DNA of 64,000 nucleotides from Thalassovita mediterranea (GTDB lineage Bacteria; Pseudomonadota; Alphaproteobacteria; Caulobacterales; Hyphomonadaceae): the NCBI GenBank assembly GCA_019448215.1, contig CP080408.1:682001-746000 (forward strand), in the 5' to 3' direction. The translations under genes were made by a program, and so were the position numbers. This document shows, piece by piece, positions 1-64,000 of this stretch (position 1 is its first letter; each line of letters begins with the position of its first letter). Below the pieces are notes generated by a model. The model saw only the letters and a list, made by a program, of their open reading frames with translations. It was not told where the DNA came from and searched no databases.

Positions 1-1805
1 AGGGCCGCCATTTCCGTGCCCGTCGCCGTGGTACCCGTCACCTGGAAGCTGCTCGTCCCGACACCGCGTACAGGCTCACTGAACGTGATCTTGAAGACCA
101 GCTCATCGGCATTGGTGTTTTCGTCCAGCGGTGTGTAGCGCTCGAAAGCCGTCACCATTGGCGGGGTGGAATCGTTCTGGACGAAGTAGGTGATGTCCTC
201 CAGGCCAAGCGGCGTATTGTTGACGAGTGCATTTCCTGCAACGTCGGCGATTTGCCGCTCACTGTTGAAACTTAGAACTACCGTTCCGTCGAGATCAGCC
301 AGATCACCGCCCGACACAGTCACCTCGAAAACGGTAGAACTGAAGCTGTTCACCGATAATGTTCCGGTCGTGCCCGATACGGTGAAATCAGCCGCTGATA
401 TCGTCGAAACATCCATCGGCTCATTGAACTCGACGCGCCAGGTCAGGCTGTCGGCATCGGTGTTGATCGCAGAGGGTGAAAATCGGGTGATCGACTGAAT
501 GCGCGGCGCAATTACATCGGTCACGGTCAGGGAAGCGGATGCTGCGCCGCTATTGCCAGCAGACGAGGTGAGGTCGCCGGTCGTTTCATTGAATGTACCG
601 GCCTGGTCCGAACTCACCAGCACCTTGATCGTACAGGAAGCGCCCGCCGCGACGGTGCCGCCAGAATAGGAAATGGAGCTGCTGCCCGCCGCCGCGCTTA
701 GCGTACCGCCTGTACACGTGGTAGACGCGTTGGGCGTGTCATGCACTTCCAGTCCTGCGCTCAGATTATGCGTAAAAGCCAGCGAAGTCGCCTCGCTCGC
801 CCCGTCAAGCACATTGGCGATCGTATAGGTGATCTCCGCGCTGTCAGTATTGTCTGTCGAGCCGGGATTGAACGTCATGCTGAAGGTCGGCGGCGGAGCT
901 ACAAAAGTGAGCGTCCCGGTTGCTGGGGAAGCCGTTTCCGCATTGCTAGAGAGCAAGCCCGTCGCAAGTACAAACTCACCAGCAGAACTGGAGGTCACAT
1001 CAACCTTAAATTCGCACGTATCTCCGGCGCCAACCGTCCAACCCCTTGCCGAAAAAGATGTGGGGCCACTGGAAGTATCTGCCTTGTCGTTGTTCTGACA
1101 GGTTGTGGACTTATTCGAGGGGCTCGCCGTGGTCAGGGGCGTCGACCAACTGTGGCTGAATTCAAAGCCATTAACAGATGAAAAATTAGCTGTTGCATCG
1201 ACGGTGTATACAATTGTCGCTGTTTCACCGGACACGAATGTCGTTTTCGGCGAGCCTGCACTGTCCTCGAAGGACATGGTGAAAAGCGGTGCTGGAGTTT
1301 GGGCGACAAGGGTCGCTGAAGAAGTTGTGCCAGTTCCTACAGAACTGCTCAGGGCGCTCGATGTCATGTTGTAAGTGTTGGGGCCGAATGGCACCACATC
1401 TATTTCGAAGATACAGCTAGCGCCTGCCGGCACCTCATATCCACTGACGCTGTACGAGGAAGTAAATCCGCCGCTCAAGTTAATACTGGAAGACCCAGTA
1501 GTGTTGCAGGTGGTCGTGGCCACTTCCGGCGTCGTCAGACGCAGATTGGTCGGTAGATTATGGGTGAAAGCCAGATTGCTGACGACGAAGCCATTACTAG
1601 AGTTATCGATGGTGTGGATCAGGGTGACTGTCTGTCCTGTCTGCACATTGCTGACTGGATTTCCGCTTTCGTCTACGACCTGAAGCGAAAAACCGGGCGA
1701 CGTCCCGACCGCATGAGCGGCGCCAGCAATCCAGACCACGCTTGATAGCGCTGCAAGCCGGGTCACGCGGCCAATCCAGTTAATCGTCTTCTTCACCATA
1801 GCCAT
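1..1805 (-). CDS. Secreted protein with DUF7933-like and bacterial Ig-like repeats (partial, runs off left edge)
   Basis: An uninterrupted frame starts at the ATG at 1805 and leaves the window with about 601 codons read and no stop. A second in-frame ATG lies two codons on; a G-rich stretch (GGGGGG) sits just upstream. Residues 1 to about 33 form a Sec signal peptide: basic start, hydrophobic core, AHA cleavage site. About three repeats follow (roughly 35-150, 150-280, 280-400), each with a paired-cysteine pattern (TTC early, PAGASC or AAGASC late) typical of DUF7933/DUF11-like extracellular domains. From about residue 405 there are Ig-like repeats with the phrases RIQSITRFSP, FNEPMD and FSEPV. 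Known proteins of this kind are large surface or secreted proteins; substrate or partner is unknown. Codon use is less GC-biased in the middle of the gene than in most of the window. Confidence 0.8.
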   Translation of the reverse strand, partial: MAMVKKTINWIGRVTRLAALSSVVWIAGAAHAVGTSPGFSLQVVDESGNPVSNVQTGQTVTLIHTIDNSSNGFVVSNLAFTHNLPTNLRLTTPEVATTTCNTTGSSSINLSGGFTSSYSVSGYEVPAGASCIFEIDVVPFGPNTYNMTSSALSSSVGTGTTSSATLVAQTPAPLFTMSFEDSAGSPKTTFVSGETATIVYTVDATANFSSVNGFEFSHSWSTPLTTASPSNKSTTCQNNDKADTSSGPTSFSARGWTVGAGDTCEFKVDVTSSSAGEFVLATGLLSSNAETASPATGTLTFVAPPPTFSMTFNPGSTDNTDSAEITYTIANVLDGASEATSLAFTHNLSAGLEVHDTPNASTTCTGGTLSAAAGSSSISYSGGTVAAGASCTIKVLVSSDQAGTFNETTGDLTSSAGNSGAASASLTVTDVIAPRIQSITRFSPSAINTDADSLTWRVEFNEPMDVSTISAADFTVSGTTGTLSVNSFSSTVFEVTVSGGDLADLDGTVVLSFNSERQIADVAGNALVNNTPLGLEDITYFVQNDSTPPMVTAFERYTPLDENTNADELVFKITFSEPVRGVGTSSFQVTGTTATGTEMAA

Positions 1806-1867
1806 GTGCGTCCCCCCACCCAGTCTGGTCCCGAGCGCGAGGCTAGAGGCCCGGAACGGGGCGTGCA

Positions 1868-1883
1868 TCACCCGAACGGGTGA
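1868..1883. promoter_or_regulatory. Short perfect dyad between the secreted-protein gene and the cobalamin riboswitch
   Basis: TCACCC-GAAC-GGGTGA is a 6+6 bp inverted repeat about 65 bases upstream of the minus-strand Ig-like gene and about 40 bases before the riboswitch. It could be an operator for either divergent transcript, or chance. A TTGACT that could serve as a -35 element for the riboswitch transcript begins at 1907, but no convincing -10 follows. Confidence 0.25.
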
Positions 1884-1924
1884 GTGGGCGGCGATTATTC
1901 AAAGTATTGACTTGCCTGCCTGCC

Positions 1925-2115
1925 TGGCACATCACCGCGCCCAGATGGTGCCCCTCTAACAGGGGGCTAAGAGGGAAGCCGGTGTAAATCCGGTGCTGTA
2001 CCCGCAACTGTCAGCCAGGAGCTGATGGCCACCAAGCCACTGAGGCGCAATGCTTTGGGAAGGCGGCCAGACGCTGTGATCGGCAAGCCAGGAAACCTGC
2101 CATCGCCTGTCGTTT
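1925..2115 (+). promoter_or_regulatory. Cobalamin (B12) riboswitch
   Basis: The conserved core of the adenosylcobalamin riboswitch is present in order: a GATGGTGCC-like element near 1943, GGGAAGCCGGTG-AATCCGG-GCTG-CCCGCAACTGT at about 1973-2011, and the B12 box AGCCAGGAAACCTGCC at 2086-2101. It precedes a TonB-dependent receptor and a BtuFCD-type ABC transporter, the usual targets. By family knowledge, cobalamin binding should reduce expression of the uptake operon. Confidence 0.93.
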
Positions 2116-2143
2116 GCCCAAGGCCGGGAAAAGCCAGCGGGCG

Positions 2144-2233
2144 CGGAGTATCTCCGTTTTTCGACAATCCGTCTGCCGCGCGCGCAATGCACGTGGTTTC
2201 GTATTGTATGCGCGCTGCGGCGCGCCATCGGAG
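2144..2233 (+). promoter_or_regulatory. Candidate expression platform of the cobalamin riboswitch
   Basis: Three elements lie between the aptamer and btuB. CGGAG-TAT-CTCCG followed by five T residues (2144-2161) is a short terminator-like hairpin. A strong hairpin, GCCGC-GCGCGCA paired with TGCGCGC-T-GCGGC, spans 2175-2221. The btuB ribosome binding site lies in CGGAG at 2229-2233. The CTCCG of the first hairpin could pair instead with that CGGAG and mask it. Which alternative operates cannot be decided from sequence alone. Confidence 0.45.
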
Positions 2234-2241
2234 TCGTATCT

Positions 2242-4119
2242 ATGCGTCGACCAATCCTGCTGGCGACTGTCGCCACACTTGCTATCGCCCCCCTTTCCTT
2301 TGCCCAGACACCTGATGAGCGCCGCCTCGACACCGTCACCGTGTCCGGCCTTCAGCCTGTTGATCTGGCCACGTTGACCGAAGACGTCGCCATCCTGACC
2401 GAAGATGACCTTGCCGTGCGCGACACGCCTTTCGTCGCGGACCAGCTGCGTGCCGTTCCGGGTGTCGCCATCTCGCGCTCAGGCTCGCTCGGCGGGCTGA
2501 CGCAGGTCCGCATTCGCGGCGCAGAGGCCAACCACACGCTCGTCTTCCTCGACGGTATCGAATTCTCGGACCCGGTCACCGGCGAGACCGATTTCGGCCT
2601 TCTCTCTGGTCTCGATATCGCCCGTATCGAAGTGCTGCGCGGTGAGCAGTCCTCGCTCTATGGCTCTGATGCGATTGGTGGGGTCCTCTCCATCGAGACC
2701 TCCGACCAGCCCGGCTTCAATGCCGAGATTGAGGCTGGCTCGCGCGAGACTGTGAATGGCTCGGCTGGCTTCAACACAGCCTCTGAGCGCTTCAATTTTG
2801 GCGGCGCCGTGTCCGGCTTCACGACAGAAGGCGTCGATAGTTCGGGCCTCGGCGGTGAAAAGGATGGCTCTGACAGCCTCGCCGTCCTCGCGCGCGGCGG
2901 CGTGGAGCTTGGCACCGGCTGGAACCTGTCGCTTCTCGCCACCTATCGCGAAGCTGAATCCCAGTTCGACAGCGACACCGATTTCGACGGGCTCCTCAAC
3001 AATGTCGACCGCACGACAGACAGCGAGCAGACCATTGTCGGCGCGGCTCTGACAGGCAAGACCGGCCGGATCGATCACGTCTTCCGCGCCAATCTCAATG
3101 AGGTCGACCGCACCAATCGCGCCGACGGGACCTATACGGACTCCACATCTGGCGAACGCACCAAACTCTCCTGGAGCCCATCCATCACGGTTGGAGAAGG
3201 TAGCCTCGTCCAGACCTTCAGTGCCCTCGTCGACCATGAAAGCGAGGACTATGAGCGCCGCTCGACCGACCTTGCCTTCGGTGACCCGAACCAGAGCCAG
3301 AGCTTCGAAACCTTCGGCATCGCAGGCGAGTACCGCCTCACGCTCAACGCGCTGCAGGTGAACGCATCGGCCCGCTTCGATGACAATGATGGCCAGTTCG
3401 AAGATGCCGTCACATGGCGCGCCGGCGCAGCCTACAGCTTTGACTTTGGCGGTCGCCTGCGCGCCTCGGCTGGCAGCGGCGTGAAGAATCCGACCTTCAC
3501 CGAGCTCTTCGGCTTCTACCCGGGCAGCTTTATCGGCAATCCAAACCTCGAACCTGAAAAGTCGACAAGCTGGGAAATCGGCTGGGACCAGACATGGGAC
3601 CAGTTCAGCGCCTCGATCACCTATTTTGAGGCTGAACTCGAAGACGAGATCTATACCGCTTTCACCCCGACCTTCATGTCGACCGCAGCCAACCGGGCGG
3701 GTGACAGCAAGCGCTCCGGCGTTGAAATCGGAGCCAAATGGTCGCCCACCGATCGTCTCGACATCACTGGCCAGTTCACCTCCATCGACAGCGAAGCCGA
3801 TGATGGCAGCGATGAAATCCGCGTCCCTGCAGACACGGCCAGCATCGCCGCCAACTGGCGGGTCAATGATAAGGGCCTGCGCATCGGCGCAGCGCTCGAC
3901 TATGTTGGTGAGCAGGATGATTTCGACTTCGGCGCCTTCCCATCCCGGCGCGTGACCCTGGACGCCTATACGCTGGCTTCCCTCACAGCAGAGATACCGG
4001 TCACCGAACGCCTCGCCATCACCCTGCGCGGCAGCAACCTCTTCGATGAGCAGGTCACCGACGTCTATGGCTATCGCGGGCCGGGCGCAGGTGCCTTCAT
4101 CGGACTGAAGCTGAGATAG
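2242..4119 (+). CDS. btuB: TonB-dependent cobalamin receptor (BtuB-like)
   Basis: Outer-membrane transporter of 625 residues, the usual length for vitamin B12 receptors. Residues 1-21 are a Sec signal peptide ending in SFAQ. A TonB box (DTVTVSG) lies near residue 30, followed by a plug domain (about 40-150) with the typical VRIRGAE and VEVLRG-like phrases (RIEVLRGEQSSLYGSDAIGG), then a beta-barrel to the C-terminus. The ATG has GGAG eight bases upstream. Substrate assignment rests on the cobalamin riboswitch upstream and the BtuF/C/D-like genes that follow two bases later. It should bind cobalamin at the cell surface and pass it to the periplasm using TonB-ExbBD energy. A different corrinoid, or cobinamide, is possible. 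Confidence 0.92.
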   Translation: MRRPILLATVATLAIAPLSFAQTPDERRLDTVTVSGLQPVDLATLTEDVAILTEDDLAVRDTPFVADQLRAVPGVAISRSGSLGGLTQVRIRGAEANHTLVFLDGIEFSDPVTGETDFGLLSGLDIARIEVLRGEQSSLYGSDAIGGVLSIETSDQPGFNAEIEAGSRETVNGSAGFNTASERFNFGGAVSGFTTEGVDSSGLGGEKDGSDSLAVLARGGVELGTGWNLSLLATYREAESQFDSDTDFDGLLNNVDRTTDSEQTIVGAALTGKTGRIDHVFRANLNEVDRTNRADGTYTDSTSGERTKLSWSPSITVGEGSLVQTFSALVDHESEDYERRSTDLAFGDPNQSQSFETFGIAGEYRLTLNALQVNASARFDDNDGQFEDAVTWRAGAAYSFDFGGRLRASAGSGVKNPTFTELFGFYPGSFIGNPNLEPEKSTSWEIGWDQTWDQFSASITYFEAELEDEIYTAFTPTFMSTAANRAGDSKRSGVEIGAKWSPTDRLDITGQFTSIDSEADDGSDEIRVPADTASIAANWRVNDKGLRIGAALDYVGEQDDFDFGAFPSRRVTLDAYTLASLTAEIPVTERLAITLRGSNLFDEQVTDVYGYRGPGAGAFIGLKLR

Positions 4120-4121
4120 CA

Positions 4122-4970
4122 ATGATGAGGTTGGCGATCCCCTTTCTGGCATGTCTCGCCGCTGCGTGCAGCGCGCCCGTTGAGGCGCCCGGCACGCAGT
4201 CTGGTGAGCGGCCAATGCGGATCGTCAGCCTCGACTATTGCGCTGATCAGTATGTCCTGAAACTTGCCGACCCGGAGCAGATACTCGCCATCTCCCCCGG
4301 CGGGACAGGCAGCTTTTCCTATATGCGCGAAGCCGCCAAAGACTTCCCGACGGTCCGCGCGGATGCAGAAAGCGTCCTCGTGCTGAAACCTGACCTAATC
4401 GTCCGCTCCTATGGCGGCGGGCCGAACGCAGAAGCCTTCTTTGAGCAGGCAGGTGTTCCGGTTCTCAATGTCGGCTGGACCTCCACCATCGACGGCGAGG
4501 GCTCCACCTCCATACCGGGCGTCATCCAGCACATGGCAGACGGCCTCGGACATAGCGAGCGCGGCGAAGCGCTCATCGCGGAGTTTCACCAGCGGCTCGA
4601 AAGTGTTCAGGCTCGCAGCGACAACAAGACGGCGCTCTATATGGCGTCAGGCGGTGTGACCTCCGGCCCCGGGTCTCTGGTTCACGAAATGATCGAGGCG
4701 GCAGGTCTCCGCAATTTTCAGGAAACGCCCGGCTGGAATCCGATCCCGCTTGAACGGCTGACGCGCGAACGGCCGGACGTCACCGTGCCTGCGCAATTCT
4801 CTGAGCAAGGCGGTTTCACGCCTGACTATTGGAGCGCTTCCAGCCACCCAATCGCACACCGTCAGATACACCGTGGAAACACCGTCACTGTACCGGGTTC
4901 CTGGACCGCTTGCGGGGGCTGGTTCCTCATGGACGCCATCGAAGCCCTGGCCGATAGTGACGCCTCATGA
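4122..4970 (+). CDS. btuF: Cobalamin ABC transporter substrate-binding lipoprotein (BtuF-like)
   Basis: A 282-residue periplasmic binding protein of the BtuF/FepB class. The N-terminus has a lipobox-like LAAAC (Cys at about residue 16), so it is probably a lipoprotein rather than free BtuF. The segment RIVSLDYCADQYVLKLADP is characteristic of cobalamin-binding members. The C-terminal lobe contains the conserved tryptophan-rich end. Two ATG codons (4122, 4125) are possible starts. It begins two bases after btuB and overlaps the permease by 4 bases (ATGA), so the four genes are translationally linked. It should deliver cobalamin from BtuB to the inner-membrane BtuCD complex. Confidence 0.87.
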   Translation: MMRLAIPFLACLAAACSAPVEAPGTQSGERPMRIVSLDYCADQYVLKLADPEQILAISPGGTGSFSYMREAAKDFPTVRADAESVLVLKPDLIVRSYGGGPNAEAFFEQAGVPVLNVGWTSTIDGEGSTSIPGVIQHMADGLGHSERGEALIAEFHQRLESVQARSDNKTALYMASGGVTSGPGSLVHEMIEAAGLRNFQETPGWNPIPLERLTRERPDVTVPAQFSEQGGFTPDYWSASSHPIAHRQIHRGNTVTVPGSWTACGGWFLMDAIEALADSDAS

Positions 4971-5959
4971 CCCCGAACCGCGCCCTCATCCCGGCTCTCC
5001 TAATTGCCTGTATTCTCGCCGTTTTCGCGGCCTGCCTCTTGGGGTCGACGCCCATGCCAATTGATCGCGTTTTGATCGCAATGTTCGGCGGCGGTGAAGC
5101 GGGAGACCGCATCGTCATCTGGCAAATCCGCCTCCCCAGAGCCCTGGCCGCCTTCGCAACCGGAGCCGCTCTCGGCATCAGCGGTGCGGCGCTGCAAGGG
5201 TTGTTGCGCAACCCGCTGGCTGAGCCGGGCGTGCTCGGCGTGTCGGCATCGGCATCGCTGTTTGCGACGTTCTCGCTCTATTATGGGCTGGTTGCGCTAT
5301 CGCTCTGGGTCTTGCCGGTCGCCGCAATGCTCGGTGCGCTCGCAGCGACAGCGCTTATCGCGCTGGCAGCGATCAAGACCCGGTCGGTGGTGACCTTGAT
5401 CCTTGTCGGTGTTGGGATTTCTGCCTTTGCAGGCGCGGCGATGAGCCTTCTCATGAACCTCGCTCCGACGCCCTTTACACTGTCAGACATGATCAACTGG
5501 ATGCTCGGATCTGTGGCCAATCGCAGCTTCCGCGAGCTTGGCTTTGCAGCGCCTTTCATCCTTGGCGGCGGGGCCATCCTGCTGGCCTCGCGCCGCGGTC
5601 TCTCTGCCCTGACACTCGGCGAGGAAGCGGCAAGCGGTATCGGCCTGAACCTGCGCAATCAGCGTATCCTGACGGTGCTTGGGGCTGGCATCGCGACAGG
5701 AGGGTCGGTCGCACTTGCCGGCGCCATCGGCTTTGTCGGCATCGTCGCGCCGCATATCATCCGGCCGTTCGTCGGCCATGATCCGGCCCGGTCTCTTATC
5801 CCTTCCGCCCTGTTGGCCGGTCTGATTCTGGTGCTCGCCGACATCGGTGTGCGCATCCTGCCGACCGTGAATGAGCTGAAGCTCGGCGTCGTCGCTGCCC
5901 TTATTGGCGCGCCCGCCTTTATATGGATTGCGATGGGAAGGCGCGCGATCCATGACTGA
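4967..5959 (+). CDS. btuC: Cobalamin ABC transporter permease (BtuC/FecCD family)
   Basis: A 330-residue FecCD-family permease with about ten hydrophobic helices. Family hallmarks include RLPRALAAFATGAALGISGAALQ near the N-terminus (QxxxRNPLAEPGVLGVS follows) and GFVGIVAPHIIRPFVGHD toward the C-terminus, the loop that contacts the ATPase. It overlaps both neighbours (ATGA with btuF; the btuD start lies inside its last codons). It should form the homodimeric membrane channel for B12 import. The FecCD family also carries siderophores; B12 is inferred from the riboswitch. Confidence 0.9.
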   Translation: MTPNRALIPALLIACILAVFAACLLGSTPMPIDRVLIAMFGGGEAGDRIVIWQIRLPRALAAFATGAALGISGAALQGLLRNPLAEPGVLGVSASASLFATFSLYYGLVALSLWVLPVAAMLGALAATALIALAAIKTRSVVTLILVGVGISAFAGAAMSLLMNLAPTPFTLSDMINWMLGSVANRSFRELGFAAPFILGGGAILLASRRGLSALTLGEEAASGIGLNLRNQRILTVLGAGIATGGSVALAGAIGFVGIVAPHIIRPFVGHDPARSLIPSALLAGLILVLADIGVRILPTVNELKLGVVAALIGAPAFIWIAMGRRAIHD

Positions 5960-6713
5960 ACTCGTCGCCGAAAAACTGAGCGTCCACGCAAGCAAGACCG
6001 CGCTCGTCACTGAGGCCAGTTTCCGCGTTGGCGCAGGCGAATTCATCGCGCTGATTGGGCCGAATGGCGCAGGCAAGACAAGCCTTCTGCGCGCCTCTCT
6101 TGGACTCGAAAAAGCCAGTGGCGGCAGTGCGAGCATAGATGGCGATGGCAGCCCAGAGCTTGCCCCAATGGAGCGCGCCCGGCGCGTCGCCTACCTTCCC
6201 CAGCAGCGCCCCCTCGCATGGCCGAACACCGTCCGCGATGTTGTCGCGCTGGGCCGTTTTGCCTATGGCGCAGCTCCCGGACGGCTCGGCGATCAAGATG
6301 CAGACGCGGTAGAACGCGCGCTGATGAAATGCGGGCTTGAGACGCTGGCTTCCCGCCAGACGGACACCCTATCCGGCGGGGAACTGGCGCGCGTGCACTT
6401 CGCCCGCGCGCTGGCGTCAGAGGCCGGACTTCTTGTCGCCGACGAACCGGTCGCTGCGCTCGACCCGCGTCACCAGTTTCGGATCATGGATATCATCCAG
6501 CAATACGTCGCTGCAGGCGGCGGCGCGCTTGTCGTTCTGCACGACATATCGCTGGCTGCCCGCTATGCGAGCCGCATGATCTGGATGAAGGACACCCGCA
6601 TCGTCGCCAACGGCCCGGTCGAGGACACGCTGAGCGCAGAGCGCATGGCAGAGGTGTTCGGCGTTAAGGCGAAGGTCGAGGGCCGCGCGGTCGAGATCGA
6701 AGGCGCGGCCTAG
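5952..6713 (+). CDS. btuD: Cobalamin ABC transporter ATP-binding protein (BtuD-like)
   Basis: A 253-residue ABC ATPase. Walker A is GPNGAGKT (about residues 36-43), the signature motif is LSGGE, Walker B is LLVADEP followed by the D-loop AALD, and the switch histidine is in VVLHD. I chose the ATG at 5952 because it overlaps the permease stop in the same way as the other junctions; an upstream in-frame start at 5904 would lie deep inside btuC. It powers B12 import with BtuC and closes the riboswitch-led operon. It ends six bases from the convergent desaturase gene. Confidence 0.9.
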   Translation: MTELVAEKLSVHASKTALVTEASFRVGAGEFIALIGPNGAGKTSLLRASLGLEKASGGSASIDGDGSPELAPMERARRVAYLPQQRPLAWPNTVRDVVALGRFAYGAAPGRLGDQDADAVERALMKCGLETLASRQTDTLSGGELARVHFARALASEAGLLVADEPVAALDPRHQFRIMDIIQQYVAAGGGALVVLHDISLAARYASRMIWMKDTRIVANGPVEDTLSAERMAEVFGVKAKVEGRAVEIEGAA

Positions 6714-6719
6714 GCCTGT

Positions 6720-7637
6720 CTATTCGGCAGCGACCATGCGTGGCTCATCTGGCCGGACCGCCCGGCGGATCACATCGAAATAATCCTTCGAGATGCAGTC
6801 ATAGCCATCGTAATAGCCACGCTCGCTGAGCAGCCTGTGCAGGCGGCCGAGCCTGTAGGGCGGTACGCTGGCCAGCAGGTGATGCTCGAGGTGATAGTTC
6901 ACATCGTTCGGGGCCACGATCACGCGCTGCCAGAGCGGCGCGACCGTCGTGCCGGTATTCAGCCGCGCATCAAGACTGGTGCGGTCCAGCGCGGTGCCGT
7001 GCTCCCCAATCTGGCGAAGGCGTACGATAGCCGGGAAAACAAAAAGGCGCGCCGCCCACCACATCGGATACGCCCAAGGCGCACCAACCAGCGTCAGCGT
7101 TCCGAGCAGCGTAATATGAAACATCAGCCAGGGGTAATTGCGCGAAAGCTTGAACTTTTTGAGGTCATTCATCGTATCCCGAAAGCCGGTCTGGCCGGTG
7201 AAATCACGGATGAATTTGCGCTTCAGGCTCGACTTCGAGACAGGGTAATTCTTCACGAAGCCGATGTCAGGATCGTTCGGCGTGCCCGCGAACTTGTGGT
7301 GTTTCAAATGGTAGGCACGGTACGCCTTGAGCGACGTATTCATCGGCGCACCAGCAAGCCAGTGGCCGACAAACTCATCTACTTTCGGACTTTTGAAGAA
7401 GGCGTGGTGGGCGCAGTCATGGTTCATGACACCTAGGCCAAGCTGGCGTCCACCAAGAAGGACAATACCAGCAAGGATCGTCAGCGGGTTCGGCCAGATA
7501 ATCGCAATCGCGAAGGCAAAGACGATCAGGCCCCAATTGAAGGCAACGCCGCCGAGGGCCCGCAAATTCGATTTCTTCTGAAAGGCACGCAGCTCACTCT
7601 TTGACAGCGCTTGCGAAAGCTTCATTCCCTGTTGCAT
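6720..7637 (-). CDS. Membrane fatty acid desaturase
   Basis: A 305-residue integral membrane di-iron desaturase. The three histidine boxes are HDCAHH, HLKHH and HLEHH, each in its usual place relative to paired hydrophobic segments. The start at 7637 (protein begins MQQGMKLSQ) has GGAG eight bases upstream; an upstream in-frame start would place the N-terminus in the intergenic palindrome. It is divergent from a PaaX-like regulator and may be its target. It should introduce a double bond into acyl chains of membrane lipids or acyl carriers; position and substrate cannot be read from sequence. Confidence 0.85.
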   Translation of the reverse strand: MQQGMKLSQALSKSELRAFQKKSNLRALGGVAFNWGLIVFAFAIAIIWPNPLTILAGIVLLGGRQLGLGVMNHDCAHHAFFKSPKVDEFVGHWLAGAPMNTSLKAYRAYHLKHHKFAGTPNDPDIGFVKNYPVSKSSLKRKFIRDFTGQTGFRDTMNDLKKFKLSRNYPWLMFHITLLGTLTLVGAPWAYPMWWAARLFVFPAIVRLRQIGEHGTALDRTSLDARLNTGTTVAPLWQRVIVAPNDVNYHLEHHLLASVPPYRLGRLHRLLSERGYYDGYDCISKDYFDVIRRAVRPDEPRMVAAE

Positions 7638-7683
7638 GAGCGGACTCCTGATACCTAGCCTTTCTTGTTTATTACATATATGA

Positions 7684-7733
7684 GCAGCTTCTGTCAAATG
7701 TCGTATTATTTTAAACCTCTCGACAGAAGCAGC
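7684..7733. promoter_or_regulatory. Palindrome in the divergent promoter of desaturase and PaaX-like genes
   Basis: GCTTCTGTC (7687-7695) is repeated perfectly inverted as GACAGAAGC (7722-7730), and the match extends to 11 of 12 bases. A nested TGTCG/CGACA pair lies inside. The sequence between the arms is AT-rich (TATTATTTTAAA), unlike the surrounding DNA. It sits between divergent starts, as expected of an operator for the adjacent regulator. Confidence 0.55.
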
Positions 7734-8510
7734 ATGACGGCCCGCGCCATGGTGCTATCCCTGCTCTCCAGCCGGCGCAGCGAACCGGAGACAATTTCGC
7801 GTCTCATACAAGCGGCGAGCCTTTTCGATATTGAAGCCTCCACCCTGCGCGTCGCGGTCACCCGGCTCATCAAGGACGGCCTGCTCGAAAGCCCGTCGCG
7901 CGGCCTCTATCAGCCCGGGCCGAAATCGCGCTCGCTCGTGCGCCGGTTGCAGGACTGGCAGAATGTGGACAGCAAGATTGTGCGCTGGGATGGCGGCTGG
8001 CTTATCGCGCTGACGCAGCATCTTGGACGGACTGACCGCAAGCAGCTGACCGCCCGCGAGCGCGCATTGGGCCTTTCCGGCTATAGACGCACGCCCGAAG
8101 GGGTCTGGGCGCGCCCGGCCAACCTGTCACAGCCGCTGGATGAGCACCGACGAGAACTGATCGATATCGGCGCGGATGAAGACATCCTGCTACTCCATGC
8201 CGACGCGATTGAAATGCCCGATAGGTCAGCCTGGCCAGATCTCTGGTCAGCTGACGAGCTCGCCGCAACCTATGTCGAGGCGACACGCGCCATGGAAGGC
8301 AGCCTCAAGCGGCTTGGCACTCTTCCGGTGCCGGACGCTGCTCGTGAGTCCCTACTCATCGGGCAGGCTGTCATCCGCCTCATCAACTATGACCCGCTTC
8401 TGCCGCCAGAACTTGGGGACCAGAAGGGGTTCCTCAACATGGTCGAGACCATGCGCCGGTATAATGAGGCGGGCCAGAAGAGCTGGCAGGCCTTCTTTGC
8501 GGCGGGCTGA
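7734..8510 (+). CDS. PaaX-family transcriptional regulator
   Basis: About 258 residues with an N-terminal winged helix (MTARAMVLSLLSS, then STLRVAVTRLIKDGLLES around residues 30-50) and the central and C-terminal segments of the PaaX family (a YxxxxxGVWARP-like stretch; the DPLLPPELG phrase near the end). PaaX represses phenylacetate catabolism in other bacteria, but no paa genes are present here; members of the family regulate other pathways. I chose the ATG at 7734, because the upstream in-frame ATGs translate AT-rich palindrome sequence with codons foreign to this genome. The divergent desaturase is the most likely target. Confidence 0.72.
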   Translation: MTARAMVLSLLSSRRSEPETISRLIQAASLFDIEASTLRVAVTRLIKDGLLESPSRGLYQPGPKSRSLVRRLQDWQNVDSKIVRWDGGWLIALTQHLGRTDRKQLTARERALGLSGYRRTPEGVWARPANLSQPLDEHRRELIDIGADEDILLLHADAIEMPDRSAWPDLWSADELAATYVEATRAMEGSLKRLGTLPVPDAARESLLIGQAVIRLINYDPLLPPELGDQKGFLNMVETMRRYNEAGQKSWQAFFAAG

Positions 8511-8513
8511 GCC

Positions 8514-10907
8514 CTAGTCGCAGTGCCAGCAGGTCTCATATGGCGTGTAGCCGATTGGCCCGCCCGGTGGCAGCGCCTTTGCGGTCACGGCTGGCGGGTC
8601 GATATCAGCCGGGGCGTCGAGGAAATCCTCAATGCGGCCACTGAGCCATACCGCATGACTGTCACGCTTGCTTTCAAGCGCTCCTAGCAGATCCTCCAGA
8701 CCAGCAGAAGCAGACGCCTTCACGGCCGCTGTCGTGTCGGCACCTGCAAGGTCCATCAGGGCGAAGGCGTAGCGCGCCCGAACGGCTTCAGCGATGGGCC
8801 GCGTTCGCGCCGAGTTGGGTGTTGCGATCACCGCCTGCTGGATGCGCGCGAACACGTCGCTTGCCCCCGGATTTGCAGGATCGCGGCGATTGAACTCGAT
8901 CAGGCGCGCGACGCGCTGCGGCTCAAGAAGGATGCCGAATGTCGTCGCGGCGGCGGTATCGGCAGCGGCGATAAGGTCGAAGGCCGGGCTCGCCGATCCG
9001 GCGAATCGTTCGCGGTCCCAATCGGCCAGCGCATAATTCGCCATGCCCGGTGTCAGCAGGTTCAGAACCTCGTCGCTGAGATCAAGACGCGAGGGTGCCA
9101 CTGTTTCCAGAAGCACATCGAGCGCCTCAAGCTGGCGTTCCGGCGAGACGATCTCTGCCGGAGGCTGTCCATCACCGCGCTCTCCATAATTGAAGCTCAT
9201 ACCGCCGACGAGCTTGGCTGCAGCAGCCGTCTGATAACGATGATAAAGGTAGATGGGCACGATGACATCGTTGAGGTCAGACAGGGGCTGGCCTTGCTGC
9301 ACACGATCCTCGCCGAAATTCTCCAGTGCGATGCGCCTGATTTCAAGCGTCTCGCGGAGCGCGGCGACCGGGTCTGGTCCGTTGTCCCAGATATTGCCGA
9401 GGGGATGGCCCGTCGACGCGCTGCGCGCATCCTGGTCGGCAACATAGATGAGGCCATTAGACCGCGCCTCCAGGACGAGGTCATCGCGCTCCTCATCGGT
9501 CAGGTCGCCATATAGCCACGTCGCCGTGAACTTGTCCCAGCTGCCAATGCCGACACCGTAGACATTGCTGAAGTCGAGTGCGCCTTGTCGGACCCGAACG
9601 TCGGGCGCCGGATAGTCCATGACAGAGCCTTTGCCGTAGGTACTGGCCGCAAAATTATGCTGGAAGCCGAGCGCATGGCCGATCTCATGGGCCGAGAGCT
9701 GTCGGATGCGTGCAAGGGCGAGCTCGACAGGGTCAGTTTCAGATCCCGTGCCGGTCTCCCCAGTCCCCGTCAGGCCCTCGAAGATCATCCGGTCCTGCCG
9801 CACGCGCAGCGAACCAAGAATGACATGGCCCTTCAGCATCTCACCTGTGCGCGGGTCGGAAATGCCTCCGCCATAGGACCAGCCGCGCGTCTGGCGGTGG
9901 ACCCACTGGACGACATTGTAGCGGATATCGAGGGGGTGCGCGTCTTCGGGCAGAACTTCGACGCGGTAGCCATCCGGGTAGCCCGCGGCTGCAAACGCAT
10001 CACCCCACCAGCTTGCGCCGTCCAGAAGCGCGTCCTGTATCTGGGGCGGCGCGCCGCTATCGATATAGAAGACAATCGGATTGATCACCTCGCCAGCCTC
10101 GTTCTTCTGCAGGCGGTAGCGCCGGGCAAGACGCGTCACGACCGGCTCTGCTAGGCCTGCGCTATAATCGAAATGAACCTGATCGATCACGCCCGCGCGC
10201 GGGTCGGACTCGATCGGTGTGTAGCCCTCTTCAGGAAGGCGCACGAAAGAGTGATGCTGGACCAGCGTCATGTCGTTCCCGTTCGCTGCCGTGGTTGCGA
10301 CCTCGCGCCCGGGATCGCTGCTCGACAGCGTCAGGAACACGTCGATTTCGACATTGTCCGGAAACGTGAGAATGCTGTCTGGATCGACCATGGAGCGGTC
10401 TTCTTTCAGGCTGAATGTGCCTTGGCCGGCATCCTTGAGGTGCTGGACAAGGTTCAGCCGGTCACCGGTCAGAAAGCCGGTCATGTCGAAGGACACCGAA
10501 CCCGCATCTTGAGACGTGATGTCTGCAGCAGCGACAAAGGAGTTTGCAAAGCTCTCCGCCACGGCTCGCGCTTCCAGCGGATTGTCAGGGTTTGCCCGAT
10601 AAGTCTGGTTTTCGACCTCCAGAACGACCCGGTTGCCGATGTTGCGGAAGACGAGGATTTCGCCGCTGGATCCCCACCCCCGGTCGAGACCGACAGGGTT
10701 TGAGCCCAGGCCAGCCTTCAGACGCACAGCGTGGATCATCCGCAGCATGACGCCGTCGTCGCCGGGCGCAGGAAGAGTCGCGATGACCTTGTTCTCATCA
10801 TTGATCGCCACGTCGAAGAAGCCGTTGCCGCCGCCTGGCTGCGCCCCAGCGGGCGGCGAGATAGCAAGTATGAGAACTGCGAGTAATCCGGTCAAAATCT
10901 GGCGCAA
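8514..10907 (-). CDS. Secreted zinc-dependent metalloprotease (DUF5117/DUF4953-type)
   Basis: A 797-residue secreted peptidase. The zinc site is HEIGHALGFQHNF at about residues 405-417, the extended HExxHxxGxxHNF pattern of this metzincin-like family. Flanking regions match the DUF5117 (N-terminal) and DUF4953 (C-terminal) layout, including a YYxDxGAPxxIQDALLDGASWWGDAF-like segment. The start is best placed at TTG 10907: AAGGAGA lies seven bases upstream, and translation from there gives a clean signal peptide (MRQILTGLLAVLILAISPPA, then GAQ). The next in-frame ATG upstream would add 14 charged residues in front of it. It probably degrades extracellular or periplasmic peptides. It is not obviously in an operon. 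Confidence 0.85.
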   Translation of the reverse strand: MRQILTGLLAVLILAISPPAGAQPGGGNGFFDVAINDENKVIATLPAPGDDGVMLRMIHAVRLKAGLGSNPVGLDRGWGSSGEILVFRNIGNRVVLEVENQTYRANPDNPLEARAVAESFANSFVAAADITSQDAGSVSFDMTGFLTGDRLNLVQHLKDAGQGTFSLKEDRSMVDPDSILTFPDNVEIDVFLTLSSSDPGREVATTAANGNDMTLVQHHSFVRLPEEGYTPIESDPRAGVIDQVHFDYSAGLAEPVVTRLARRYRLQKNEAGEVINPIVFYIDSGAPPQIQDALLDGASWWGDAFAAAGYPDGYRVEVLPEDAHPLDIRYNVVQWVHRQTRGWSYGGGISDPRTGEMLKGHVILGSLRVRQDRMIFEGLTGTGETGTGSETDPVELALARIRQLSAHEIGHALGFQHNFAASTYGKGSVMDYPAPDVRVRQGALDFSNVYGVGIGSWDKFTATWLYGDLTDEERDDLVLEARSNGLIYVADQDARSASTGHPLGNIWDNGPDPVAALRETLEIRRIALENFGEDRVQQGQPLSDLNDVIVPIYLYHRYQTAAAAKLVGGMSFNYGERGDGQPPAEIVSPERQLEALDVLLETVAPSRLDLSDEVLNLLTPGMANYALADWDRERFAGSASPAFDLIAAADTAAATTFGILLEPQRVARLIEFNRRDPANPGASDVFARIQQAVIATPNSARTRPIAEAVRARYAFALMDLAGADTTAAVKASASAGLEDLLGALESKRDSHAVWLSGRIEDFLDAPADIDPPAVTAKALPPGGPIGYTPYETCWHCD

Positions 10908-11054
10908 CGGGCGGTCTCCTTCTGGCTGGCCGCCAGACCCTAAGGTCATTGACGTTGCGATGTCGAGCGCCTGCCGCGCGGGAAAGCGCCCCGGCAGATT
11001 GTCAGGCGGGAGGCTTCCTGCGAACTTGCCGCCAGATACAGGGAGACAGAGCAG

Positions 11055-11804
11055 ATGGCAGACCTCGCAAGCAGGTTATTCGATTTTACCGGCAAAACGG
11101 TTCTGGTGACCGGCGGCAGCCGCGGGCTTGGCTACCAGATGGTGAAAGCGTTTGCCGAACAGGGCGCCGATACGATCATCGTCAGCCGCAAGCTCGATGC
11201 GTGTGAAAAGGTCGCCGAGGAGGTCCGCGGTCTCGGACGCAAGGCTCTGGCCCTGAGCGCCCATTGCGGCAAATGGGAAGAGATCGATCCCATGATCGAA
11301 AAGGCCTATGAGGCATTCGGCAAAATTGACATCCTCATCAACAATGCGGGCATGAGCCCGCGCGTGCCGAGCCACGAGGTCGAGGAAAGCCTGTTCGACA
11401 GCGTGCTGAACCTCAACTTCAAGGGCCCGTTCCGGATCGGCGCGAAGATCGGAAAGCGCATGGCGGACGGCGATGGCGGTTCAATCATCAACATCTCCTC
11501 GACCGGCGCGCTCATGCCGCTGCCGCAAGTTGTCCCCTATAGCGGGGCGAAGGCCGCGCTGAACGCGATGACGGTCTCCTTTGCCCGCGAATACGGGCCG
11601 AAGGTGCGCGTGAATACAATCTCTGCCGGCCCGTTCCTGACCGACATTTCGAAGGCGTGGCCCGAAGAGATGCGCCAGTCGGCTGACAATGCGCTTGGCC
11701 GTCCCGGCGAGCCGGAAGAGATCGTCACCGCCGCGCTTTGCCTGGCAAGCGATGCGTCGAGCTTCACGACGGGGACGATCCTGCGCGTCGACGGCGGCAG
11801 CTAG
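11055..11804 (+). CDS. Short-chain dehydrogenase/reductase (SDR family)
   Basis: A 249-residue classical SDR oxidoreductase. The cofactor motif TGGSRGLG lies at residues 16-23, NNAG near 95, the catalytic Ser in ISSTG, and the YSGAK active-site Tyr/Lys pair near 155-159. The conserved C-terminal PGEPEEI and DGGS ending are present. A GGGAGA ribosome binding site precedes the ATG. Members of this shape include gluconate 5-dehydrogenase-like and 3-oxoacyl reductase-like enzymes; the substrate is unknown. It is followed 80 bases later by the Nramp-like transporter and may be cotranscribed. Confidence 0.85.
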   Translation: MADLASRLFDFTGKTVLVTGGSRGLGYQMVKAFAEQGADTIIVSRKLDACEKVAEEVRGLGRKALALSAHCGKWEEIDPMIEKAYEAFGKIDILINNAGMSPRVPSHEVEESLFDSVLNLNFKGPFRIGAKIGKRMADGDGGSIINISSTGALMPLPQVVPYSGAKAALNAMTVSFAREYGPKVRVNTISAGPFLTDISKAWPEEMRQSADNALGRPGEPEEIVTAALCLASDASSFTTGTILRVDGGS

Positions 11805-11884
11805 GACAGGCCGGCACCCCAGCCCATATCGACAAATCAGGCTGCTCCGTGCAGGCTCCGCGCCATGACGCTGCGGGGCACGAC

Positions 11885-13096
11885 ATGAAACTATCCTTCG
11901 GACCTGGCGCACTTGTCGCCGCCGCCTTTATCGGGCCGGGCACGGTCACTGCCTGCACTGTGGCCGGGGCGAGTTTTGGGCACGCGCTTGTCTGGGCGCT
12001 GGTCTTTGCGACGCTTGCGACCATTGTGCTGCAGGACATGGCGGCGCGGCTTGGCGCGGGCGCACGGCGTGGTCTTGGCGAAGCGCTGATGGCCAGCGTT
12101 AGCGGCCCCATCGGCAAGGCGGGCGCGGCGATTCTGGTCCTGCTCGCAATCGGTGTCGGCAATGCGGCCTATGAAGGCGGCAACCTTGCTGGCGGCGTCA
12201 TGGGGCTGGAAGCGCTGCTTGGTGAGGGCACGCGGCGGCTTCTGGTGGCAGGTCTCGCCATCATCGCGGCGGGGGTTCTGCTGATCGGTGCCTACAAGCC
12301 GATCGAGCGCATCCTGATCGGGCTCGTCCTCGTGATGAGTCTCGCCTTCATCATCTCTGCCATTCTCGTGCGCCCGGATTTATCGACATTTGCGGCAGGT
12401 CTCGTGCCATCAATACCTAACGGTGCGCAGCTCACAGCCGTCGCGCTGATCGGCACGACGATCGTGCCTTACAATCTGTTCCTGCATGCTGCGGCGGCGC
12501 GAAACCACTGGACGGATGCCAGCAAGCTCAGCGAAGCGCGGCGCGATTCTGCCATCTCTATCGGGCTCGGCGGGCTTGTCTCCATCCTGATCCTGTCGAC
12601 GGCCGCGGGCAGCCTCTTCGTGGCGGGCATGGAGGTCAGCAATGCGCGTGATATGGCGATCGCGCTGGAACCGGCCTTTGGGCCCGCAGCGCGCTATCTT
12701 GTCGGCATCGGTCTCTTCGCAGCGGGCCTTACCTCAGCCATCACCGCGCCAATGGCGACCGCCTATGCGATCACTGAGATGTTTCCGGCCAAATCGGAAA
12801 GCGGACAAACCGGACGCTTCCGCGCCATCGCCCTCACCATCGTCGCAATCGGCGCGGCCATCTCGCTGCTTGGGATCGATGCGGTTTCCCTTATTGTCAC
12901 CGCGCAGGCAGCCAACGGGCTACTCCTGCCGATTATCGCAGTCTTTCTCCTCTATGTGATGAACCGCAAGGCCCTGCTTGGCGACAGCGTGAACGGGCTC
13001 GCCGCCAATATTGCGGGCGGACTGGTCATCCTGATCACGCTCATGATCGGCCTTCGCGGTATCTGGAGAGCCCTCAGCACGGTGCTTGGCGCATGA
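11885..13096 (+). CDS. Nramp-related transporter lacking the canonical metal-binding motifs
   Basis: A 403-residue membrane protein with about eleven hydrophobic segments and the Nramp fold. The first helix reads FIGPGTVTACTVAGASFG, where manganese/iron Nramp proteins have DPGN; helix 6 reads VPYNLFLHAAA, where they have MPHNLYLHS. Thus the metal-ligating Asp and Asn of helix 1 and the Met and His of helix 6 are replaced. It overlaps the 5-oxoprolinase gene by 4 bases (ATGA), so a role in uptake of 5-oxoproline or a related substrate is inferred rather than transition-metal import. The start at 11885 gives the family N-terminus; an upstream in-frame ATG lies inside the SDR gene. Confidence 0.78.
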   Translation: MKLSFGPGALVAAAFIGPGTVTACTVAGASFGHALVWALVFATLATIVLQDMAARLGAGARRGLGEALMASVSGPIGKAGAAILVLLAIGVGNAAYEGGNLAGGVMGLEALLGEGTRRLLVAGLAIIAAGVLLIGAYKPIERILIGLVLVMSLAFIISAILVRPDLSTFAAGLVPSIPNGAQLTAVALIGTTIVPYNLFLHAAAARNHWTDASKLSEARRDSAISIGLGGLVSILILSTAAGSLFVAGMEVSNARDMAIALEPAFGPAARYLVGIGLFAAGLTSAITAPMATAYAITEMFPAKSESGQTGRFRAIALTIVAIGAAISLLGIDAVSLIVTAQAANGLLLPIIAVFLLYVMNRKALLGDSVNGLAANIAGGLVILITLMIGLRGIWRALSTVLGA

Positions 13097-16000
13097 GTGG
13101 CTGGCAGTTCTGGATTGATCGGGGCGGCACGTTTACCGACATCGTCGCCCGCACACCCGAGGGGCGCTATGAGCTTCTGAAGCTGCTCAGCGAGAACCCC
13201 GGCGCCTATGAAGATGCGGCCATCGAGGGCATCCGGCGGTCCCTCAATGCGCCGGAAGGACAGCCGCTGCCCTTCCATGAGATCGATCAGGTGCGCATGG
13301 GCACCACGGTTGCCACCAATGCTCTGCTAGAGCGGAAAGGCGCGCCGACCCTCTTTGTCGTGAATGAAGGCTTCGGCGACCTGCTGATCATCGGGCGCCA
13401 GTCGAGACCGCGTCTGTTCGACCTCGATATCCAGCGCCCTGCCCCGCTCAATGACGGCGTCCTTGAAGTTGCCGCTCGCATCGACCTCGATGGAGAACTC
13501 CTGCAGCCTCTGGATGAAAAGAGCGTCGCAAAAGCCCTGTTGGACGCACGCCAGCGCGGCCTCGAAACCTGCGCGATTTCTCTGCTCCATGCGTGGAAAC
13601 ACCCAGAGCTTGAAAAGCAGGTCGGCGCGCTCGCCCGGCAGGCCGGCTTCGAGACGGTGACGCTCAGCCATGAAGCCGACCCGCTGGCGGGCTATGTCGC
13701 GCGCTCTGCCACCGCCGTGGCTGACGCTTACCTCACCCCGGTCCTGCAGCGTTATGTCGATCAGGTCGCCAGCCGTCTTGGCGACACATCGCTTCACTTC
13801 ATGCAGTCGAATGGCGGCCTGATGGAAGCGAGCCGCTTCCGGGGGCGCGATGCGGTCCTCTCAGGCCCCGCTGGCGGCGTCGTTGGCGCGGCAAAGACCG
13901 CCGCTCTGCTCGGCCATGACCGGATCATCGGCTTCGATATGGGCGGCACTTCGACCGATATCTCTGTCTATGATGGGCAGTTTGAGCGCGTCACCGAAAC
14001 CGAAGTTGCCGGTGCGCCGCTGCGCGTTCCCATGATGGACATTCACACCGTTGCCGCAGGTGGTGGATCGGTCCTTCGCTTCGATCAGGGCCAGCTGCAG
14101 GCAGGCCCGCAAAGCGCTGGCGCAAATCCTGGGCCTGCCGCCTACAGGCGCGGCGGCCCGCTGACCGTCACCGATGCAAACATCCTGCTTGGCCGGATCC
14201 AGCCAAGCGCATTTCCGCCCGTCTTCGGGCCAGAGCAGGATCAGCCGCTCGACCTCGATGCGGTGCGCACCGGCTTCGATCAGATGGCGCGTGAGGTTGA
14301 GGCTGAGACGGGGCTCTCCCGGTCCGCGGAAGAACTCGCAGCCGGTTTCCTCCAGATCGCGGTCGCAAACATGGCTCGCGCCATTCGCAAGGTAACGCTG
14401 GAAAAAGGCCGCGACCCAGCCGACTTCGCGCTGCAGGCTTTCGGCGGGGCTGGCGGCCAGCACGCCTGTCTCGTTGCTGATGAGCTCGACATACAGACTG
14501 TCATCATCCACCCGCTGGCAGGTGTTCTGTCGGCGCTTGGCATCGGCCTGTCCGATGAAATTGATATTGCGCGGGCCTCAGTCGAAGAAGCGCTCAATGA
14601 CCAGTCGCTCAAGCGCGCCCATTCGCGGATCGATAGCCTAAAAGACCAGCAGCGCGTAAGACTTGGCTCTGGCAAGCTTTCATGGACCGTCAGCGCAGCG
14701 ATCCGCTATGCCGGAACCGATACGAGCCTGCCTGTTGAGTTTGGCGAGTTGGGCGCGATGAGAGAGGCGTTCGAGACGCTTCACGAGACACGCTTCGGGT
14801 TTCGGACCGCTAGGCGCGAAATGGTCCTTGAATCCCTCACCTGCGAAGCGCGCCGCCCCGCCCCCGCATTTGAAAACGCGCCGCCAGCAGCGAGTGGCGC
14901 GCCCGACAAGTCGAACACAGTCAAACTCTGGAGCCGCGGCGAGGAGGTGGAGGCGCCGATGATCGCGCGTGCCGCCCTGTCACCCGGCCGGGAGATCCAA
15001 GGCCCTGCCCTCATCACTGAAGAAACCGGCACGACTGTCATCGACGCTGGCTGGTCGGCAACTGTCGCATCGGGCGGCGAAATCATCATGCAGCGGAGCG
15101 GCGCCGCACGGCGAGAGCTGGTTGAGGCCACGGACACGCCGGACCCGGTGCTCCTGTCCTTGTTCAACAACATGTTCATGGCGATTGCAGAGCGGATGGG
15201 CGCGGTGCTGCGCGACACAGCGACCAGCGTGAACATCAAGGAGCGGCTGGACTTCTCATGCGCGGTCTTTGACGAGCAGGGCCGCCTCCTCGCCAACGCG
15301 CCTCATATGCCGGTTCACCTGGGCGCGATGGGCGAAAGCGTCCGGACCGTCCTCAAAAGCCGCGGCGCGAGTTTGAAGCCGGGCGACATGATTTGCCTCA
15401 ACAATCCGTTCAATGGCGGCACGCACCTGCCCGACATTACCGTCATCGCGCCCGTGTTCGACAAGGGTGGACAGGACATTCGCTTCTTTGTCGCCAATCG
15501 CGGACATCACGCTGACATTGGCGGGCTGACCCCCGGCTCGACCCCGGCACGCGCTACGAAACTGGAGGAAGAAGGCGTCGTCATCGACGATTTCCTGCTG
15601 CTGAGCGAAGGCGAGTTCCGCGAAGATGCCCTGCGCCAGATGCTCAGTGATGCGCCGTGGCCCGCCCGCAAACCGGATCAGAATGTCGCCGACCTCCGCG
15701 CCCAGATGGCCGCCAATATCGCTGGCGCGAAGGACCTGCTCGCCATGATCGAGCGGTATGGCCGCGAAGGCGTCGCCTCTTATGCGGGACACGTTCTCGA
15801 CAATGCCGAGGAGAGCGTGCGCCGGGTTATCGACCGGCTGAGCGATGGCGAGATGCAGATCACGATGGATGATGGCCTGCCGCTCTGCGTCTCGATCAAA
15901 GTCAACAGGCAGGCCCGGTCAGCGAGAATCGATTTTACAGGCACAGGCCCGCAACGTCCTGGCAACTTCAACGCCCCGCCCGTGGTTTGCCGCTCTGCCG

Positions 16001-16677
16001 TGCTCTACGCGTTCCGCTGTCTCGTGGCAGATGAATTGCCGCTCAATGAGGGCTGCATGCGGCCGCTGGAGCTGGTGATACCGGAAGGGTCTTTCCTGTC
16101 TCCCTCGCATGGCGCGGCCGTCGTGGCAGGCAATACTGAAGTCAGCCAGGCGGTCTGCAATGTATTGTTCGGCGCCATGGGCGTCAGCGCGGCGGCGCAA
16201 GGCACGATGAACAATCTGCTCTTCGGCAATGATGACTACCAATATTACGAGACGATCTGCGGCGGCAGCGGTGCAGGCCCCGGCTTTGACGGCACATCCG
16301 GCGTGCATACGCACATGACGAATACCCGCATCACCGATCCGGAAATCATGGAGATGACCTACCCGCTGCGCCTTGAGCGCTTTTCGTTGCGTCGCGGCTC
16401 CGGCGGAAATGGCGAACGCACTGGCGGCGACGGCGTCGTGCGTACCATTCGCGCGCTGTCGGAGACAGTCTGCACGCTCGTCTCTTCGTCGCGCCAGACC
16501 GCGCCTTTCGGCCTCGAAGGGGGCGGGGATGCAAGCTGCGGACGCCAATGGATCGTGCGGGCCGACGGTCGGCGCGAGCCTATTGATGGCATCGTCACTG
16601 AAGACATGCACGCCGGCGATACGATCACGATCGAGACACCGGGCGGCGGCGGCTTTGGCCGCCTCAAGCAGAATTGA
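13093..16677 (+). CDS. oplA: 5-oxoprolinase (fused hydantoinase A and B domains)
   Basis: At 1194 residues this is the full-length, single-chain ATP-dependent 5-oxoprolinase type. The N-terminal HyuA-like part starts with [14 protein letters not shown], the ATP/phosphate loop of the actin-like fold; [12 protein letters not shown] near residue 280 is the second such loop. From about residue 690 the HyuB-like half follows, with [21 protein letters not shown], and a glycine-rich C-terminus (GGGGFG). The enzyme hydrolyses 5-oxo-L-proline to glutamate with ATP. Bacterial members may act on hydantoins or other lactams. Close coupling to the Nramp-like transporter suggests uptake plus catabolism of one compound. 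Confidence 0.87.
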
Positions 16678-16865
16678 TCGATTTTTTTGGTCAACTCTCT
16701 GGCAGGCTACCGCCAAGCGGACTAGTCTAACCCATGTTAAGGCCCGGATGAGGGGGGCCGCAGTCATCGTGGCACAGGCCAAGCCTGACGTGTCGGCTCG
16801 CGCGCCCAGCAAGCGTCCATCGCTTCGAACCGGTGTCTTTCGCAGTGCGAGAGGAGGATCAGCGC
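16678..16865 (+). promoter_or_regulatory. Probable promoter region of the Mo-hydroxylase/Sox/Moco operon
   Basis: These 188 bases separate oplA from the next gene and are the only sizeable gap before sixteen closely spaced genes. They begin with an AT-rich run (GATCGATTTTTTTGG) directly after the oplA stop, which may end its transcript. I could not identify a convincing -35/-10 pair. GAGGAGG just before 16866 is a strong ribosome binding site. Confidence 0.35.
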
Positions 16866-17321
16866 ATGGCAGAACTCAAGGTCAACGGGCAAACCGTAAG
16901 CGTCGACGCAGAAGAGAACACACCGCTTCTCTGGGTGCTGCGTGAACATCTGGGGCTGACTGGCGCCAAATATGGATGCGGTATCGCCCAGTGCGGCACC
17001 TGCACGATCCACATTGATGGCCAGCCTGTCCGCTCCTGTACCTACCCGGTCGGGGCGCTCTCGGGCGAAGAAGAAATCACCACGATTGAGGGCCTGTCCG
17101 AAGATGGCAGCCACCCTGTGCAGCAGGCATGGGTCGAATTGGACATTCCTCAGTGCGGTTACTGCCAGCCCGGCATGATCATGGCGGTCGCAGGCCTCCT
17201 CAATAACACGCCGGACCCGACCGATGAGGACATCGACGCGCAGGTCACGAATATCTGCCGCTGCGGGACGCTCGCACGGGTGCGCAAGGGCATCCACCTC
17301 GCCAAGACGAAAAAAGCCTGA
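16866..17321 (+). CDS. [2Fe-2S] subunit of xanthine-oxidase-family molybdenum hydroxylase (IorA-like)
   Basis: A 151-residue iron-sulfur subunit. The plant-type cluster uses Cys38, Cys43, Cys46 and Cys58 (CGIAQCGTC plus a later C). The second cluster uses Cys97, Cys100, Cys131 and Cys133 (CGYC and CRCG). This is the two-cluster subunit of isoquinoline oxidoreductase or aldehyde dehydrogenase type enzymes, which lack the FAD subunit. The ATG at 16866 is preceded by GAGGAGG; an upstream ATG at 16833 is less likely. It passes electrons from the molybdenum centre to an acceptor, probably the nearby cytochrome c. The large subunit starts 14 bases downstream. Confidence 0.9.
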
Positions 17322-17335
17322 GGGAGGGCTGACAC

Positions 17336-19540
17336 ATGGCTGATACGATCAAGCTCTCACGCCGCAATTTCATCATCGGCACCGGCGCTGCCGGTCTGAC
17401 CATCGGCATTCTGGCCTCCTGCTCGAACAACAACGAAGACGGCGGCGAAGCAGACCAGGCCGCAAATGCCGAACCAAACCCCGAAGTGAATGCGTGGGTG
17501 CATATCGCCCCCGATGATACGGTCACGATCCGAATTGCCCGCTCTGAAATGGGCCAGGGCACGCTGACCGGTCTCGCCCAGCTTGTCGCCGACGAACTCG
17601 ACTGCGACTGGGACAAGGTCACCACAGAATATCCGACACCCGGCGAAAACCTCGCCCGTGACCGCGTCTGGCGCGACTTCTCCACCGGCGGCTCTCGCGG
17701 CATCCGTGGCAGCGTCGACTATGTCCGCGAAGGCGGCGCCGTTGCGCGTGCCATGCTGATCCAGGCCGCTGCGAACCAGTGGGAAGTGCCTGTCGGCGAA
17801 TGCTCTGTCGAGAAGGGTGTCATCACTCACGGGCCGAGCGGCAATACGCTGCGCTATGGCGAAGTGGCAGAGGCCGCCAGCGCCCTCACCCCGCCAACCG
17901 GCGTGCAGGTGAAAGACCCGTCCGAGTGGAAAATTATCGGCCAGCCGGTCAAACGTCTCGATACCGCCGACAAGGTCACCGGCGCCCAGAAGTATGGCGC
18001 TGACCTCCAGATGGAGGGCATGCTGAATGCGGCCATCAAACAGGCTCCGAAGCGCGGCGGCACGCTCGCCTCCTTCGATGCTGATGCCGTCATGTCGATG
18101 CCGGGCGTTCGCAAGGTGGTGCAGGTCGACGATACATCCGTCGCCGTTGTCGCCGACAGATGGTGGCAAGCGAAGACCGCGCTCGACGCCCTCCCCGTCG
18201 AATGGACGGACGGCGAAGGCGCTGACTATTCAAGCGCCGCCTTTGAAACAGAGCTTGAAAACGCGCTGACCGCAGATGACGCGTCCGTCGCCAATATGAG
18301 CGGCGAAGTCGACGCAGCCTTCGCCAACGCGGCCCAGACCGTCGAAGCCACCTATCGCGTCCCGCATCAGAACCACGCCTGTATGGAGCCGATGAACGCG
18401 ACGGCCATCTGGACTGAGGACAAGTGCGAAGTCTGGTGCCCGACACAGAATGGCGAGGCCGCGCTTGGTGCCGCCTCTGAAGCGGCAGGCCTGCCGATTG
18501 AGCAGTGCGACGTCTATAAGCTCCTGCTCGGTGGCGGCTTCGGCCGCCGCGGCATGAGCGACTATGTGAGCCAGGTCGTGAAAATCGCCAAGGAGATGCC
18601 CGGTACGCCGATCAAACTTCTCTGGACGCGCGAAGAAGACATGCAGCATGGCTTCTATCACCCGACCACGCGGGCACGGTGTGAAGGCGCACTGGACGCC
18701 GATGGCAATCTCACCGCCATCAAGATCCGCATTGCGGGCCAGTCCATCCTTGCGGGTCTGATGCCACAGGCACTGCAGAACGGCATGGACCCGTTTGCCT
18801 TCCAGGGCCTCCTGCCAAGTGGCCTCGATGAGCGCGTCGAGGACCAGACGCTGAAATACACCTTCCCGGCCCTCAAGTTCGACCATGCCATGCGGAACCC
18901 GCCTGTGCGTCCGGGCTTCTGGCGCGGCGTGAACGCGAACCAGAACGCGGTCTACCTTGAATGCTTCATGGACGAGCTTGCCCATGCAGCCGGAAAGGAC
19001 CCTCTGGAGTTCCGCCTCGCCTATATGGGTGACGCGCCAGAGCTGGCCGCCGTCCTGCGCGCCGCTGCGGAAGGGTCTGGCTGGGGCAACGACGATGGCA
19101 AGTCACGCGGTCTTTGCGCCTTCTACTCGTTCGGCGCCTACACCGCCGCATGCGCCGAAGTGACGGTGGACGATGCGGGCCAGCTGAAGATCCACCGCAT
19201 CGTTGCCGCGACCGACCCGGGCTACGCCGTCAATCCGCAGCAGGTCGATGCGCAGGTCGCTGGCTCCTTCGTCTACGGTCTCTCGGCAGCACTGTTCGAG
19301 GAGATCACCTTCGAGAATGGTGAGGTGCAGGAGCGCAACTTCGACACCTATAACTCCATGCGCCTTCGGGACATGCCGGAAGTCGAAACGATTGTCATGC
19401 CATCGGGCGGCTTCTGGGGCGGTGTCGGTGAGCCGACCATCGCCGTGGCCGCGCCAGCCGTGCTGAATGCGATCTATGCAGCCACCGGCAAGCGGATCCG
19501 CAACCTGCCGATCAAGGATCAGAGCCTGAGGGACGCGTGA
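17336..19540 (+). CDS. Molybdenum-binding large subunit of xanthine-oxidase-family hydroxylase (IorB-like), Tat-exported
   Basis: A 734-residue catalytic subunit. The N-terminus has a twin-arginine signal (LSRRNFIIGTGAAG), so the enzyme is folded and exported to the periplasm. The molybdopterin-binding region includes GGGFGRRG near residue 400; GGVGEPTIAVAAPA near the C-terminus carries the conserved catalytic Glu of the family. Length and organisation match IorB-like aldehyde or N-heterocycle hydroxylases that use a cytosine-dinucleotide cofactor. Substrate is unknown. It overlaps the following cytochrome gene by 4 bases. The XdhC-MocA fusion and moa genes downstream supply its cofactor. Confidence 0.88.
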   Translation: MADTIKLSRRNFIIGTGAAGLTIGILASCSNNNEDGGEADQAANAEPNPEVNAWVHIAPDDTVTIRIARSEMGQGTLTGLAQLVADELDCDWDKVTTEYPTPGENLARDRVWRDFSTGGSRGIRGSVDYVREGGAVARAMLIQAAANQWEVPVGECSVEKGVITHGPSGNTLRYGEVAEAASALTPPTGVQVKDPSEWKIIGQPVKRLDTADKVTGAQKYGADLQMEGMLNAAIKQAPKRGGTLASFDADAVMSMPGVRKVVQVDDTSVAVVADRWWQAKTALDALPVEWTDGEGADYSSAAFETELENALTADDASVANMSGEVDAAFANAAQTVEATYRVPHQNHACMEPMNATAIWTEDKCEVWCPTQNGEAALGAASEAAGLPIEQCDVYKLLLGGGFGRRGMSDYVSQVVKIAKEMPGTPIKLLWTREEDMQHGFYHPTTRARCEGALDADGNLTAIKIRIAGQSILAGLMPQALQNGMDPFAFQGLLPSGLDERVEDQTLKYTFPALKFDHAMRNPPVRPGFWRGVNANQNAVYLECFMDELAHAAGKDPLEFRLAYMGDAPELAAVLRAAAEGSGWGNDDGKSRGLCAFYSFGAYTAACAEVTVDDAGQLKIHRIVAATDPGYAVNPQQVDAQVAGSFVYGLSAALFEEITFENGEVQERNFDTYNSMRLRDMPEVETIVMPSGGFWGGVGEPTIAVAAPAVLNAIYAATGKRIRNLPIKDQSLRDA

Positions 19541-19905
19541 GCCCGAAAGCTCTGAAATCAATCTCCATCGCCGCCACCAGTGCGGCGATGGCTTTTACTT
19601 TCGCCGGATGCAGCGCTGGAGACACCCCCGCTGAAACGCCAGCACAGGCGGCTGAGACCTCCATAGCCAATGGCGACATGTTGAGAGGCCAGACGCTCGC
19701 CCTGACTTGTTCTGGCTGCCATGGCGGGTCGGGTGATGCGATTCCAGACTATGATGACCTCGACCGCGCAACGCTTGAGGCGCGCCTCCTTGCTTACAAG
19801 ACGGAGGAAGATGGCACGACAGTCATGCACCGTCTGATGCGTGGCTATGACGAAGCCGACATTGCCGCCGTCGCCGCCTATCTGACTACGCCGGAGGAGG
19901 GGTGA
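19537..19905 (+). CDS. c-type cytochrome (FccA-like, or electron acceptor of the Mo-hydroxylase)
   Basis: A 122-residue monoheme cytochrome c. It starts with GTG inside the end of the previous gene (GTGA overlap). The N-terminal segment is hydrophobic and ends in a lipobox-like TFAGC (Cys25), so it may be membrane-anchored. The heme site is CSGCH (residues 58-62); a downstream Met in TTVMHRLMRGY is the probable second ligand. It may be the third subunit of the Mo-hydroxylase (such enzymes often carry a cytochrome c), or the cytochrome partner of the adjacent flavoprotein as in flavocytochrome c sulfide dehydrogenase. Position between the two genes fits both. Confidence 0.82.
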   Translation: MSPKALKSISIAATSAAMAFTFAGCSAGDTPAETPAQAAETSIANGDMLRGQTLALTCSGCHGGSGDAIPDYDDLDRATLEARLLAYKTEEDGTTVMHRLMRGYDEADIAAVAAYLTTPEEG

Positions 19906-21179
19906 TGGCCTGGTCCCCAAAACGACGAGATGTGCTTGCTGGTCTTGCAGGAACAGCGTCACTGCCGCTTCTCGCGTCGCCAGCAATTGCGCAGGCCCAA
20001 CCAAAGGTCGTTATTGTGGGTGGCGGCTTTGGCGGGGCAGCCGCCGCGCGCTTTGTGAAGACCTATGTGCCCGGTGCCTCAGTCTCGCTGATCGAGCCGC
20101 AGGCGCGCTACACTGCCTGCCCGTTCAGCAACCTCGTCATCGCAGGGCTTCGGAGTCTGGAGGCGCAGCAGTTTGGCTATGAAGGCCTCAAGGCCCTCGG
20201 CATCAAGGTCATTGGTGACAGGGCGGATGATGTGGACGCGGCGGGCCGGACGGTCACGCTCGGCTCCGGCGACACGCTCTCCTATGACAAGCTGATCCTG
20301 TCGCCCGGCATAGACATTCGCTGGGGCGCCCTTGAAGGCTATGACGAAGCGGCGGCGAGCATCATGCCGCATGCCTGGAAGGCCGGGCCGCAGACCTCGC
20401 TTCTGCGCGAGCAGTTGGAAGCCATGCCCGATGGCGGCACAGTCATCATGTCGGTCCCCACCGCGCCCTATCGCTGCCCGCCCGGACCCTATGAGCGCGC
20501 CAGCCTGATTGCGCATTACCTCAAGACGCAGAAACCAGCCTCGAAGCTGATCATCCTCGACGCCAAGGATGAGTTTTCAAAACAGCCACTCTTCCTTGAG
20601 GCATGGGCCGAACATTATCCCGACCACCTTGAATGGATCGGCGCGAGCGACTTCGGGCGTGTGATCTCGGTTGATCCGGGCGCCATGACGCTTTCAACCG
20701 ATTTCGACACCTATGAGGCCGATGTCGCCAATGTCATTCCACCTCAGAAGGCAGGTGAGATTGCCGCTCGCGCGGGCGTCGCCGATCAGACGGGCTGGTG
20801 CCCAATCAACCCGGTCGACTTCTCCTCCACACTCCAACCCGACATCTACGTGATCGGGGACGCGACAATCGCCGCGCCAATGCCGAAATCAGCCTTCTCA
20901 GCCAATCTCCAAGCCAAGCTTTGCGCCCTGCAGATTAGGCGGGAACTGAAGGGCGAAACGCCCGCGCCGACCATCCTTGCCAATACCTGCTATTCTTATG
21001 TCACGCCGGATGCGGCGGTCTCGATCACGGGCGTCTACAGCAATGAAAGCGGACAGCTTTCCAGCATTGAAGGCTCTGGCGGCCTCAGCCCTGCCGGCCC
21101 GGCTGCCGGCGTCCGCGCTGCAGAGGCCGCCGAAGCCGAAGCCTGGTTTGAGCAGATCACGCAGCAGACCTTTGGATGA
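19905..21179 (+). CDS. Flavocytochrome c sulfide dehydrogenase-type flavoprotein (FccB/SoxF-like)
   Basis: A 424-residue FAD protein with a Tat signal (KRRDVLAGLAGTA) and an AQA-type cleavage site. The dinucleotide-binding motif is VVIVGGGFGGAAAARF. The redox cysteine region YTACPFSNLV and a second cysteine in NTCYSYVTP match the disulfide that reduces FAD in sulfide dehydrogenases. I prefer the ATG at 19905, which follows GGAGGAGG and overlaps the cytochrome stop by one base; a GTG three bases earlier is possible. In Paracoccus-type sox loci a similar gene is soxF. It should oxidise sulfide or a persulfide in the periplasm and reduce a cytochrome c. Confidence 0.87.
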   Translation: MAWSPKRRDVLAGLAGTASLPLLASPAIAQAQPKVVIVGGGFGGAAAARFVKTYVPGASVSLIEPQARYTACPFSNLVIAGLRSLEAQQFGYEGLKALGIKVIGDRADDVDAAGRTVTLGSGDTLSYDKLILSPGIDIRWGALEGYDEAAASIMPHAWKAGPQTSLLREQLEAMPDGGTVIMSVPTAPYRCPPGPYERASLIAHYLKTQKPASKLIILDAKDEFSKQPLFLEAWAEHYPDHLEWIGASDFGRVISVDPGAMTLSTDFDTYEADVANVIPPQKAGEIAARAGVADQTGWCPINPVDFSSTLQPDIYVIGDATIAAPMPKSAFSANLQAKLCALQIRRELKGETPAPTILANTCYSYVTPDAAVSITGVYSNESGQLSSIEGSGGLSPAGPAAGVRAAEAAEAEAWFEQITQQTFG

Positions 21180-21634
21180 GAACGGCGCTTCCTGTCCTCG
21201 CGATCACGCTCCTCGCCGGATGCAGCGGCGAAACAGCATCGCGGCTTGCAACACCCGTCGAGATAATAGGTGACGAGATCACGGCCCCACTTCTCGGCCT
21301 GCAAGGCGACGCGGCGCGCGGTGAAGCGGTGTTCGCAGAACGTGAGCAAGGTCACTGCGTGCTCTGCCACGCTGTTGAAGGCCTGGACGCTGAATTCCAG
21401 GGCAATGTCGGCCCCGCGCTCACCAGCGTTGGCGCCCGGCTGAGCGAAGGTCAGATCAGGCTTCGTATCGCCGACATCCAGTCCCTCTGGCCAGATACGC
21501 TTATGCCATCATATTATCGAACAGGCGGGCTGAACCAGGTTGCCCCCGCCTATGCGGGTGAGCCTGCACTGACGGCCCAACAGATCGAGGACCTCGTTGC
21601 CTACCTCGGACAACTCGACGGTGAACGCACATGA
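21176..21634 (+). CDS. soxX: SoxX, monoheme cytochrome c of SoxAX
   Basis: A 152-residue SoxX. The heme-binding site is GHCVLCH (Cys61-His65), and Met111 in DTLMPSYYR is the expected sixth heme ligand. An N-terminal signal ends in LLAGC, so it may be a lipoprotein. The surrounding phrases NVGPALTSVG and IEDLVAYLGQL are typical of SoxX. It overlaps the preceding flavoprotein and soxY by 4 bases each. It forms SoxAX with the soxA product encoded three genes later, the complex that attaches sulfur substrates to the SoxY cysteine. Confidence 0.9.
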   Translation: MRTALPVLAITLLAGCSGETASRLATPVEIIGDEITAPLLGLQGDAARGEAVFAEREQGHCVLCHAVEGLDAEFQGNVGPALTSVGARLSEGQIRLRIADIQSLWPDTLMPSYYRTGGLNQVAPAYAGEPALTAQQIEDLVAYLGQLDGERT

Positions 21635-22101
21635 AGACCCCTAGCAGACACACAGCCCTCGCAAGGCGCAGCTTTCTCCGGCTTGGGGCCGCAGGCCTCG
21701 TGGCAACCGCAGTGCCCTTGCAAGCGGCTGCCGACGCCGCAGACGCAGATGCAGCCATCCGCGAAATCTTTGGCGACAAGCCGCTCAATGAAGGGCGGGT
21801 CAGCGTGAAGCTTCCGCCGATCGCCGAAAATGGAAACTCGGTCGCGATTACTGTGGCTGCCGAAAGCCTGATGTCGCCGGACGATTATGTCCGCCGCATC
21901 GCGATCATTTCGCCTCGCAACCCGATCGCCGAGGTTGCCGTGTTCAAGCTCGGCCCGCGTGCTGGCAAGGCAGAGATTTCCACCCGCATCCGCATGGCTG
22001 GAACGCAGCGCATCCGCGCTGTCGCCGAGATGAGCGACGGCACACTCTGGCATGGCTCAGCAAGCACGGTGGTCACGCTGGCCGCCTGCCTGATCGGATA
22101 G
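21631..22101 (+). CDS. soxY: SoxY, sulfur-carrier protein with an atypical C-terminus
   Basis: A 156-residue SoxY with a Tat signal (LARRSFLRLGAAGLVA). The Ig-like body (VSVKLPPIAENGNSVAITV, then a segment with AEVAVFKLGP) is canonical. The carrier cysteine is Cys153, but the flexible GGCGG tail of characterised SoxY proteins is replaced by AACLIG, i.e. no flanking glycines and one extra bulky residue. Reading the other frames does not restore GGCGG, so a simple frameshift is not the cause. SoxZ follows after 12 bases with GGAGGG as its ribosome binding site. It should still carry sulfur adducts, but its interaction with partner active sites may differ. Confidence 0.88.
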   Translation: MKTPSRHTALARRSFLRLGAAGLVATAVPLQAAADAADADAAIREIFGDKPLNEGRVSVKLPPIAENGNSVAITVAAESLMSPDDYVRRIAIISPRNPIAEVAVFKLGPRAGKAEISTRIRMAGTQRIRAVAEMSDGTLWHGSASTVVTLAACLIG

Positions 22102-22113
22102 GAGGGCAGACCC

Positions 22114-22434
22114 ATGGCGACCATACGTATTGCAGCTCCGGACACGGCGAGCGCTGGCGAAGTCATCGAACTGAAAGCCCTCATCCAGCATCCGATGGAG
22201 ACAGGCTATCGTAGCGGCCCCGACGGCAAACGGATCGAGCGTGACATCATCGATAAATTCGAAGTCACCTATGACGGCGAAACTGTCTTCGAGGCAGACC
22301 TCCAACCCGGCATCGCCGCCAACCCGATCTTCACCTTCTACACCCGCGCAACCGCCTCAGGCCCGATTGTCTTCAAGTGGACAGACCAGGACGGCGAAAG
22401 CTGGTCAGAGACCCACGACCTTACCGTGGAATGA
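22114..22434 (+). CDS. soxZ: SoxZ, partner of the SoxY sulfur carrier
   Basis: A 106-residue SoxZ of normal length, without its own signal peptide; in studied systems it is co-exported with SoxY through Tat. Typical segments are the N-terminal MATIRIAAPDTASAGEVIEL, IQHPMETGYR and the C-terminal IVFKWTDQDG. It forms the SoxYZ heterodimer. The stop overlaps the soxA start by 4 bases. No unusual substitution was noticed. Confidence 0.92.
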   Translation: MATIRIAAPDTASAGEVIELKALIQHPMETGYRSGPDGKRIERDIIDKFEVTYDGETVFEADLQPGIAANPIFTFYTRATASGPIVFKWTDQDGESWSETHDLTVE

Positions 22435-23219
22435 GGGCGGGGCTCGCACTCCTTTCGGCGTTTTGCCTGACTGCCTGCGGAGATGTCGTGGCCGATACGA
22501 AATCGCCCCCGGCTCCGCCTCGGCCCCTGCAATCTGGATATGAATTCCTGCAGCCGCAGACGCAGGCCTTGCAGGATGATGATTTTGCCAATCCGGGCTT
22601 TCTCTGGATCGACCGGGGCGAAGCCTTGTTCACTGAAGCTGCCGCTCCTGCGGAGGCCTGTAGCGATTGCCACACCGACACGTCATTGTCGTTAGCAGGC
22701 GCTGCTGCCCACTACCCCAAGATCGACGCCGAAAGCGGCGACCTCATCAATCTGGAGGGGCGAATAAACCTCTGCCGAACGCGTCATCAGGACGAGGCGC
22801 CGCTCGAATATGAGAGCGATGAGCTTCTCTCGCTGACGGCCTATGTCGCCTACCTGTCGCGCGGCACGCCCGTTTCTGTCGACATCGAAGGCACCGCCGC
22901 AGACTGGTATGCGCGCGGACGCGACTATTTCGAAACACGGCGCGGCCAGTTCAATCTCTCCTGCACCCAGTGCCATGATGACAATTGGGGAAAGAAACTG
23001 CGCGGCGATACGATTAGTCAGGGGCACGGAACGGGATTTCCCGCCTACCGGCTTGAATGGCAGTCGCTCGGCTCACTCCACCGGCGCCTGCGCGACTGCG
23101 ATGCAGGTGTTCGGGCAGAGCCGCGACCATACGGGTCGGACGATTATCTCGCCGTCGAACTCTATCTCGCAAAGCGCGCCGAAGGCCTTGCGATCGAAAC
23201 CCCCGGGGTCCGCCGATGA
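22431..23219 (+). CDS. soxA: SoxA, diheme cytochrome c of SoxAX
   Basis: A 262-residue SoxA. Both heme sites are present: CSDCH (77-81) and CTQCH (178-182), so this is the diheme form. Cys115 (INLCR) is in the place of a distal heme ligand. Cys223 (RRLRDCDAG, followed by VRAEPRPYGSDDY) is the catalytic cysteine that becomes a cysteine persulfide. The start at 22431 overlaps soxZ (ATGA) and gives a short lipoprotein-like signal (LLSAFCLTAC). With SoxX it should oxidatively conjugate a sulfur compound to SoxY. All catalytic residues are intact although soxB is not in the window. Confidence 0.92.
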   Translation: MRAGLALLSAFCLTACGDVVADTKSPPAPPRPLQSGYEFLQPQTQALQDDDFANPGFLWIDRGEALFTEAAAPAEACSDCHTDTSLSLAGAAAHYPKIDAESGDLINLEGRINLCRTRHQDEAPLEYESDELLSLTAYVAYLSRGTPVSVDIEGTAADWYARGRDYFETRRGQFNLSCTQCHDDNWGKKLRGDTISQGHGTGFPAYRLEWQSLGSLHRRLRDCDAGVRAEPRPYGSDDYLAVELYLAKRAEGLAIETPGVRR

Positions 23220-23560
23220 GCGGTAAAGCAAAGCTCAGCGTTCGTATCGACCTGCCCAATGGCGGGCGCTTTGGCCCCGGTAAGGCCACCCTCCTGCGCG
23301 CCATCGCAGAGCATGGCTCCATACGCAAAGCCGCAGCCGCTTTGGGCATGTCCTACCCACGCGCGCTCAAGCTGATTGATGAGATGAATGGCGACTTCGC
23401 CGCGCCGCTCATCGCATCCACCCATGGCGGCGCCAGCGGTGGTGGCTCCGAACTCACGCCGACCGGCGAAAACGTCCTCGGGCTCTATGCCGAGATAACG
23501 GACGCCGCCAGCACAGCGTCATCTTCAGCTATAGGCAAGCTTTGCAGCCTGCAGGAATAG
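23216..23560 (+). CDS. ModE-like DNA-binding regulator (winged helix only)
   Basis: A 114-residue protein equal to the N-terminal DNA-binding domain of ModE, with the helix-turn-helix IRKAAAALGMSYPRALKLIDEMN and a preceding wing. It lacks the molbindin (molybdate-binding) domains of full-length ModE. The start at 23216 overlaps soxA by 4 bases. It sits between the sox and cofactor genes, and a perfect inverted repeat follows its stop codon. It probably regulates this operon according to molybdenum or cofactor supply, but with no ligand domain it may instead sense another protein. Confidence 0.82.
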   Translation: MSGKAKLSVRIDLPNGGRFGPGKATLLRAIAEHGSIRKAAAALGMSYPRALKLIDEMNGDFAAPLIASTHGGASGGGSELTPTGENVLGLYAEITDAASTASSSAIGKLCSLQE

Positions 23561-23574
23561 AAGTTTGCTGGCAT

Positions 23575-23598
23575 CGTTCTAAATGATGATTTAGAACG
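23575..23598. promoter_or_regulatory. Perfect inverted repeat, candidate ModE operator
   Basis: CGTTCTAAA, six bases (TGATGA), then TTTAGAACG: a 9+9 perfect dyad in the 47-base gap between the ModE-like gene and the XdhC-MocA gene. CGTT/AACG at the outer ends with AT-rich arms and a six-base spacer resembles the layout of ModE boxes in enterobacteria (from memory). It may drive a separate, Mo-regulated transcript for the cofactor genes. Confidence 0.65.
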
Positions 23599-23607
23599 GC
23601 AGGTATC

Positions 23608-25107
23608 GTGACGATGCAGCAGACTTATCCAGAACATCCTGAAGACGTGCTCAGCCAATGGCTGGACTGGCATGAGGCGGGTCCTGTGGCGCTCGTTGTT
23701 GTCACCGGGATCGAGGGCGGCGCAGTGCGCGCACCGGGCGCCCTGATGGCGGTCCGCGAAGACGGCGCCTTGGCGGGCTACATCTCTGGCGGCTGTATCG
23801 ACTCCGATGTCGCGCTGCAGGCGCAGAACGCATTGCGCGCGGGGAAGGCCAAACAGCTCCGCTATGGCGCAGGCTCCCCATTCACAGACCTTCCTCTGCC
23901 CTGCGGCGGGGCAATCGAAGTCACCATTATCCCGGATGCAGACCTGCATGAGATCATGACGGTTCGCGATCAGCTAAGCGCGCGAAAGGCCGCGCAGCTA
24001 AGCCTTGAGGCACTTGGTGACTTCAAGCCTCACTACGTTCCCAAGCCTCGTCTTCGTATTGCCGGGCGCGGAGCCGACTGCCTTGCCCTTGCCCGCGTTG
24101 CAAGCGCCGCTGGACTGGATGTCCGGCTACAACTGCGCGACGGCGAAGACGTGGCTGCAGCGGCTGCGCAAGGCTTTGCCGACGTGACGGCGCTTGAGAC
24201 CCCTTCAGATATTTCCGCCGCGCATGACGATGAATGGACCGCCTTCATCCTCATGTTTCACGACACGCATTGGGAAGGCCCGCTTCTGAAGCAAGCGCTC
24301 GAAGGCCCTGCTTTCTATGTCGGCGCTGTCGGCAGCCGGAAAACGCATGCCCGGCGCACTGAGGCGCTCAAAGCAGACGGTATCGACGAGGTAGCGATCG
24401 CCCGCATCCACGGCCCCATCGGCCTTATCCCCTCCATGCGCGACGCATCCATGCTCGCGATCTCGGTCCTCGCAGAAGTCGTTGCGAGCTATCACGATAC
24501 GCTTCGCCAGCCCTTCGCCGAAACGGCCATCATCCTGCTCGCAGCAGGCCAGTCGAAGCGTTTTGAGCGCGGAGACAAACTGCTGGCCGAGCTTGAGGGG
24601 AAACCCATCCTTGGACACGTTGCCGGATTGCTCGCGGATCAGGAAGTGGCTGCCCGGATTGCCGTGACCGGGCCAAACGATAACGCCCGCGCAGCCGCGC
24701 TCAAAGAGCAAGGCTGGGAGGTGATTGAGAACCCCGACGCCGCTGATGGACAGGCGACCTCACTCAGCACTGGCATCCGCGCCGCGAAGGCTTCGGGCGC
24801 AAAATCGGCGCTCATCCTGCTGGGCGACATGCCCCACATCGGTGAGCCCCACCTTCTCGCGTTGCAGACGGGACTCGCCCGAGGCCGCCGGGCCGTCATG
24901 AGCCAGACGGGCGACATCCTCTGTCCTCCCGCGCTCTTCCACGAAACGGCCTTCGACGACCTGATGGCGCTCTCTGGTGATGCAGGCGCAAAGTCGCTGT
25001 TCGCCAAGCTGCCCAATACCGCCCTGGTCGACCTCTCACCCGACAAAGCGCTCGATATCGACACGCTAGCCGATCTCGAACGCGCGAAAGGACTGACGCA
25101 TGCCTGA
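23608..25107 (+). CDS. XdhC-MocA fusion: Mo-cofactor insertion protein and molybdopterin cytidylyltransferase
   Basis: A 499-residue two-domain protein. Residues 1 to about 300 match XdhC/CoxI: the [14 protein letters not shown] motif, a CGGAIEVTI motif, and a Rossmann-like part with [13 protein letters not shown]. From about residue 310 a MobA/MocA-like nucleotidyltransferase follows, with [10 protein letters not shown] (nucleotide loop) and [10 protein letters not shown]. XdhC binds and matures Moco for hydroxylases; MocA adds CMP to make molybdopterin cytosine dinucleotide, the form used by IorAB-type enzymes. The fusion thus serves the Mo-hydroxylase of the same operon. Start is GTG 23608 or ATG 23614. 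Confidence 0.85.
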
Positions 25108-26131
25108 CGGACATACCGCCCTGAAGCCTGCACCGCTGACCGACCGCTTCGGCCGGGAGATCAGCTATCTGCGTCTCTCGGTCACAGACCGCTGCGACCT
25201 TCGATGCACCTATTGCATGGCAGAACACATGACCTTCCTGCCGAAGAAGGATCTGCTCAGCCTGGAAGAGCTGCAGACCGTTGCGGACGCGTTCATCCGG
25301 CGCGGTGTCCGCAAGATCCGCATCACGGGCGGCGAACCCCTCGTGCGCAAGGACATTATGGGCCTGTTCGAAGGGCTCGGCGACAGGCTGGGATCCGGCC
25401 TTGATGAGCTGACGCTGACGACGAACGCGACGCAGCTCGAAACCCACGCCGAAGCCCTGGTTAAGGCCGGGGTGAAACGCGTGAACATCTCGCTCGACAC
25501 GCTCGACCCGGACATGTTTCGCGAGATCACGCGCCGCGGCGACTATGAGAAGGTCATGCGCGGCATTGAAGCTGGCGCGGCAGCAGGCCTCAAGATCAAG
25601 ATCAACACGGTCGCCCTCCGCCACCAGAACGCGGGCGAGATTCCGCACATGGTCGAATGGGCGCACGCCCATGGCTATGACATGACGCTGATCGAGGTCA
25701 TGCCCCTCGGGATTACCGGCGAAGACCGGTATGACCAGTACATTCCCCTCTTCGACATCCGTGATGAGTTGGAGCGGCGCTGGACCCTCACGCCCGAAGA
25801 TGCCCGCGACACGAATGGCGGCCCGTCCCGCTATGTGCGCGTCGCGGAAACCGGCGGTCGGCTTGGCTTCATCACGCCGCTGACCAACAATTTCTGCGCA
25901 GGCTGCAACCGCGTTCGGGTCACCTGTACGGGCCGCATCTATATGTGCCTTGGCCAGGACGATCATGTCGATCTTCGTGCCGCGCTGCGCGAAAGCAGCG
26001 ACCCGCAGGCCGCGCTCGACGAAGCGCTGGACCGGGCGCTCATCGCGAAACCGGAGCGCCATGATTTCGAGATCAACAAGCGCGGTCAGGGCCCGGCGCT
26101 CGACCGTCACATGTCCGTGACAGGGGGCTGA
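25100..26131 (+). CDS. moaA: GTP 3',8-cyclase MoaA
   Basis: A 343-residue radical SAM enzyme. The SAM cluster is CDLRCTYC (Cys32, Cys36, Cys39), the second iron-sulfur site is [12 protein letters not shown] in the C-terminal part, and the chain ends with the functional Gly-Gly (SVTGG). It converts GTP to 3',8-cyclo-GTP, the first step of molybdenum-cofactor synthesis. It overlaps the XdhC-MocA gene by 8 bases and precedes moaD by 4. Confidence 0.95.
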
Positions 26132-26135
26132 GGCG

Positions 26136-26384
26136 ATGGCCGACATCCTCTACTTTGGACGCCTTGGAGACGTCGCTGGCACAGGGGCTGAAAAGCTCGA
26201 CATACCCGCCGCCATTACAGACACAGCCGCACTCCGCCGCTGGCTCGACGCTGAAAAATCAGCGGGCGGCGCCTTTCTGGAAGCGAGCGTCCGGCTCGCC
26301 GTGAACAGCGAAATCGTCGTCGATCCTCACCCCATTTCCCCGTCCGATGAGATCGCCTTCATGCCGCCTGTCGGTGGCGGCTGA
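26136..26384 (+). CDS. moaD: Molybdopterin synthase small subunit MoaD
   Basis: An 82-residue ubiquitin-like protein. The C-terminus is FMPPVGGG: the terminal Gly-Gly is thiocarboxylated by MoeB in known systems. The NSEIV and SDEIAFMPPV phrases are standard. It donates sulfur to precursor Z with MoaE. It lies between moaA and moaE with small gaps. Confidence 0.9.
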   Translation: MADILYFGRLGDVAGTGAEKLDIPAAITDTAALRRWLDAEKSAGGAFLEASVRLAVNSEIVVDPHPISPSDEIAFMPPVGGG

Positions 26385-26394
26385 CCTGCCAGCG

Positions 26395-26880
26395 ATGATC
26401 ACGCTCACGCCTTCCCCTTTCAGCCCATCAAAGGCGCTCGCCACCTTTGAGAAAGAGGCACGCGGCGCTGGCGCGATCGTAAGCTTTACCGGCCTTGTCC
26501 GTGACCGGGCGGGCGACGCGGACGTCGAAGGCCTGCACCTTCAGGCCTATTCGCCAATGACGGAGAACGGCATCGAGAAAGCCGCCGCAGATGCCCGCCA
26601 GCGCTGGCCGCTGACGGCGCTGCGCATCATCCACCGCATTGGCGACATGGGCCCGTTTGAGCCCATCGTCTTTGTTGCCACCGCCTCTGCGCACAGGCGA
26701 GCCGCATTCGAGGCGGCAGACTTCCTGATGGATTACCTCAAGACAGAAGCCGTCTTCTGGAAAAAAGAACTTACTGAAACTGGCAGCCGCTGGATCGAAC
26801 CGCGCGCCGAAGACTATAGCGACAGCACCCGCTGGACGCAGACTGATACGGAGACTGACCGCAATGCACGGCATAAATGA
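26395..26880 (+). CDS. moaE: Molybdopterin synthase large subunit MoaE
   Basis: A 161-residue MoaE. Recognisable segments are GAIVSFTGLVRD, the HRIGDMGPFEPIVFVATASAHR stretch (its His, Gly and Ala signature) and the KTEAVFWKKE motif with active-site lysines. The ATG at 26395 lies ten bases after moaD; an upstream in-frame start would overlap moaD heavily. It forms molybdopterin synthase with MoaD. Its end overlaps moaB by 17 bases. Confidence 0.92.
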   Translation: MITLTPSPFSPSKALATFEKEARGAGAIVSFTGLVRDRAGDADVEGLHLQAYSPMTENGIEKAAADARQRWPLTALRIIHRIGDMGPFEPIVFVATASAHRRAAFEAADFLMDYLKTEAVFWKKELTETGSRWIEPRAEDYSDSTRWTQTDTETDRNARHK

Positions 26881-27409
26881 AAGCCTCGACTTCCATCCGG
26901 TACGCATCGCCGTACTGGTGATGAGCGACACAAGAACCCTTGAGACCGACACGTCCGGCCTCACCCTCGCGAGACGCATCGAGGACGCCGGTCACATCCT
27001 CGCTGACCGCAAGATCGTTCCAGACGACAAGGCTGCAATTCGCGCGCAGGTTTCGGCCTGGATCGCCGATCCTGAGGTCGACGTCGTGATCACATCCGGC
27101 GGTACGGGTCTGACGGGCCGGGACGTCACGCCTGAAGCCGTCACGCCCCTCTTCGACAAGATCATCGATGGCTTCTCGGTCATCTTCCATCAGGTGAGCT
27201 ATCAGAGTGTTGGCCTCTCGACGCTGCAGTCGCGCGCGATTGCGGGCCTCGCTAGCGGCACCTTCGTGTTCTGCCTGCCGGGCTCGAACGGTGCGGTGAA
27301 GGATGGCTGGGACAAGGTTATCTCGCACCAGCTCGACAGCCGTCACAAGCCTTGCAACCTCGTTGAACTGATGCCCCGCCTGATGGAGCATATGGGGCAT
27401 TCACATTGA
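26864..27409 (+). CDS. moaB: Molybdenum cofactor biosynthesis protein MoaB
   Basis: A 181-residue MoaB/MogA-like protein. The molybdopterin-binding segments are [19 protein letters not shown] and [15 protein letters not shown]. It adenylates molybdopterin before metal insertion. It overlaps moaE by 17 bases and moaC by 4 (TTGA), consistent with translational coupling. Confidence 0.92.
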
Positions 27410-27888
27410 GCGGCCTCACACATATCGGGCCTGACGGGCGCGCCCGCATGGTCGATGTCGGCGACAAGGACGTCACCGAACGCGTCGCCCTCGCCCATGG
27501 CCGCGTTCACATGCAGCCCGAAACGCTAGAACTCGCCATTGGCCGCGACACCAAGAAAGGCGACCCGATCGCCATCGCTGAACTTGCCGGCATCATGGCG
27601 GCCAAACGTACTTCAGACCTGATCCCGCTGTGCCATCCGTTGCCCCTCTCCTCGGTAAAGGTAGAGATCGAACCGGACACAGAGGCGAACGCACTCCTCG
27701 TCACGGCGAAGGTGAAGACCAGCGGGCGCACCGGCGTCGAGATGGAGGCGCTGACAGCTGTTTCAGCTGCCTGCCTCACCCTCTATGACATGCTGAAAGC
27801 AGTCGACAAGGCGATGCGGATCGACGCGGTCGAACTTCTGGAAAAGACAGGCGGCAAGTCTGGCGACTACCGGAAAGCAGGCACATGA
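27406..27888 (+). CDS. moaC: Cyclic pyranopterin monophosphate synthase MoaC
   Basis: A 160-residue MoaC starting with TTG inside the moaB stop. Hallmarks are [33 protein letters not shown] (the CHP catalytic region) and [20 protein letters not shown]. It acts after MoaA to make cyclic pyranopterin monophosphate. No ATG is available at a suitable place, which supports the TTG start. It overlaps moeA by 4 bases. Confidence 0.93.
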
Positions 27889-29084
27889 GCGGCCTTATCA
27901 GTGTTGCTGACGCGCTGGATGCACTCGCGCAGAATGCCCTGCCCATGTGCGCTGAGACTGTCGCCATTGAGCAGGCGCATGGCCGCCAGCTGGCCGAAGC
28001 CGTCACGGCGCGCGTCAGCCGCCCACCTGCCGATATGTCCGCCATGGACGGCTATGCCGTTCGCCTTGAGGATGTCCGCAAGGCCGGGGCTCGCCTGAGT
28101 GTTATCGGCGAAGCGCCAGCGGGCGCCCCGTTTGTGCAAACGCTCGGAAAGGGGCAGGCTGTCCGAATCTTCACGGGCGGCGAAATCCCTGTAGGCGCTG
28201 ATCACATCGTCATCCAAGAGGACACCTCCCGATCAGGCGATGAGATCACCTGTCATGAGGCCTACGACGCGCCCCAATTCATCCGGAAGGCCGGCCGCGA
28301 TTTTCACGAAGGCGACACGCTTCTGGAAGACGGCGCCATACTCGGCGCAGGCGAACTCGGGCTGCTCGCAGCTGGCAACATAGCCGAAGTGAAAGTGCGC
28401 CGCCGCCTTCGCGTCGGCATCCTTGCGAACGGCAATGAGCTGAAGCCCCCGGGTAGCGAACTGAAGCGCGGTGAGATCGTGAATTCAAACCCCGTCGCGC
28501 TCGCAGAACTTGTCCGATCCTGGGGCGGAGACCCCGTAGATCTCGGCATCGCAGAAGACACGCTGGACGCGATCTCTGAGCGGATCGAAAGCGCGGGCGA
28601 CATCGACATCTTCCTACCCGTCGGCGGCGCTTCCGTCGGCGATCATGACCTTATGCGCCCTGCCTTTGCCGCGGCTGACTTCACGCCTGTTTTCGAGAAG
28701 ATAGCGGTGCGCCCCGGCAAGCCGACCTGGTTTTCAACGCGCGGCGACACCCGCGTGCTCGGCCTGCCTGGTAACCCGGCTTCTGCACTGGTCTGCGCGC
28801 AGCTTTTCCTGAAGCCGCTGATCACCGGCCAACGCCACAGCCTCATCAAGGCGAGCCTTGCCTGCGACCTAGAAGCTAACGGACCACGGGAGCACTATAT
28901 GCGCGCCTTCGCGGCTTTCACCGTTGATGGCGGTTTGAGCGTCGATCCGGCGCCCGATCAGGACAGTTCGCTGATCAAACCTTTCGTCACGAGCGCCGCG
29001 CTCCTGCGGCGCCTCCCGAACGCGCCAGAAAAAAAGCGCGGCGAGCTGGAGGACATCATCCTGACCAGCCTGCCGCGCCTTTAA
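27885..29084 (+). CDS. moeA: Molybdopterin molybdenumtransferase MoeA
   Basis: A 399-residue MoeA with the expected four domains: N-terminal lasso ([13 protein letters not shown]), the [16 protein letters not shown] segment, the central MogA-like domain ([38 protein letters not shown]), and the C-terminal beta-domain. It inserts molybdate into adenylylated molybdopterin. It is the last gene of the operon and ends 20 bases from a convergent cytochrome gene. No clear terminator is visible in that gap. Confidence 0.93.
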
Positions 29085-29104
29085 AGCCTCAAATGGCTGC
29101 GTCC

Positions 29105-29650
29105 TTATTCCGGGGTGTAGCCCGTCTCGCTCATCACATAGGCGATGATGGCGGCGCGCTGGTCCTCGCGCGGCACACCCGCAAAACTCATGCGGTTGCC
29201 CGGCAGGAAGTTGCGCGGGCTGGCAAGCCACTGGTCGAGCTGCTCAGGCGTCCATTCGAAATCGGCGTCCTGCAGAGCTTTTGAGTAATCGAAGCCTTCA
29301 TGCTCACCGACCTTGCGGTCAAACATGCCATAGAGGTTTGGACCAAGCAGCGTCGGGCCACCTTCGGTCAGCGAGTGGCAGGACGAACACTGCATGAAAA
29401 GGCGCTTGCCCGTAGCGTAATCTGCGGATGCGTATGGCTCAGGAAAGCCAGCAAACTGAGTACCTTCTTCGGCTGGGCCCGAAGCGGTCTCAACCTCTTC
29501 CGGCGCGGTCTCGGCAGGCGTTTCTGCGGTATCCGCATCCATTTCAGCCGGCGGCGTAGATGCGTCCGGAGCGGCTGGCTCTTCACTTCCGCCGCAGGCG
29601 CTGAGGCCCGCCGCAAGAAGAATGGCAATCATGCTTGTGCGTAGTGTCAT
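29105..29650 (-). CDS. Membrane-anchored c-type cytochrome (cytochrome c2-like lipoprotein)
   Basis: A 181-residue protein starting at the ATG at 29650, which follows GGGAGA. Residues 1-20 form a lipoprotein signal (LLAAGLSAC). A Pro/Ala/Glu/Thr-rich linker (about residues 20-65) precedes a class I cytochrome c domain with CSSCH and GPNLYGMF; Met in GNRMSFAG is the likely sixth ligand. This is a tethered electron carrier that could take electrons from the oxidation systems on the other strand to a terminal oxidase. It is convergent with moeA, so shared regulation is not implied. Confidence 0.85.
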   Translation of the reverse strand: MTLRTSMIAILLAAGLSACGGSEEPAAPDASTPPAEMDADTAETPAETAPEEVETASGPAEEGTQFAGFPEPYASADYATGKRLFMQCSSCHSLTEGGPTLLGPNLYGMFDRKVGEHEGFDYSKALQDADFEWTPEQLDQWLASPRNFLPGNRMSFAGVPREDQRAAIIAYVMSETGYTPE

Positions 29651-29771
29651 GGTGTCTCTCCCATCAACCTGGTCAGTTATCACCGCCTAACACTAGGCCA
29701 GCGCTCACGGCTTGCAAAAGAAAATGAGACGCAAACCGAAAAGAAATCCGCCTATTGTCCGGGATCGTCAG

Positions 29772-30338
29772 CTATTGTCCGTTTCCGACCAGCGGATCGT
29801 TCACGCCGGCAACATCGAGAATAGGTGAAGCTTCGATCTTCTCAGCGTCGAGAAGCGAAACAACGCGCAGAAGCGCAGCGGTGATGCTCGCCTGCTCCCA
29901 CTCAGCCAGCTGACCAAAGCGCGTGCGGAATGTGTCCTGCAGGAGGTCCGGAGCGCCATCGAGAGCGGCGAGGCCTTTCTCGGTCAGCTTCACCCATACG
30001 CGGCGGCGGTCAGTCTCTCCGCGTCGGCGCACGACAAGTTCCTGCTCCTGCAGCTTGTCTATCAGAATGGAAATCGTTGCCTGCTTCAGGTCGACCGCGC
30101 GGGCGAGGTCACCCGTCAGCGTTTCGCCCTGGGTGCGCAGCACTTGCAGCACCAGAAGCTGCGAGGCCGTCAGCCCCGTCTTTGTGGCCACCGCTTTGAC
30201 GTTGCTGGCGGTCGCCTTCAATACGCGCCGGAGCGCAACAAGCGCTGTTTCAGCCTGATCCTGCATGTCTTCGCTCCAGGTATCGGCATGCGCCGCAGAC
30301 AGACGCACCGACTCAAATCCTTCAGAAAGTTGCGCCAT
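29772..30338 (-). CDS. ectR: MarR-family regulator of ectoine synthesis (EctR-like)
   Basis: A 188-residue MarR winged-helix protein. The recognition region is LARAVDLKQATISILIDKLQEQELVVRRRGETDRRRVWVKL, with the MarR wing DRRR. It is divergent from ectA across a 239-base AT-rich region, the arrangement of EctR in halophilic methylotrophs, where the protein represses the ect operon. Assignment as EctR is by family and position. A dyad overlapping its own translation start suggests autoregulation. Confidence 0.8.
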   Translation of the reverse strand: MAQLSEGFESVRLSAAHADTWSEDMQDQAETALVALRRVLKATASNVKAVATKTGLTASQLLVLQVLRTQGETLTGDLARAVDLKQATISILIDKLQEQELVVRRRGETDRRRVWVKLTEKGLAALDGAPDLLQDTFRTRFGQLAEWEQASITAALLRVVSLLDAEKIEASPILDVAGVNDPLVGNGQ

Positions 30339-30343
30339 ATTAT

Positions 30344-30360
30344 CAAATATCCTTTGTTTG
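30344..30360. promoter_or_regulatory. CAAA-N9-TTTG dyad at the ectR start, candidate operator
   Basis: This 17-bp element lies six bases upstream of the ectR ATG and covers its ribosome binding region. The same CAAA-N9-TTTG outline occurs once more before ectA. MarR proteins commonly bind dyads of about this size. Confidence 0.45.
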
Positions 30361-30495
30361 CAAAATTATTATTATATCAAACGAATTTAGGGGATAAGTT
30401 TCCCGGAATTAGCTCCCAAAAATTGTTTTATCTCCTATTCTCAAAGTTATGCCTGCATGGGTTGACCCCATCTCCGTCACACATATATAGATAGT

Positions 30496-30512
30496 CAAAC
30501 AATATTTATTTG
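30496..30512. promoter_or_regulatory. CAAA-N9-TTTG dyad upstream of ectA, candidate EctR operator
   Basis: CAAACAA-TAT-TTATTTG is a near-perfect dyad (6 of 7 positions) 65 bases before the ectA ATG, within an AT-rich stretch (ACATATATAGATAG precedes it) that probably contains the ect promoter. It has the same length and end sequences as the dyad at the ectR start. Confidence 0.5.
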
Positions 30513-30577
30513 GCAAGCATATCAACGGAACCCGTTGCGCAGTTAGCCATTATAAAAACGGAAGCGGGCTTGGAGAC

Positions 30578-31084
30578 ATGACGACAGACGCAGTGACAAT
30601 CGAAGCACCAAAGAGCGAGGACGGCGCCGCCGTTCACGATCTCATTGCCGCGTGTCCGCCTCTGGATACCAACTCGCTTTACATGAACCTGATCCAGACG
30701 ACGCATTTTGCTAATACGTGCGCACTCGCGCGCGAGGACGGCGAAGTCATCGGTTGGGTCAGCGGTCATATTCCACCCGAAGAGCCGGAGGTATTCTTCC
30801 TCTGGCAGGTCGCGATCGGTGAAAAGGCACGCGGGAAGCGCATTCCCAAGCGTCTCGTCGCCGACATCTTCTCGCGCCCGTCCTGCAAGGATGTGCGCTA
30901 TCTGAAGACGACGATCACGCCTGATAATGAGGCGTCCTGGGGCCTCTTCAAAAGTCTTGCGCGCTGGCTCGATGCCCCGCTGCAGGAAAGCCCCTTCTTC
31001 GACGAAGACAAACACTTCAAGGGCCGTCACGACAGCGAGATTCTCGTGACAATCGGGCCTTTCGGTCGGCCGGCCGCAAGCTGA
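30578..31084 (+). CDS. ectA: L-2,4-diaminobutyrate acetyltransferase EctA
   Basis: A 168-residue GNAT-fold enzyme. The typical EctA phrases PPLDTNSLYMNLI and FLWQVAIGEKARGK (acetyl-CoA loop) are present. It acetylates diaminobutyrate in the second step of ectoine synthesis. GGAG precedes the ATG. It is the first gene of the ect operon; ectB follows after 54 bases. The product protects against osmotic stress in marine habitats. Confidence 0.95.
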   Translation: MTTDAVTIEAPKSEDGAAVHDLIAACPPLDTNSLYMNLIQTTHFANTCALAREDGEVIGWVSGHIPPEEPEVFFLWQVAIGEKARGKRIPKRLVADIFSRPSCKDVRYLKTTITPDNEASWGLFKSLARWLDAPLQESPFFDEDKHFKGRHDSEILVTIGPFGRPAAS

Positions 31085-31110
31085 GCCGCCCCTCTCGCGC
31101 CTAGACGCTC

Positions 31111-31124
31111 AAACCAGACCAAAA
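31111..31124 (+). repeat. Leader repeat AAACCAGACCAAAA before ectB
   Basis: AAACCAGACCAAAA lies 15 bases upstream of ectB. A slightly expanded copy, with the AGACC unit doubled, occurs 18 bases upstream of ask. No function is known. Confidence 0.45.
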
Positions 31125-31138
31125 CAGGAGCAGGACGC

Positions 31139-32437
31139 ATGCCGTTCACAGACATTCAAGAAGACATTTTCGAAAGACGCGAGTCAGTTGTGCGCAGCTA
31201 TTGCCGCAACTTCGATACGCTCTTCGTAAGCGCCAAGGGCTCGGAAATGACCGACGCCAATGGCAAGACATATATCGACTTTCTCGCCGGGTGCTCGACG
31301 CTCAATTACGGGCACAATGATCCGGACATGAAGAAAGCTCTCATCAAACATATCGAACGCGATGGCATCGCCCACGGCCTCGACATGTACACCGACGCAA
31401 AGGCCGAATGGCTGAAAGCGTTCGAGGACAACATCCTCGAGCCGCGCGGCATGGGCGACTACAAGATCATGATGACCGGCCCAACTGGCACCAACGCCGT
31501 TGAAGCCGCTGTCAAACTTGCCCGCAAGGTCACTGGCCGCAGCAATGTGATTGCATTCACCAATGGCTTCCATGGCATGACGCTTGGCGCACTCGCGCTG
31601 ACGGGTAATGCTGGCAAGCGCGCCGGTGCTGGCGCAGGCTGCAATGGCATCTGCGGCACGACCCACCTTCCTTACGCCAATGCGTTTGGTGAGGACGTTG
31701 ATACGCTCGAGCAGATCGAAATGATGATCGAGAACAGCTCGTCCGGTGTCGACGCACCCGCAGCTTTCATCTTTGAGCCAATTCAGGGCGAAGGTGGCCT
31801 TAATGCCGCGTCCGCGAAGTGGATGAAAGGCATTGCCGATCTCGCCAAGAAGACCGGCGCCCTCCTCATCGTCGATGACATCCAGGCCGGTTGTGGCCGT
31901 TCGGGTGACTATTTCGGCTTCGAGATTGCGGGCATCAAGCCAGACATCATTACCCAGGCAAAGTCGCTTTCGGGTATGGGCCTTCCGTTTGCCTGTGTCC
32001 TTCTCAAGAAGGAACACGACATCTGGAAGCCAGCCGAACACAACGGTACCTTCCGCGGCAACAACCACGCATTTGTCACGGCGAAAGTCGCCCTCGACAA
32101 ATTCTGGAAGGACGACGCCTTCATGAAGGACGTCCGCAAGAAAGCTGACATCCTTGAGGCCGGTCTGCAGAAGATTGCTGACCTCATCCCGGGCGCGAAG
32201 CTGAAAGGCCGCGGCATGATGAAAGGTGTCGACGTTACCTCCGGTGACATTGCATCTGACATGTGCAGCCGCGCATTCGAGAAGGGTCTCATCATCGAAA
32301 CGTCCGGCGCCGACGACGAAGTCGTGAAGGTTCTCGCAGCCCTGACCATCTCCGAAGAGATGCTCCAGAAGGGTCTCGATATCCTGTTCGAGGCAGCGGA
32401 AGAAACCGTCGCCAGCCACAAGATCGCAGCGGAGTAA
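31139..32437 (+). CDS. ectB: Diaminobutyrate-2-oxoglutarate transaminase EctB
   Basis: A 432-residue class III aminotransferase. MTGPTGTNAVEAAVKLARK and the SLSGMGLPFACVL segment, with the PLP-binding Lys in QAKSLSG, are typical. EctB converts aspartate semialdehyde to diaminobutyrate with glutamate. An AGGAGCAGGA ribosome binding site precedes the ATG. ectC follows after six bases. Confidence 0.95.
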   Translation: MPFTDIQEDIFERRESVVRSYCRNFDTLFVSAKGSEMTDANGKTYIDFLAGCSTLNYGHNDPDMKKALIKHIERDGIAHGLDMYTDAKAEWLKAFEDNILEPRGMGDYKIMMTGPTGTNAVEAAVKLARKVTGRSNVIAFTNGFHGMTLGALALTGNAGKRAGAGAGCNGICGTTHLPYANAFGEDVDTLEQIEMMIENSSSGVDAPAAFIFEPIQGEGGLNAASAKWMKGIADLAKKTGALLIVDDIQAGCGRSGDYFGFEIAGIKPDIITQAKSLSGMGLPFACVLLKKEHDIWKPAEHNGTFRGNNHAFVTAKVALDKFWKDDAFMKDVRKKADILEAGLQKIADLIPGAKLKGRGMMKGVDVTSGDIASDMCSRAFEKGLIIETSGADDEVVKVLAALTISEEMLQKGLDILFEAAEETVASHKIAAE

Positions 32438-32443
32438 AATACA

Positions 32444-32845
32444 ATGATCGTACGCGATATGAATGAGATGAAAGGCACTGACCGTGCCGTGTCCGACGCG
32501 CAATGGACGTCCTACCGGATGCTTCTTGCCGACGACAAGATGGGCTTCAGCTTCCACATCACCGTGCTGGAAGCAGGCTCGGAGCACACCTTTCACTACA
32601 AGAACCACTTCGAGAGCGTGTACTGCATGAAGGGCAAGGGTTCGATCACCGATCACGCGACCGGTGAGACCCATGAAATCAAGCCGGGCGTGATGTACGG
32701 CCTGAACCTTCATGACAAGCACACCCTGCGCGCCGAAGAAGAGCTGCACATGGCATGCTGCTTCAATCCACCGGTGACGGGCAAGGAAGTGCACCTTCCA
32801 GACGGCTCCTACGCCGCCGCGGAAGATCTCGAAGACGCAGGCTAA
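32444..32845 (+). CDS. ectC: Ectoine synthase EctC
   Basis: A 133-residue cupin. Characteristic segments are MIVRDMNEM at the start, FHITVLEAGSEHTFHYKNH, the ESVYCMKGKGSI metal-site region and YGLNLHDKHTLRAEEEL. It closes N-acetyldiaminobutyrate to ectoine. No ectD hydroxylase gene follows, so the cluster makes ectoine rather than 5-hydroxyectoine unless ectD is elsewhere. Its ribosome binding site (GGAG) lies in the end of ectB. Confidence 0.96.
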   Translation: MIVRDMNEMKGTDRAVSDAQWTSYRMLLADDKMGFSFHITVLEAGSEHTFHYKNHFESVYCMKGKGSITDHATGETHEIKPGVMYGLNLHDKHTLRAEEELHMACCFNPPVTGKEVHLPDGSYAAAEDLEDAG

Positions 32846-32866
32846 GCGCCTGTTCCGAATATCAGT

Positions 32867-32895
32867 TGACAGCCCGGTTCATAGCCGGGCTGTCA
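32867..32895 (+). promoter_or_regulatory. Strong hairpin between ectC and ask
   Basis: TGACAGCCCGG, seven-base loop, CCGGGCTGTCA: an 11-bp perfect stem in the 93-base ectC-ask gap. There is no T-run after it, so it is not a standard terminator. It may stabilise the ectABC message or lower ask expression. Confidence 0.6.
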
Positions 32896-32901
32896 GCCAA
32901 C

Positions 32902-32920
32902 AAACCAGACCAGACCAAAA
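32902..32920 (+). repeat. Leader repeat with doubled AGACC unit before ask
   Basis: AAACCAGACC-AGACCAAAA is the second copy of the leader element seen before ectB, with one extra AGACC unit. It follows the hairpin and precedes the ask ribosome binding region. Confidence 0.45.
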
Positions 32921-32938
32921 ACTCCGGGGCAAAATCCC

Positions 32939-34390
32939 ATGACCCATACTGTTGAAAAAATTGGTGGCACATCCATCGCGAACACACCCGTTATCCTGGA
33001 CAATGTCCTGATTAACGGCCGCGAAGGCGCCGACCTCTACAACCGCATATTCGTCGTTTCGGCCTATGCTGGCATGACCAACCTCCTTCTGGAACACAAG
33101 AAGTCCGGCAAGCCGGGCGTCTACGCGCTCTTCGCCAAAGCCGAGAACAAGTGGCAATGGAGCGAGGCACTGACCGAGCTTTCTGAAGCCATGCGCGAGA
33201 AGAACCAGGAAATCTTCGGCGATCACCCAGATCGCAAGGTTGCTGACAACTTCGTGCTTGAGCGCGTCGAAGGCGTACGAAACTGCCTGATCGACCTGCA
33301 CCGCCTGTGTTCCTACGGCCAGTTCCGCCTCGACGAACACCTGATGACTGTGCGCGAAATGCTCGCTGCACTTGGTGAGGCGCACTCTGCTCACAATACG
33401 ACGCTGCTGCTTCGCCAGCGCGATATCAACTCAGTCTTTGTCGACCTGACCGGCTGGCGCGATGACGAAAAGCTCTCCCTCGATGAGCGTATTCGCACCG
33501 CGCTTAAGGGCATCGACTTCTCCAAGGAACTGCCGATCTGCACCGGTTATGCCGGTTGCGTCGAGGGCATGGTGAAGCTTTATGACCGCGGCTACACGGA
33601 AGTTACCTTCTCGCGTATCGGTGCGCTAACCAATGCGTCCGAAGCCATCATCCATAAGGAATTCCACCTTTCCAGCGCTGACCCGAAACTGGTCGGCAAC
33701 GACAAGGTGCTGAAGATTGGCAAGACCAATTACGATGTCGCCGACCAGCTCTCGAACATGGGCATGGAAGCGGTGCACCCAAAGGCCGCGAAAGGCCTCC
33801 GCCAGGCTGGCGTGCCGCTTCGCGTGAAGAACACGTTCGACCCGAGCGATGCGGGCACGATCATCACCGATGACTTCCACCCTGAGGAAGCGCGCGCCGA
33901 GATCGTGACAGGCATCAAGAACCTCTACGCGTTCGAACTGTTCGAACAGGACATGGTCGGCGTAAAAGGTTATGACGCCGAGGCGCTGAAAGCGCTCACC
34001 CGTCACAAGGTCTGGATCGTGTCGAAAAGCTCAAACGCCAACACGATCACACACTATGTCGACTGCACGCGCGAGTCGCTGAACCGCGCGGCAGCTGACC
34101 TTGAAGCCCTGTATGAAAATGCAGAGGTCACGACGCGCGAGCTCGCAATCGTGTCGGTGATCGGCGCAAACCTCGACGTGCCAGGCATGACTGCCAAGGC
34201 CACCTCCGCGCTCTTCGACGCTGGCATCAACATGCTCGGCCTTCAGAAGCTGACACGCAGCACGGACCTCCAGCTCTTCGTGGCTAAAGAGGACTATGAC
34301 GAAGCGGTGCGCGTCCTGCACAAGGCGCTCGTCGAGGACGAGTCGGCGCATCGCGATGGCGATCCAGCGGAAATCCGCACCGCCGCCTGA
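32939..34390 (+). CDS. ask: Ectoine-specific aspartate kinase (Ask_Ect)
   Basis: A 483-residue aspartokinase. It begins with the kinase motif VEKIGGTSIANTP and has the FVVSAYAGMTN-like segment, then two ACT domains near the C-terminus (SVIGANLDVPGMTAKATSALFDAGIN). Its length and its place directly after ectC identify the specialised aspartokinase of ect operons, which supplies aspartyl phosphate and is thought to escape normal feedback. It ends in a one-base overlap with the next gene. Confidence 0.93.
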   Translation: MTHTVEKIGGTSIANTPVILDNVLINGREGADLYNRIFVVSAYAGMTNLLLEHKKSGKPGVYALFAKAENKWQWSEALTELSEAMREKNQEIFGDHPDRKVADNFVLERVEGVRNCLIDLHRLCSYGQFRLDEHLMTVREMLAALGEAHSAHNTTLLLRQRDINSVFVDLTGWRDDEKLSLDERIRTALKGIDFSKELPICTGYAGCVEGMVKLYDRGYTEVTFSRIGALTNASEAIIHKEFHLSSADPKLVGNDKVLKIGKTNYDVADQLSNMGMEAVHPKAAKGLRQAGVPLRVKNTFDPSDAGTIITDDFHPEEARAEIVTGIKNLYAFELFEQDMVGVKGYDAEALKALTRHKVWIVSKSSNANTITHYVDCTRESLNRAAADLEALYENAEVTTRELAIVSVIGANLDVPGMTAKATSALFDAGINMLGLQKLTRSTDLQLFVAKEDYDEAVRVLHKALVEDESAHRDGDPAEIRTAA

Positions 34391-35730
34391 TGCCCTATTC
34401 AGCTTCGCCTGAATCGCAAAAAGCAGGATGGCGAGACGCGTTCGGTCAGTACCGCAACGTTCTCGCCATCGTGCTCTCCCTCACCCTCTTGCAGGGTGCA
34501 GCGGCTGCCCTATCCGTGATGATCGCTCTGGGCCTTCAGGCCGCCGGCACATCGAATGCTGCCCTTGGTCTGGTTGCGGCGTTCTACGCTGGCGGGTTCC
34601 TGACAGGCGCGATTCTGTCGCCTATCCAGATCGCCCGGATAGGGCACATCCGCTCTTTCTCCTTCTTCGCAGCCATCGCCATCATAGCTTCGCTCAGCCT
34701 GACCCTCGGGCCGAGCGTTTTCTTCTGGGCCATCGTCCAGGCGGTGATCGGGGCGAGCACGGCCGCTCTGTTCACGGCGGGCGAGAGCTGGATTGCCGAC
34801 GCCTCCCCGCCTGAAAAACGCGGCGCCATTCTCGGCTTTTACCATGTCGTCGCCAAGCTTGGCGCAATCGGTGGCCCCTTCGCCGTCATGGCGGGCGCCA
34901 ATGGCATCATGGGCTTCCTCATGGTCGCGGCCCTGTTCGCCGTCACCATCATGCCAATCACGGCAACACGGCAGATACAGCCAGAAATACATACCGGGTC
35001 CCCGTTCGGGCCGCGCAAGATCCTGAAATTCGCCCCCGCGGCGGCCTTTGCCGCGTTCTGCGCAGGGGCCGTCAACAATTCCGTTGCCCAGCTTTATCCG
35101 ATCTTCGCACAGGCCGTTTCACCCGAAAGTGCAGCGGCCTTTTCTGCGCGCTTCAACGGGGCGCTTCTTGCCGGCGCCATGCTCGGCCTCTGGCCAGCCG
35201 GTTACATTTCTGACCGGATCGACAGACGCCTCGTCATCGCCGCAGCAGGCATAATTGGCGCGGTCGCAGCTGTCGCGCTAACTGCATTCAGCACATTCGC
35301 AGCCGAAGCCATCATCCTCGCCCTCGCCTTCCTGTTCGGCATGGGGGCACTATCCTACTATGCCGTCGCCGTTGCGCATGCAGCCGACCGCGCCAAGCCC
35401 GAACAGGCCACCTCCATGATGGCGGGCATCCTGATCATCTGGGGCATCGGATCCATCATCGGGCCACTGATCGCAGGCGTGTCCATGTCGGCAATCGGGC
35501 CAGGCGGCCTCTTTGCTTTCTCTGCCCTCGCCCTTGCAATCATGGCGGCGCTTATGTTCACACGGATGGTGCGTACGCCCGAAGTCACCGGCGAAGAGAA
35601 GGAACCCTTCAACGCAACGCAGGCAACCAGCCTTGCGATTTCTGAAATCGACCCACGTGGCGAAGCGACGAATGAACAGTTCGATCTGTTTCTCGCCTGG
35701 ATGGCATCACAAGAGACAGACCCAGAATGA
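34390..35730 (+). CDS. MFS transporter linked to the ectoine operon
   Basis: A 446-residue major-facilitator protein with twelve predicted helices and a central loop. The C-terminal hydrophilic tail (NATQATSLAISEIDPRGEA) resembles the YcaD-like group. It overlaps ask by one base (TGATG) and the following symporter by 4. Its transport substrate is unknown; ectoine export, or uptake of a related solute or precursor, is an inference from the operon. Confidence 0.8.
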   Translation: MPYSASPESQKAGWRDAFGQYRNVLAIVLSLTLLQGAAAALSVMIALGLQAAGTSNAALGLVAAFYAGGFLTGAILSPIQIARIGHIRSFSFFAAIAIIASLSLTLGPSVFFWAIVQAVIGASTAALFTAGESWIADASPPEKRGAILGFYHVVAKLGAIGGPFAVMAGANGIMGFLMVAALFAVTIMPITATRQIQPEIHTGSPFGPRKILKFAPAAAFAAFCAGAVNNSVAQLYPIFAQAVSPESAAAFSARFNGALLAGAMLGLWPAGYISDRIDRRLVIAAAGIIGAVAAVALTAFSTFAAEAIILALAFLFGMGALSYYAVAVAHAADRAKPEQATSMMAGILIIWGIGSIIGPLIAGVSMSAIGPGGLFAFSALALAIMAALMFTRMVRTPEVTGEEKEPFNATQATSLAISEIDPRGEATNEQFDLFLAWMASQETDPE

Positions 35731-37184
35731 TACTTGCGAGCTTCATCGTTATCCTGATCATCTTCCTTGGCGTGGGGCTTGCCTCTGCCCGGCAAGCGAC
35801 GGGCGAACGAAAAGACTATTACATTGCCGGTCAGACGGTTTCCCCCTGGCTGGCGGGTCTCTCAGCGGTCGCAACCAACAATTCCGGCTATCTCTTCATC
35901 GGTGTCATCGGGTATACTTACCTAACCGGGCTGTCTGCCATTTGGTTGATGTTTGGCTGGATAATCGGCGATTACTTCGGATCTCTGCTGATCCACCGGA
36001 AATTACGGAGCGCAACGGAAGCGACGAATGAGGCTTCCTTTGCCTCCGTACTTTCAAATTGGTTTGACGATTCTTTTGACTTTTGGAAGCGCCGAGCCGC
36101 CATCATAATGGTGTTGTTTCTTGGCGTTTATGCTGCAGCTCAAATCAAAGCTGGAGGAACCGCACTAGAAGGGGTGCTCGGACTGGACGCTCGAATTGGA
36201 GCTGTCGCAGTCGCAGTGATGATTGTCGCCTATTCGATAGCAGGGGGCATTCGCGCCTCAATTTGGACTGACGCTGTGCAGTCACTGTCGATGTTGGTTG
36301 CCCTTACAATTCTTTTCTTTGTCGCCTTTGCGGATCAAGGAGGACTCGGCGGAGCGATTGAGGCGATGCAGCAACTGGATGACGGCAGATACTTAAACCT
36401 GATGCCTGAGCCCGACGAAACGGTTGGCACCGGCGGACTCGCAGTCGGTGCGTTTATTTTGGGGTGGCTATTTGCAGGCTTTTCAGTCGTTGGCCAGCCG
36501 CATGTCATGGTCCGCTTTATGGCGTTGGATGACGAGAAGAACATGCAGCGCACCCGAGCTTGGTACTACTCATTCTTTGTACTTTTCTACATTCTGGCTG
36601 CGGGACTAGGTCTTCTGTCTCGCATTTATCTGGGGGAGAATGGCATTGCAAACGAAGAGCTCGCCCTTCCAACAATGGCTACTGAACTGTTGCCTGATAT
36701 TCTGGTTGGGCTGATTTTGGCTGGGATATTCGCAGCGACCATGTCGACAGCCGACTCTGTTGTACTCTCTTGTTCTGCAGCGATCACGCACGACTTGGTC
36801 CCGCAACGACTTGAGCACCCGTGGTTGCTAAAGGCAGCAACGGCGGCCGTCACTTTTGCTGCACTAGGCTTGGCCCTTTATGATAATCAGAATGTGTTTG
36901 AACTCGTAATTCTGGCTTGGTCCGCGCTAGCGGCCGCCTTCGCCCCATTACTATTGCTCTACGTCATGGGGCGTCGGATTACTGAAGTTCAGGCAGTGGA
37001 ATTGATGTTCCTTGGCGTACTCATCACGTTGATATGGCGCTACATTCTGGGCTGGCATGGCGGAATCTACGAGGGTTTTCCTGGAATTGCAGTTCCATTC
37101 TTCATAGGGCTCATTCTGTCTCGTCCAGCCACCCGCAAGGAGATCAGACAAAGTCCCTTGGAGGATGCAGGCGACCACTCATAG
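35727..37184 (+). CDS. Sodium:solute symporter (SSS family)
   Basis: A 485-residue SSS/PutP-like carrier with about thirteen helices. Segments such as DYYIAGQTVSPWLAGLSAVATNNSGYLFIG and the AGIFAATMSTADSVVLS stretch carry the conserved sodium-site positions. PutP, OpuE and similar carriers import proline or other compatible solutes; as last gene of the ect operon it may retrieve ectoine or betaine. Codon use changes abruptly after about base 35910 (more TTG, CTA, TTA, ATA and GGA), unlike the first 60 codons and the neighbouring genes. A bidirectional terminator follows. Confidence 0.82.
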   Translation: MILASFIVILIIFLGVGLASARQATGERKDYYIAGQTVSPWLAGLSAVATNNSGYLFIGVIGYTYLTGLSAIWLMFGWIIGDYFGSLLIHRKLRSATEATNEASFASVLSNWFDDSFDFWKRRAAIIMVLFLGVYAAAQIKAGGTALEGVLGLDARIGAVAVAVMIVAYSIAGGIRASIWTDAVQSLSMLVALTILFFVAFADQGGLGGAIEAMQQLDDGRYLNLMPEPDETVGTGGLAVGAFILGWLFAGFSVVGQPHVMVRFMALDDEKNMQRTRAWYYSFFVLFYILAAGLGLLSRIYLGENGIANEELALPTMATELLPDILVGLILAGIFAATMSTADSVVLSCSAAITHDLVPQRLEHPWLLKAATAAVTFAALGLALYDNQNVFELVILAWSALAAAFAPLLLLYVMGRRITEVQAVELMFLGVLITLIWRYILGWHGGIYEGFPGIAVPFFIGLILSRPATRKEIRQSPLEDAGDHS

Positions 37185-37187
37185 GCG

Positions 37188-37221
37188 AAAAGCCCGCCCG
37201 GATCTCTCCAGGCGGGCTTTT
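37188..37221. terminator. Bidirectional terminator between the SSS gene and fghA
   Basis: AAAAGCCCGCC, 12-base loop, GGCGGGCTTTT: an 11-bp perfect stem flanked by A and T runs, four bases after the symporter stop and 21 bases from the convergent fghA stop. It should end both transcripts. Confidence 0.92.
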
Positions 37222-37242
37222 CATTTCCCGAATGCCAGCGCG

Positions 37243-38076
37243 CTAGCCGTAGAGCGCCTTGGCATGGTGCATGATGTGATCGTCCATGAAGGTCGAAATG
37301 AAATAGTAGGAATGATCATAGCCCGGCCGCAGACGGATCGCGAGCGGCTGACCGGCCTCGCGGCACGCCTGCTCGAACAGGCCCGGCTTCAGCTGCTCCT
37401 CCAGAAACTGATCGTCCTCGCCCTGATCGATCAGGATGGTCGTATCAAGCTGCGTCTTCTTGACCAGCTCACATGCGTCCCATTCCTTCCAGGCTTCCTT
37501 GTCATCGCCGAGATAAGCCGAGAAGGCTTTCTCCCCCCAAGGCACCTGCGTCGGTGCAACGATCGGCGAGAATGCCGACACGCTGCGGAAGTGACCGGGA
37601 TTGCGGAGCGCCAGAACCAGCGCGCCATGCCCGCCCATGGAATGACCGAAAATGGACTGGCGGCGCATATCGGCTGCAAAGTTTGACCGGATCACGGAAG
37701 GAAGCTCTTCCATGATGTACTGGTCCATCTTGTAGTGCTTGGACCAAGGGTCCTGCGTGGCCGTCAGGTAAAAGCCTGCGCCCTGCCCGAGGTCATAGGC
37801 CTCGTCATCGGCAACGTCCTTACCGCGCGGGCTGGTATCAGGCGCGACGATCATCACGCCAAGCTCGGCGGCTTTGCGCTGCAGGCCGCCCTTCTCCATC
37901 ACGTTCGACCAGTTGCAGGTCAGGCCCGAAAGGTACCAGAGAACGGGGACAGGCTCCTCATCGGTCTGCGGCGGCTCAAATACGGCAAACCGCATCGTGC
38001 AGCCAAGCGTCTCGCTCTCATGGTCATGAACGCTGAGATCGCCGCCAAAACTCGTCCAGTCTGATACTGTTTCCAA
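37243..38076 (-). CDS. fghA: S-formylglutathione hydrolase
   Basis: A 277-residue esterase D family hydrolase. The nucleophile elbow is GHSMGGHGA; the Asp is in DQGEDDQFL and the His in GYDHSYYF. LSGLTCNWSNVMEKGG is the oxyanion region. It hydrolyses S-formylglutathione to formate and glutathione, the second step of glutathione-dependent formaldehyde oxidation. The first-step enzyme is encoded at 40636-41742 on the same strand. CAGGAG lies upstream of the ATG. Confidence 0.93.
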   Translation of the reverse strand: METVSDWTSFGGDLSVHDHESETLGCTMRFAVFEPPQTDEEPVPVLWYLSGLTCNWSNVMEKGGLQRKAAELGVMIVAPDTSPRGKDVADDEAYDLGQGAGFYLTATQDPWSKHYKMDQYIMEELPSVIRSNFAADMRRQSIFGHSMGGHGALVLALRNPGHFRSVSAFSPIVAPTQVPWGEKAFSAYLGDDKEAWKEWDACELVKKTQLDTTILIDQGEDDQFLEEQLKPGLFEQACREAGQPLAIRLRPGYDHSYYFISTFMDDHIMHHAKALYG

Positions 38077-38158
38077 AACCTGAGTGTCTCCTGTGTTTGC
38101 TTACCTACCTTATGTAGCACAGATGCGCGCACTTCCTACCGGACGCCAGCCAAGACAA

Positions 38159-38191
38159 AGGGCGCACCCCAAAGGGTACGCCCTCATTTTT
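38159..38191. terminator. Hairpin terminator after the Tyr/Gly-rich lipoprotein gene
   Basis: AGGGCG-C-ACCC, four-base loop, GGGT-A-CGCCCT with a single mismatch. It lies 26 bases beyond the minus-strand lipoprotein stop. On the minus strand the 3' side is TTTGTCTT; the plus strand has TTTTT. It probably isolates fghA from the lipoprotein gene. Confidence 0.7.
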
Positions 38192-38209
38192 CTTCCCGGG
38201 TTTACCGAC

Positions 38210-38545
38210 CTAGCGGGCCCTGAGGTCGCCATTGACCCAGATCGTCGCGCCGGTACGCGCGTCGATATAGTAATAGCGGCGGGCGCGATCATCATAATAA
38301 CGCTGGCCGTGGTAGCGTGCGTCATAAGGGTCGTAGCGGTCATACCGGTCATTGCCGTAGCGGTCTGAGTAGCGGGGGTCGCCATAGCCGCGATCCGCGC
38401 GCGGCGGCCCGCGATACCCATCGTCATAGCCAGCATTGCCATAATAACCTGGGCCGCCGGAACCTGGTCCTGGTGGTGGGTTTGCGGCGCATGCCGCCAT
38501 GCTAAGCGCGCCGAGCACGCCTGCGATCATCGTTACGTTTTTCAT
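38210..38545 (-). CDS. Small lipoprotein rich in Tyr, Gly, Arg and Asp
   Basis: A 111-residue protein. The ATG at 38545 follows GGAAGGAAA. Residues 1-19 are a lipoprotein signal (LGALSMAAC). The middle (about 25-85) is low-complexity, made of repeated Y, G, D, R and P residues (RYGNDRYDRYDPYDARY). The last 25 residues (YYYIDARTGATIWVNGD) look like a small folded segment found in RcnB/YXWGXW-like envelope proteins, but I cannot assign a family. Probably an outer-membrane or periplasmic stress protein. Confidence 0.7.
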   Translation of the reverse strand: MKNVTMIAGVLGALSMAACAANPPPGPGSGGPGYYGNAGYDDGYRGPPRADRGYGDPRYSDRYGNDRYDRYDPYDARYHGQRYYDDRARRYYYIDARTGATIWVNGDLRAR

Positions 38546-38645
38546 CGTGCGTTTCCTTCCGTTCTGGTAGGCGCACCGGCCGTTCAACACCGGGCGCGGA
38601 CAGAAAGGAAACGGGCTGTGGATAGATGCGGTTCCCGCCGCCAGC

Positions 38646-38966
38646 CTATTCGTTCTGGATACGCTCAGCCTCTTCGGCCACACATAATGCCAGCTCGTCA
38701 TGCGCGCATGGGGTGATCCGCACGGCGTAGGCGAAGGCCTCATCGCGCGCCATCTGCGTCGCCTTTGAGCGGATGACTTCGACATTCTGCTCGATCTTGA
38801 AGCCGATCTCATTGCCGATGGAGATGATGACCTCAACGGCCTCTTCGACAGACGCGGCCCAGACCTTCAGCGACATGACAGACGGGCCGACCCGTCCGTC
38901 GGGAATGGCGTGACCTTCCATGGTCTCGCCCCCTGCCACCAGGCAGAAATGCTTGAACTCCGACAT
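38646..38966 (-). CDS. Conserved hypothetical small protein
   Basis: A 106-residue protein I do not recognise. It is acidic and soluble, with no signal or membrane segment. It contains a beta-rich first half (MSLKVWAASVEEAVEVIISIG) and a charged helical C-terminus with two cysteines (TPCAHDELALCVAEEAERIQ). Codon use fits the genome. It lies 100 bases upstream of the lipoprotein gene on the same strand, and its start is 59 bases from the divergent GST-like gene. Confidence 0.6.
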   Translation of the reverse strand: MSEFKHFCLVAGGETMEGHAIPDGRVGPSVMSLKVWAASVEEAVEVIISIGNEIGFKIEQNVEVIRSKATQMARDEAFAYAVRITPCAHDELALCVAEEAERIQNE

Positions 38967-39025
38967 CAGATCGCCTTCCTATCAGTCCCTCAGGCTCACG
39001 ATAGGCACGGGAATTCATAAATCAT

Positions 39026-40120
39026 ATGACAAGCTACACATTATACGGCGCCGAAGTCAGCTACTTCACAGGGAAAGCGCGCGCTTATCTCGACTGGCGT
39101 GGCGCTGATTATATCGAAAAACCGGCCACCCAGGCCGTCTACCGCGACGTCATCATGCCCAATGTTGGTTGGCCGGTCATACCCGTTGCGACCATGCCGG
39201 ATGGCACTGTCATTCAGGACACCGCGGATATCATGCAGGCGGTTGAGGCACGCGAAAACGCCCATCCACCCGCCTGGCCGGCCTCTCCACTTCAGCGATT
39301 CGTGAGCGAACTTTTGCAACTATACGGTGATGAATGGCTGATGTTGCCAGCCATGCACTATCGCTGGAATTACAATGAAGACTGGGCCTATGGCGAATTT
39401 GGCGCCCTCTCAGCCCCAGACCTCACGCCAGAGGAGCAGCACGAAATCGGACGTAAGAATGGTGCGAGGTTCAAGGGCGCGCTTCCAATTCTCGGCATCA
39501 GTGCGGATACCGTCCCCGGAATCGAGAAAAGCTATGAGGCCTTCCTCTCCGAATTCTCGGCGCACCTGGATCAGCACCCCTACATTCTTGGCACTCGGCC
39601 CTCACTGGCTGACTTTGCGTTCTATGGGCCGCTTTACGCCCACCTCTACCGTGACCCCGCCTCAGGTGAGATCATGCGGCGGCTCGCGCCAAAAGTGGCC
39701 GACTGGGTTGAGCGCATGAAGGCGGGCGGCGAGCGTGGCAGCGGAGAACTGCTAGGCGACGACGCACTCCCTGAAACGCTGGAGCCAATCCTGCGCCGGC
39801 AGATGCGAGAACAACTCCCTGCCATCAAGGCCACCTCCGCCCTGTTCAGCGGCTGGTCAGCAGACGCCGCCAGCGGCGACCGCGTCCCACGTGCGCTCGG
39901 TGATATCGACATTGAGATCGAAAGCCACAGCGGCCCCGCCAAGGCACGCAGCTTTCCGCTCTGGCGTCTTCAGGCGGCACTCGATGTCTACGATGCCATG
40001 AGCCCGGAGGACCGCGCCCGGGCGGATACGCTGCTTGCGCGCATCGGCGGCGGAGACCTGAAAACATTCCGGCTGCCTGGCCGCCTGAAGCGAGAGAACT
40101 GCCAGGTCGTGCTGGCCTGA
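39026..40120 (+). CDS. Glutathione S-transferase-like protein with C-terminal extension
   Basis: A 364-residue protein. Residues 1-80 form a thioredoxin-like GST domain (TLYGAEVSYFTGKARAYLDW; VIPVATMPDGTVIQDTADIMQ, with the cis-Pro and Asp of the glutathione site). Residues 95-220 match the helical C-domain (LGTRPSLADFAFYGPLYAHL). An additional segment of about 110 residues is not a standard GST part. Catalysis on a specific substrate cannot be stated. It ends against a convergent terminator and glyoxalase-fold gene. Confidence 0.75.
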   Translation: MTSYTLYGAEVSYFTGKARAYLDWRGADYIEKPATQAVYRDVIMPNVGWPVIPVATMPDGTVIQDTADIMQAVEARENAHPPAWPASPLQRFVSELLQLYGDEWLMLPAMHYRWNYNEDWAYGEFGALSAPDLTPEEQHEIGRKNGARFKGALPILGISADTVPGIEKSYEAFLSEFSAHLDQHPYILGTRPSLADFAFYGPLYAHLYRDPASGEIMRRLAPKVADWVERMKAGGERGSGELLGDDALPETLEPILRRQMREQLPAIKATSALFSGWSADAASGDRVPRALGDIDIEIESHSGPAKARSFPLWRLQAALDVYDAMSPEDRARADTLLARIGGGDLKTFRLPGRLKRENCQVVLA

Positions 40121-40150
40121 TTAGACGGGTCAGCCCGCCGCAAAGAAAAA

Positions 40151-40181
40151 CGCCGCCCTACCCAGGCTGGGTAGAGCGGCG
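40151..40181 (-). terminator. Terminator between the GST-like and glyoxalase-fold genes
   Basis: CGCCGC-C-CTACCCA, three-base loop, TGGGTAG-A-GCGGCG. On the minus strand it is followed by TTTTTCTTT, so it is a good intrinsic terminator for the glyoxalase-fold gene; it may also slow the plus-strand transcript. Confidence 0.85.
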
Positions 40182-40205
40182 CTCAATTACTCAGTCAGAA
40201 AGCCT

Positions 40206-40583
40206 TTAGCCGCGGCAGAGCGCGCAGAGCTTATTGCCATCCGGGTCACGCAGATAGGCGAGGTACAGCTTCTGGCCGCCGCCTTCGCGCCAGCCTGGCG
40301 GGTCCTCGATTTCCTTGCCGCCCGCTGCTGCACCCGCCTTGTGCCAGGCATCGGCCTCATCGGTCGACTTCATGGCAAACCCAATCGTCATGCCGTTACC
40401 CTGCGTCGCTGGTTCGCCGTCGATTGGCTTGGTGACGAGGAACACCGCACCATTGTGCAGGTAAACAAGCCGCCCTTTCGGGTCCATCACGCCCGGCTTG
40501 CCGCCAATGGCCTGAAAGGTCGCATCATAGAACGTCTTGGCTTTGTCGAGATCATTCGATCCGACCATCATGTGACTGTACAT
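40206..40583 (-). CDS. Glyoxalase-fold (VOC superfamily) protein
   Basis: A 125-residue VOC protein. The beta-alpha-beta modules are recognisable: HMMVGSNDLDKAKTFYDATF at the start, FAMKSTDEADAWHKAGAAAG in the middle, and LAYLRDPDGNKLCALC at the end. Such proteins include glyoxalase I-like and resistance proteins; metal ligands and substrate are not clear. It follows the class III alcohol dehydrogenase gene on the same strand by 52 bases and may be cotranscribed with it. Confidence 0.8.
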   Translation of the reverse strand: MYSHMMVGSNDLDKAKTFYDATFQAIGGKPGVMDPKGRLVYLHNGAVFLVTKPIDGEPATQGNGMTIGFAMKSTDEADAWHKAGAAAGGKEIEDPPGWREGGGQKLYLAYLRDPDGNKLCALCRG

Positions 40584-40635
40584 ATTTCCCTTTTTCCTCC
40601 CTTTGGAAAACCTGTTCGGTAAGATCCGCCCTGTT

Positions 40636-41742
40636 CTAGAAGACCACCACGCTCCGGATGCTCTCGCCGGAATGCATCAGGTCGAAGCCCTTATTGATGT
40701 CTTCCAGTTTCAGGACGTGCGTGATCATCGGGTCGATCTCGATCTTGCCCTTCATGTACCATTCGACAATCTTCGGCACATCAGTGCGGCCACGCGCACC
40801 GCCGAAGGCAGAGCCTTTCCAGACGCGGCCGGTGACCAGCTGGAATGGACGGGTCGCGATTTCCTTACCGGCTTCAGCGACGCCGATAATGATGCTCTCA
40901 CCCCAGCCGCGATGGCAGCACTCAAGCGCCTGGCGCATCACGTCAGTATTGCCGGTGCAGTCAAAGGAATAGTCGGCGCCGCCGCCGGTGAGCTCAACAA
41001 GGTGGGCGACAATGTCCTTCACGTCTTTCGGGTTGACGAAATGGGTCATCCCGAAGCGGCGGCCCCATTCCTCTTTCGCCGGATTGATGTCGACACCGAC
41101 AATCATGTCAGCACCAACCATCTTGGCGCCCTGAATGACGTTGAGGCCAATACCACCAAGGCCGAAAACAACGACGTTCGAGCCCGGCGTCACTTTGGCC
41201 GTATTGGTCACTGCGCCGACGCCCGTCGTCACACCGCAACCGATATAGCAGGTCTTGTCGAACGGAGCTTCCGGGTCGATTTTCGCGACCGCGATCTCAG
41301 GCAGAACCGTGAAGTTCGAAAAGGTCGAGCAGCCCATATAGTGGTGCAGCTTTTGGCCCTTGTAGGAGAAACGGCTAGTGCCGTCCGGCATCACCCCTTT
41401 GCCCTGCGTCGCGCGGATCGCGGTGCAGAGATTGGTCTTGCCAGACAGGCAGCTTTTGCACTGGCGGCATTCCGGCGTGTAGAGCGGAATGACGTGGTCG
41501 CCCGGCTTCACACTGGTGACGCCCTTGCCGACTTCGCGCACGACACCTGCGCCCTCATGGCCGAGAATGCTCGGGAAAAGGCCTTCGCTATCAAGCCCAT
41601 CCAGCGTGTAGGCGTCCGTGTGGCAGATGCCCGTGGCCATGATCTCGACGAGGACTTCGCCATCCTTCGGCCCTTCCAGGTCGACTTCCACGATTTCGAG
41701 GGGCTTCTTGGCTTCGAAGGCGACGGCAGCGCGGGTTTTCAT
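40636..41742 (-). CDS. adhC: S-(hydroxymethyl)glutathione dehydrogenase / class III alcohol dehydrogenase
   Basis: A 368-residue zinc alcohol dehydrogenase. The catalytic-zinc region is [12 protein letters not shown] with GHEGAGVV; the structural zinc loop is [15 protein letters not shown]; the NAD motif is [16 protein letters not shown]. The class III signature (Arg near SIRSVV at the end; [12 protein letters not shown]) supports the formaldehyde enzyme. The ATG at 41742 is preceded by AAGGAG, in preference to an upstream in-frame start. Together with fghA it oxidises formaldehyde to formate. It also reduces S-nitrosoglutathione in studied homologues. The symbol may be adhC, frmA or adhI by convention. 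Confidence 0.92.
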
Positions 41743-41913
41743 GATGGGGCACTCCTTTGAACTGGCGCGCACAATGGCGAGACAGGTCGTCTGGCACAAG
41801 TCGGCTTTCCCAGAATTTTCCCTTCGACTCCACACATCGAAATATAGCCGCCTTGGAACAAGGAGAGTGCACCTGTCGTTTTACATCCACTAGTTCAGAA
41901 GGAGACTTTTATC

Positions 41914-42744
41914 ATGAAGAAGCTCATGATTACTGCTGCAGCGTCAGCCCTCATGTTCGGGGCAGCCGCATGCTCGAATGAAACAGAAATGAATGAGGCG
42001 GCTTATGACACAGACACCGCCGAAATGGCGCAAACCGAAGAAACCGACGGCCAGTACGCCGAGGCGGACACTGAAGCGCCGGATTATGAGACGGTTTATC
42101 TGGTCTCTGGCAATCTCAGCGCTGGAGAGATCGTCGGGGCAAAGGTCATTGGCGCGGACGGCGAAGACATCGCGACCGTCGACGACCTCCTGATCGGCGA
42201 AAACGGCCAGGTTGAGACCGTCATTTTCCGCAGCGGCGACTTTATTGACCTCGCCGGCATGAAGGGCTCGCTGCCATATTCCGATCTCGACATGACGATG
42301 GTTGAGGACGGCGACCCTGCCTTCACGATCTCGATGACTGAAGAAGACATCCAGAATGTTGCCGAGTTCGATCAGGAAGGCCTCAATGATTACCGTCTCG
42401 TCTCCGAGATGATCGGCACGACGGCAGACTTCACCAATTCCGACGACTCGGCCCGCATCAATGATGTGATCGTGTCTGAAGACGGCGAAGCGCTCTACGC
42501 GATCATCGGTGACCCGATCCTTGGCGAAGACCGCCAGATTGGCTTTGACATGATCATGGTAGAGCAGGATGCCGACAATAATGACACCATCATGATCAAT
42601 GCCTCTTCCGAAGATCTCGAGATGATGCCTGTCTTCCGCTATGAGCAGGATGATATGGACATGAACACCGAACGCGAAAGCTCCACTGAGTGGGACGACG
42701 CGTCGGATGAAGACGACTACGGCACGATGAACGACAACGGCTAA
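41914..42744 (+). CDS. Acidic lipoprotein with PRC-barrel-like domains
   Basis: A 276-residue protein. The signal ends in FGAAAC (lipoprotein). A Glu/Asp/Thr-rich linker (about 22-60) leads to two PRC-barrel-like segments: LSAGEIVGAKVIGADGEDIATVDDLLIGENG at about 68-100 and a second around 165-215 (ARINDVIVSEDGEAL). The C-terminus is highly acidic (DDASDEDDYGTMNDNG). AAGGAGA lies upstream of the ATG. PRC-barrel proteins bind partners or RNA in other contexts; this secreted form has no known role. A strong terminator follows. Confidence 0.75.
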   Translation: MKKLMITAAASALMFGAAACSNETEMNEAAYDTDTAEMAQTEETDGQYAEADTEAPDYETVYLVSGNLSAGEIVGAKVIGADGEDIATVDDLLIGENGQVETVIFRSGDFIDLAGMKGSLPYSDLDMTMVEDGDPAFTISMTEEDIQNVAEFDQEGLNDYRLVSEMIGTTADFTNSDDSARINDVIVSEDGEALYAIIGDPILGEDRQIGFDMIMVEQDADNNDTIMINASSEDLEMMPVFRYEQDDMDMNTERESSTEWDDASDEDDYGTMNDNG

Positions 42745-42765
42745 TCGTCAAACACCCCACAAAGA

Positions 42766-42797
42766 AAAAGCCCTGCCATCACTGGCAGGGCTTTTTT
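42766..42797 (+). terminator. Intrinsic terminator after the PRC-barrel lipoprotein gene
   Basis: GCCCTGCCA, loop TCAC, TGGCAGGGC, then six T residues, 21 bases after the stop. The leading A-run makes it work in both directions, so it can also end the convergent mlaC transcript. Confidence 0.95.
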
Positions 42798-42821
42798 GTA
42801 TTCGTGCAAACGAGTTAAGAC

Positions 42822-43442
42822 CTAGCGCCGGCCAGCTCTCACTTCGCGGGTCATCTGCTCGATCTTGCGGATCAGCGCATCAGCAGACCCGTTTGTGCGG
42901 TCGAGCAGGGACAGGAACTGCGCCTGCTGCTCAATAGCCAGCCAGATCAGATTGCCATTCACATTCAGCGCAACATCAACGACCTGGTACTCACCATTCC
43001 GCTTCAGGACGCGCCAGCGGACGTTCATTTCCTGACCATCAGCGCGCGGAATACGCGTATCGACGATCGAATCGTTCGCCGTGCGGTCGATCGAGCGGTC
43101 GACCACGACCTGCTCCCCGCGATACGCATCGAGCTCGTTCTCATAGACGGCCAGCGCATAGTTCCTGAACGCGCTCTGGAAGCGGGAAAGCTCCTGCGGC
43201 GTGAAACGGTTCGCATAGCGACCGATGACGAAACGGCTGACCGCGTCAAAGTCAGCAAATTCTTCCATATACTCGCTGAAGAGCTCGGTTCTCTCCTCGC
43301 GGCTCAGCGACGGATCATTGAGCGCTTCGAGCACCTCATTGGCATTCTCTTCCACGAAGGCTTCCGTTTTTGCATCGGCAAATACGGGGCTGGCGACTGC
43401 CGCCATAACCAGCGCAGCCACTGCGTGTCTGGCAAACTTCAT
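42822..43442 (-). CDS. mlaC: Periplasmic phospholipid-binding protein MlaC
   Basis: A 206-residue Ttg2D/MlaC protein. The start at 43442 gives a signal peptide ending in SPVFA, and lies four bases after the mlaA stop. Typical phrases are SREERTELFSEYMEEFADFDAVSRFVIGRYANRFTP and the RIPRADGQEMNVRWRVLKRNGEYQVVDVALNVNG segment. MlaC carries phospholipids between MlaA in the outer membrane and the MlaFEDB complex, whose genes are not in this window. An upstream in-frame start inside mlaA is rejected. Confidence 0.9.
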   Translation of the reverse strand: MKFARHAVAALVMAAVASPVFADAKTEAFVEENANEVLEALNDPSLSREERTELFSEYMEEFADFDAVSRFVIGRYANRFTPQELSRFQSAFRNYALAVYENELDAYRGEQVVVDRSIDRTANDSIVDTRIPRADGQEMNVRWRVLKRNGEYQVVDVALNVNGNLIWLAIEQQAQFLSLLDRTNGSADALIRKIEQMTREVRAGRR

Positions 43443-43446
43443 TTGT

Positions 43447-44241
43447 TTAGTCCTGTTCGTCCTCGACACCCGTCCCCTGGGCGCCATCATCATCGTATAC
43501 ATCGAAATCAGGCAAATCTTTGTACGGGTCCGCCTCAGTTTGCCCATTTCTGATCGCGGCCTGGCGCTGGGCCATATAGTTCCGGCGCAGTGCCACATAT
43601 GGTTCAGGCTGGGAGCGAAGCGTCTCAACGACCTCGATAAGTCTCGATCTTGTATCGATTATGCCGATAACGGTGCGGGTCACCGCGATGTCATCGTCAA
43701 GATCAGCATCTTCAAACTCAAGCCAGGTCAGCGGGTCGAACACACGGTCCGTCACGATGCCGATCGTGTCGCGAACATTGCTCGGCCCCATCAGTGGCAG
43801 GACAATGAATGGGCCGGGCTCTGCACCCCAGACACCAAGCGTCTGACCGAAATCCTCATCATGCTCTTCAATGCCCAGTGTGCTGGCCACATCAAAGATA
43901 CCTGCCACGCCAACAGTCGAATTGATCAGGAAGCGGCTCAGCGTCTCGCCCGACGCATTCGCATTGCCCTGTAGAACCGAGTTGGTGAAAACGATGGGCT
44001 GGCGAAGATTGGTCAGCACATTGTGTACACCGCTGCGCGCCGGCTGGGGCACGGCAGCGCGGTAGCCGCGCGCGACAGGCTCAATGGCGGCCTTGTCCAC
44101 CGCTTCGTTGAACCCGTAAATACTGCGGTTCACACCCTCGAACGGATCATTCACCCCGGATGCCGCATCGGCCCCCGTTTGGGTCGACGCGCAGGCGGTC
44201 ATGGTGAGGAGCGCGAGGGAGGCGAGGGCTGCAGTCTTCAT
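43447..44241 (-). CDS. mlaA: Outer-membrane lipoprotein MlaA (VacJ)
   Basis: A 264-residue MlaA. The lipobox is LTMTAC near residue 17. Family phrases are DPFEGVNRSIYGFNEAVDKA, FLINSTVGVAGIFDVA, and ETLGVWG-like GQTLGVWGAEPGPFIVLPLMGPSNVRD. The C-terminal tail is acidic. It removes misplaced phospholipid from the outer leaflet of the outer membrane. It forms an operon with mlaC. Confidence 0.93.
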   Translation of the reverse strand: MKTAALASLALLTMTACASTQTGADAASGVNDPFEGVNRSIYGFNEAVDKAAIEPVARGYRAAVPQPARSGVHNVLTNLRQPIVFTNSVLQGNANASGETLSRFLINSTVGVAGIFDVASTLGIEEHDEDFGQTLGVWGAEPGPFIVLPLMGPSNVRDTIGIVTDRVFDPLTWLEFEDADLDDDIAVTRTVIGIIDTRSRLIEVVETLRSQPEPYVALRRNYMAQRQAAIRNGQTEADPYKDLPDFDVYDDDGAQGTGVEDEQD

Positions 44242-44373
44242 GAATTTATTCCGTGTTATGGCCGCAGCATATGAGTTGGAAGGTGCCTGCTTTCAACGCC
44301 GCCTTAGGGTAAGTTGAATCATGAGCTGCAGGAGCGTTGCACCAAGAGCACGCCGCGCACCCATATTGTCAGA

Positions 44374-44395
44374 CATATAAAGACATGTTTATATG
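44374..44395. promoter_or_regulatory. Perfect inverted repeat upstream of the SahR-like gene, candidate operator
   Basis: CATATAAA, GACATG, TTTATATG: an 8+8 perfect dyad with a six-base spacer, ending five bases before the ATG. ArsR-family SahR regulators of methionine-cycle genes recognise AT-rich dyads of this general form (from memory). It would control the whole metF-metH operon. Confidence 0.7.
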
Positions 44396-44400
44396 CTGAT

Positions 44401-45378
44401 ATGAAACAGGCAGCGTCCTCCATCGTAGAAGCCTTGCGCGCGGCAGGCGAGCCGACGCGCCTGCGTATTCTTGCGCTGCTCCAGCACGGCGAGCTGTCGG
44501 TTGGCGAACTCGTCACCGTTCTCGGCCAGAGCCAGCCGCGTCTCTCCCACCACCTCAAGGCGCTCACCTCTGCCGGCCTGACTGAACGCCTGCCCGAAGG
44601 CGCATGGGTCTTCTACCGCCTGCCTGGCACAGACTGGGCACGTGCCCTTCTGGATCGCCTGTTCGAACTGGTCGACGAGGCGAGCGGCGACTTTCCGAAC
44701 GACCGGGCCCGGCTCGAAGCGGTGCGCCGCACGCGGCAGGCCTCGGCCGACACTTATTTCAGCTCGATTGCGCCGGACTGGGACCGCATCCGTGCCATGC
44801 ACTATCCCGAGGAACTGATTGAGGCGGCCATCCTCCGCACAGTCGGCCCCGGCCCCTATCAGCGCATCGTTGACCTCGGCACCGGTACAGGCCGCATGCT
44901 CGCGCTTCTGAGCGACCGCGCGAGGGAGGCCGAAGGGCTTGATCTCTCGCACCAGATGCTAACCCTCGCCCGCTCTCAGCTGTCTGAAGCCGGCATCACA
45001 CAAGCCCGCGTGCGCCAGGGCGACGTCACCGCGACGCCATTCGATACGGCCAGCGCTGACATCGTCATCGTGCATCAGGTCCTTCACTATCTTGAAGAGC
45101 CGGAGAAAGTCGTGCGCGAAGCTGGCCGCATCCTGAAACCGGGCGGCAAGCTGATCATCGTGGACTTTGCCTCGCACAATCATGAATTCATGCGTGAGGC
45201 CTTCGGCCATCGCCGTCTCGGTATCCGCGAGGATGCGATGAGCTTCTGGACCAGCCAGTCGGGCCTCAAGCTCGACGATGTAATGCGGTTCGAGCCGCCA
45301 AAAGATCTCGACCAGGGGATTGCGGTCCTCATCTGGTCGGCACGTAAATCTGAAGAGAAAAAGGACGTCGCAGCATGA
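44401..45378 (+). CDS. sahR: ArsR-type regulator fused to a SAM-methyltransferase-like domain (SahR-like)
   Basis: A 325-residue two-domain protein. Residues 1-90 form an ArsR winged helix (RAAGEPTRLRILALLQHGELSVGELVTVLGQSQPRLSHHLKAL). Residues about 130-310 form a Rossmann methyltransferase fold with IVDLGTGTGRMLALLSDRA. This architecture matches SahR, an S-adenosylhomocysteine-responsive repressor of methionine-cycle genes. The start at 44401 follows a perfect dyad; an upstream start would translate that operator. It overlaps metF by 4 bases, consistent with control of metF and metH. Confidence 0.82.
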   Translation: MKQAASSIVEALRAAGEPTRLRILALLQHGELSVGELVTVLGQSQPRLSHHLKALTSAGLTERLPEGAWVFYRLPGTDWARALLDRLFELVDEASGDFPNDRARLEAVRRTRQASADTYFSSIAPDWDRIRAMHYPEELIEAAILRTVGPGPYQRIVDLGTGTGRMLALLSDRAREAEGLDLSHQMLTLARSQLSEAGITQARVRQGDVTATPFDTASADIVIVHQVLHYLEEPEKVVREAGRILKPGGKLIIVDFASHNHEFMREAFGHRRLGIREDAMSFWTSQSGLKLDDVMRFEPPKDLDQGIAVLIWSARKSEEKKDVAA

Positions 45379-46289
45379 GCCATCTGTCTGTTGCCACCCG
45401 TCAGGCCGAGGAGAGGCCGCGTGTCTCCTTCGAATTCTTCCCGCCGAAGAACGAAACCATGGATGAGCGCCTGTGGGAGTGCGTGCGTCGGCTTGAGCCG
45501 ATGCAGCCTGACTTCGTCTCTGTGACCTATGGCGCAGGCGGCTCCACGCGTGAGCGCACCCACGACACGGTTGCGCGCATCGCCAGCGAGACCTCGCTGA
45601 TCCCTGCCGCCCACCTCACCTGCGTCAGCGCGACAAAGGAAGACGTGTTGCAGACCGCAGAGGATTACTGGGAAGCCGGCGTGCGCCACATCGTGGCCCT
45701 GCGCGGCGACTCCCCGGACGGCATGGGCGCCGAATGGAAGCAGGCGCCCGGCGGCTTCCAGAATGTGATCGAGCTGATTGAGAGCCTTCGCGCGCACCGC
45801 CCGGACCTCGGCAAAGTGTTTGAAGTTTCCGTCGCCTGCTATCCCGAACCCCACCCCGACACGCGCGGCTGGGAGTTTGACCTTGCTCACCTCAAGGCCA
45901 AGCAGGATGCGGGCGCAGACCGGGCCATCACGCAATTCTTCTTCGAACCGGACGTCTATTTCGAGTTTCTGGACCGGGCCCGCAATGCAGGCATCACCAT
46001 GCCAATCGTGCCGGGCATCATGCTCCAGCCGAACTTCAACGGCCTGAAGCGTATTGCAGGCCTTTGCGGGGCGAGCGTGCCTGACTGGCTGCACAAGCTT
46101 TACGAAGGTCTCGATGATGACGCCGACACGCGCGATCTCATCACCGCAAATATCGCTGCCGAGCTTTGTCACAAGCTGGCCGATGGCGGCGTGACGCAAT
46201 TCCACTTCTACACGCTGAACAGGGCAAACCTTGCACTTTCCACCTGCCACCTGCTCGGCCTTAAACCTGCAACGGCGGAGGCAGCCTGA
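45375..46289 (+). CDS. metF: Methylenetetrahydrofolate reductase MetF
   Basis: A 304-residue MetF. It has FEFFPPKNETMDERLW at the N-terminus (active-site Glu), SVTYGAGGSTRERTHD, HLTCVSATKEDVL, and GVRHIVALRGDSP, all conserved in FAD-dependent methylenetetrahydrofolate reductases. It makes 5-methyltetrahydrofolate for MetH. Translational overlaps (ATGA with the regulator, TGATG with metH) place it in the methionine operon. Confidence 0.95.
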   Translation: MSHLSVATRQAEERPRVSFEFFPPKNETMDERLWECVRRLEPMQPDFVSVTYGAGGSTRERTHDTVARIASETSLIPAAHLTCVSATKEDVLQTAEDYWEAGVRHIVALRGDSPDGMGAEWKQAPGGFQNVIELIESLRAHRPDLGKVFEVSVACYPEPHPDTRGWEFDLAHLKAKQDAGADRAITQFFFEPDVYFEFLDRARNAGITMPIVPGIMLQPNFNGLKRIAGLCGASVPDWLHKLYEGLDDDADTRDLITANIAAELCHKLADGGVTQFHFYTLNRANLALSTCHLLGLKPATAEAA

Positions 46290-47335
46290 TGAGAAGCGAA
46301 GCATTGATCGCAGATCTCGAAAAGAAGGCGCAGGGCGCCATTCTCATCCTTGATGGGGCAATGGGCACCATGCTCCAGAAGTACTCCTTCTCCGAGGAGC
46401 AATTCCGTGGGGACCGGTTCGCCGACTGGAATAGCCCGGTTCAGGGCAATAACGACCTCTTGAACCTCACCCAGCCGGACGCGGTTCGCGCCATCCACAC
46501 CAAATTCATCGAAGCTGGCGCAGACCTCATCGAAACCAATACGTTCAGCGCGACCACGATCGCGCAGGGCGACTATCACATGCAGGACATCGCGGCCGAT
46601 ATCGCCGCCGCCGGTGCACGCCTTGCCCGTGAAGCAGCCGATGCGGCTGGCAAGCCGGTCGGTGTGCTCGGCGCCATCGGCCCGACGAACAAGACACTTT
46701 CCCTCTCACCTGATGTGAACAATCCGGGCTACCGGGAAGTCACCTTTGACGATGTCCGCGACGCCTATCTCGAACAGGCCCGCGCCATGGCGCCCTATAT
46801 CGACTTCTTCCTGATCGAGACGGTGTTCGACACGCTGAACGCAAAAGCGGCGATAAAGGCCGTCATGGACTACCGCGCCGAGAGCGGTAACGACACGCCT
46901 GTCATCATTTCCGGTACGATCACGGATGCATCCGGGCGCACCCTGTCGGGTCAGACAGCCGAAGCCTTCTGGCATTCGGTCCGTCACGCCCAGCCCTGGG
47001 CCATCGGCCTCAACTGCGCGCTCGGCGCCAAGATGATGCGCCCGCACATCGCCGCCATTTCCAAGGTCGCTGATACGAAAGTCATTGCCTATCCGAATGC
47101 CGGCCTGCCGAATGAGTTCGGCGAGTATGACGAACTGCCCGAACAGACCGCCTCGCAGCTTGAGGAATGGGCGAAATCTGGCCTCGTCAACGTGCTCGGT
47201 GGCTGCTGCGGCACAACTCCGCCGCATATTGCGGCCATTTCCAAGGCAGTTGAAGGCAAAGCGCCCCGAATTATCCCGGAGCCACCTCGCGCCATGCGCC
47301 TCTCCGGGCTAGAACCCTTCCAGCTGGCAAGCTGA
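46289..47335 (+). CDS. metH: MetH N-terminal half: homocysteine-binding zinc domain as a separate protein
   Basis: A 348-residue protein equal to the first domain of cobalamin-dependent methionine synthase. It starts with LILDGAMGTMLQ and contains ETNTFSATTIAQ. The zinc ligands are the Cys in IGLNCALG and the two Cys in GGCCGTTP. It binds and activates homocysteine. The other domains are encoded by a second gene 1063 bases downstream; the two products together (348+880) have the length of a normal MetH. Confidence 0.93.
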   Translation: MRSEALIADLEKKAQGAILILDGAMGTMLQKYSFSEEQFRGDRFADWNSPVQGNNDLLNLTQPDAVRAIHTKFIEAGADLIETNTFSATTIAQGDYHMQDIAADIAAAGARLAREAADAAGKPVGVLGAIGPTNKTLSLSPDVNNPGYREVTFDDVRDAYLEQARAMAPYIDFFLIETVFDTLNAKAAIKAVMDYRAESGNDTPVIISGTITDASGRTLSGQTAEAFWHSVRHAQPWAIGLNCALGAKMMRPHIAAISKVADTKVIAYPNAGLPNEFGEYDELPEQTASQLEEWAKSGLVNVLGGCCGTTPPHIAAISKAVEGKAPRIIPEPPRAMRLSGLEPFQLAS

Positions 47336-47346
47336 CGGGGAAAGCC

Positions 47347-47913
47347 ATGGGCAAAACGTACGAAAAACTTGATGACAAGCTGATCGCCTTCATCAAGGCG
47401 CAGAAGATGTTCTTCGTCGCGACGGCTCCGCTGTCCGGCGACGGCCATGTGAATGTCTCGCCCAAGGGCTATGACAGCTTCATCGTCATCGATGAAAACA
47501 CCGTCGCCTATGCCGACCTTGGCGGTTCGGGCATTGAAACGCTGGCCCACGTCAATGAGAATGCGCGCATCACCATCATGTTCTGCGCCTTTGAAGGCCC
47601 GGCCAATATCGTCCGCATCTATGGCAAGGGCCGGACCCTGCAGTTCAACCATCCGGATTTCGAGGCAGAGATTGGCCGCTTCCCGCCGGGCCATGAGCGC
47701 GCGCGCAACATTATCTATGTGGATATAAGCAGCGTTTCCGACAGCTGCGGCTGGGGCGTCCCCTTCTATGAATTCAAGGGCCAGCGTGATCAGCTCCAGC
47801 GCTACATCGAGAACAAGCCGGTTGAGGAATGGCATGAGAGCCGTCTCGCCAAGAATGCGACCAGCATTGACGGCCTGCCCGGCATGACCCGCAAAGCGGA
47901 GAAGGCACAATGA
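47347..47913 (+). CDS. Pyridoxamine 5'-phosphate oxidase-like FMN-binding protein
   Basis: A 188-residue split-barrel protein. MFFVATAPLSGDGHVNVSPKGYDSFIVIDENTVAYAD and ARITIMFCAFEGPANIVRIYG match the FMN-binding split barrel of the pyridoxamine oxidase-like group. It is not PdxH, which has a different C-terminus. Function is unknown. It lies inside the methionine operon between the two metH halves: 11 bases after the first and overlapping the next gene by 4. Confidence 0.78.
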   Translation: MGKTYEKLDDKLIAFIKAQKMFFVATAPLSGDGHVNVSPKGYDSFIVIDENTVAYADLGGSGIETLAHVNENARITIMFCAFEGPANIVRIYGKGRTLQFNHPDFEAEIGRFPPGHERARNIIYVDISSVSDSCGWGVPFYEFKGQRDQLQRYIENKPVEEWHESRLAKNATSIDGLPGMTRKAEKAQ

Positions 47914-48344
47914 TCGCACCGCCCGTTTCCGCCGGAGATCACTTCGTTTTCTACGGCCTGCTCAAGCAAGGCATGCAGGGCGGCCCCAAAGGCGTGGACC
48001 TTGAACGTCACGGCCAGTTTCTGGGCCCTTGCCGCTTCACTGGTGCAATGTTCGATATGGGCGCCTATCCGGGCGTCGTGCGCCAGAAAGGCATCTGCCA
48101 CGGCATGCTTTACAGGCTCGACCATCCGCGCATTGCCCGCAAACTCGATGCCTTTGAAGGCGTGCGTACCGACGCACCCTCGAAAGCGCTCTACCGGCGC
48201 GAAAAGGTCTCGATCGTGGATGATTTTGGCCGCCCCTGCGCCAAGGCCTGGGCCTATGTCTACAACCGTCCAGTCGCTGGCCGGCCCATGGTAAGGTCAG
48301 GCTTCTGGTCGGCAGGCCGCAAGAGCACAGCCCGAACCGCCTGA
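47910..48344 (+). CDS. Gamma-glutamylcyclotransferase-like protein
   Basis: A 144-residue GGCT/AIG2-like protein. FVFYGLLKQGMQG holds the YGxL substrate loop, and the residues around LDAFEG contain the expected catalytic Glu. Members cleave gamma-glutamyl amines or glutathione to 5-oxoproline and an amine; a 5-oxoprolinase is present elsewhere in the window. Length and fold are right for the family, but the substrate is unknown. It is cotranscribed with the split metH. Confidence 0.75.
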   Translation: MIAPPVSAGDHFVFYGLLKQGMQGGPKGVDLERHGQFLGPCRFTGAMFDMGAYPGVVRQKGICHGMLYRLDHPRIARKLDAFEGVRTDAPSKALYRREKVSIVDDFGRPCAKAWAYVYNRPVAGRPMVRSGFWSAGRKSTARTA

Positions 48345-48398
48345 CGGTTTTCCAACAGACAAGACGACGACGAGAAGAGGGTCCTCGAAGGATCAATC

Positions 48399-51041
<2,643 letters not shown>

Positions 51042-51070
51042 AGCCTTAGAAAACTTCACCGATCGCCCGC

Positions 51071-51145
51071 GTGGTTCGACTTCGCTCACCTGCGGGCTTT
51101 TCTACCGTCAGCGTAAAACCCGCATGGTGAGCGAAGTCGAACCAC
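51071..51145. repeat. Large imperfect palindrome downstream of metH
   Basis: The arms GTGGTTCGACTTCGCTCACC and GGTGAGCGAAGTCGAACCAC are perfect 20-bp complements. Inside them TGCGGG pairs with CCCGCA and CTTTT with AAAA, with one-base bulges. The folded structure covers 75 bases, 30 bases after the metH stop. It could end transcription or stabilise the message. Confidence 0.85.
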
Positions 51146-51166
51146 AGGATCTGGCGCTTGATGCTG

Positions 51167-51192
51167 CATCCTTCGACAGGCTCAGGTTGAGG
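51167..51192. repeat. Interspersed repeat, copy 1 (CATCCTTCGACAGGCTCAGG)
   Basis: CATCCTTCGACAGGCTCAGG followed by TTGAGG. The same 20 bases occur in inverse orientation at 52787-52806. The sequence resembles short intergenic repeats common in alphaproteobacteria. Confidence 0.75.
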
Positions 51193-51293
51193 TTGGTGGT
51201 TGGACGGTGCTGGTGAATGGATGGGGCAGCGCGTGCGGCCGCTGAAGCGGTTGCTCAGCGGTTCGGTGATCCAGATTTGGGAAACACCCTGCC

Positions 51294-51668
51294 CTAGGGC
51301 GGTGCAGCCAGATGGTGCAGTGACGGTGTACTGGCGGTGCATGGAGGGTGCAGCGGCGGTGTTTCGCGAAACTGCGGCCGGAAGAGCTCTGCAAGCTCGC
51401 CAAGATCGATCGGGAGGAGCCGCGTCCACGGCGTGCGGTCGAAATCCTCTCCGAGCGGGCAACGCGCGCGGCGTTCTGCCTCGCTGTCGGCCATATGCCT
51501 GACATAGATGATGCCGGTGCGTCCGACCGTGTAGAGCACGCTCTCACGCCCTTCGAGCGCGGCCTCAACCAGCGTTAGCCAGAGCCGCAAGATGTAGACC
51601 CATAGCACCGGCCAGAAGACTGGCGGCACATGGGCGTGCGTGAGGCGTATCTGCTCGCGGCTGATCAT
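51294..51668 (-). CDS. Hypothetical protein
   Basis: A 124-residue frame I do not recognise. The N-terminal half contains a hydrophobic stretch (VFWPVLWVYILRLWLTLVEAAL, about 15-37), then charged sequence (GRTGIIYVRHMADSEAERR). The last 30 residues are Pro/His/Thr-rich. The start has only a weak ribosome binding site (AGG). It lies between repeats and could be a spurious frame, but the hydrophobic segment and codon use favour a real small membrane-associated protein. Confidence 0.45.
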   Translation of the reverse strand: MISREQIRLTHAHVPPVFWPVLWVYILRLWLTLVEAALEGRESVLYTVGRTGIIYVRHMADSEAERRARCPLGEDFDRTPWTRLLPIDLGELAELFRPQFRETPPLHPPCTASTPSLHHLAAPP

Positions 51669-51839
51669 GGTGCAAGCCTAGCGCTGGACCAGACGGGGCG
51701 GATGAAATGAATTTATCCGCAGCTTCCGAGGCGCGCCGCCATGCCAAAGCGATCACGATCCCGACCTGTTGTTTCCATTACGGATGTTGGCGCATCGCGC
51801 GTGGTGTTCTAGGAAAACACTCCCTTCAAAGGAACTGAA

Positions 51840-52661
51840 ATGCTTGTCTATGTCGCCACTTGGCCGAGGTGCGGAAACGCCCTTACGCGCAGCCTGCTGT
51901 TCACCAATTTCCGCCTGCTGATCGCCAATGGCTATGAAGCAGACGCGAAGAGGCCCGAGAAGCTGCGACCAGAGTATTTTGGCGACTTCATCAGATATCA
52001 GCAGGATGGTTGCCCGCCCTATATCGGCCTTCAGAACAACGCGCTGGCGCGACTGAATGACAATCCACAGCTTCGCCGAGACTGCGCCGCGCTCAGTGAA
52101 ATCTTCTTTGTGAAAACACACGAACTTCCGCCCGAGGACCCGATCGAGGGCGAAGCCTATGTCTGCATGACCCGCCACCCGGTGCGCGCGGCCGCCTCCT
52201 ACCGCAAACTCTGGCCGGAGAAAGAGCTGCGCTTCGTGCTCGATGGGGCTTATGTCGGTGGCCGCTATGATGACTGGCATGATGGCTGGGAAGCCTCTGG
52301 CATGCCGAATGTCACGGTGCGCTATGAGGATGTGATCAATGACCCCGGTCTTCTGATCCACCCCGTCAGTGAGCTCATCGATCGGCCCGCCCCGGAGGTC
52401 GTCCGAGAGATGCCGATGGCGGTCAGCAAGGACATGAACCCAAGCCGCAATCCGGGCCTGCTTCTGGATGGCTGGCGCGACGTTCTTAGTCGCGAAGAGG
52501 CAGAATGGGTCTGGTCGGAAATGGGAGAGACGGCCTCCCGCTATGGCTATACCGACCTGCTTGAAGATCAGCCCATGGCGGAGCCGACAGCGGGCTCAGA
52601 GTCTGGCCGTGGTGCGACCGCGTCGGAGACGACCAGAAAACCGCGCTGGAAGTTCTGGTAG
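51840..52661 (+). CDS. Sulfotransferase-family protein
   Basis: A 273-residue cytoplasmic protein. YVATWPRCGNALTRSLL near the N-terminus matches the 5'-phosphosulfate loop of PAPS-dependent sulfotransferases; CMTRHPVRAAASY matches the 3'-phosphate loop (RxP...S). It ends with a basic tail (RKPRWKFW). Acceptor is unknown (carbohydrate, small molecule or peptide). The nearest neighbours are not sulfur-assimilation genes. AAAGGAAC lies before the ATG. Confidence 0.75.
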   Translation: MLVYVATWPRCGNALTRSLLFTNFRLLIANGYEADAKRPEKLRPEYFGDFIRYQQDGCPPYIGLQNNALARLNDNPQLRRDCAALSEIFFVKTHELPPEDPIEGEAYVCMTRHPVRAAASYRKLWPEKELRFVLDGAYVGGRYDDWHDGWEASGMPNVTVRYEDVINDPGLLIHPVSELIDRPAPEVVREMPMAVSKDMNPSRNPGLLLDGWRDVLSREEAEWVWSEMGETASRYGYTDLLEDQPMAEPTAGSESGRGATASETTRKPRWKFW

Positions 52662-52719
52662 GTTTGCGCGGTGCGCAATCGCCTTGGGTGATGCGCCGTT
52701 GGCGATGGGGCTCTCCTTG

Positions 52720-52882
52720 CCCCACCCCGACCCTCCCCGCACGCGGGGAGGGGGCGCGTGACGCTGGCTATGGGCAATGACCTCATCCTGAGCCTGTCGA
52801 AGGATGAGGTCGGATGGGGTGGATCAGAGCGGATGATGTGGGACATGTCCCCTCCCCGCGTGCGGGGAGGGTCAGGGTGGGG
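52720..52882. repeat. Composite palindromic repeat between convergent genes
   Basis: Two 33-base arms, at 52720-52752 and 52850-52882, are inverted copies of each other (one mismatch). Each arm itself folds: CCCTCCCCGC-AC-GCGGGGAGGG. In the centre CCTCATCCT (52781-52789) pairs with AGGATGAGG (52801-52809), and this central hairpin contains the second copy of the CATCCTTCGACAGGCTCAGG repeat in reverse orientation. The element begins 58 bases after the sulfotransferase stop and ends six bases from the GST stop. It encodes nothing. Confidence 0.88.
52787..52806. repeat. Interspersed repeat, copy 2, inverted
   Basis: The reverse complement of the 20-base repeat at 51167-51186. It forms the loop and part of the arms of the central hairpin in the composite element. 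Confidence 0.75.
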
Positions 52883-52888
52883 CTTGCG

Positions 52889-53755
52889 CTACCCTTCCAG
52901 CTTGTCCTGCGTCTTCGTGTCGAAGTCGCTGGCGTCGTGGCGTTCGCGCAGTTGTGAGCTTGGGTCGCCGAAGGTGCGGTTGACCATGCGGCCGCGTTTG
53001 ACGGCTTCGCGTTCAGCGAGCTGATCAGTCCAGCGGATGACGTTCTTGTATTCGTGGACCTGCAGGAATTCGCCAGCCTCATAGATGATGCCCTTGGCGA
53101 GCGCGCCATACCAAGGCCAGATCGCCATATCGGCGATGGAGTATTCGTCGCCGGCCATGAATTCGCGGTCCGCGAGGTTGCGGTCGAGCACGTCCATCTG
53201 GCGCTTTGCCTCCATGGCGAAACGGTCAATGGCGTATTCGATCTTGAACGGGGCATAGGCGTAGAAGTGGCCAAAGCCGCCGCCGAGATAAGGCGCTGAG
53301 CCCATCTGCCAGAACAGCCAGTTCATGGCCTCTGTGCGCTTATGGTGATCTTCCGGCAGGAAGGCGCCGAACTTGTTGGCGAGGTAAAGCAGGATCGAGC
53401 CGCTTTCGAAGACGCGAGTGACCGGGTCTGTCGTATGGTCCGCCATGACCGGGATCTTGGAGTTCGGATTGAGGTCGACATAGCCCGAGCTGAACTGGTC
53501 GCCCTCACCGATATTGATCAGCCAGGCATCATATTCGGCGCCCTTGTGACCGGCGGCCAGAAGCTCTTCCAGCATGATGGTGACTTTGACGCCATTCGGC
53601 GTGCCAAGCGAGTAGAGCTGGATCGGATGCTTGCCGACAGGCAGATCCTTGTCATGCGTCGGGCCAGCAATCGGGCGGTTGATCTTGGCGAAGCGCCCAC
53701 CGCTTTCCTTGTCCCAGGTCCAGACTTTCGGGGGGGTGTAGGTGTTGTCGCTCAT
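52889..53755 (-). CDS. yghU: Glutathione-dependent disulfide-bond oxidoreductase (YghU-like GST)
   Basis: A 288-residue nu-class GST. It begins SDNTYTPPKVWTWDKESGGRFAKINRPIAG, the extended N-terminus of YghU, then HPIQLYSLGTPNGVKVTIMLEEL (thioredoxin fold), NPNSKIPVMAD (cis-Pro), and SGSILLYLA. The ATG at 53755 follows GAGGAAGGA. YghU of E. coli has disulfide-reductase activity with two bound glutathiones. No operon partner is evident. Confidence 0.9.
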   Translation of the reverse strand: MSDNTYTPPKVWTWDKESGGRFAKINRPIAGPTHDKDLPVGKHPIQLYSLGTPNGVKVTIMLEELLAAGHKGAEYDAWLINIGEGDQFSSGYVDLNPNSKIPVMADHTTDPVTRVFESGSILLYLANKFGAFLPEDHHKRTEAMNWLFWQMGSAPYLGGGFGHFYAYAPFKIEYAIDRFAMEAKRQMDVLDRNLADREFMAGDEYSIADMAIWPWYGALAKGIIYEAGEFLQVHEYKNVIRWTDQLAEREAVKRGRMVNRTFGDPSSQLRERHDASDFDTKTQDKLEG

Positions 53756-53852
53756 TGGCTTTTCCTTCCTCGCTTTGCGCGAACTTGTCGCATAGGGAGG
53801 TAAGGAGCGCCAAGGCGCATTCAATCTGAACACGCGATTGTAATCGGACTGT

Positions 53853-54707
53853 TCAGCTTTTCTCAGCGTTGAGAATGGCGGCCAGGCCTTCGCGATACGT
53901 CGGGTATTGCGGGCGCCAGCCGGTCGCCGCCTTCAGCTTTGCGTTCGGCACGCGCTTGCATTCGGAATAGAAGCTGCGGGCCATGGCGCTGGCATCGGCC
54001 TCATCCAGCGTGACGTGTTCTGGCCTCTCCACGCCGATCAGATCTGCGGCATAATCCATGACGGTTTCAGGCGGAGCGGGTTCGTCATCGCAAAGGTTGA
54101 ACACGCCAGTGAGGTGCGGGCGTTCGATGAGAGCCAAGAGGCCGCTTGCAAGGTCCTCGACATGGATGCGCGAGAAGACCTGGCCGGGTTTGACCATCTG
54201 TTCGTGCTTGCCGGAGCGCAGGCGGTCTATCGGTGATCGGCCCGGCCCATAGATGCCCGGCAGGCGGATGAGGCGGGCGTCAGAGCGCACGCTGAGCCAC
54301 TGGTGTTCTGCGAGTTCTCTTCGCTCACCGCGCTTTGAGCCCGGATTGGCAGGCAGCCATTCAAAGGCCCATCCTCCATCAAGGTCGCCATAGATGCCGG
54401 TGGTGGAGAGGTAGGTGACGGAGGCGGCACTTGGGGCATACGCACCTGCCAGATCAAAGCCGGGGCAGCCTTCATCGCCGGGCGGGGTGGAAATGAGGAG
54501 GTGCGCACCCTGCGCGGCCGCCTCTATGGCATCGGCGTCATCGGTCATGACCGGCTCTATGCCCTCTTCTCGCAGGGCATCGGCCTTGTCGGCGCTGCGG
54601 GCCGTGCCGAGGACCGTCCAGCCGCCCTTCGCCTTGCAGATTGCGGCGAGTTCGCGCGCTGAATAGCCCGGCCCGATCAGGAAAAGCTTGCGTGAAACAA
54701 CTGTCAT
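53853..54707 (-). CDS. NAD(P)-binding SDR-like protein (atypical SDR/epimerase)
   Basis: A 284-residue Rossmann protein. The N-terminal motif is LFLIGPGYSARELA, a GxGxxx variant of atypical SDRs; YLSTTGIYGDLDGGWAFEW and RLPGIYGPGRS are the YeeZ-like active-site phrases. It lacks a standard YxxxK pair in the usual place. I chose the ATG at 54707; a TTG 30 bases upstream adds ten residues and is possible. Function unknown. Confidence 0.75.
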   Translation of the reverse strand: MTVVSRKLFLIGPGYSARELAAICKAKGGWTVLGTARSADKADALREEGIEPVMTDDADAIEAAAQGAHLLISTPPGDEGCPGFDLAGAYAPSAASVTYLSTTGIYGDLDGGWAFEWLPANPGSKRGERRELAEHQWLSVRSDARLIRLPGIYGPGRSPIDRLRSGKHEQMVKPGQVFSRIHVEDLASGLLALIERPHLTGVFNLCDDEPAPPETVMDYAADLIGVERPEHVTLDEADASAMARSFYSECKRVPNAKLKAATGWRPQYPTYREGLAAILNAEKS

Positions 54708-54772
54708 TTGCGGCCTGTCTTCCTGCCCATTACTCAAGAGCCTCAGATTAGAGTTCGGGGACCATATTCCAA

Positions 54773-55429
54773 TTGTCAGCCTTCATTGCCCTTCTCATCG
54801 CCGCACTTCCTGTGGCGCAATCATCGACCGCAGATATTGTTCGCGCGGAACGCGAACGCCTGAATGAGTGCCTGGACCTCGTCGATGAAGACGCCGAGCT
54901 CGCGCTGGAAGAAAGCCTTGCCTGGATCGGCGAAGGCGCGCGCCCGGCGGCGCGTTATTGCAACGCCATGGCGCTGCTCGGCCTTGGCGAGTACCGCGAT
55001 GCGGCAGTCCGACTTGAAGAGCTGGCCAACGCGCCGGACGCGGGCGGGCTGGGTGATCGCGCGGTGTATCTTGCGCAGTCGGGCAATGCCTGGCTGGTCG
55101 CCGGCTATCCGGACGCCGCCATTGTGGCGCTGACCAATTCGCTGAAGATCGAACCTGAGGATCCCGGCGTCCTGACCGACAGGGCAGCCGCCTATCTTGG
55201 CACTGACCAGTATGAGCTGGCGCAGGCCGATCTGGACGCGGCGCTGGCGCTGGTGCCGAACTCTGTCGATGCGCTGCAGATGCGCGCGCAGCTTTTCCTA
55301 GAGAATGGCGATCATGATGCGGCGGAGGCCGACATCAATCGCGCCCTTTTGCTGGACAGGGAGAATATCAACACGCTGGTCCTGCGGGGCGATATCCGCG
55401 AAGCCAGACGCCTCTCCGCTGAAGGTTAG
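54773..55429 (+). CDS. Secreted TPR-repeat protein
   Basis: A 218-residue protein beginning with TTG and a short signal (FIALLIAALPVAQSS). From about residue 60 there are at least three or four TPR-type helical pairs (AMALLGLGEYRDAAVRLEEL; AGYPDAAIVALTNSLKIEPEDPG; AAAYLGTDQYELAQADLDAALALVPNS; ENGDHDAAEADINRALLL). TPR arrays mediate protein binding in the periplasm. The next gene starts eight bases downstream, so the two probably act together. Confidence 0.75.
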   Translation: MSAFIALLIAALPVAQSSTADIVRAERERLNECLDLVDEDAELALEESLAWIGEGARPAARYCNAMALLGLGEYRDAAVRLEELANAPDAGGLGDRAVYLAQSGNAWLVAGYPDAAIVALTNSLKIEPEDPGVLTDRAAAYLGTDQYELAQADLDAALALVPNSVDALQMRAQLFLENGDHDAAEADINRALLLDRENINTLVLRGDIREARRLSAEG

Positions 55430-55437
55430 GTGACGGC

Positions 55438-56142
55438 GTGGGGGCCTTGCCGTCAGACCTGGTAAGGCGCAGCTGGCCAGTGCTGGCATCGGTGGGCGTC
55501 AATGCGGCGCTGATAGCCGTGCTGTTCAGTTTTCCGACCGGGACATTTCAAGGCAATGATGGTGCGCCAGACTTCATTCCGGTTGAGCTGGTCGAGCTGC
55601 CGCCTGAGCTGGTTGAAGCTGAGCCCAAACCCCTTCCAGACGCCCCGGCGGCGGTTGAAGCCGTAGACCCGGTGCCGCCTGCCCCGAGCGCTGCGCCCTT
55701 GCCGCAGGCTGCGCCGCGCACCGCGGTCCAGTCCCCGGTCATCGCGCGGGCCGGTGAGGCGGTGGAAGCAGATGCCATGACAGGGACAGGGGCGAGCGAT
55801 GCGCCTGAAGTGGACCTTCCGGTTTTCGCGCCGCCAGCCGCCCGTGCCGAAACCGCACTGCAGGCGCTTGCCTGCGCGCGGCTGGGACGGGAGAGGCCTG
55901 CATGGTGTGACGAGACCGCAGACGGTGATGTGATCGAAGTGGCCGCGCGTCCGGGTTTTGCCGAGACGCCGCAGATTGGGCCGAAGGAATGGGCCGATCT
56001 GGATGTGCCGGTGCGCGAGAAATGGTGCCCGGACGCCGACGGCGTCATCAAGGATGTGGTGGTGGAGAATGACAGCCCATTCCTGCAGGGCGCTGCTGCG
56101 ATGGCCGGGTCGCTGGCCTCCAGCGCGGCAGACAGCTGCTAG
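55438..56142 (+). CDS. Membrane-anchored proline-rich protein (TonB-like layout)
   Basis: A 234-residue protein starting at GTG. Residues 11-33 form one transmembrane helix (WPVLASVGVNAALIAVLFSF). A long Pro/Ala/Glu-rich stretch (about 45-135) spans the periplasm. The C-terminal 80 residues contain three cysteines and a basic-acidic segment (LGRERPAWCDETADGD; REKWCPDADGVIKDVVVENDS). The layout resembles TonB or TolA, but the C-terminal domain is not the TonB family fold that I know. Function unknown; probably linked to the preceding TPR protein. Confidence 0.65.
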   Translation: MGALPSDLVRRSWPVLASVGVNAALIAVLFSFPTGTFQGNDGAPDFIPVELVELPPELVEAEPKPLPDAPAAVEAVDPVPPAPSAAPLPQAAPRTAVQSPVIARAGEAVEADAMTGTGASDAPEVDLPVFAPPAARAETALQALACARLGRERPAWCDETADGDVIEVAARPGFAETPQIGPKEWADLDVPVREKWCPDADGVIKDVVVENDSPFLQGAAAMAGSLASSAADSC

Positions 56143-56147
56143 GCGCC

Positions 56148-56846
56148 CTAGAGAACGCAGTTCGCCAGACCGTCATTGGCAACCACGCGCAGGCGTGACT
56201 GCAGCGTGCCTGCGCGGCCGCTGACATAGTTGCCGGGCGGATCGACGCGCCATTCATGTGGGTTGGGCAGGACAGCGGCCAGCAGGGCAGCCTCGCGCTC
56301 TGTCAGCTCACTCGCATGCTTGCCGAAGCGCACGCGGGCGGCAGCTTCAGCGCCGAAGATGCCATCGCCCCATTCGATCGTGTTGAGGTATTGCTCCATC
56401 ACGCGGCGCTTGCCCCAGATGCCGTCGATGAACAGCGCGAACCAGGCTTCACCGCCCTTGCGGACAAAGCCGCCGCCATTCCAGAAGAAGGTATTCTTGG
56501 CCGTCTGCTGGGTGATGGTCGAGGCGCCGCGCTGTGAGCGGCCCTGACGGCGCTCTTCCAGCGCCTGACCAACGGCTTCGAAGTCGATGCCGTCATGCTC
56601 ACAGAAGCGGGCATCTTCGGCAGCAATGACGGCATAGACGAGATTGGGCGAAATCTCTTCAAGCGGGACAATGACGCGCCTGAAATCCTCTCCCTCGACG
56701 ATGCGCTGGCCCATCAGGATGGTGCCGGGCACAGGCGCCCATTTCAGCGCGAGCGTATAGAGGTGTACCAGCACGAAGAGGGCAGCGAGGATTTTGAGGA
56801 TGCGCAGGGTCCAGCGAAGGACGGGCCCGCGCGAGGATTGGCTCAT
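56148..56846 (-). CDS. mtgA: Monofunctional peptidoglycan glycosyltransferase MtgA
   Basis: A 232-residue GT51 enzyme. One N-terminal transmembrane helix ([17 protein letters not shown]) anchors it. The catalytic region is [15 protein letters not shown] (first Glu) followed by [16 protein letters not shown], the GT51 signature; [15 protein letters not shown] contains the second Glu. It polymerises lipid II into glycan strands without a transpeptidase domain. The start at 56846 overlaps queG by 4 bases; a start 18 bases earlier is possible. Confidence 0.92.
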
Positions 56847-57973
56847 GCCGGTGTCTTTTGCCATTCGGCGCTCACTTCCTCATCCGTCTCTGTTGCTTCG
56901 CGCGCGGCCTTTTCCGCTTCAAAGCGGGCGGTATCAAGGCAGGCGAGGGCCCAGATCGCCGCGGCCCGCACAATCGCCGCCTCGTCATCAAGGTGCGGGA
57001 TGACGGACGTCTCCACCAGCGCGGCGTCGCCACTATTTGCGATAGCTATAAGGACGTTGCGGAGCATACGGTTCCGCCCGATGCGCTTGATCGGTGAGCC
57101 GGAGAAGACCTCACGGAAGGCGGCATCGTCCAGCGCGGCGAGGTCTGAGAGTTCTGGCAGCTTGAGCTCTGGCCGGGCCCAAAGTTTGTTCTCGGCAGAG
57201 CGGCTGGCGAACTTGTTCCACGGGCAGATGGCGAGGCAGTCATCGCAGCCATAGATGCGGTTGCCCATCGCGGCGCGGAACTCGACCGGGATGTGGCCTG
57301 CATTCTCAATGGTGAGGTAGGAGATGCAGCGGCGCGCATCGAGCTGGTATGGCGCGGTGATCGCCTGTGTCGGGCAGACGTCGATACAAGCGGTGCAAGA
57401 ACCGCAATGATCGGCTTCGGGGGCATCCGGCGTCAGCTCTGCGTCCGTCAGGATGGAGCCGAGGAACAGCCAGTTGCCGAACTCACGGCTGAGGAGGTTG
57501 GTGTGCTTGCCCTGCCAGCCAAGGCCAGCGCGGGCGGCCAACGGCTTTTCCATCAGCGGCGCGGTGTCGACGAAGACCTTCACTTCGGCGCCAGCTTTCT
57601 CGACGAAGGCGCGGGCGAGCTGTTTCAGGCGCTTCTTGATCAGGTCGTGATAGTCGCCGCCGCGCGCATAGACGGAGATGTTGCCGTGGGAGGTCTGCTC
57701 CAGCGCCTCCATAGGGTCGGTTTCGGGGCCGTAATTGACCGACAACATGATGGCGGAGCGGGCATTCTCCCACATGTTGGTTGGGTGCTTGCGGCGCTCG
57801 AGCGTCGCCTCCATCCAAGTCATGTCGCCGTGGCGGCCATCCTCGACCCATTCAGCGAGGCGGTCCCCGACCGGCCAGTCCTCATCGGCGCGGCAGATGC
57901 GGCAGTCTGAAAAGCCCAGCGCCAGCGCCTCATCCTTCAGCCAGGCTTCGAGCGTGGTGGCGGCGCCTGCCAT
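56843..57973 (-). CDS. queG: Epoxyqueuosine reductase QueG
   Basis: A 376-residue cobalamin-dependent reductase. The first [4Fe-4S] site is [12 protein letters not shown], the second [39 protein letters not shown] is the cobalamin-binding region. It converts epoxyqueuosine to queuosine in tRNA, the last step of Q synthesis, and uses B12 as cofactor. Its start immediately follows the GST stop and its end overlaps mtgA, so the three genes form an operon. Confidence 0.95.
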
Positions 57974-58648
57974 CTAGAAGTCGAGGTCGGCATAGTGGCG
58001 CGGCGGGCGCGTTCCCTCCACCTTGTCAGCCAGAAGCGGACGGAAGGACGGACGCGACTTCATCCGGGCGTACCACTGCTTGAGGTCGGGCGTGAGGTCC
58101 CACGGGACATCGCCGAAATAGTCATAGGCCGAGAGGTGTGCAGCGATGGAGAGGTCAGCAAGGCTGAGCGTGCGGCCCGCCATATAGGTGCGCACACCGG
58201 CAAGGCCTTCGAGGAAGCCGAGCTTGCTTTTCAGGGCATGGATGCCTTCGCGCAGCTTTGTGGTATCGGACTGTTTGGAGCGGCGCACCCACTGGTTCTC
58301 GCGCTCTGCCAGAAGGGAGCGGTTCACTTCGGCGAAGGACGTCTCGCTCCACTGCCAGAGGCGGCGCACTTCGGCGCGGTCCCGGGCCAGCAGCGGCATC
58401 AGGCGCGGTGCTGCGTCCGTGTCCTCAATATATTCGAGAATGGCATGCGTGCCGGAGGCAATGATCTTCTGCTCTCCCGCAGCATCGAGAAAGACAGGCA
58501 GGTCACTGCCGGGCGCCAGGTTCGCAAGCTCACTGATGGTCGCGCCGGGCCAGGTGACCTTGGCGTCGAAGGCGATCTTCTTTTCTTCAAGGGCCAGCCG
58601 GACTGTTCTGCACCCCGGATCGAGCGGCCAGTGCCAGAGACGTCTCAT
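57974..58648 (-). CDS. Glutathione S-transferase family protein
   Basis: A 224-residue GST. N-terminal thioredoxin fold (LWHWPLDPGCRTVRLALEEKKI, PGSDLPVFLD with the cis-Pro, and ASGTHAILEYIED). C-terminal helices include GRTLSLADLSIAAHLSAYDYFG. The catalytic position near the N-terminus appears to be a cysteine-containing PGCRTVR segment, as in omega- or beta-like GSTs. The ATG at 58648 follows AAAGGAAA. It is the first gene of the operon with queG and mtgA. Confidence 0.82.
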   Translation of the reverse strand: MRRLWHWPLDPGCRTVRLALEEKKIAFDAKVTWPGATISELANLAPGSDLPVFLDAAGEQKIIASGTHAILEYIEDTDAAPRLMPLLARDRAEVRRLWQWSETSFAEVNRSLLAERENQWVRRSKQSDTTKLREGIHALKSKLGFLEGLAGVRTYMAGRTLSLADLSIAAHLSAYDYFGDVPWDLTPDLKQWYARMKSRPSFRPLLADKVEGTRPPRHYADLDF

Positions 58649-58760
58649 GAAGTTTCCTTTCTGGATACGTTCATTCCAGTTCAGACCTTTTCTCTGCAAC
58701 GACTTTGCGCGATCAGTAGCGCCGACCAACGCCCTTTTAATTCTGCCCGGAGAATCGTGC

Positions 58761-61496
58761 ATGTCGCTTAACAGGTTCAAAACGTCCATCCTAGTAACTG
58801 CCGCCAGCCTTGCGCTGCTTGGTGCATGTGGCCCGGGCGACCGCGGGCAGTCCGACGAATCGACTACCGCCGAGAATGAGCCCGTTCGACTTGAAACCCC
58901 GCCAGCAGGCCAGCTGCCAGAAGGCGTTCGCCCGACGGCCTACCGCCTGAACCTTGTCACCGATCCGGCGCAGGATGGCTTCACCGGTACGGCTGAAATC
59001 GACATCCGCGTTGATGAGCCGCATGCCCGTATCTGGCTGCATTCACTGGATCAGACGATCAACAGCGCCGTCGTGCGCCTTGATGATGGCACAGAGATCG
59101 AAGGCACGTTCGAGGGCAGCCTTGCTGATGGCGGCGTGTCCAAGATCGACTTTGCCGAGCCTGTTCCGGCTGGCAATTCGACCCTCATCATCGACTATCG
59201 TGCACCTTACAATTTCGGTCTCGCAGGCCTCTACAAGGCGACGCAGAACGGGCGGCCATATCTTGCCACCCAGATGGAGCCGATCGATGCGCGCCGCATG
59301 TTCCCGGGGTTCGACGAGCCGCGCTTCAAGACGCCGTGGACGCTGACGGTTACCGCCCCGACGGGCAATCAGGTCATCACCAATGCCCCGCTGACCGGCA
59401 CGACGCAGCTTGATGGCGGCATGGTTCGCCACTCCTTCGCCACGACCCGTGAAATCCAGTCCTACCTCGTCGCGCTGGCCGTTGGCCCGTACGACATGCG
59501 CGAGGGCGCGCCGCTTCCGGCCAATTCCCTGCGCGCCAAGCAGGTGCCATTCCGCGGCTTTGCCCCTGCAGGCAAGGGCGACCAGCTTCAGGTCGCGATG
59601 AACATCACCGATGAGATGGTCGACCAGCAGGAAACCTATTTCAACTATCCGTACCCGTACGCAAAACTGGACCTCATCGCGGTGCCGGACTTCGCCTATG
59701 GCGCCATGGAGAATGCAGGCGCGATCATCTACCGCGAGAGCGCGCTGCTTATCTCTGACCGCACGCCAGTGGACCGCCAGCGCGGTATCCTGACCACGCA
59801 TGCGCATGAGCTTGCGCACCAGTGGTTCGGCAACCTCGTCACCCCGGAATGGTGGAACGATATCTGGCTCAATGAGGCGTTCGCCACATGGATGAGCTAC
59901 AAGACCATGGACGAGATCTATCCGGATCAGGGTTTTGACCGCGCCACCCAGCGCCGCGGCATCGCCGCAATGGGCGCAGACAGCCTGAAGAATGCGCGCC
60001 AGATCCGTAACCCGATCGAACGCAATGCGGACATCAATGACGCCTTTGACGGCATCACCTATTCAAAGGGTGGCCACGTCCTTTCGATGTTCGAATCCTA
60101 TCTCGGCGTTGAAGAATTCCGTGAAGGCATCCGCCTGCACATGAAGCGCTTTGAAGACGACGCCGCCGATGTCGATGACTTCATGCAATCGGTTGCTGAA
60201 GGCAGCGGCGACAATGGCGTCGTCGAGAGCTTCCGCTCTTTCATTTTCCAGCCAGGCATCCCGTACCTCAACGTTGAGACGACCTGTAACGAAGACGAGA
60301 CTGGCCTCATCACCGTGACCCAGCAGCGCTATGCGCCGCTCGGCTCGGACATCAATCCGGACGGCCAGACCTGGCAGGTGCCTTTCTCGATGCGCGTCGA
60401 AGGCCCGGCAGGCGACCAGACGGTCCGCCGTATGCTGACCGGCAAAACGACCGAGTTCCCGCTTGAAGCAGGCTGCGCCGAATGGGTCATGCCGAACGCG
60501 GCAGGCGGCTATTGGCGCTTCAACCTCTCTGACGAGAACTGGAGCGCGCTGACCGAGAATTTCGACACGCTGACCGCGCAGGAGCAGCTCTCCCTGCTCG
60601 ATAGCGTCTCGGCGGCTTTCCGTGCAGGCGACGCGCCCGCACCAGCCCTGCTGAATGCGCTGGCAGCCGGCGCGCAAGGCGAATGGGATGTTGCGCTCCA
60701 GTCTATCAATATTGCGCAGGGCCTCTATGGCAGCCTGCCTGAAGACGACCGCGCCGGCATGACCGACTGGGTCGAAGAGACCTACCGGCCTGTCTATGAG
60801 GCGCTGAAGGCCCGCGAAGACAGCCTTGGTCAGGATGAGACGCTGCTTCTCTCTGATCTCTATGTCGGCCTTCTCGAGATGGGCGACATGGATGAAGAGC
60901 GCAGCGAACTCGCAGACCGCGCCGCGAGCTTTATTGGCGTCGAGGGCGAAGCAGACCCGTCTGCCGTCTCGCCGGAAGAGTTCGCAGCTGCGATGAAGTA
61001 TGGCGCCATCAATGGCGGCGAAGCCTTCTATGAGGCCGCGCTCGACTATGCCCGTAACACGAACGATCAGCGCGAGCGCCGAATTGTTCTGGCTGTGCTG
61101 GCGCAGAATGTCAGCGAAGCTGAACTGCGGGCTCTCTATGAGGAAGTCAGCGGTGATGACTGGCAGGGCCAGGAGGCCTGGTCGGTCATGCAGCAGTCGC
61201 TGGGTAATGATACCAACCGCGAACAGGCCTGGGCGCTTTACCAGGCGAACTTCAATGACTTCATCACCCGCACGCCTGAAATCAGGAAGGCGCAGACAGC
61301 CGGTGCTGTGGCGTCCTTCTGTGAGACTGAGGCGATTGCCGAAGCAAAAGACTTCTTCGTGACCAATGCTGACCTCATTCCGGGCTATGAGCGCTCTCTC
61401 GCGCAGGCTGAGGAAGCGGCAAACCTCTGCTCAGCCTTCCGCAGCGAGAAGGTTGGTGAGCTTTCCGCAGCGCTCAGCGGCGATAGCGAGGACTAG
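58761..61496 (+). CDS. M1-family zinc aminopeptidase lipoprotein
   Basis: A 911-residue gluzincin. Lipoprotein signal with LALLGAC near residue 22. The exopeptidase motif GAMENAG lies at about 314-320; the zinc site is HELAHQ (about 350-355) with the downstream Glu in NEAFATW (about 371). The C-terminal ERAP1-like helical domain (about 600-911) completes the aminopeptidase N layout. It probably works in the periplasm on short peptides. The ATG at 58761 is preferred; an open frame upstream would overlap the divergent GST gene. It is followed 103 bases later by NAD-glutamate dehydrogenase. Confidence 0.9.
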   Translation: MSLNRFKTSILVTAASLALLGACGPGDRGQSDESTTAENEPVRLETPPAGQLPEGVRPTAYRLNLVTDPAQDGFTGTAEIDIRVDEPHARIWLHSLDQTINSAVVRLDDGTEIEGTFEGSLADGGVSKIDFAEPVPAGNSTLIIDYRAPYNFGLAGLYKATQNGRPYLATQMEPIDARRMFPGFDEPRFKTPWTLTVTAPTGNQVITNAPLTGTTQLDGGMVRHSFATTREIQSYLVALAVGPYDMREGAPLPANSLRAKQVPFRGFAPAGKGDQLQVAMNITDEMVDQQETYFNYPYPYAKLDLIAVPDFAYGAMENAGAIIYRESALLISDRTPVDRQRGILTTHAHELAHQWFGNLVTPEWWNDIWLNEAFATWMSYKTMDEIYPDQGFDRATQRRGIAAMGADSLKNARQIRNPIERNADINDAFDGITYSKGGHVLSMFESYLGVEEFREGIRLHMKRFEDDAADVDDFMQSVAEGSGDNGVVESFRSFIFQPGIPYLNVETTCNEDETGLITVTQQRYAPLGSDINPDGQTWQVPFSMRVEGPAGDQTVRRMLTGKTTEFPLEAGCAEWVMPNAAGGYWRFNLSDENWSALTENFDTLTAQEQLSLLDSVSAAFRAGDAPAPALLNALAAGAQGEWDVALQSINIAQGLYGSLPEDDRAGMTDWVEETYRPVYEALKAREDSLGQDETLLLSDLYVGLLEMGDMDEERSELADRAASFIGVEGEADPSAVSPEEFAAAMKYGAINGGEAFYEAALDYARNTNDQRERRIVLAVLAQNVSEAELRALYEEVSGDDWQGQEAWSVMQQSLGNDTNREQAWALYQANFNDFITRTPEIRKAQTAGAVASFCETEAIAEAKDFFVTNADLIPGYERSLAQAEEAANLCSAFRSEKVGELSAALSGDSED

Positions 61497-61599
61497 AAAC
61501 GGCCCTGCCCTTCGCACCTGCAGCGTGCGAAGGGCACTGGCCCCGGCCTTCCGACGCAGATAGAAGCGGGCTTTGAACGAGCCAATCAGGAGCTTCGAC

Positions 61600-64000
61600 A
61601 TGTCGGACGCCGGTCAAAACGCCACCCCGCCCATTGGCGAGGTGCGACTGGAAGATATCCTTCAGAACTTCCGCGAAACTGCCGAGACCGAACACCTTTC
61701 CTTCCTGTCTGCCAAGGACATCGAAGCGCAGGCCGCCAGCCTGGCAGACCTTGCCGCGAGCTATGACGGCGAGGCAGCGCGTATCCGGGTGCGCGACGGG
61801 CGGGGCAATGATGACCGGCTGACCGGCACGAGCGTGCTGGAAACGGTGACCCGCGACACGCCATTCCTGGTCGACTCGCTGCTAGGCCTTTGCGCCGAAC
61901 AGGGCCTTGAGGTTCGCGCGCTGTTCCACCCGATCCTGACGACGAGCGAGGGCGTGCGCCTGTCTCTGATCCAGATCCATGTGCCAGCACTCAGCGCCGC
62001 TGAATGCAAGACGCTGAAAGATGGCGCGGACGCGACGCTGCGCGATGTCGCCATGGCGGTCGCCGACTTTGGCGAGATGCAGGCGCGCATGCAGGGTGAG
62101 ATCGAGCGGCTGACGAATGATCCATCCTGCCAGAGCGAGACCTGCAAGGAGTCGATCGCCTTCCTCAACTGGCTGGCAGATGAGCATTTCGTCTTCCTGG
62201 GCGTGCGCGACTACCGGTTTGAGACGGGCGAGGATGGCACCGTGCTGCCGGAAGAGCCGCTGATGGTTGAAGGTTCCAATCTGGGCCTTTTGCGCGATGA
62301 AGACCGTAACGTGCTGCGGCGCGGATCCGAGCCGCTGATGCTGACGCCCGCCATCGGGGCCTTCCTGTCGGAGCCTGACCCGCTGATCGCGGCGAAATCA
62401 ACGCTGACGTCCCGTGTGCACCGGCGTGCCCTTTGCGACTATGTCGGGGTCAAGCATTTCGACGCCAAGGGCAATGTCGTCGGCGAGACGCGCTTCCTCG
62501 GCCTCTATACAGCTGAAGCCTATAATCAGAGCGTCCGGGATATTCCGCTGGTGCGCCAGCGTGTGGCCCGCGTGCTGGATGCGACGGGCGCCATTGAAGG
62601 CAGCCATGACTATAAGGCGCTGTCGAACATCCTTGAGACCTGGCCGCGCGATGAGTTGCTGCAGGCGGACGCGGAAACGCTGATCCCGCTCCTGCAGGGC
62701 GCGCTGCACCTTGTTGGCCGCCCGCGTACGCGTCTGTTTGTGCGCCGCGACCGGTTCAACCGCTTTGTCTCCGTGCTCGTCTTCGTGCCGCGGGATGGCT
62801 ATGATTCCGGTGTGCGCGAGCGCATCAGCGCCCATGTCACCAAGGCCTTCAAGGGCAAGCTTATTTCCTTCCAGCCGCGCTTTGATGCCTCTCCGCTGGC
62901 GCGCGTCCACCTGCTGATCGAGCTGCCGGACGCATCGGTGCAGCCCGATATCGGGCAGCTTGAGACCGATGTCGCAAACCTTGCGCGCACCTGGGACGAT
63001 GCTTTCCGTGAGGCGCTGGCCGGGCTCGGCGTGCCTGAAAGCGAGTTCGAGAAAGCGAACGCCTTCCGCGGCGCGTTCAATGCGGCCTATCGCGAGGCTT
63101 TCTCGCCTGCAGAAGCGCTGATTGATGTCGAGGCGATCCGAGATCTTGGGTCCTCCCGGCCAATCCGCCTGCGGGCCTTCCGCCCTGAAGGCGCGCCAGA
63201 GTCAGAGATTTCCGCGAAGATCTATTCGCGCAATGGTGCTATCGCCCTGTCGGACTGTGTGCCGATCTTTGAGAATATGGGCCTCTTCGTTGATTTCGAG
63301 ACCGGCTATCCGGTCAATCCGAAGCCAAAGCCTGCCGCCGACGGGCCGGACACCTACTGGGTGCATGCGCTGAAGATGCGCACGGCCGGACGCACGGCGG
63401 TGGACCCGTCGGATATTGCGGCGCGTTTTGAAGACGCTTTCGTCGCAATCTGGGATGGGCGCGCGGAGAATGACCGCTTCAACGGCCTCGTCTTCACCGC
63501 ATCTGCGACATGGCGCGAGGCGGCGCTGCTGCGCACGCTGTGTGCCTATCGCCACCAGACAGGCCTCGACCCTGCACGCGGGACGCAGATCGACGCCCTG
63601 CAGCGCCATCCCGGCCTGACCCGTGCCCTGCTGGAGCTTTTCGAGATCCGCTTTGATCCGTCGTCGGGCGAGGACCTCAAAGCCCGCGCCAAGCAGGCCG
63701 AAGAAAAACGCCTCGACATTGAAGCACGCCTCAATGAGGTCTCGTCGCTGGATGAGGACCGGGTGATCCGGCGCGTCGCGCGGCTGATCATGGCGATCCA
63801 GCGCACCAATTTCTGGCAGACGCGACCTGATGGCTCCTCGCATCCCTTCATCAGTTTCAAGATTGCGAGCCAGGAGATTTCAGACCTGCCGGCGCCGAAG
63901 CCGTTCCGTGAGATTTTCATGGCGAGCCCGCAGGTCGAGGGCGTTCACTGCCGCTTTGGCAAGGTGGCGCGCGGCGGCCTTCGCTGGTCTGACCGGCGCG
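61600..64000 (+). CDS. gdhB: NAD-specific glutamate dehydrogenase, large type (partial, runs off right edge)
   Basis: The first 800 residues of the ~1600-residue NAD-GDH family (Caulobacter GdhZ/Pseudomonas GdhB type). The visible part includes the ACT-like N-terminal region (DTPFLVDSLLGLCAEQGLEVRALFHP), LADEHFVFLGVRDYR, and RGGLRWSDR at the cut end, which is the beginning of the catalytic core. The start at 61600 has AGGAG upstream. It deaminates glutamate to 2-oxoglutarate with NAD. The catalytic lysine and the rest of the enzyme lie beyond the window. Confidence 0.93.
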   Translation, partial: MSDAGQNATPPIGEVRLEDILQNFRETAETEHLSFLSAKDIEAQAASLADLAASYDGEAARIRVRDGRGNDDRLTGTSVLETVTRDTPFLVDSLLGLCAEQGLEVRALFHPILTTSEGVRLSLIQIHVPALSAAECKTLKDGADATLRDVAMAVADFGEMQARMQGEIERLTNDPSCQSETCKESIAFLNWLADEHFVFLGVRDYRFETGEDGTVLPEEPLMVEGSNLGLLRDEDRNVLRRGSEPLMLTPAIGAFLSEPDPLIAAKSTLTSRVHRRALCDYVGVKHFDAKGNVVGETRFLGLYTAEAYNQSVRDIPLVRQRVARVLDATGAIEGSHDYKALSNILETWPRDELLQADAETLIPLLQGALHLVGRPRTRLFVRRDRFNRFVSVLVFVPRDGYDSGVRERISAHVTKAFKGKLISFQPRFDASPLARVHLLIELPDASVQPDIGQLETDVANLARTWDDAFREALAGLGVPESEFEKANAFRGAFNAAYREAFSPAEALIDVEAIRDLGSSRPIRLRAFRPEGAPESEISAKIYSRNGAIALSDCVPIFENMGLFVDFETGYPVNPKPKPAADGPDTYWVHALKMRTAGRTAVDPSDIAARFEDAFVAIWDGRAENDRFNGLVFTASATWREAALLRTLCAYRHQTGLDPARGTQIDALQRHPGLTRALLELFEIRFDPSSGEDLKARAKQAEEKRLDIEARLNEVSSLDEDRVIRRVARLIMAIQRTNFWQTRPDGSSHPFISFKIASQEISDLPAPKPFREIFMASPQVEGVHCRFGKVARGGLRWSDRR

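Follow-up and report, generated by a model that had tools for sequence, protein, structure and literature searches.

The canonical Sox system of thiosulfate oxidation comprises SoxXA, SoxYZ, SoxB and SoxCD, and in truncated Sox systems SoxCD is absent. A cluster of another composition has been reported in Starkeya novella, where soxX2Y2Z2A2F2 and a Mo enzyme of the xanthine oxidase (XO) family (Snov_1982-1975) are described as a second sox cluster beside a complete Sox system (PMC3797975). Its expression was very low on thiosulfate, glucose and methanol, and the authors raised a lack of functional significance as well as a role under other growth conditions; the sections of the account cited here do not discuss the SoxY arm motif, mutual exclusion with SoxB or wider distribution (PMC3797975). 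In Bradyrhizobium diazoefficiens, only soxY1 is essential for thiosulfate oxidation, whereas soxY2, which may or may not be of the altered-arm type described below, is dispensable (PMC5748708). Pseudomonas ped clusters are described as containing a fused SoxYZ-like carrier that accompanies PQQ dehydrogenases (PMC12997753). The pairing of Sox proteins with an XO-family Mo enzyme is therefore already in print (PMC3797975), and the arm family considered below is already represented in NCBIfam; a literature search for the function of this Sox variant found none.

A sixteen-gene operon in a genome without SoxB and SoxC matches

The window, a stretch of 64,000 nucleotides, comes from a 3.2-Mb genome assembled as a single contig. 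A preliminary description had proposed a co-directional set of 16 mostly overlapping genes at 16866-29084, and all 16 were found there on the + strand in the order described. With starts that we chose for soxA (22431), the ModE-like gene (23216) and moaE (26395), after checking the start codons, 10 of the 15 junctions overlap by 4–17 bp and the other five are gaps of 4–47 bp. The genes are as follows.

16866..17321, +, moS, small [2Fe-2S]-binding subunit of the Mo hydroxylase (Fer2_2 and Fer2), also part of the core in related loci
17336..19540, +, moL, large Mo subunit, XO family (MoCoBD_1/MoCoBD_2)
19537..19905, +, small monohaem cytochrome c (Cytochrom_C)
19902..21179, +, FCSD/SoxF-type flavoprotein (FCSD_central, FCSD-flav_bind)
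21176..21634, +, soxX (TIGR04485, 78 bits, cut-off 61)
21631..22101, +, SoxY with altered arm (TIGR04487, 171.1 bits, versus TIGR04488, 104.8)
22114..22434, +, soxZ (TIGR04490, 90.8 bits, cut-off 76)
22431..23219, +, soxA, dihaem (TIGR04484, 227.3 bits, cut-off 110); longest ORF from 22377
23216..23560, +, ModE-like DNA-binding domain protein (TIGR00637; HTH_1); longest ORF from 23057
23608..25107, +, XdhC-MocA fusion (XdhC_CoxI, XdhC_C, NTP_transf_3)
25100..26131, +, moaA (TIGR02666, 360.8 bits)
26136..26384, +, moaD (TIGR01682, 66.6 bits, marginal against the cut-off of 66.15)
26395..26880, +, moaE, start uncertain (PRK10678); longest ORF from 26347
26864..27409, +, moaB (TIGR02667, 261.7 bits)
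27406..27888, +, moaC (PRK09364, 230.9 bits; TIGR00581, 198.6 bits)
27885..29084, +, moeA (PRK10680)

SoxX, SoxZ and SoxA all exceed their NCBIfam equivalog cut-offs. SoxX carries a haem motif (CVLCH) and a Met ligand (MPSYY), while SoxA, aligned with the solved structures 1h31 and 2c1d, carries two haem motifs (CSDCH and CTQCH) and the active-site Cys (LRDC), so that the haem and active-site Cys ligand of a canonical SoxXA complex are present. The flavoprotein matches the flavin subunits of solved flavocytochromes c (5n1t, 3vrd and 1fcd); it has three Cys aligned with Cys of 5n1t and 3vrd, which we take to be the FAD-linking Cys and the redox pair of an FCSD/SoxF sulfide dehydrogenase. The haem motif of the small cytochrome c is CSGCH, its haem residues being retained in 30 of 30 aligned rows. 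Lipobox-like motifs were located by regular expression in the cytochrome c (FAGC), SoxX (LAGC) and SoxA (LTAC).

MoL has a twin-arginine signal (SRRNF), followed by a further lipobox-like match to the regular expression (LASC). It shows the attributes of the XO family: MoCoBD domains, the Glu of a GVGEP motif, which we take to be catalytic, and a separate [2Fe-2S] subunit (PF02738, PF20256, PF01799 and PF00111). Its best solved relative, matched over the full length at 285.8 bits, is the aldehyde dehydrogenase large subunit 8gy3_C, presumably of the Gluconobacter enzyme with a cytochrome subunit, for which we know of no Sox linkage. This likeness to an XO-family aldehyde dehydrogenase makes aldehyde oxidation a putative activity of moL, although the active-site segments differ, WGGVGEPTIAVA in moL replacing GLGEPGVTVV of 8gy3 and PPVRPGFWRGVNA replacing ATFRPGWLRSVSA.

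Searches of the complete host genome extended the absence of SoxB and SoxC beyond the operon, where it had first been noticed: the 3.2-Mb contig gave 0 matches to SoxB (TIGR04486) and 0 to SoxC (TIGR04555), and none of the 61 genomes comprising the host and its relatives had a SoxB over cut-off. The system thus resembles canonical Sox in SoxXA, SoxYZ, a SoxF-type flavoprotein and conserved catalytic residues, but is without SoxB, SoxC and the GGCGG arm of SoxY, and its Mo enzyme belongs to another family. Judged by the published description, as distinct from the Snov sequences, its composition is that of the S. novella cluster, namely an XO-family Mo enzyme next to SoxXYZA and a flavoprotein resembling SoxF, with no SoxB or SoxCD reported within the cluster; the latter is, however, described as lying beside a complete Sox system (PMC3797975).

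MoaA, MoaB and MoaC score well above their cut-offs. MoaE (140.9 bits, PRK10678, cut-off 175) and MoeA (277 bits, PRK10680, cut-off 440) do not reach the equivalog cut-offs of their models, and their names rest on best match and position. The ModE-like gene encodes a short DNA-binding domain (TIGR00637, 65.1 bits, under 98.5), and the XdhC-MocA fusion, whose family membership suggests roles in Moco sulfuration and cytidylation, reaches 85.8 bits with TIGR03310, under the cut-off of 186.45. That the operon has its ‘own’ Moco pathway was an overstatement: its moaA is the genome's only one over cut-off and the genome encodes another two MoCoBD_1 (XO-family) proteins outside the operon, so the pathway is the cell's rather than the operon's alone. 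The Moco genes lie downstream of the core in the window and in close relatives, and upstream in other members of the genus and family, while none was detected near the core in most of the more distant loci; they are outside the fixed core of the gene set.

The SoxY arm and its partner genes

The preliminary description overlooked the key feature of the operon. Its SoxY has a twin-arginine signal and ends in ...VTLAACLIG, placing AACLIG where a true SoxY has GGCGG. A carrier gene with the arm Cys is indeed present, but by the curated model for the GGCGG type (TIGR04488) it is not a true SoxY, scoring 104.8 bits under a cut-off of 125. The best NCBIfam model is TIGR04487, ‘SoxY-related AACIE arm protein’, a product name borne by Methylobacterium and Neorhizobium plasmid copies in the same operon; the window protein, at 171.1 bits, is 0.9 bit short of the curated cut-off of 172 and ends in AACLIG. 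Scores across 26 genomes of the host's family range from 148 to 185 bits, and all 20 places in the class that exceed the cut-off have an arm of the form xAC. This model names a type of arm, not a pathway. Against TIGR04557, the quinoprotein dehydrogenase-associated SoxYZ-like carrier, SoxY (69.8 bits) and SoxZ are both far under the cut-off of 140. Carriers of that kind are similar in partnering a periplasmic dehydrogenase of another kind; they differ in that SoxY and SoxZ are fused and the partners are PQQ enzymes, SoxAX receiving no mention in the part of the source cited here (PMC12997753).

A survey of 154 distinct SoxY loci (78 with an xAC arm, 71 with a GGC arm and five with other arms) separated the two types by partner. 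An XO-family large subunit accompanies 68 of the 78 xAC loci, being at least 55% identical to the window moL in 61 of the 68, and SoxB accompanies none; SoxB is found at 58 of the 71 GGC loci and an XO subunit at none. Four of the five other-arm loci have an XO subunit. SoxB and Mo enzymes are both missing from the vicinity of four xAC loci that belong to a GACS subtype, and 13 GGC loci have no SoxB close by. The residue preceding the arm Cys is Ala in 80 of 81 aligned xAC/moL rows and Gly in all 72 others, while the Cys itself is retained in 153 of 153. Wherever an xAC/moL row has a residue at the column, the SoxA active-site Cys, the haem and Met-ligand residues of SoxX and the three flavoprotein Cys are unsubstituted.

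Forty genomes were searched as a whole: 29 have an xAC SoxY, of which 23 are without a SoxB over cut-off; the remaining six have SoxB elsewhere in the genome, in five cases at a surveyed GGC locus. Conversely, among the matches listed, with two candidates scored per genome, xAC SoxY occurs in 30 of 31 class genomes having a moL of at least 55% identity. In a tree of 110 SoxA rows, the 43 GGC+SoxB rows are set apart from the rest by a single branch (97/99 support, present in 98% of bootstraps), and the other 67 include every xAC/moL locus in the tree.

The core genes usually run moS-moL-soxX-soxY-soxZ-soxA; a flavocytochrome-c-type flavoprotein is mostly present (51 of the 68 xAC loci with moL), and a small cytochrome c often. 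The related loci that were inspected repeat the core order, so the gene set is not due to chance. The neighbourhoods uphold the linkage of the Mo hydroxylase to soxXYZA but not of the Moco genes to either. Four genomes of another class have moL-soxX-Y(SAC)-Z-A, and one genome (G125) keeps moS-moL-soxX-soxA with no soxYZ between soxX and soxA. The shared genes and their order, the changed arm, the absence of SoxB from these loci, the separate SoxA clade and the retained catalytic residues together define a distinct, conserved and mainly alphaproteobacterial Sox variant, in which an exported XO-family Mo hydroxylase occupies the place of SoxB beside soxXYZA. In the loci examined, the possible neighbour, SoxB or an XO-family Mo enzyme, can be told from the arm, which thus provides a simple marker for this second branch. 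Incomplete sox clusters are easily mistaken for partial thiosulfate oxidation, and finding soxA, soxX or soxYZ, whether in a genome or in a metagenome, is no proof of that activity.

Candidate functions of the variant

Retention of the SoxA active Cys, the SoxX haem and the carrier Cys makes it plausible that SoxAX loads something onto SoxY, as had been proposed; the further proposal, that the Mo enzyme stands in for SoxB and SoxCD on one and the same sulfur substrate, is speculative. We favour a periplasmic organosulfur or aldehyde-sulfur pathway, a substrate class that we infer. SoxAX would join a sulfur compound oxidatively to the arm Cys of SoxY; an organic thiol is the likeliest candidate. 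The Mo hydroxylase would then, with water, oxidise the carbon part, either by hydroxylating the carbon next to sulfur or by oxidising a released aldehyde; the FCSD-type flavoprotein would oxidise the remaining sulfide or persulfide, and electrons would leave through the haem c proteins. The flexible glycines of GGCGG would no longer be needed, because SoxB would never have to act on the arm. We put this separate Sox carrier branch, with an organic-sulfur route through SoxAX loading and Mo hydroxylase and flavoprotein steps, at a little short of an even chance. It is possible, though on balance unlikely, that hydroxylation takes place on a SoxY-tethered organosulfur compound, releasing an aldehyde or acid and leaving a SoxY persulfide for the flavoprotein; if so, C–S cleavage would be carrier-bound and an XO-family enzyme would perform the step that SoxB performs in thiosulfate oxidation. 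The flanking genes tested (amidases, a lactonase, TctA and hydrolases) indicated no sulfur substrate. Several other observations also weigh against the favoured pathway: same-clade Mo enzymes that stand alone and XO enzymes of other clades beside soxYZ, both described below, the missing soxYZ of G125, the xAC loci with moL in which no flavoprotein was found, the GACS loci, the GGC loci with no SoxB close by, and the near-silent cluster of S. novella (PMC3797975). Since SoxB and SoxC were not found in the host, the substrate of the branch can be tested there without a canonical background.

The Mo enzyme and the Sox proteins might instead be two independent periplasmic modules fed by one upstream reaction such as methanethiol cleavage, the former acting on free aldehyde and SoxXYZA with the flavoprotein on sulfide or other inorganic sulfur. 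We regard this as a serious contender, if an unlikely one. Among solved structures moL is nearest to an aldehyde dehydrogenase large subunit, and the flavoprotein retains the catalytic Cys of FCSD. Separation of the Mo hydroxylase from sox genes in relatives, foreseen as evidence against a joint pathway, was also encountered, although the linkage as a whole is conserved: Sinorhizobium, Rhizobium and Methylosinus have same-clade Mo enzymes (58–62% identity) with no sox genes nearby. The rhizobial ones account for five rows within the moL clade and include stand-alone cytochrome-moS-moL units, that of S. medicae adjoining a sorbosone-dehydrogenase-family gene. These enzymes share the active-site motifs of moL; the enzyme can therefore work without SoxYZ, and the substrate of the stand-alone forms need not be SoxY-bound. 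On the other hand, SBP56 (PF05694), which we take to be the family holding methanethiol oxidase, is missing from the host genome; of 385 class genomes only 30 have it, and few of these 30 carry an xAC SoxY. Two independent modules also leave the strict change of arm with the Mo enzyme unexplained.

XO-family enzymes require a Mo=S ligand, and SoxAX–SoxYZ, instead of handling a growth substrate, might supply sulfane sulfur or redox upkeep to the Mo hydroxylase after its export; renewal of the terminal sulfido ligand in the periplasm would be one example. Such upkeep would suit the XdhC-MocA gene inside the cluster and the dispensability of the partner where moL stands alone, but a full SoxAX and flavoprotein seem heavy for the purpose, stand-alone Mo enzymes manage without SoxAX–SoxYZ, and we know of no established case of a Mo enzyme being resulfurated in the periplasm. 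We consider it improbable. XO enzymes of other clades (36–37% identity) adjoin soxYZ with altered arms in two families (L208/L211 and L209/L210), an arrangement no less compatible with an accessory role of SoxYZ than with a single fixed substrate, and the fused SoxYZ-like carrier reported with PQQ dehydrogenases in Pseudomonas ped clusters (PMC12997753) points the same way.

The operon might also be a redundant or decaying second sox cluster that does nothing by itself, a reading raised for the barely expressed cluster of S. novella (PMC3797975) and with a possible parallel in the dispensable soxY2 of B. diazoefficiens (PMC5748708). This is highly improbable here, given that catalytic residues are conserved over the aligned loci, that most of the xAC genomes searched, like the host, lack a SoxB over cut-off and that the SoxA clade is coherent.

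The gene cluster and its genome

Domain and profile searches of the open reading frames in the window gave the same sixteen genes, in the same order, as the preliminary description had listed. They lie in a genome that is a single contig of 3.22 Mb, and among named relatives those closest to it belong to Henriciella (Hyphomonadaceae), with SoxY identities of 94% (H. marina) and 96% (H. algicola).

16866-29084, plus strand: cluster of sixteen genes
First eight, in order: [2Fe-2S] small subunit (moS) and large Mo subunit (moL) of a xanthine oxidase (XO)-family hydroxylase, small cytochrome c, FCSD-type flavoprotein, SoxX, SoxY, SoxZ, SoxA
Last eight, in order: ModE-like protein, XdhC-MocA fusion, MoaA, MoaD, MoaE, MoaB, MoaC, MoeA

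A consensus promoter scan returned four promoter-like sites against 2.3 expected, and a consensus terminator scan five terminator-like sites against 9.1 expected; no site of either kind lay before moS. The cluster had been credited with its own Moco pathway, and the Moco genes are indeed present; however, its moaA is the only one in the genome over the cut-off and two more XO-family proteins are encoded elsewhere, so these genes most likely serve the whole cell, being co-located rather than dedicated. The single PF00384 protein of the genome resembles, by eye, the complex I subunit NuoG.

SoxX, SoxZ and SoxA all exceed their NCBIfam cut-offs. SoxY, which ends in VTLAACLIG, scores 171.1 bits against TIGR04487, the 'SoxY-related AACIE arm protein' model (cut-off 172), and 104.8 bits against the true GGCGG SoxY model, well under its cut-off of 125. 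The preliminary description had soxY in its correct place but overlooked this altered AACLIG arm, its key feature. Profile searches of the organism's own genome found neither soxB nor soxC (TIGR04486, TIGR04555). Because weak matches to the SoxB model are common (in many genomes, including 10 of 14 controls, with no control over the cut-off), SoxB was counted in genome searches solely when over the cut-off; near individual loci it was counted by tblastn at more than 150 bits. SoxB was over the TIGR04486 cut-off in none of 61 genomes, comprising this one and its relatives, and two of them (G007 and G031, both without a TIGR04487 match) gave weak matches. TIGR04487 itself matched in 26 of the 61: 23 of 29 in the genus (this genome included), three of eight in the rest of the family and none of 24 in the rest of the order.

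SoxY arms and their partner enzymes

Searches for SoxY, made in the family and the class, in a collection of named genomes and in plasmids, yielded 165 loci. Of these, 11 whose SoxY ends were identical to others were removed; near copies within a genus were kept, so the counts that follow are not of independent events. In the class search SoxY places were taken down to 83 bits, G420:C20 excepted, and three loci that were weaker or found through moL were added (L209, L210 and L216, the last a SoxY fragment only). Arms were classed by regular expression with trimmed SoxY queries. Among 78 loci with an altered arm of the window's type (xAC), an XO-family large subunit lay within 3.5 kb in 68, SoxB in none and neither in 10; among 71 with a canonical GGC arm, SoxB was nearby in 58, an XO subunit in none and neither in 13. 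Five loci had other arms, four with an XO subunit and one with neither. In 61 of the 68 xAC loci with an XO subunit, moL was at least 55% identical to that of the window, and the other seven (L151, L209, L212-L215 and L292) carried a more distant subunit. As to the 10 xAC loci with neither partner, five (L036, L095, L107, L132, L155) run into the end of their contig no more than 2.7 kb upstream of soxY, in one (L146) moL sits on a different contig (L220), and the remaining four belong to a GACS subtype (L222, L287, L290, L294). In L287, L290 and L294 the GACS arm is accompanied by soxX and soxA, with an FCSD flavoprotein in L290 and L294 and a TonB receptor and DUF3179 protein adjoining L294; these three loci possibly represent a third Sox branch. 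GGC-armed soxYZ with no SoxB or Mo enzyme nearby was seen in L160, L166, L167, L263, L270, L271 and L293, such SoxB-less loci having arms such as GGCST, GGCIT, GGCSV and GGCGS.

Across the Hyphomonadaceae loci examined, those cut by a contig end excepted, the core moS-moL-cytochrome-flavoprotein-soxX-soxY-soxZ-soxA is colinear. Conservation of the whole set in relatives holds for this core but not for the Moco genes, which vary in place or were undetected. They come after the core in Hyphomonas (with moeA apart in L044) and in those named Henriciella loci whose sequence extends far enough, stand before it in further members of the genus and family (such as those of L027, L029, L045, L050 and L098), and in the fetched stretch of most distant loci were undetected, xdhC in L057 being the exception. 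The usual constant part in distant loci is moS, moL and soxXYZA: soxX, soxZ and soxA were all detected in 62 of the 68 xAC loci with an XO subunit, and the flavoprotein in 51. In Methylobacterium sp. NMS14P and Neorhizobium galegae, annotated copies are plasmid-borne and their SoxY is named 'SoxY-related AACIE arm protein'. In a sample of the phylum, TIGR04487 was over its cut-off in 14 of 398 genomes; four of these (G568, G618, G701 and G776) belong to another class, have SACTE arms and carry, immediately ahead of soxX-Y-Z-A, a moL with 54–57% identity to one of the moL queries. Two Henriciella species alone among the Hyphomonadaceae loci examined, H. pelagia (L080, the same as L037) and H. 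mobilis (L089, the same as L038), have a second moS/moL-like pair of 32–34% identity just upstream of the core.

In a SoxA tree of 110 rows (midpoint root; 28 named loci excluded, as were rows no longer than 150 aa; program warning that long branches meet), the 43 rows with a GGC arm and SoxB formed one side of a single branch, with support of 97/99 and 98% of 200 bootstraps. The other 67 comprised every xAC/moL row in the tree together with the long-tailed rows of family f82, the GACS rows and one SoxB-less GGC row (L275). A moL tree of 95 rows, made by a quick method without bootstrap after 17 of 112 rows (near copies, fragments and distant matches) had been dropped, contained a 62-row clade with SH-aLRT of 100. 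Constant association of the Mo hydroxylase with sox genes holds for 49 of these rows but not for nine with no sox gene nearby; three more were cut by contig ends and one is G125. The nine, namely five from rhizobial plasmids, Methylosinus OB3b, two of family f91 and G150, are placed inside the clade; they show that a moL-type enzyme can exist without the sox part, and they look like losses or relocations of that part. In the single-contig genome G125 (L217, G125:C1:2346000-2365999, 8.8–12.9 kb) the order is moS-moL-soxX-soxA with no soxYZ between soxX and soxA, and it differs in this from G337 and G414 of its genus. Altered-arm soxYZ also adjoins the enzymes of three f91 rows that fall immediately outside the clade, and those of two distinct XO clades (f82 and f129).

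The enzymes of the clade with no sox nearby on rhizobial plasmids and in OB3b are those of L230, L232, L254, L252, L253 and L231, the records of L252 and L253 being unannotated. That of S. medicae stands with a response regulator, an ATP-binding protein and a sorbosone-dehydrogenase-family gene, and that of OB3b with a multihaem cytochrome and an arylsulfatase. In the f82 loci L208 and L211, SoxY has a long tail past the arm Cys and the adjoining moS/moL are about 36–37% identical to the window enzyme; both loci also have a cytochrome, flavoprotein, soxX and soxA, and L208 holds two moS/moL pairs.

Conserved residues and a possible route

The arm Cys of SoxY was kept in all 153 aligned rows, and the residue before it was Ala in 80 of 81 xAC/moL rows vs Gly in all 72 others. 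Among xAC/moL rows with an aligned residue, the active Cys of SoxA (60/60), the haem and Met residues of SoxX (71/71) and three flavoprotein Cys (57/57, 58/58 and 60/60) were unsubstituted. Two columns of SoxA haem cysteines had one departure each (one L, one R) and a non-haem Cys column four; this alignment has 11–17 gaps among 77 xAC/moL rows, probably from wrong or truncated ORFs. The enzyme moL retains the Glu of GVGEP and has pocket motifs of its own, WGGVGEPTI and RNPxVxPGFWRGV (f91 rows differ somewhat), unlike the paralogues shown, which mostly have GEPGxPP-like segments. Q82, W198, M519 and R520 occurred in all 37 sox-linked rows vs each in at most one of 18 paralogues; six stand-alone members of the clade have them too, save one Q at 519. 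The closest solved relative of moL, matched over its full length at 285.8 bits, is the aldehyde dehydrogenase large subunit 8gy3 from Gluconobacter.

In the large Mo subunit a lipobox-like motif comes after a twin-arginine signal; the cytochrome, SoxX and SoxA of the window have motifs of this kind too. Counted by regular expression only, over a part of the loci, they occur in distinct non-GGC loci in moL (30/71), the cytochrome (31/44), SoxX (20/71) and SoxA (15/75), and in GGC loci in neither SoxA (0/25) nor SoxX (0/22).

The data support a Sox branch of its own: the altered arm is accompanied by its SoxAX and by an exported XO-family Mo enzyme, and SoxB takes no part. How the Sox proteins and the Mo enzyme would work jointly is inferred. 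In the model that we favour, SoxAX would load SoxY and the Mo enzyme would act on carbon, so that an organosulfur compound, or the aldehyde and sulfide formed from it, is oxidised. Two observations speak most strongly against a substrate bound strictly to SoxY, namely the Mo enzymes that stand alone and the link of other XO clades to soxYZ; both also suit a maintenance role of SoxYZ. Because catalytic residues are kept, we reject a vestigial cluster as the main reading.

A report on Starkeya novella (PMC3797975) describes a comparable second cluster, soxX2Y2Z2A2F2, with an XO-family Mo enzyme and without SoxB and SoxCD. According to this report, expression of its genes was very low, SoxAX and SoxYZ went undetected by proteomics and one SoxF-like subunit was seen at low level, and the authors weighed no function or other growth conditions. 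Bradyrhizobium diazoefficiens is described, in another report (PMC5748708), as having two soxY genes, soxY1 alone being essential for thiosulfate oxidation. In the open-licence literature we found no paper assigning a function to this Sox branch or stating a rule that relates arm to partner.

A methanethiol route as general partner is unsupported: SBP56 (PF05694) is absent from the organism's own genome and occurred in 30 of 385 genomes of the class, 29 over the cut-off; xAC/moL genomes with it were G182, G244 and G417, weakly G146, G349 and G426, and also G125, with its cluster lacking soxYZ. In the Methylobacterium copy, and in that record only, an mddA gene follows soxA at a distance of about 8 kb.

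Neighbouring genes

Clustering of all ORFs around 62 core loci returned mostly core genes, antisense frames of these and Moco genes. Pfam searches on 20 proteins from eight loci, a few of them core or Moco proteins, gave unrelated hydrolases, amidases, TctA, a lactonase and others, with no hint of a substrate. Around the cluster in the window lie the following:

2242-5959: TonB-dependent receptor, periplasmic binding protein and FecCD permease in a row
11738-13096: Nramp-type transporter, overlapping the next gene
13093-16677, directly upstream of the cluster: fused HyuA-HyuB hydantoinase/oxoprolinase-type protein, 1194 aa
29105-30338, minus strand, after the cluster: cytochrome c and MarR-type regulator

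The first group is like a cofactor or metal-chelate uptake system in its gene content. Since a relative of the fused HyuA-HyuB gene was near just five of the 62 core loci, we place it outside the conserved set. The minus-strand cytochrome c, whose best NCBIfam match is cytochrome c-550 CycA at 62.6 bits, under the cut-off of 240, is a possible candidate for the electron acceptor.
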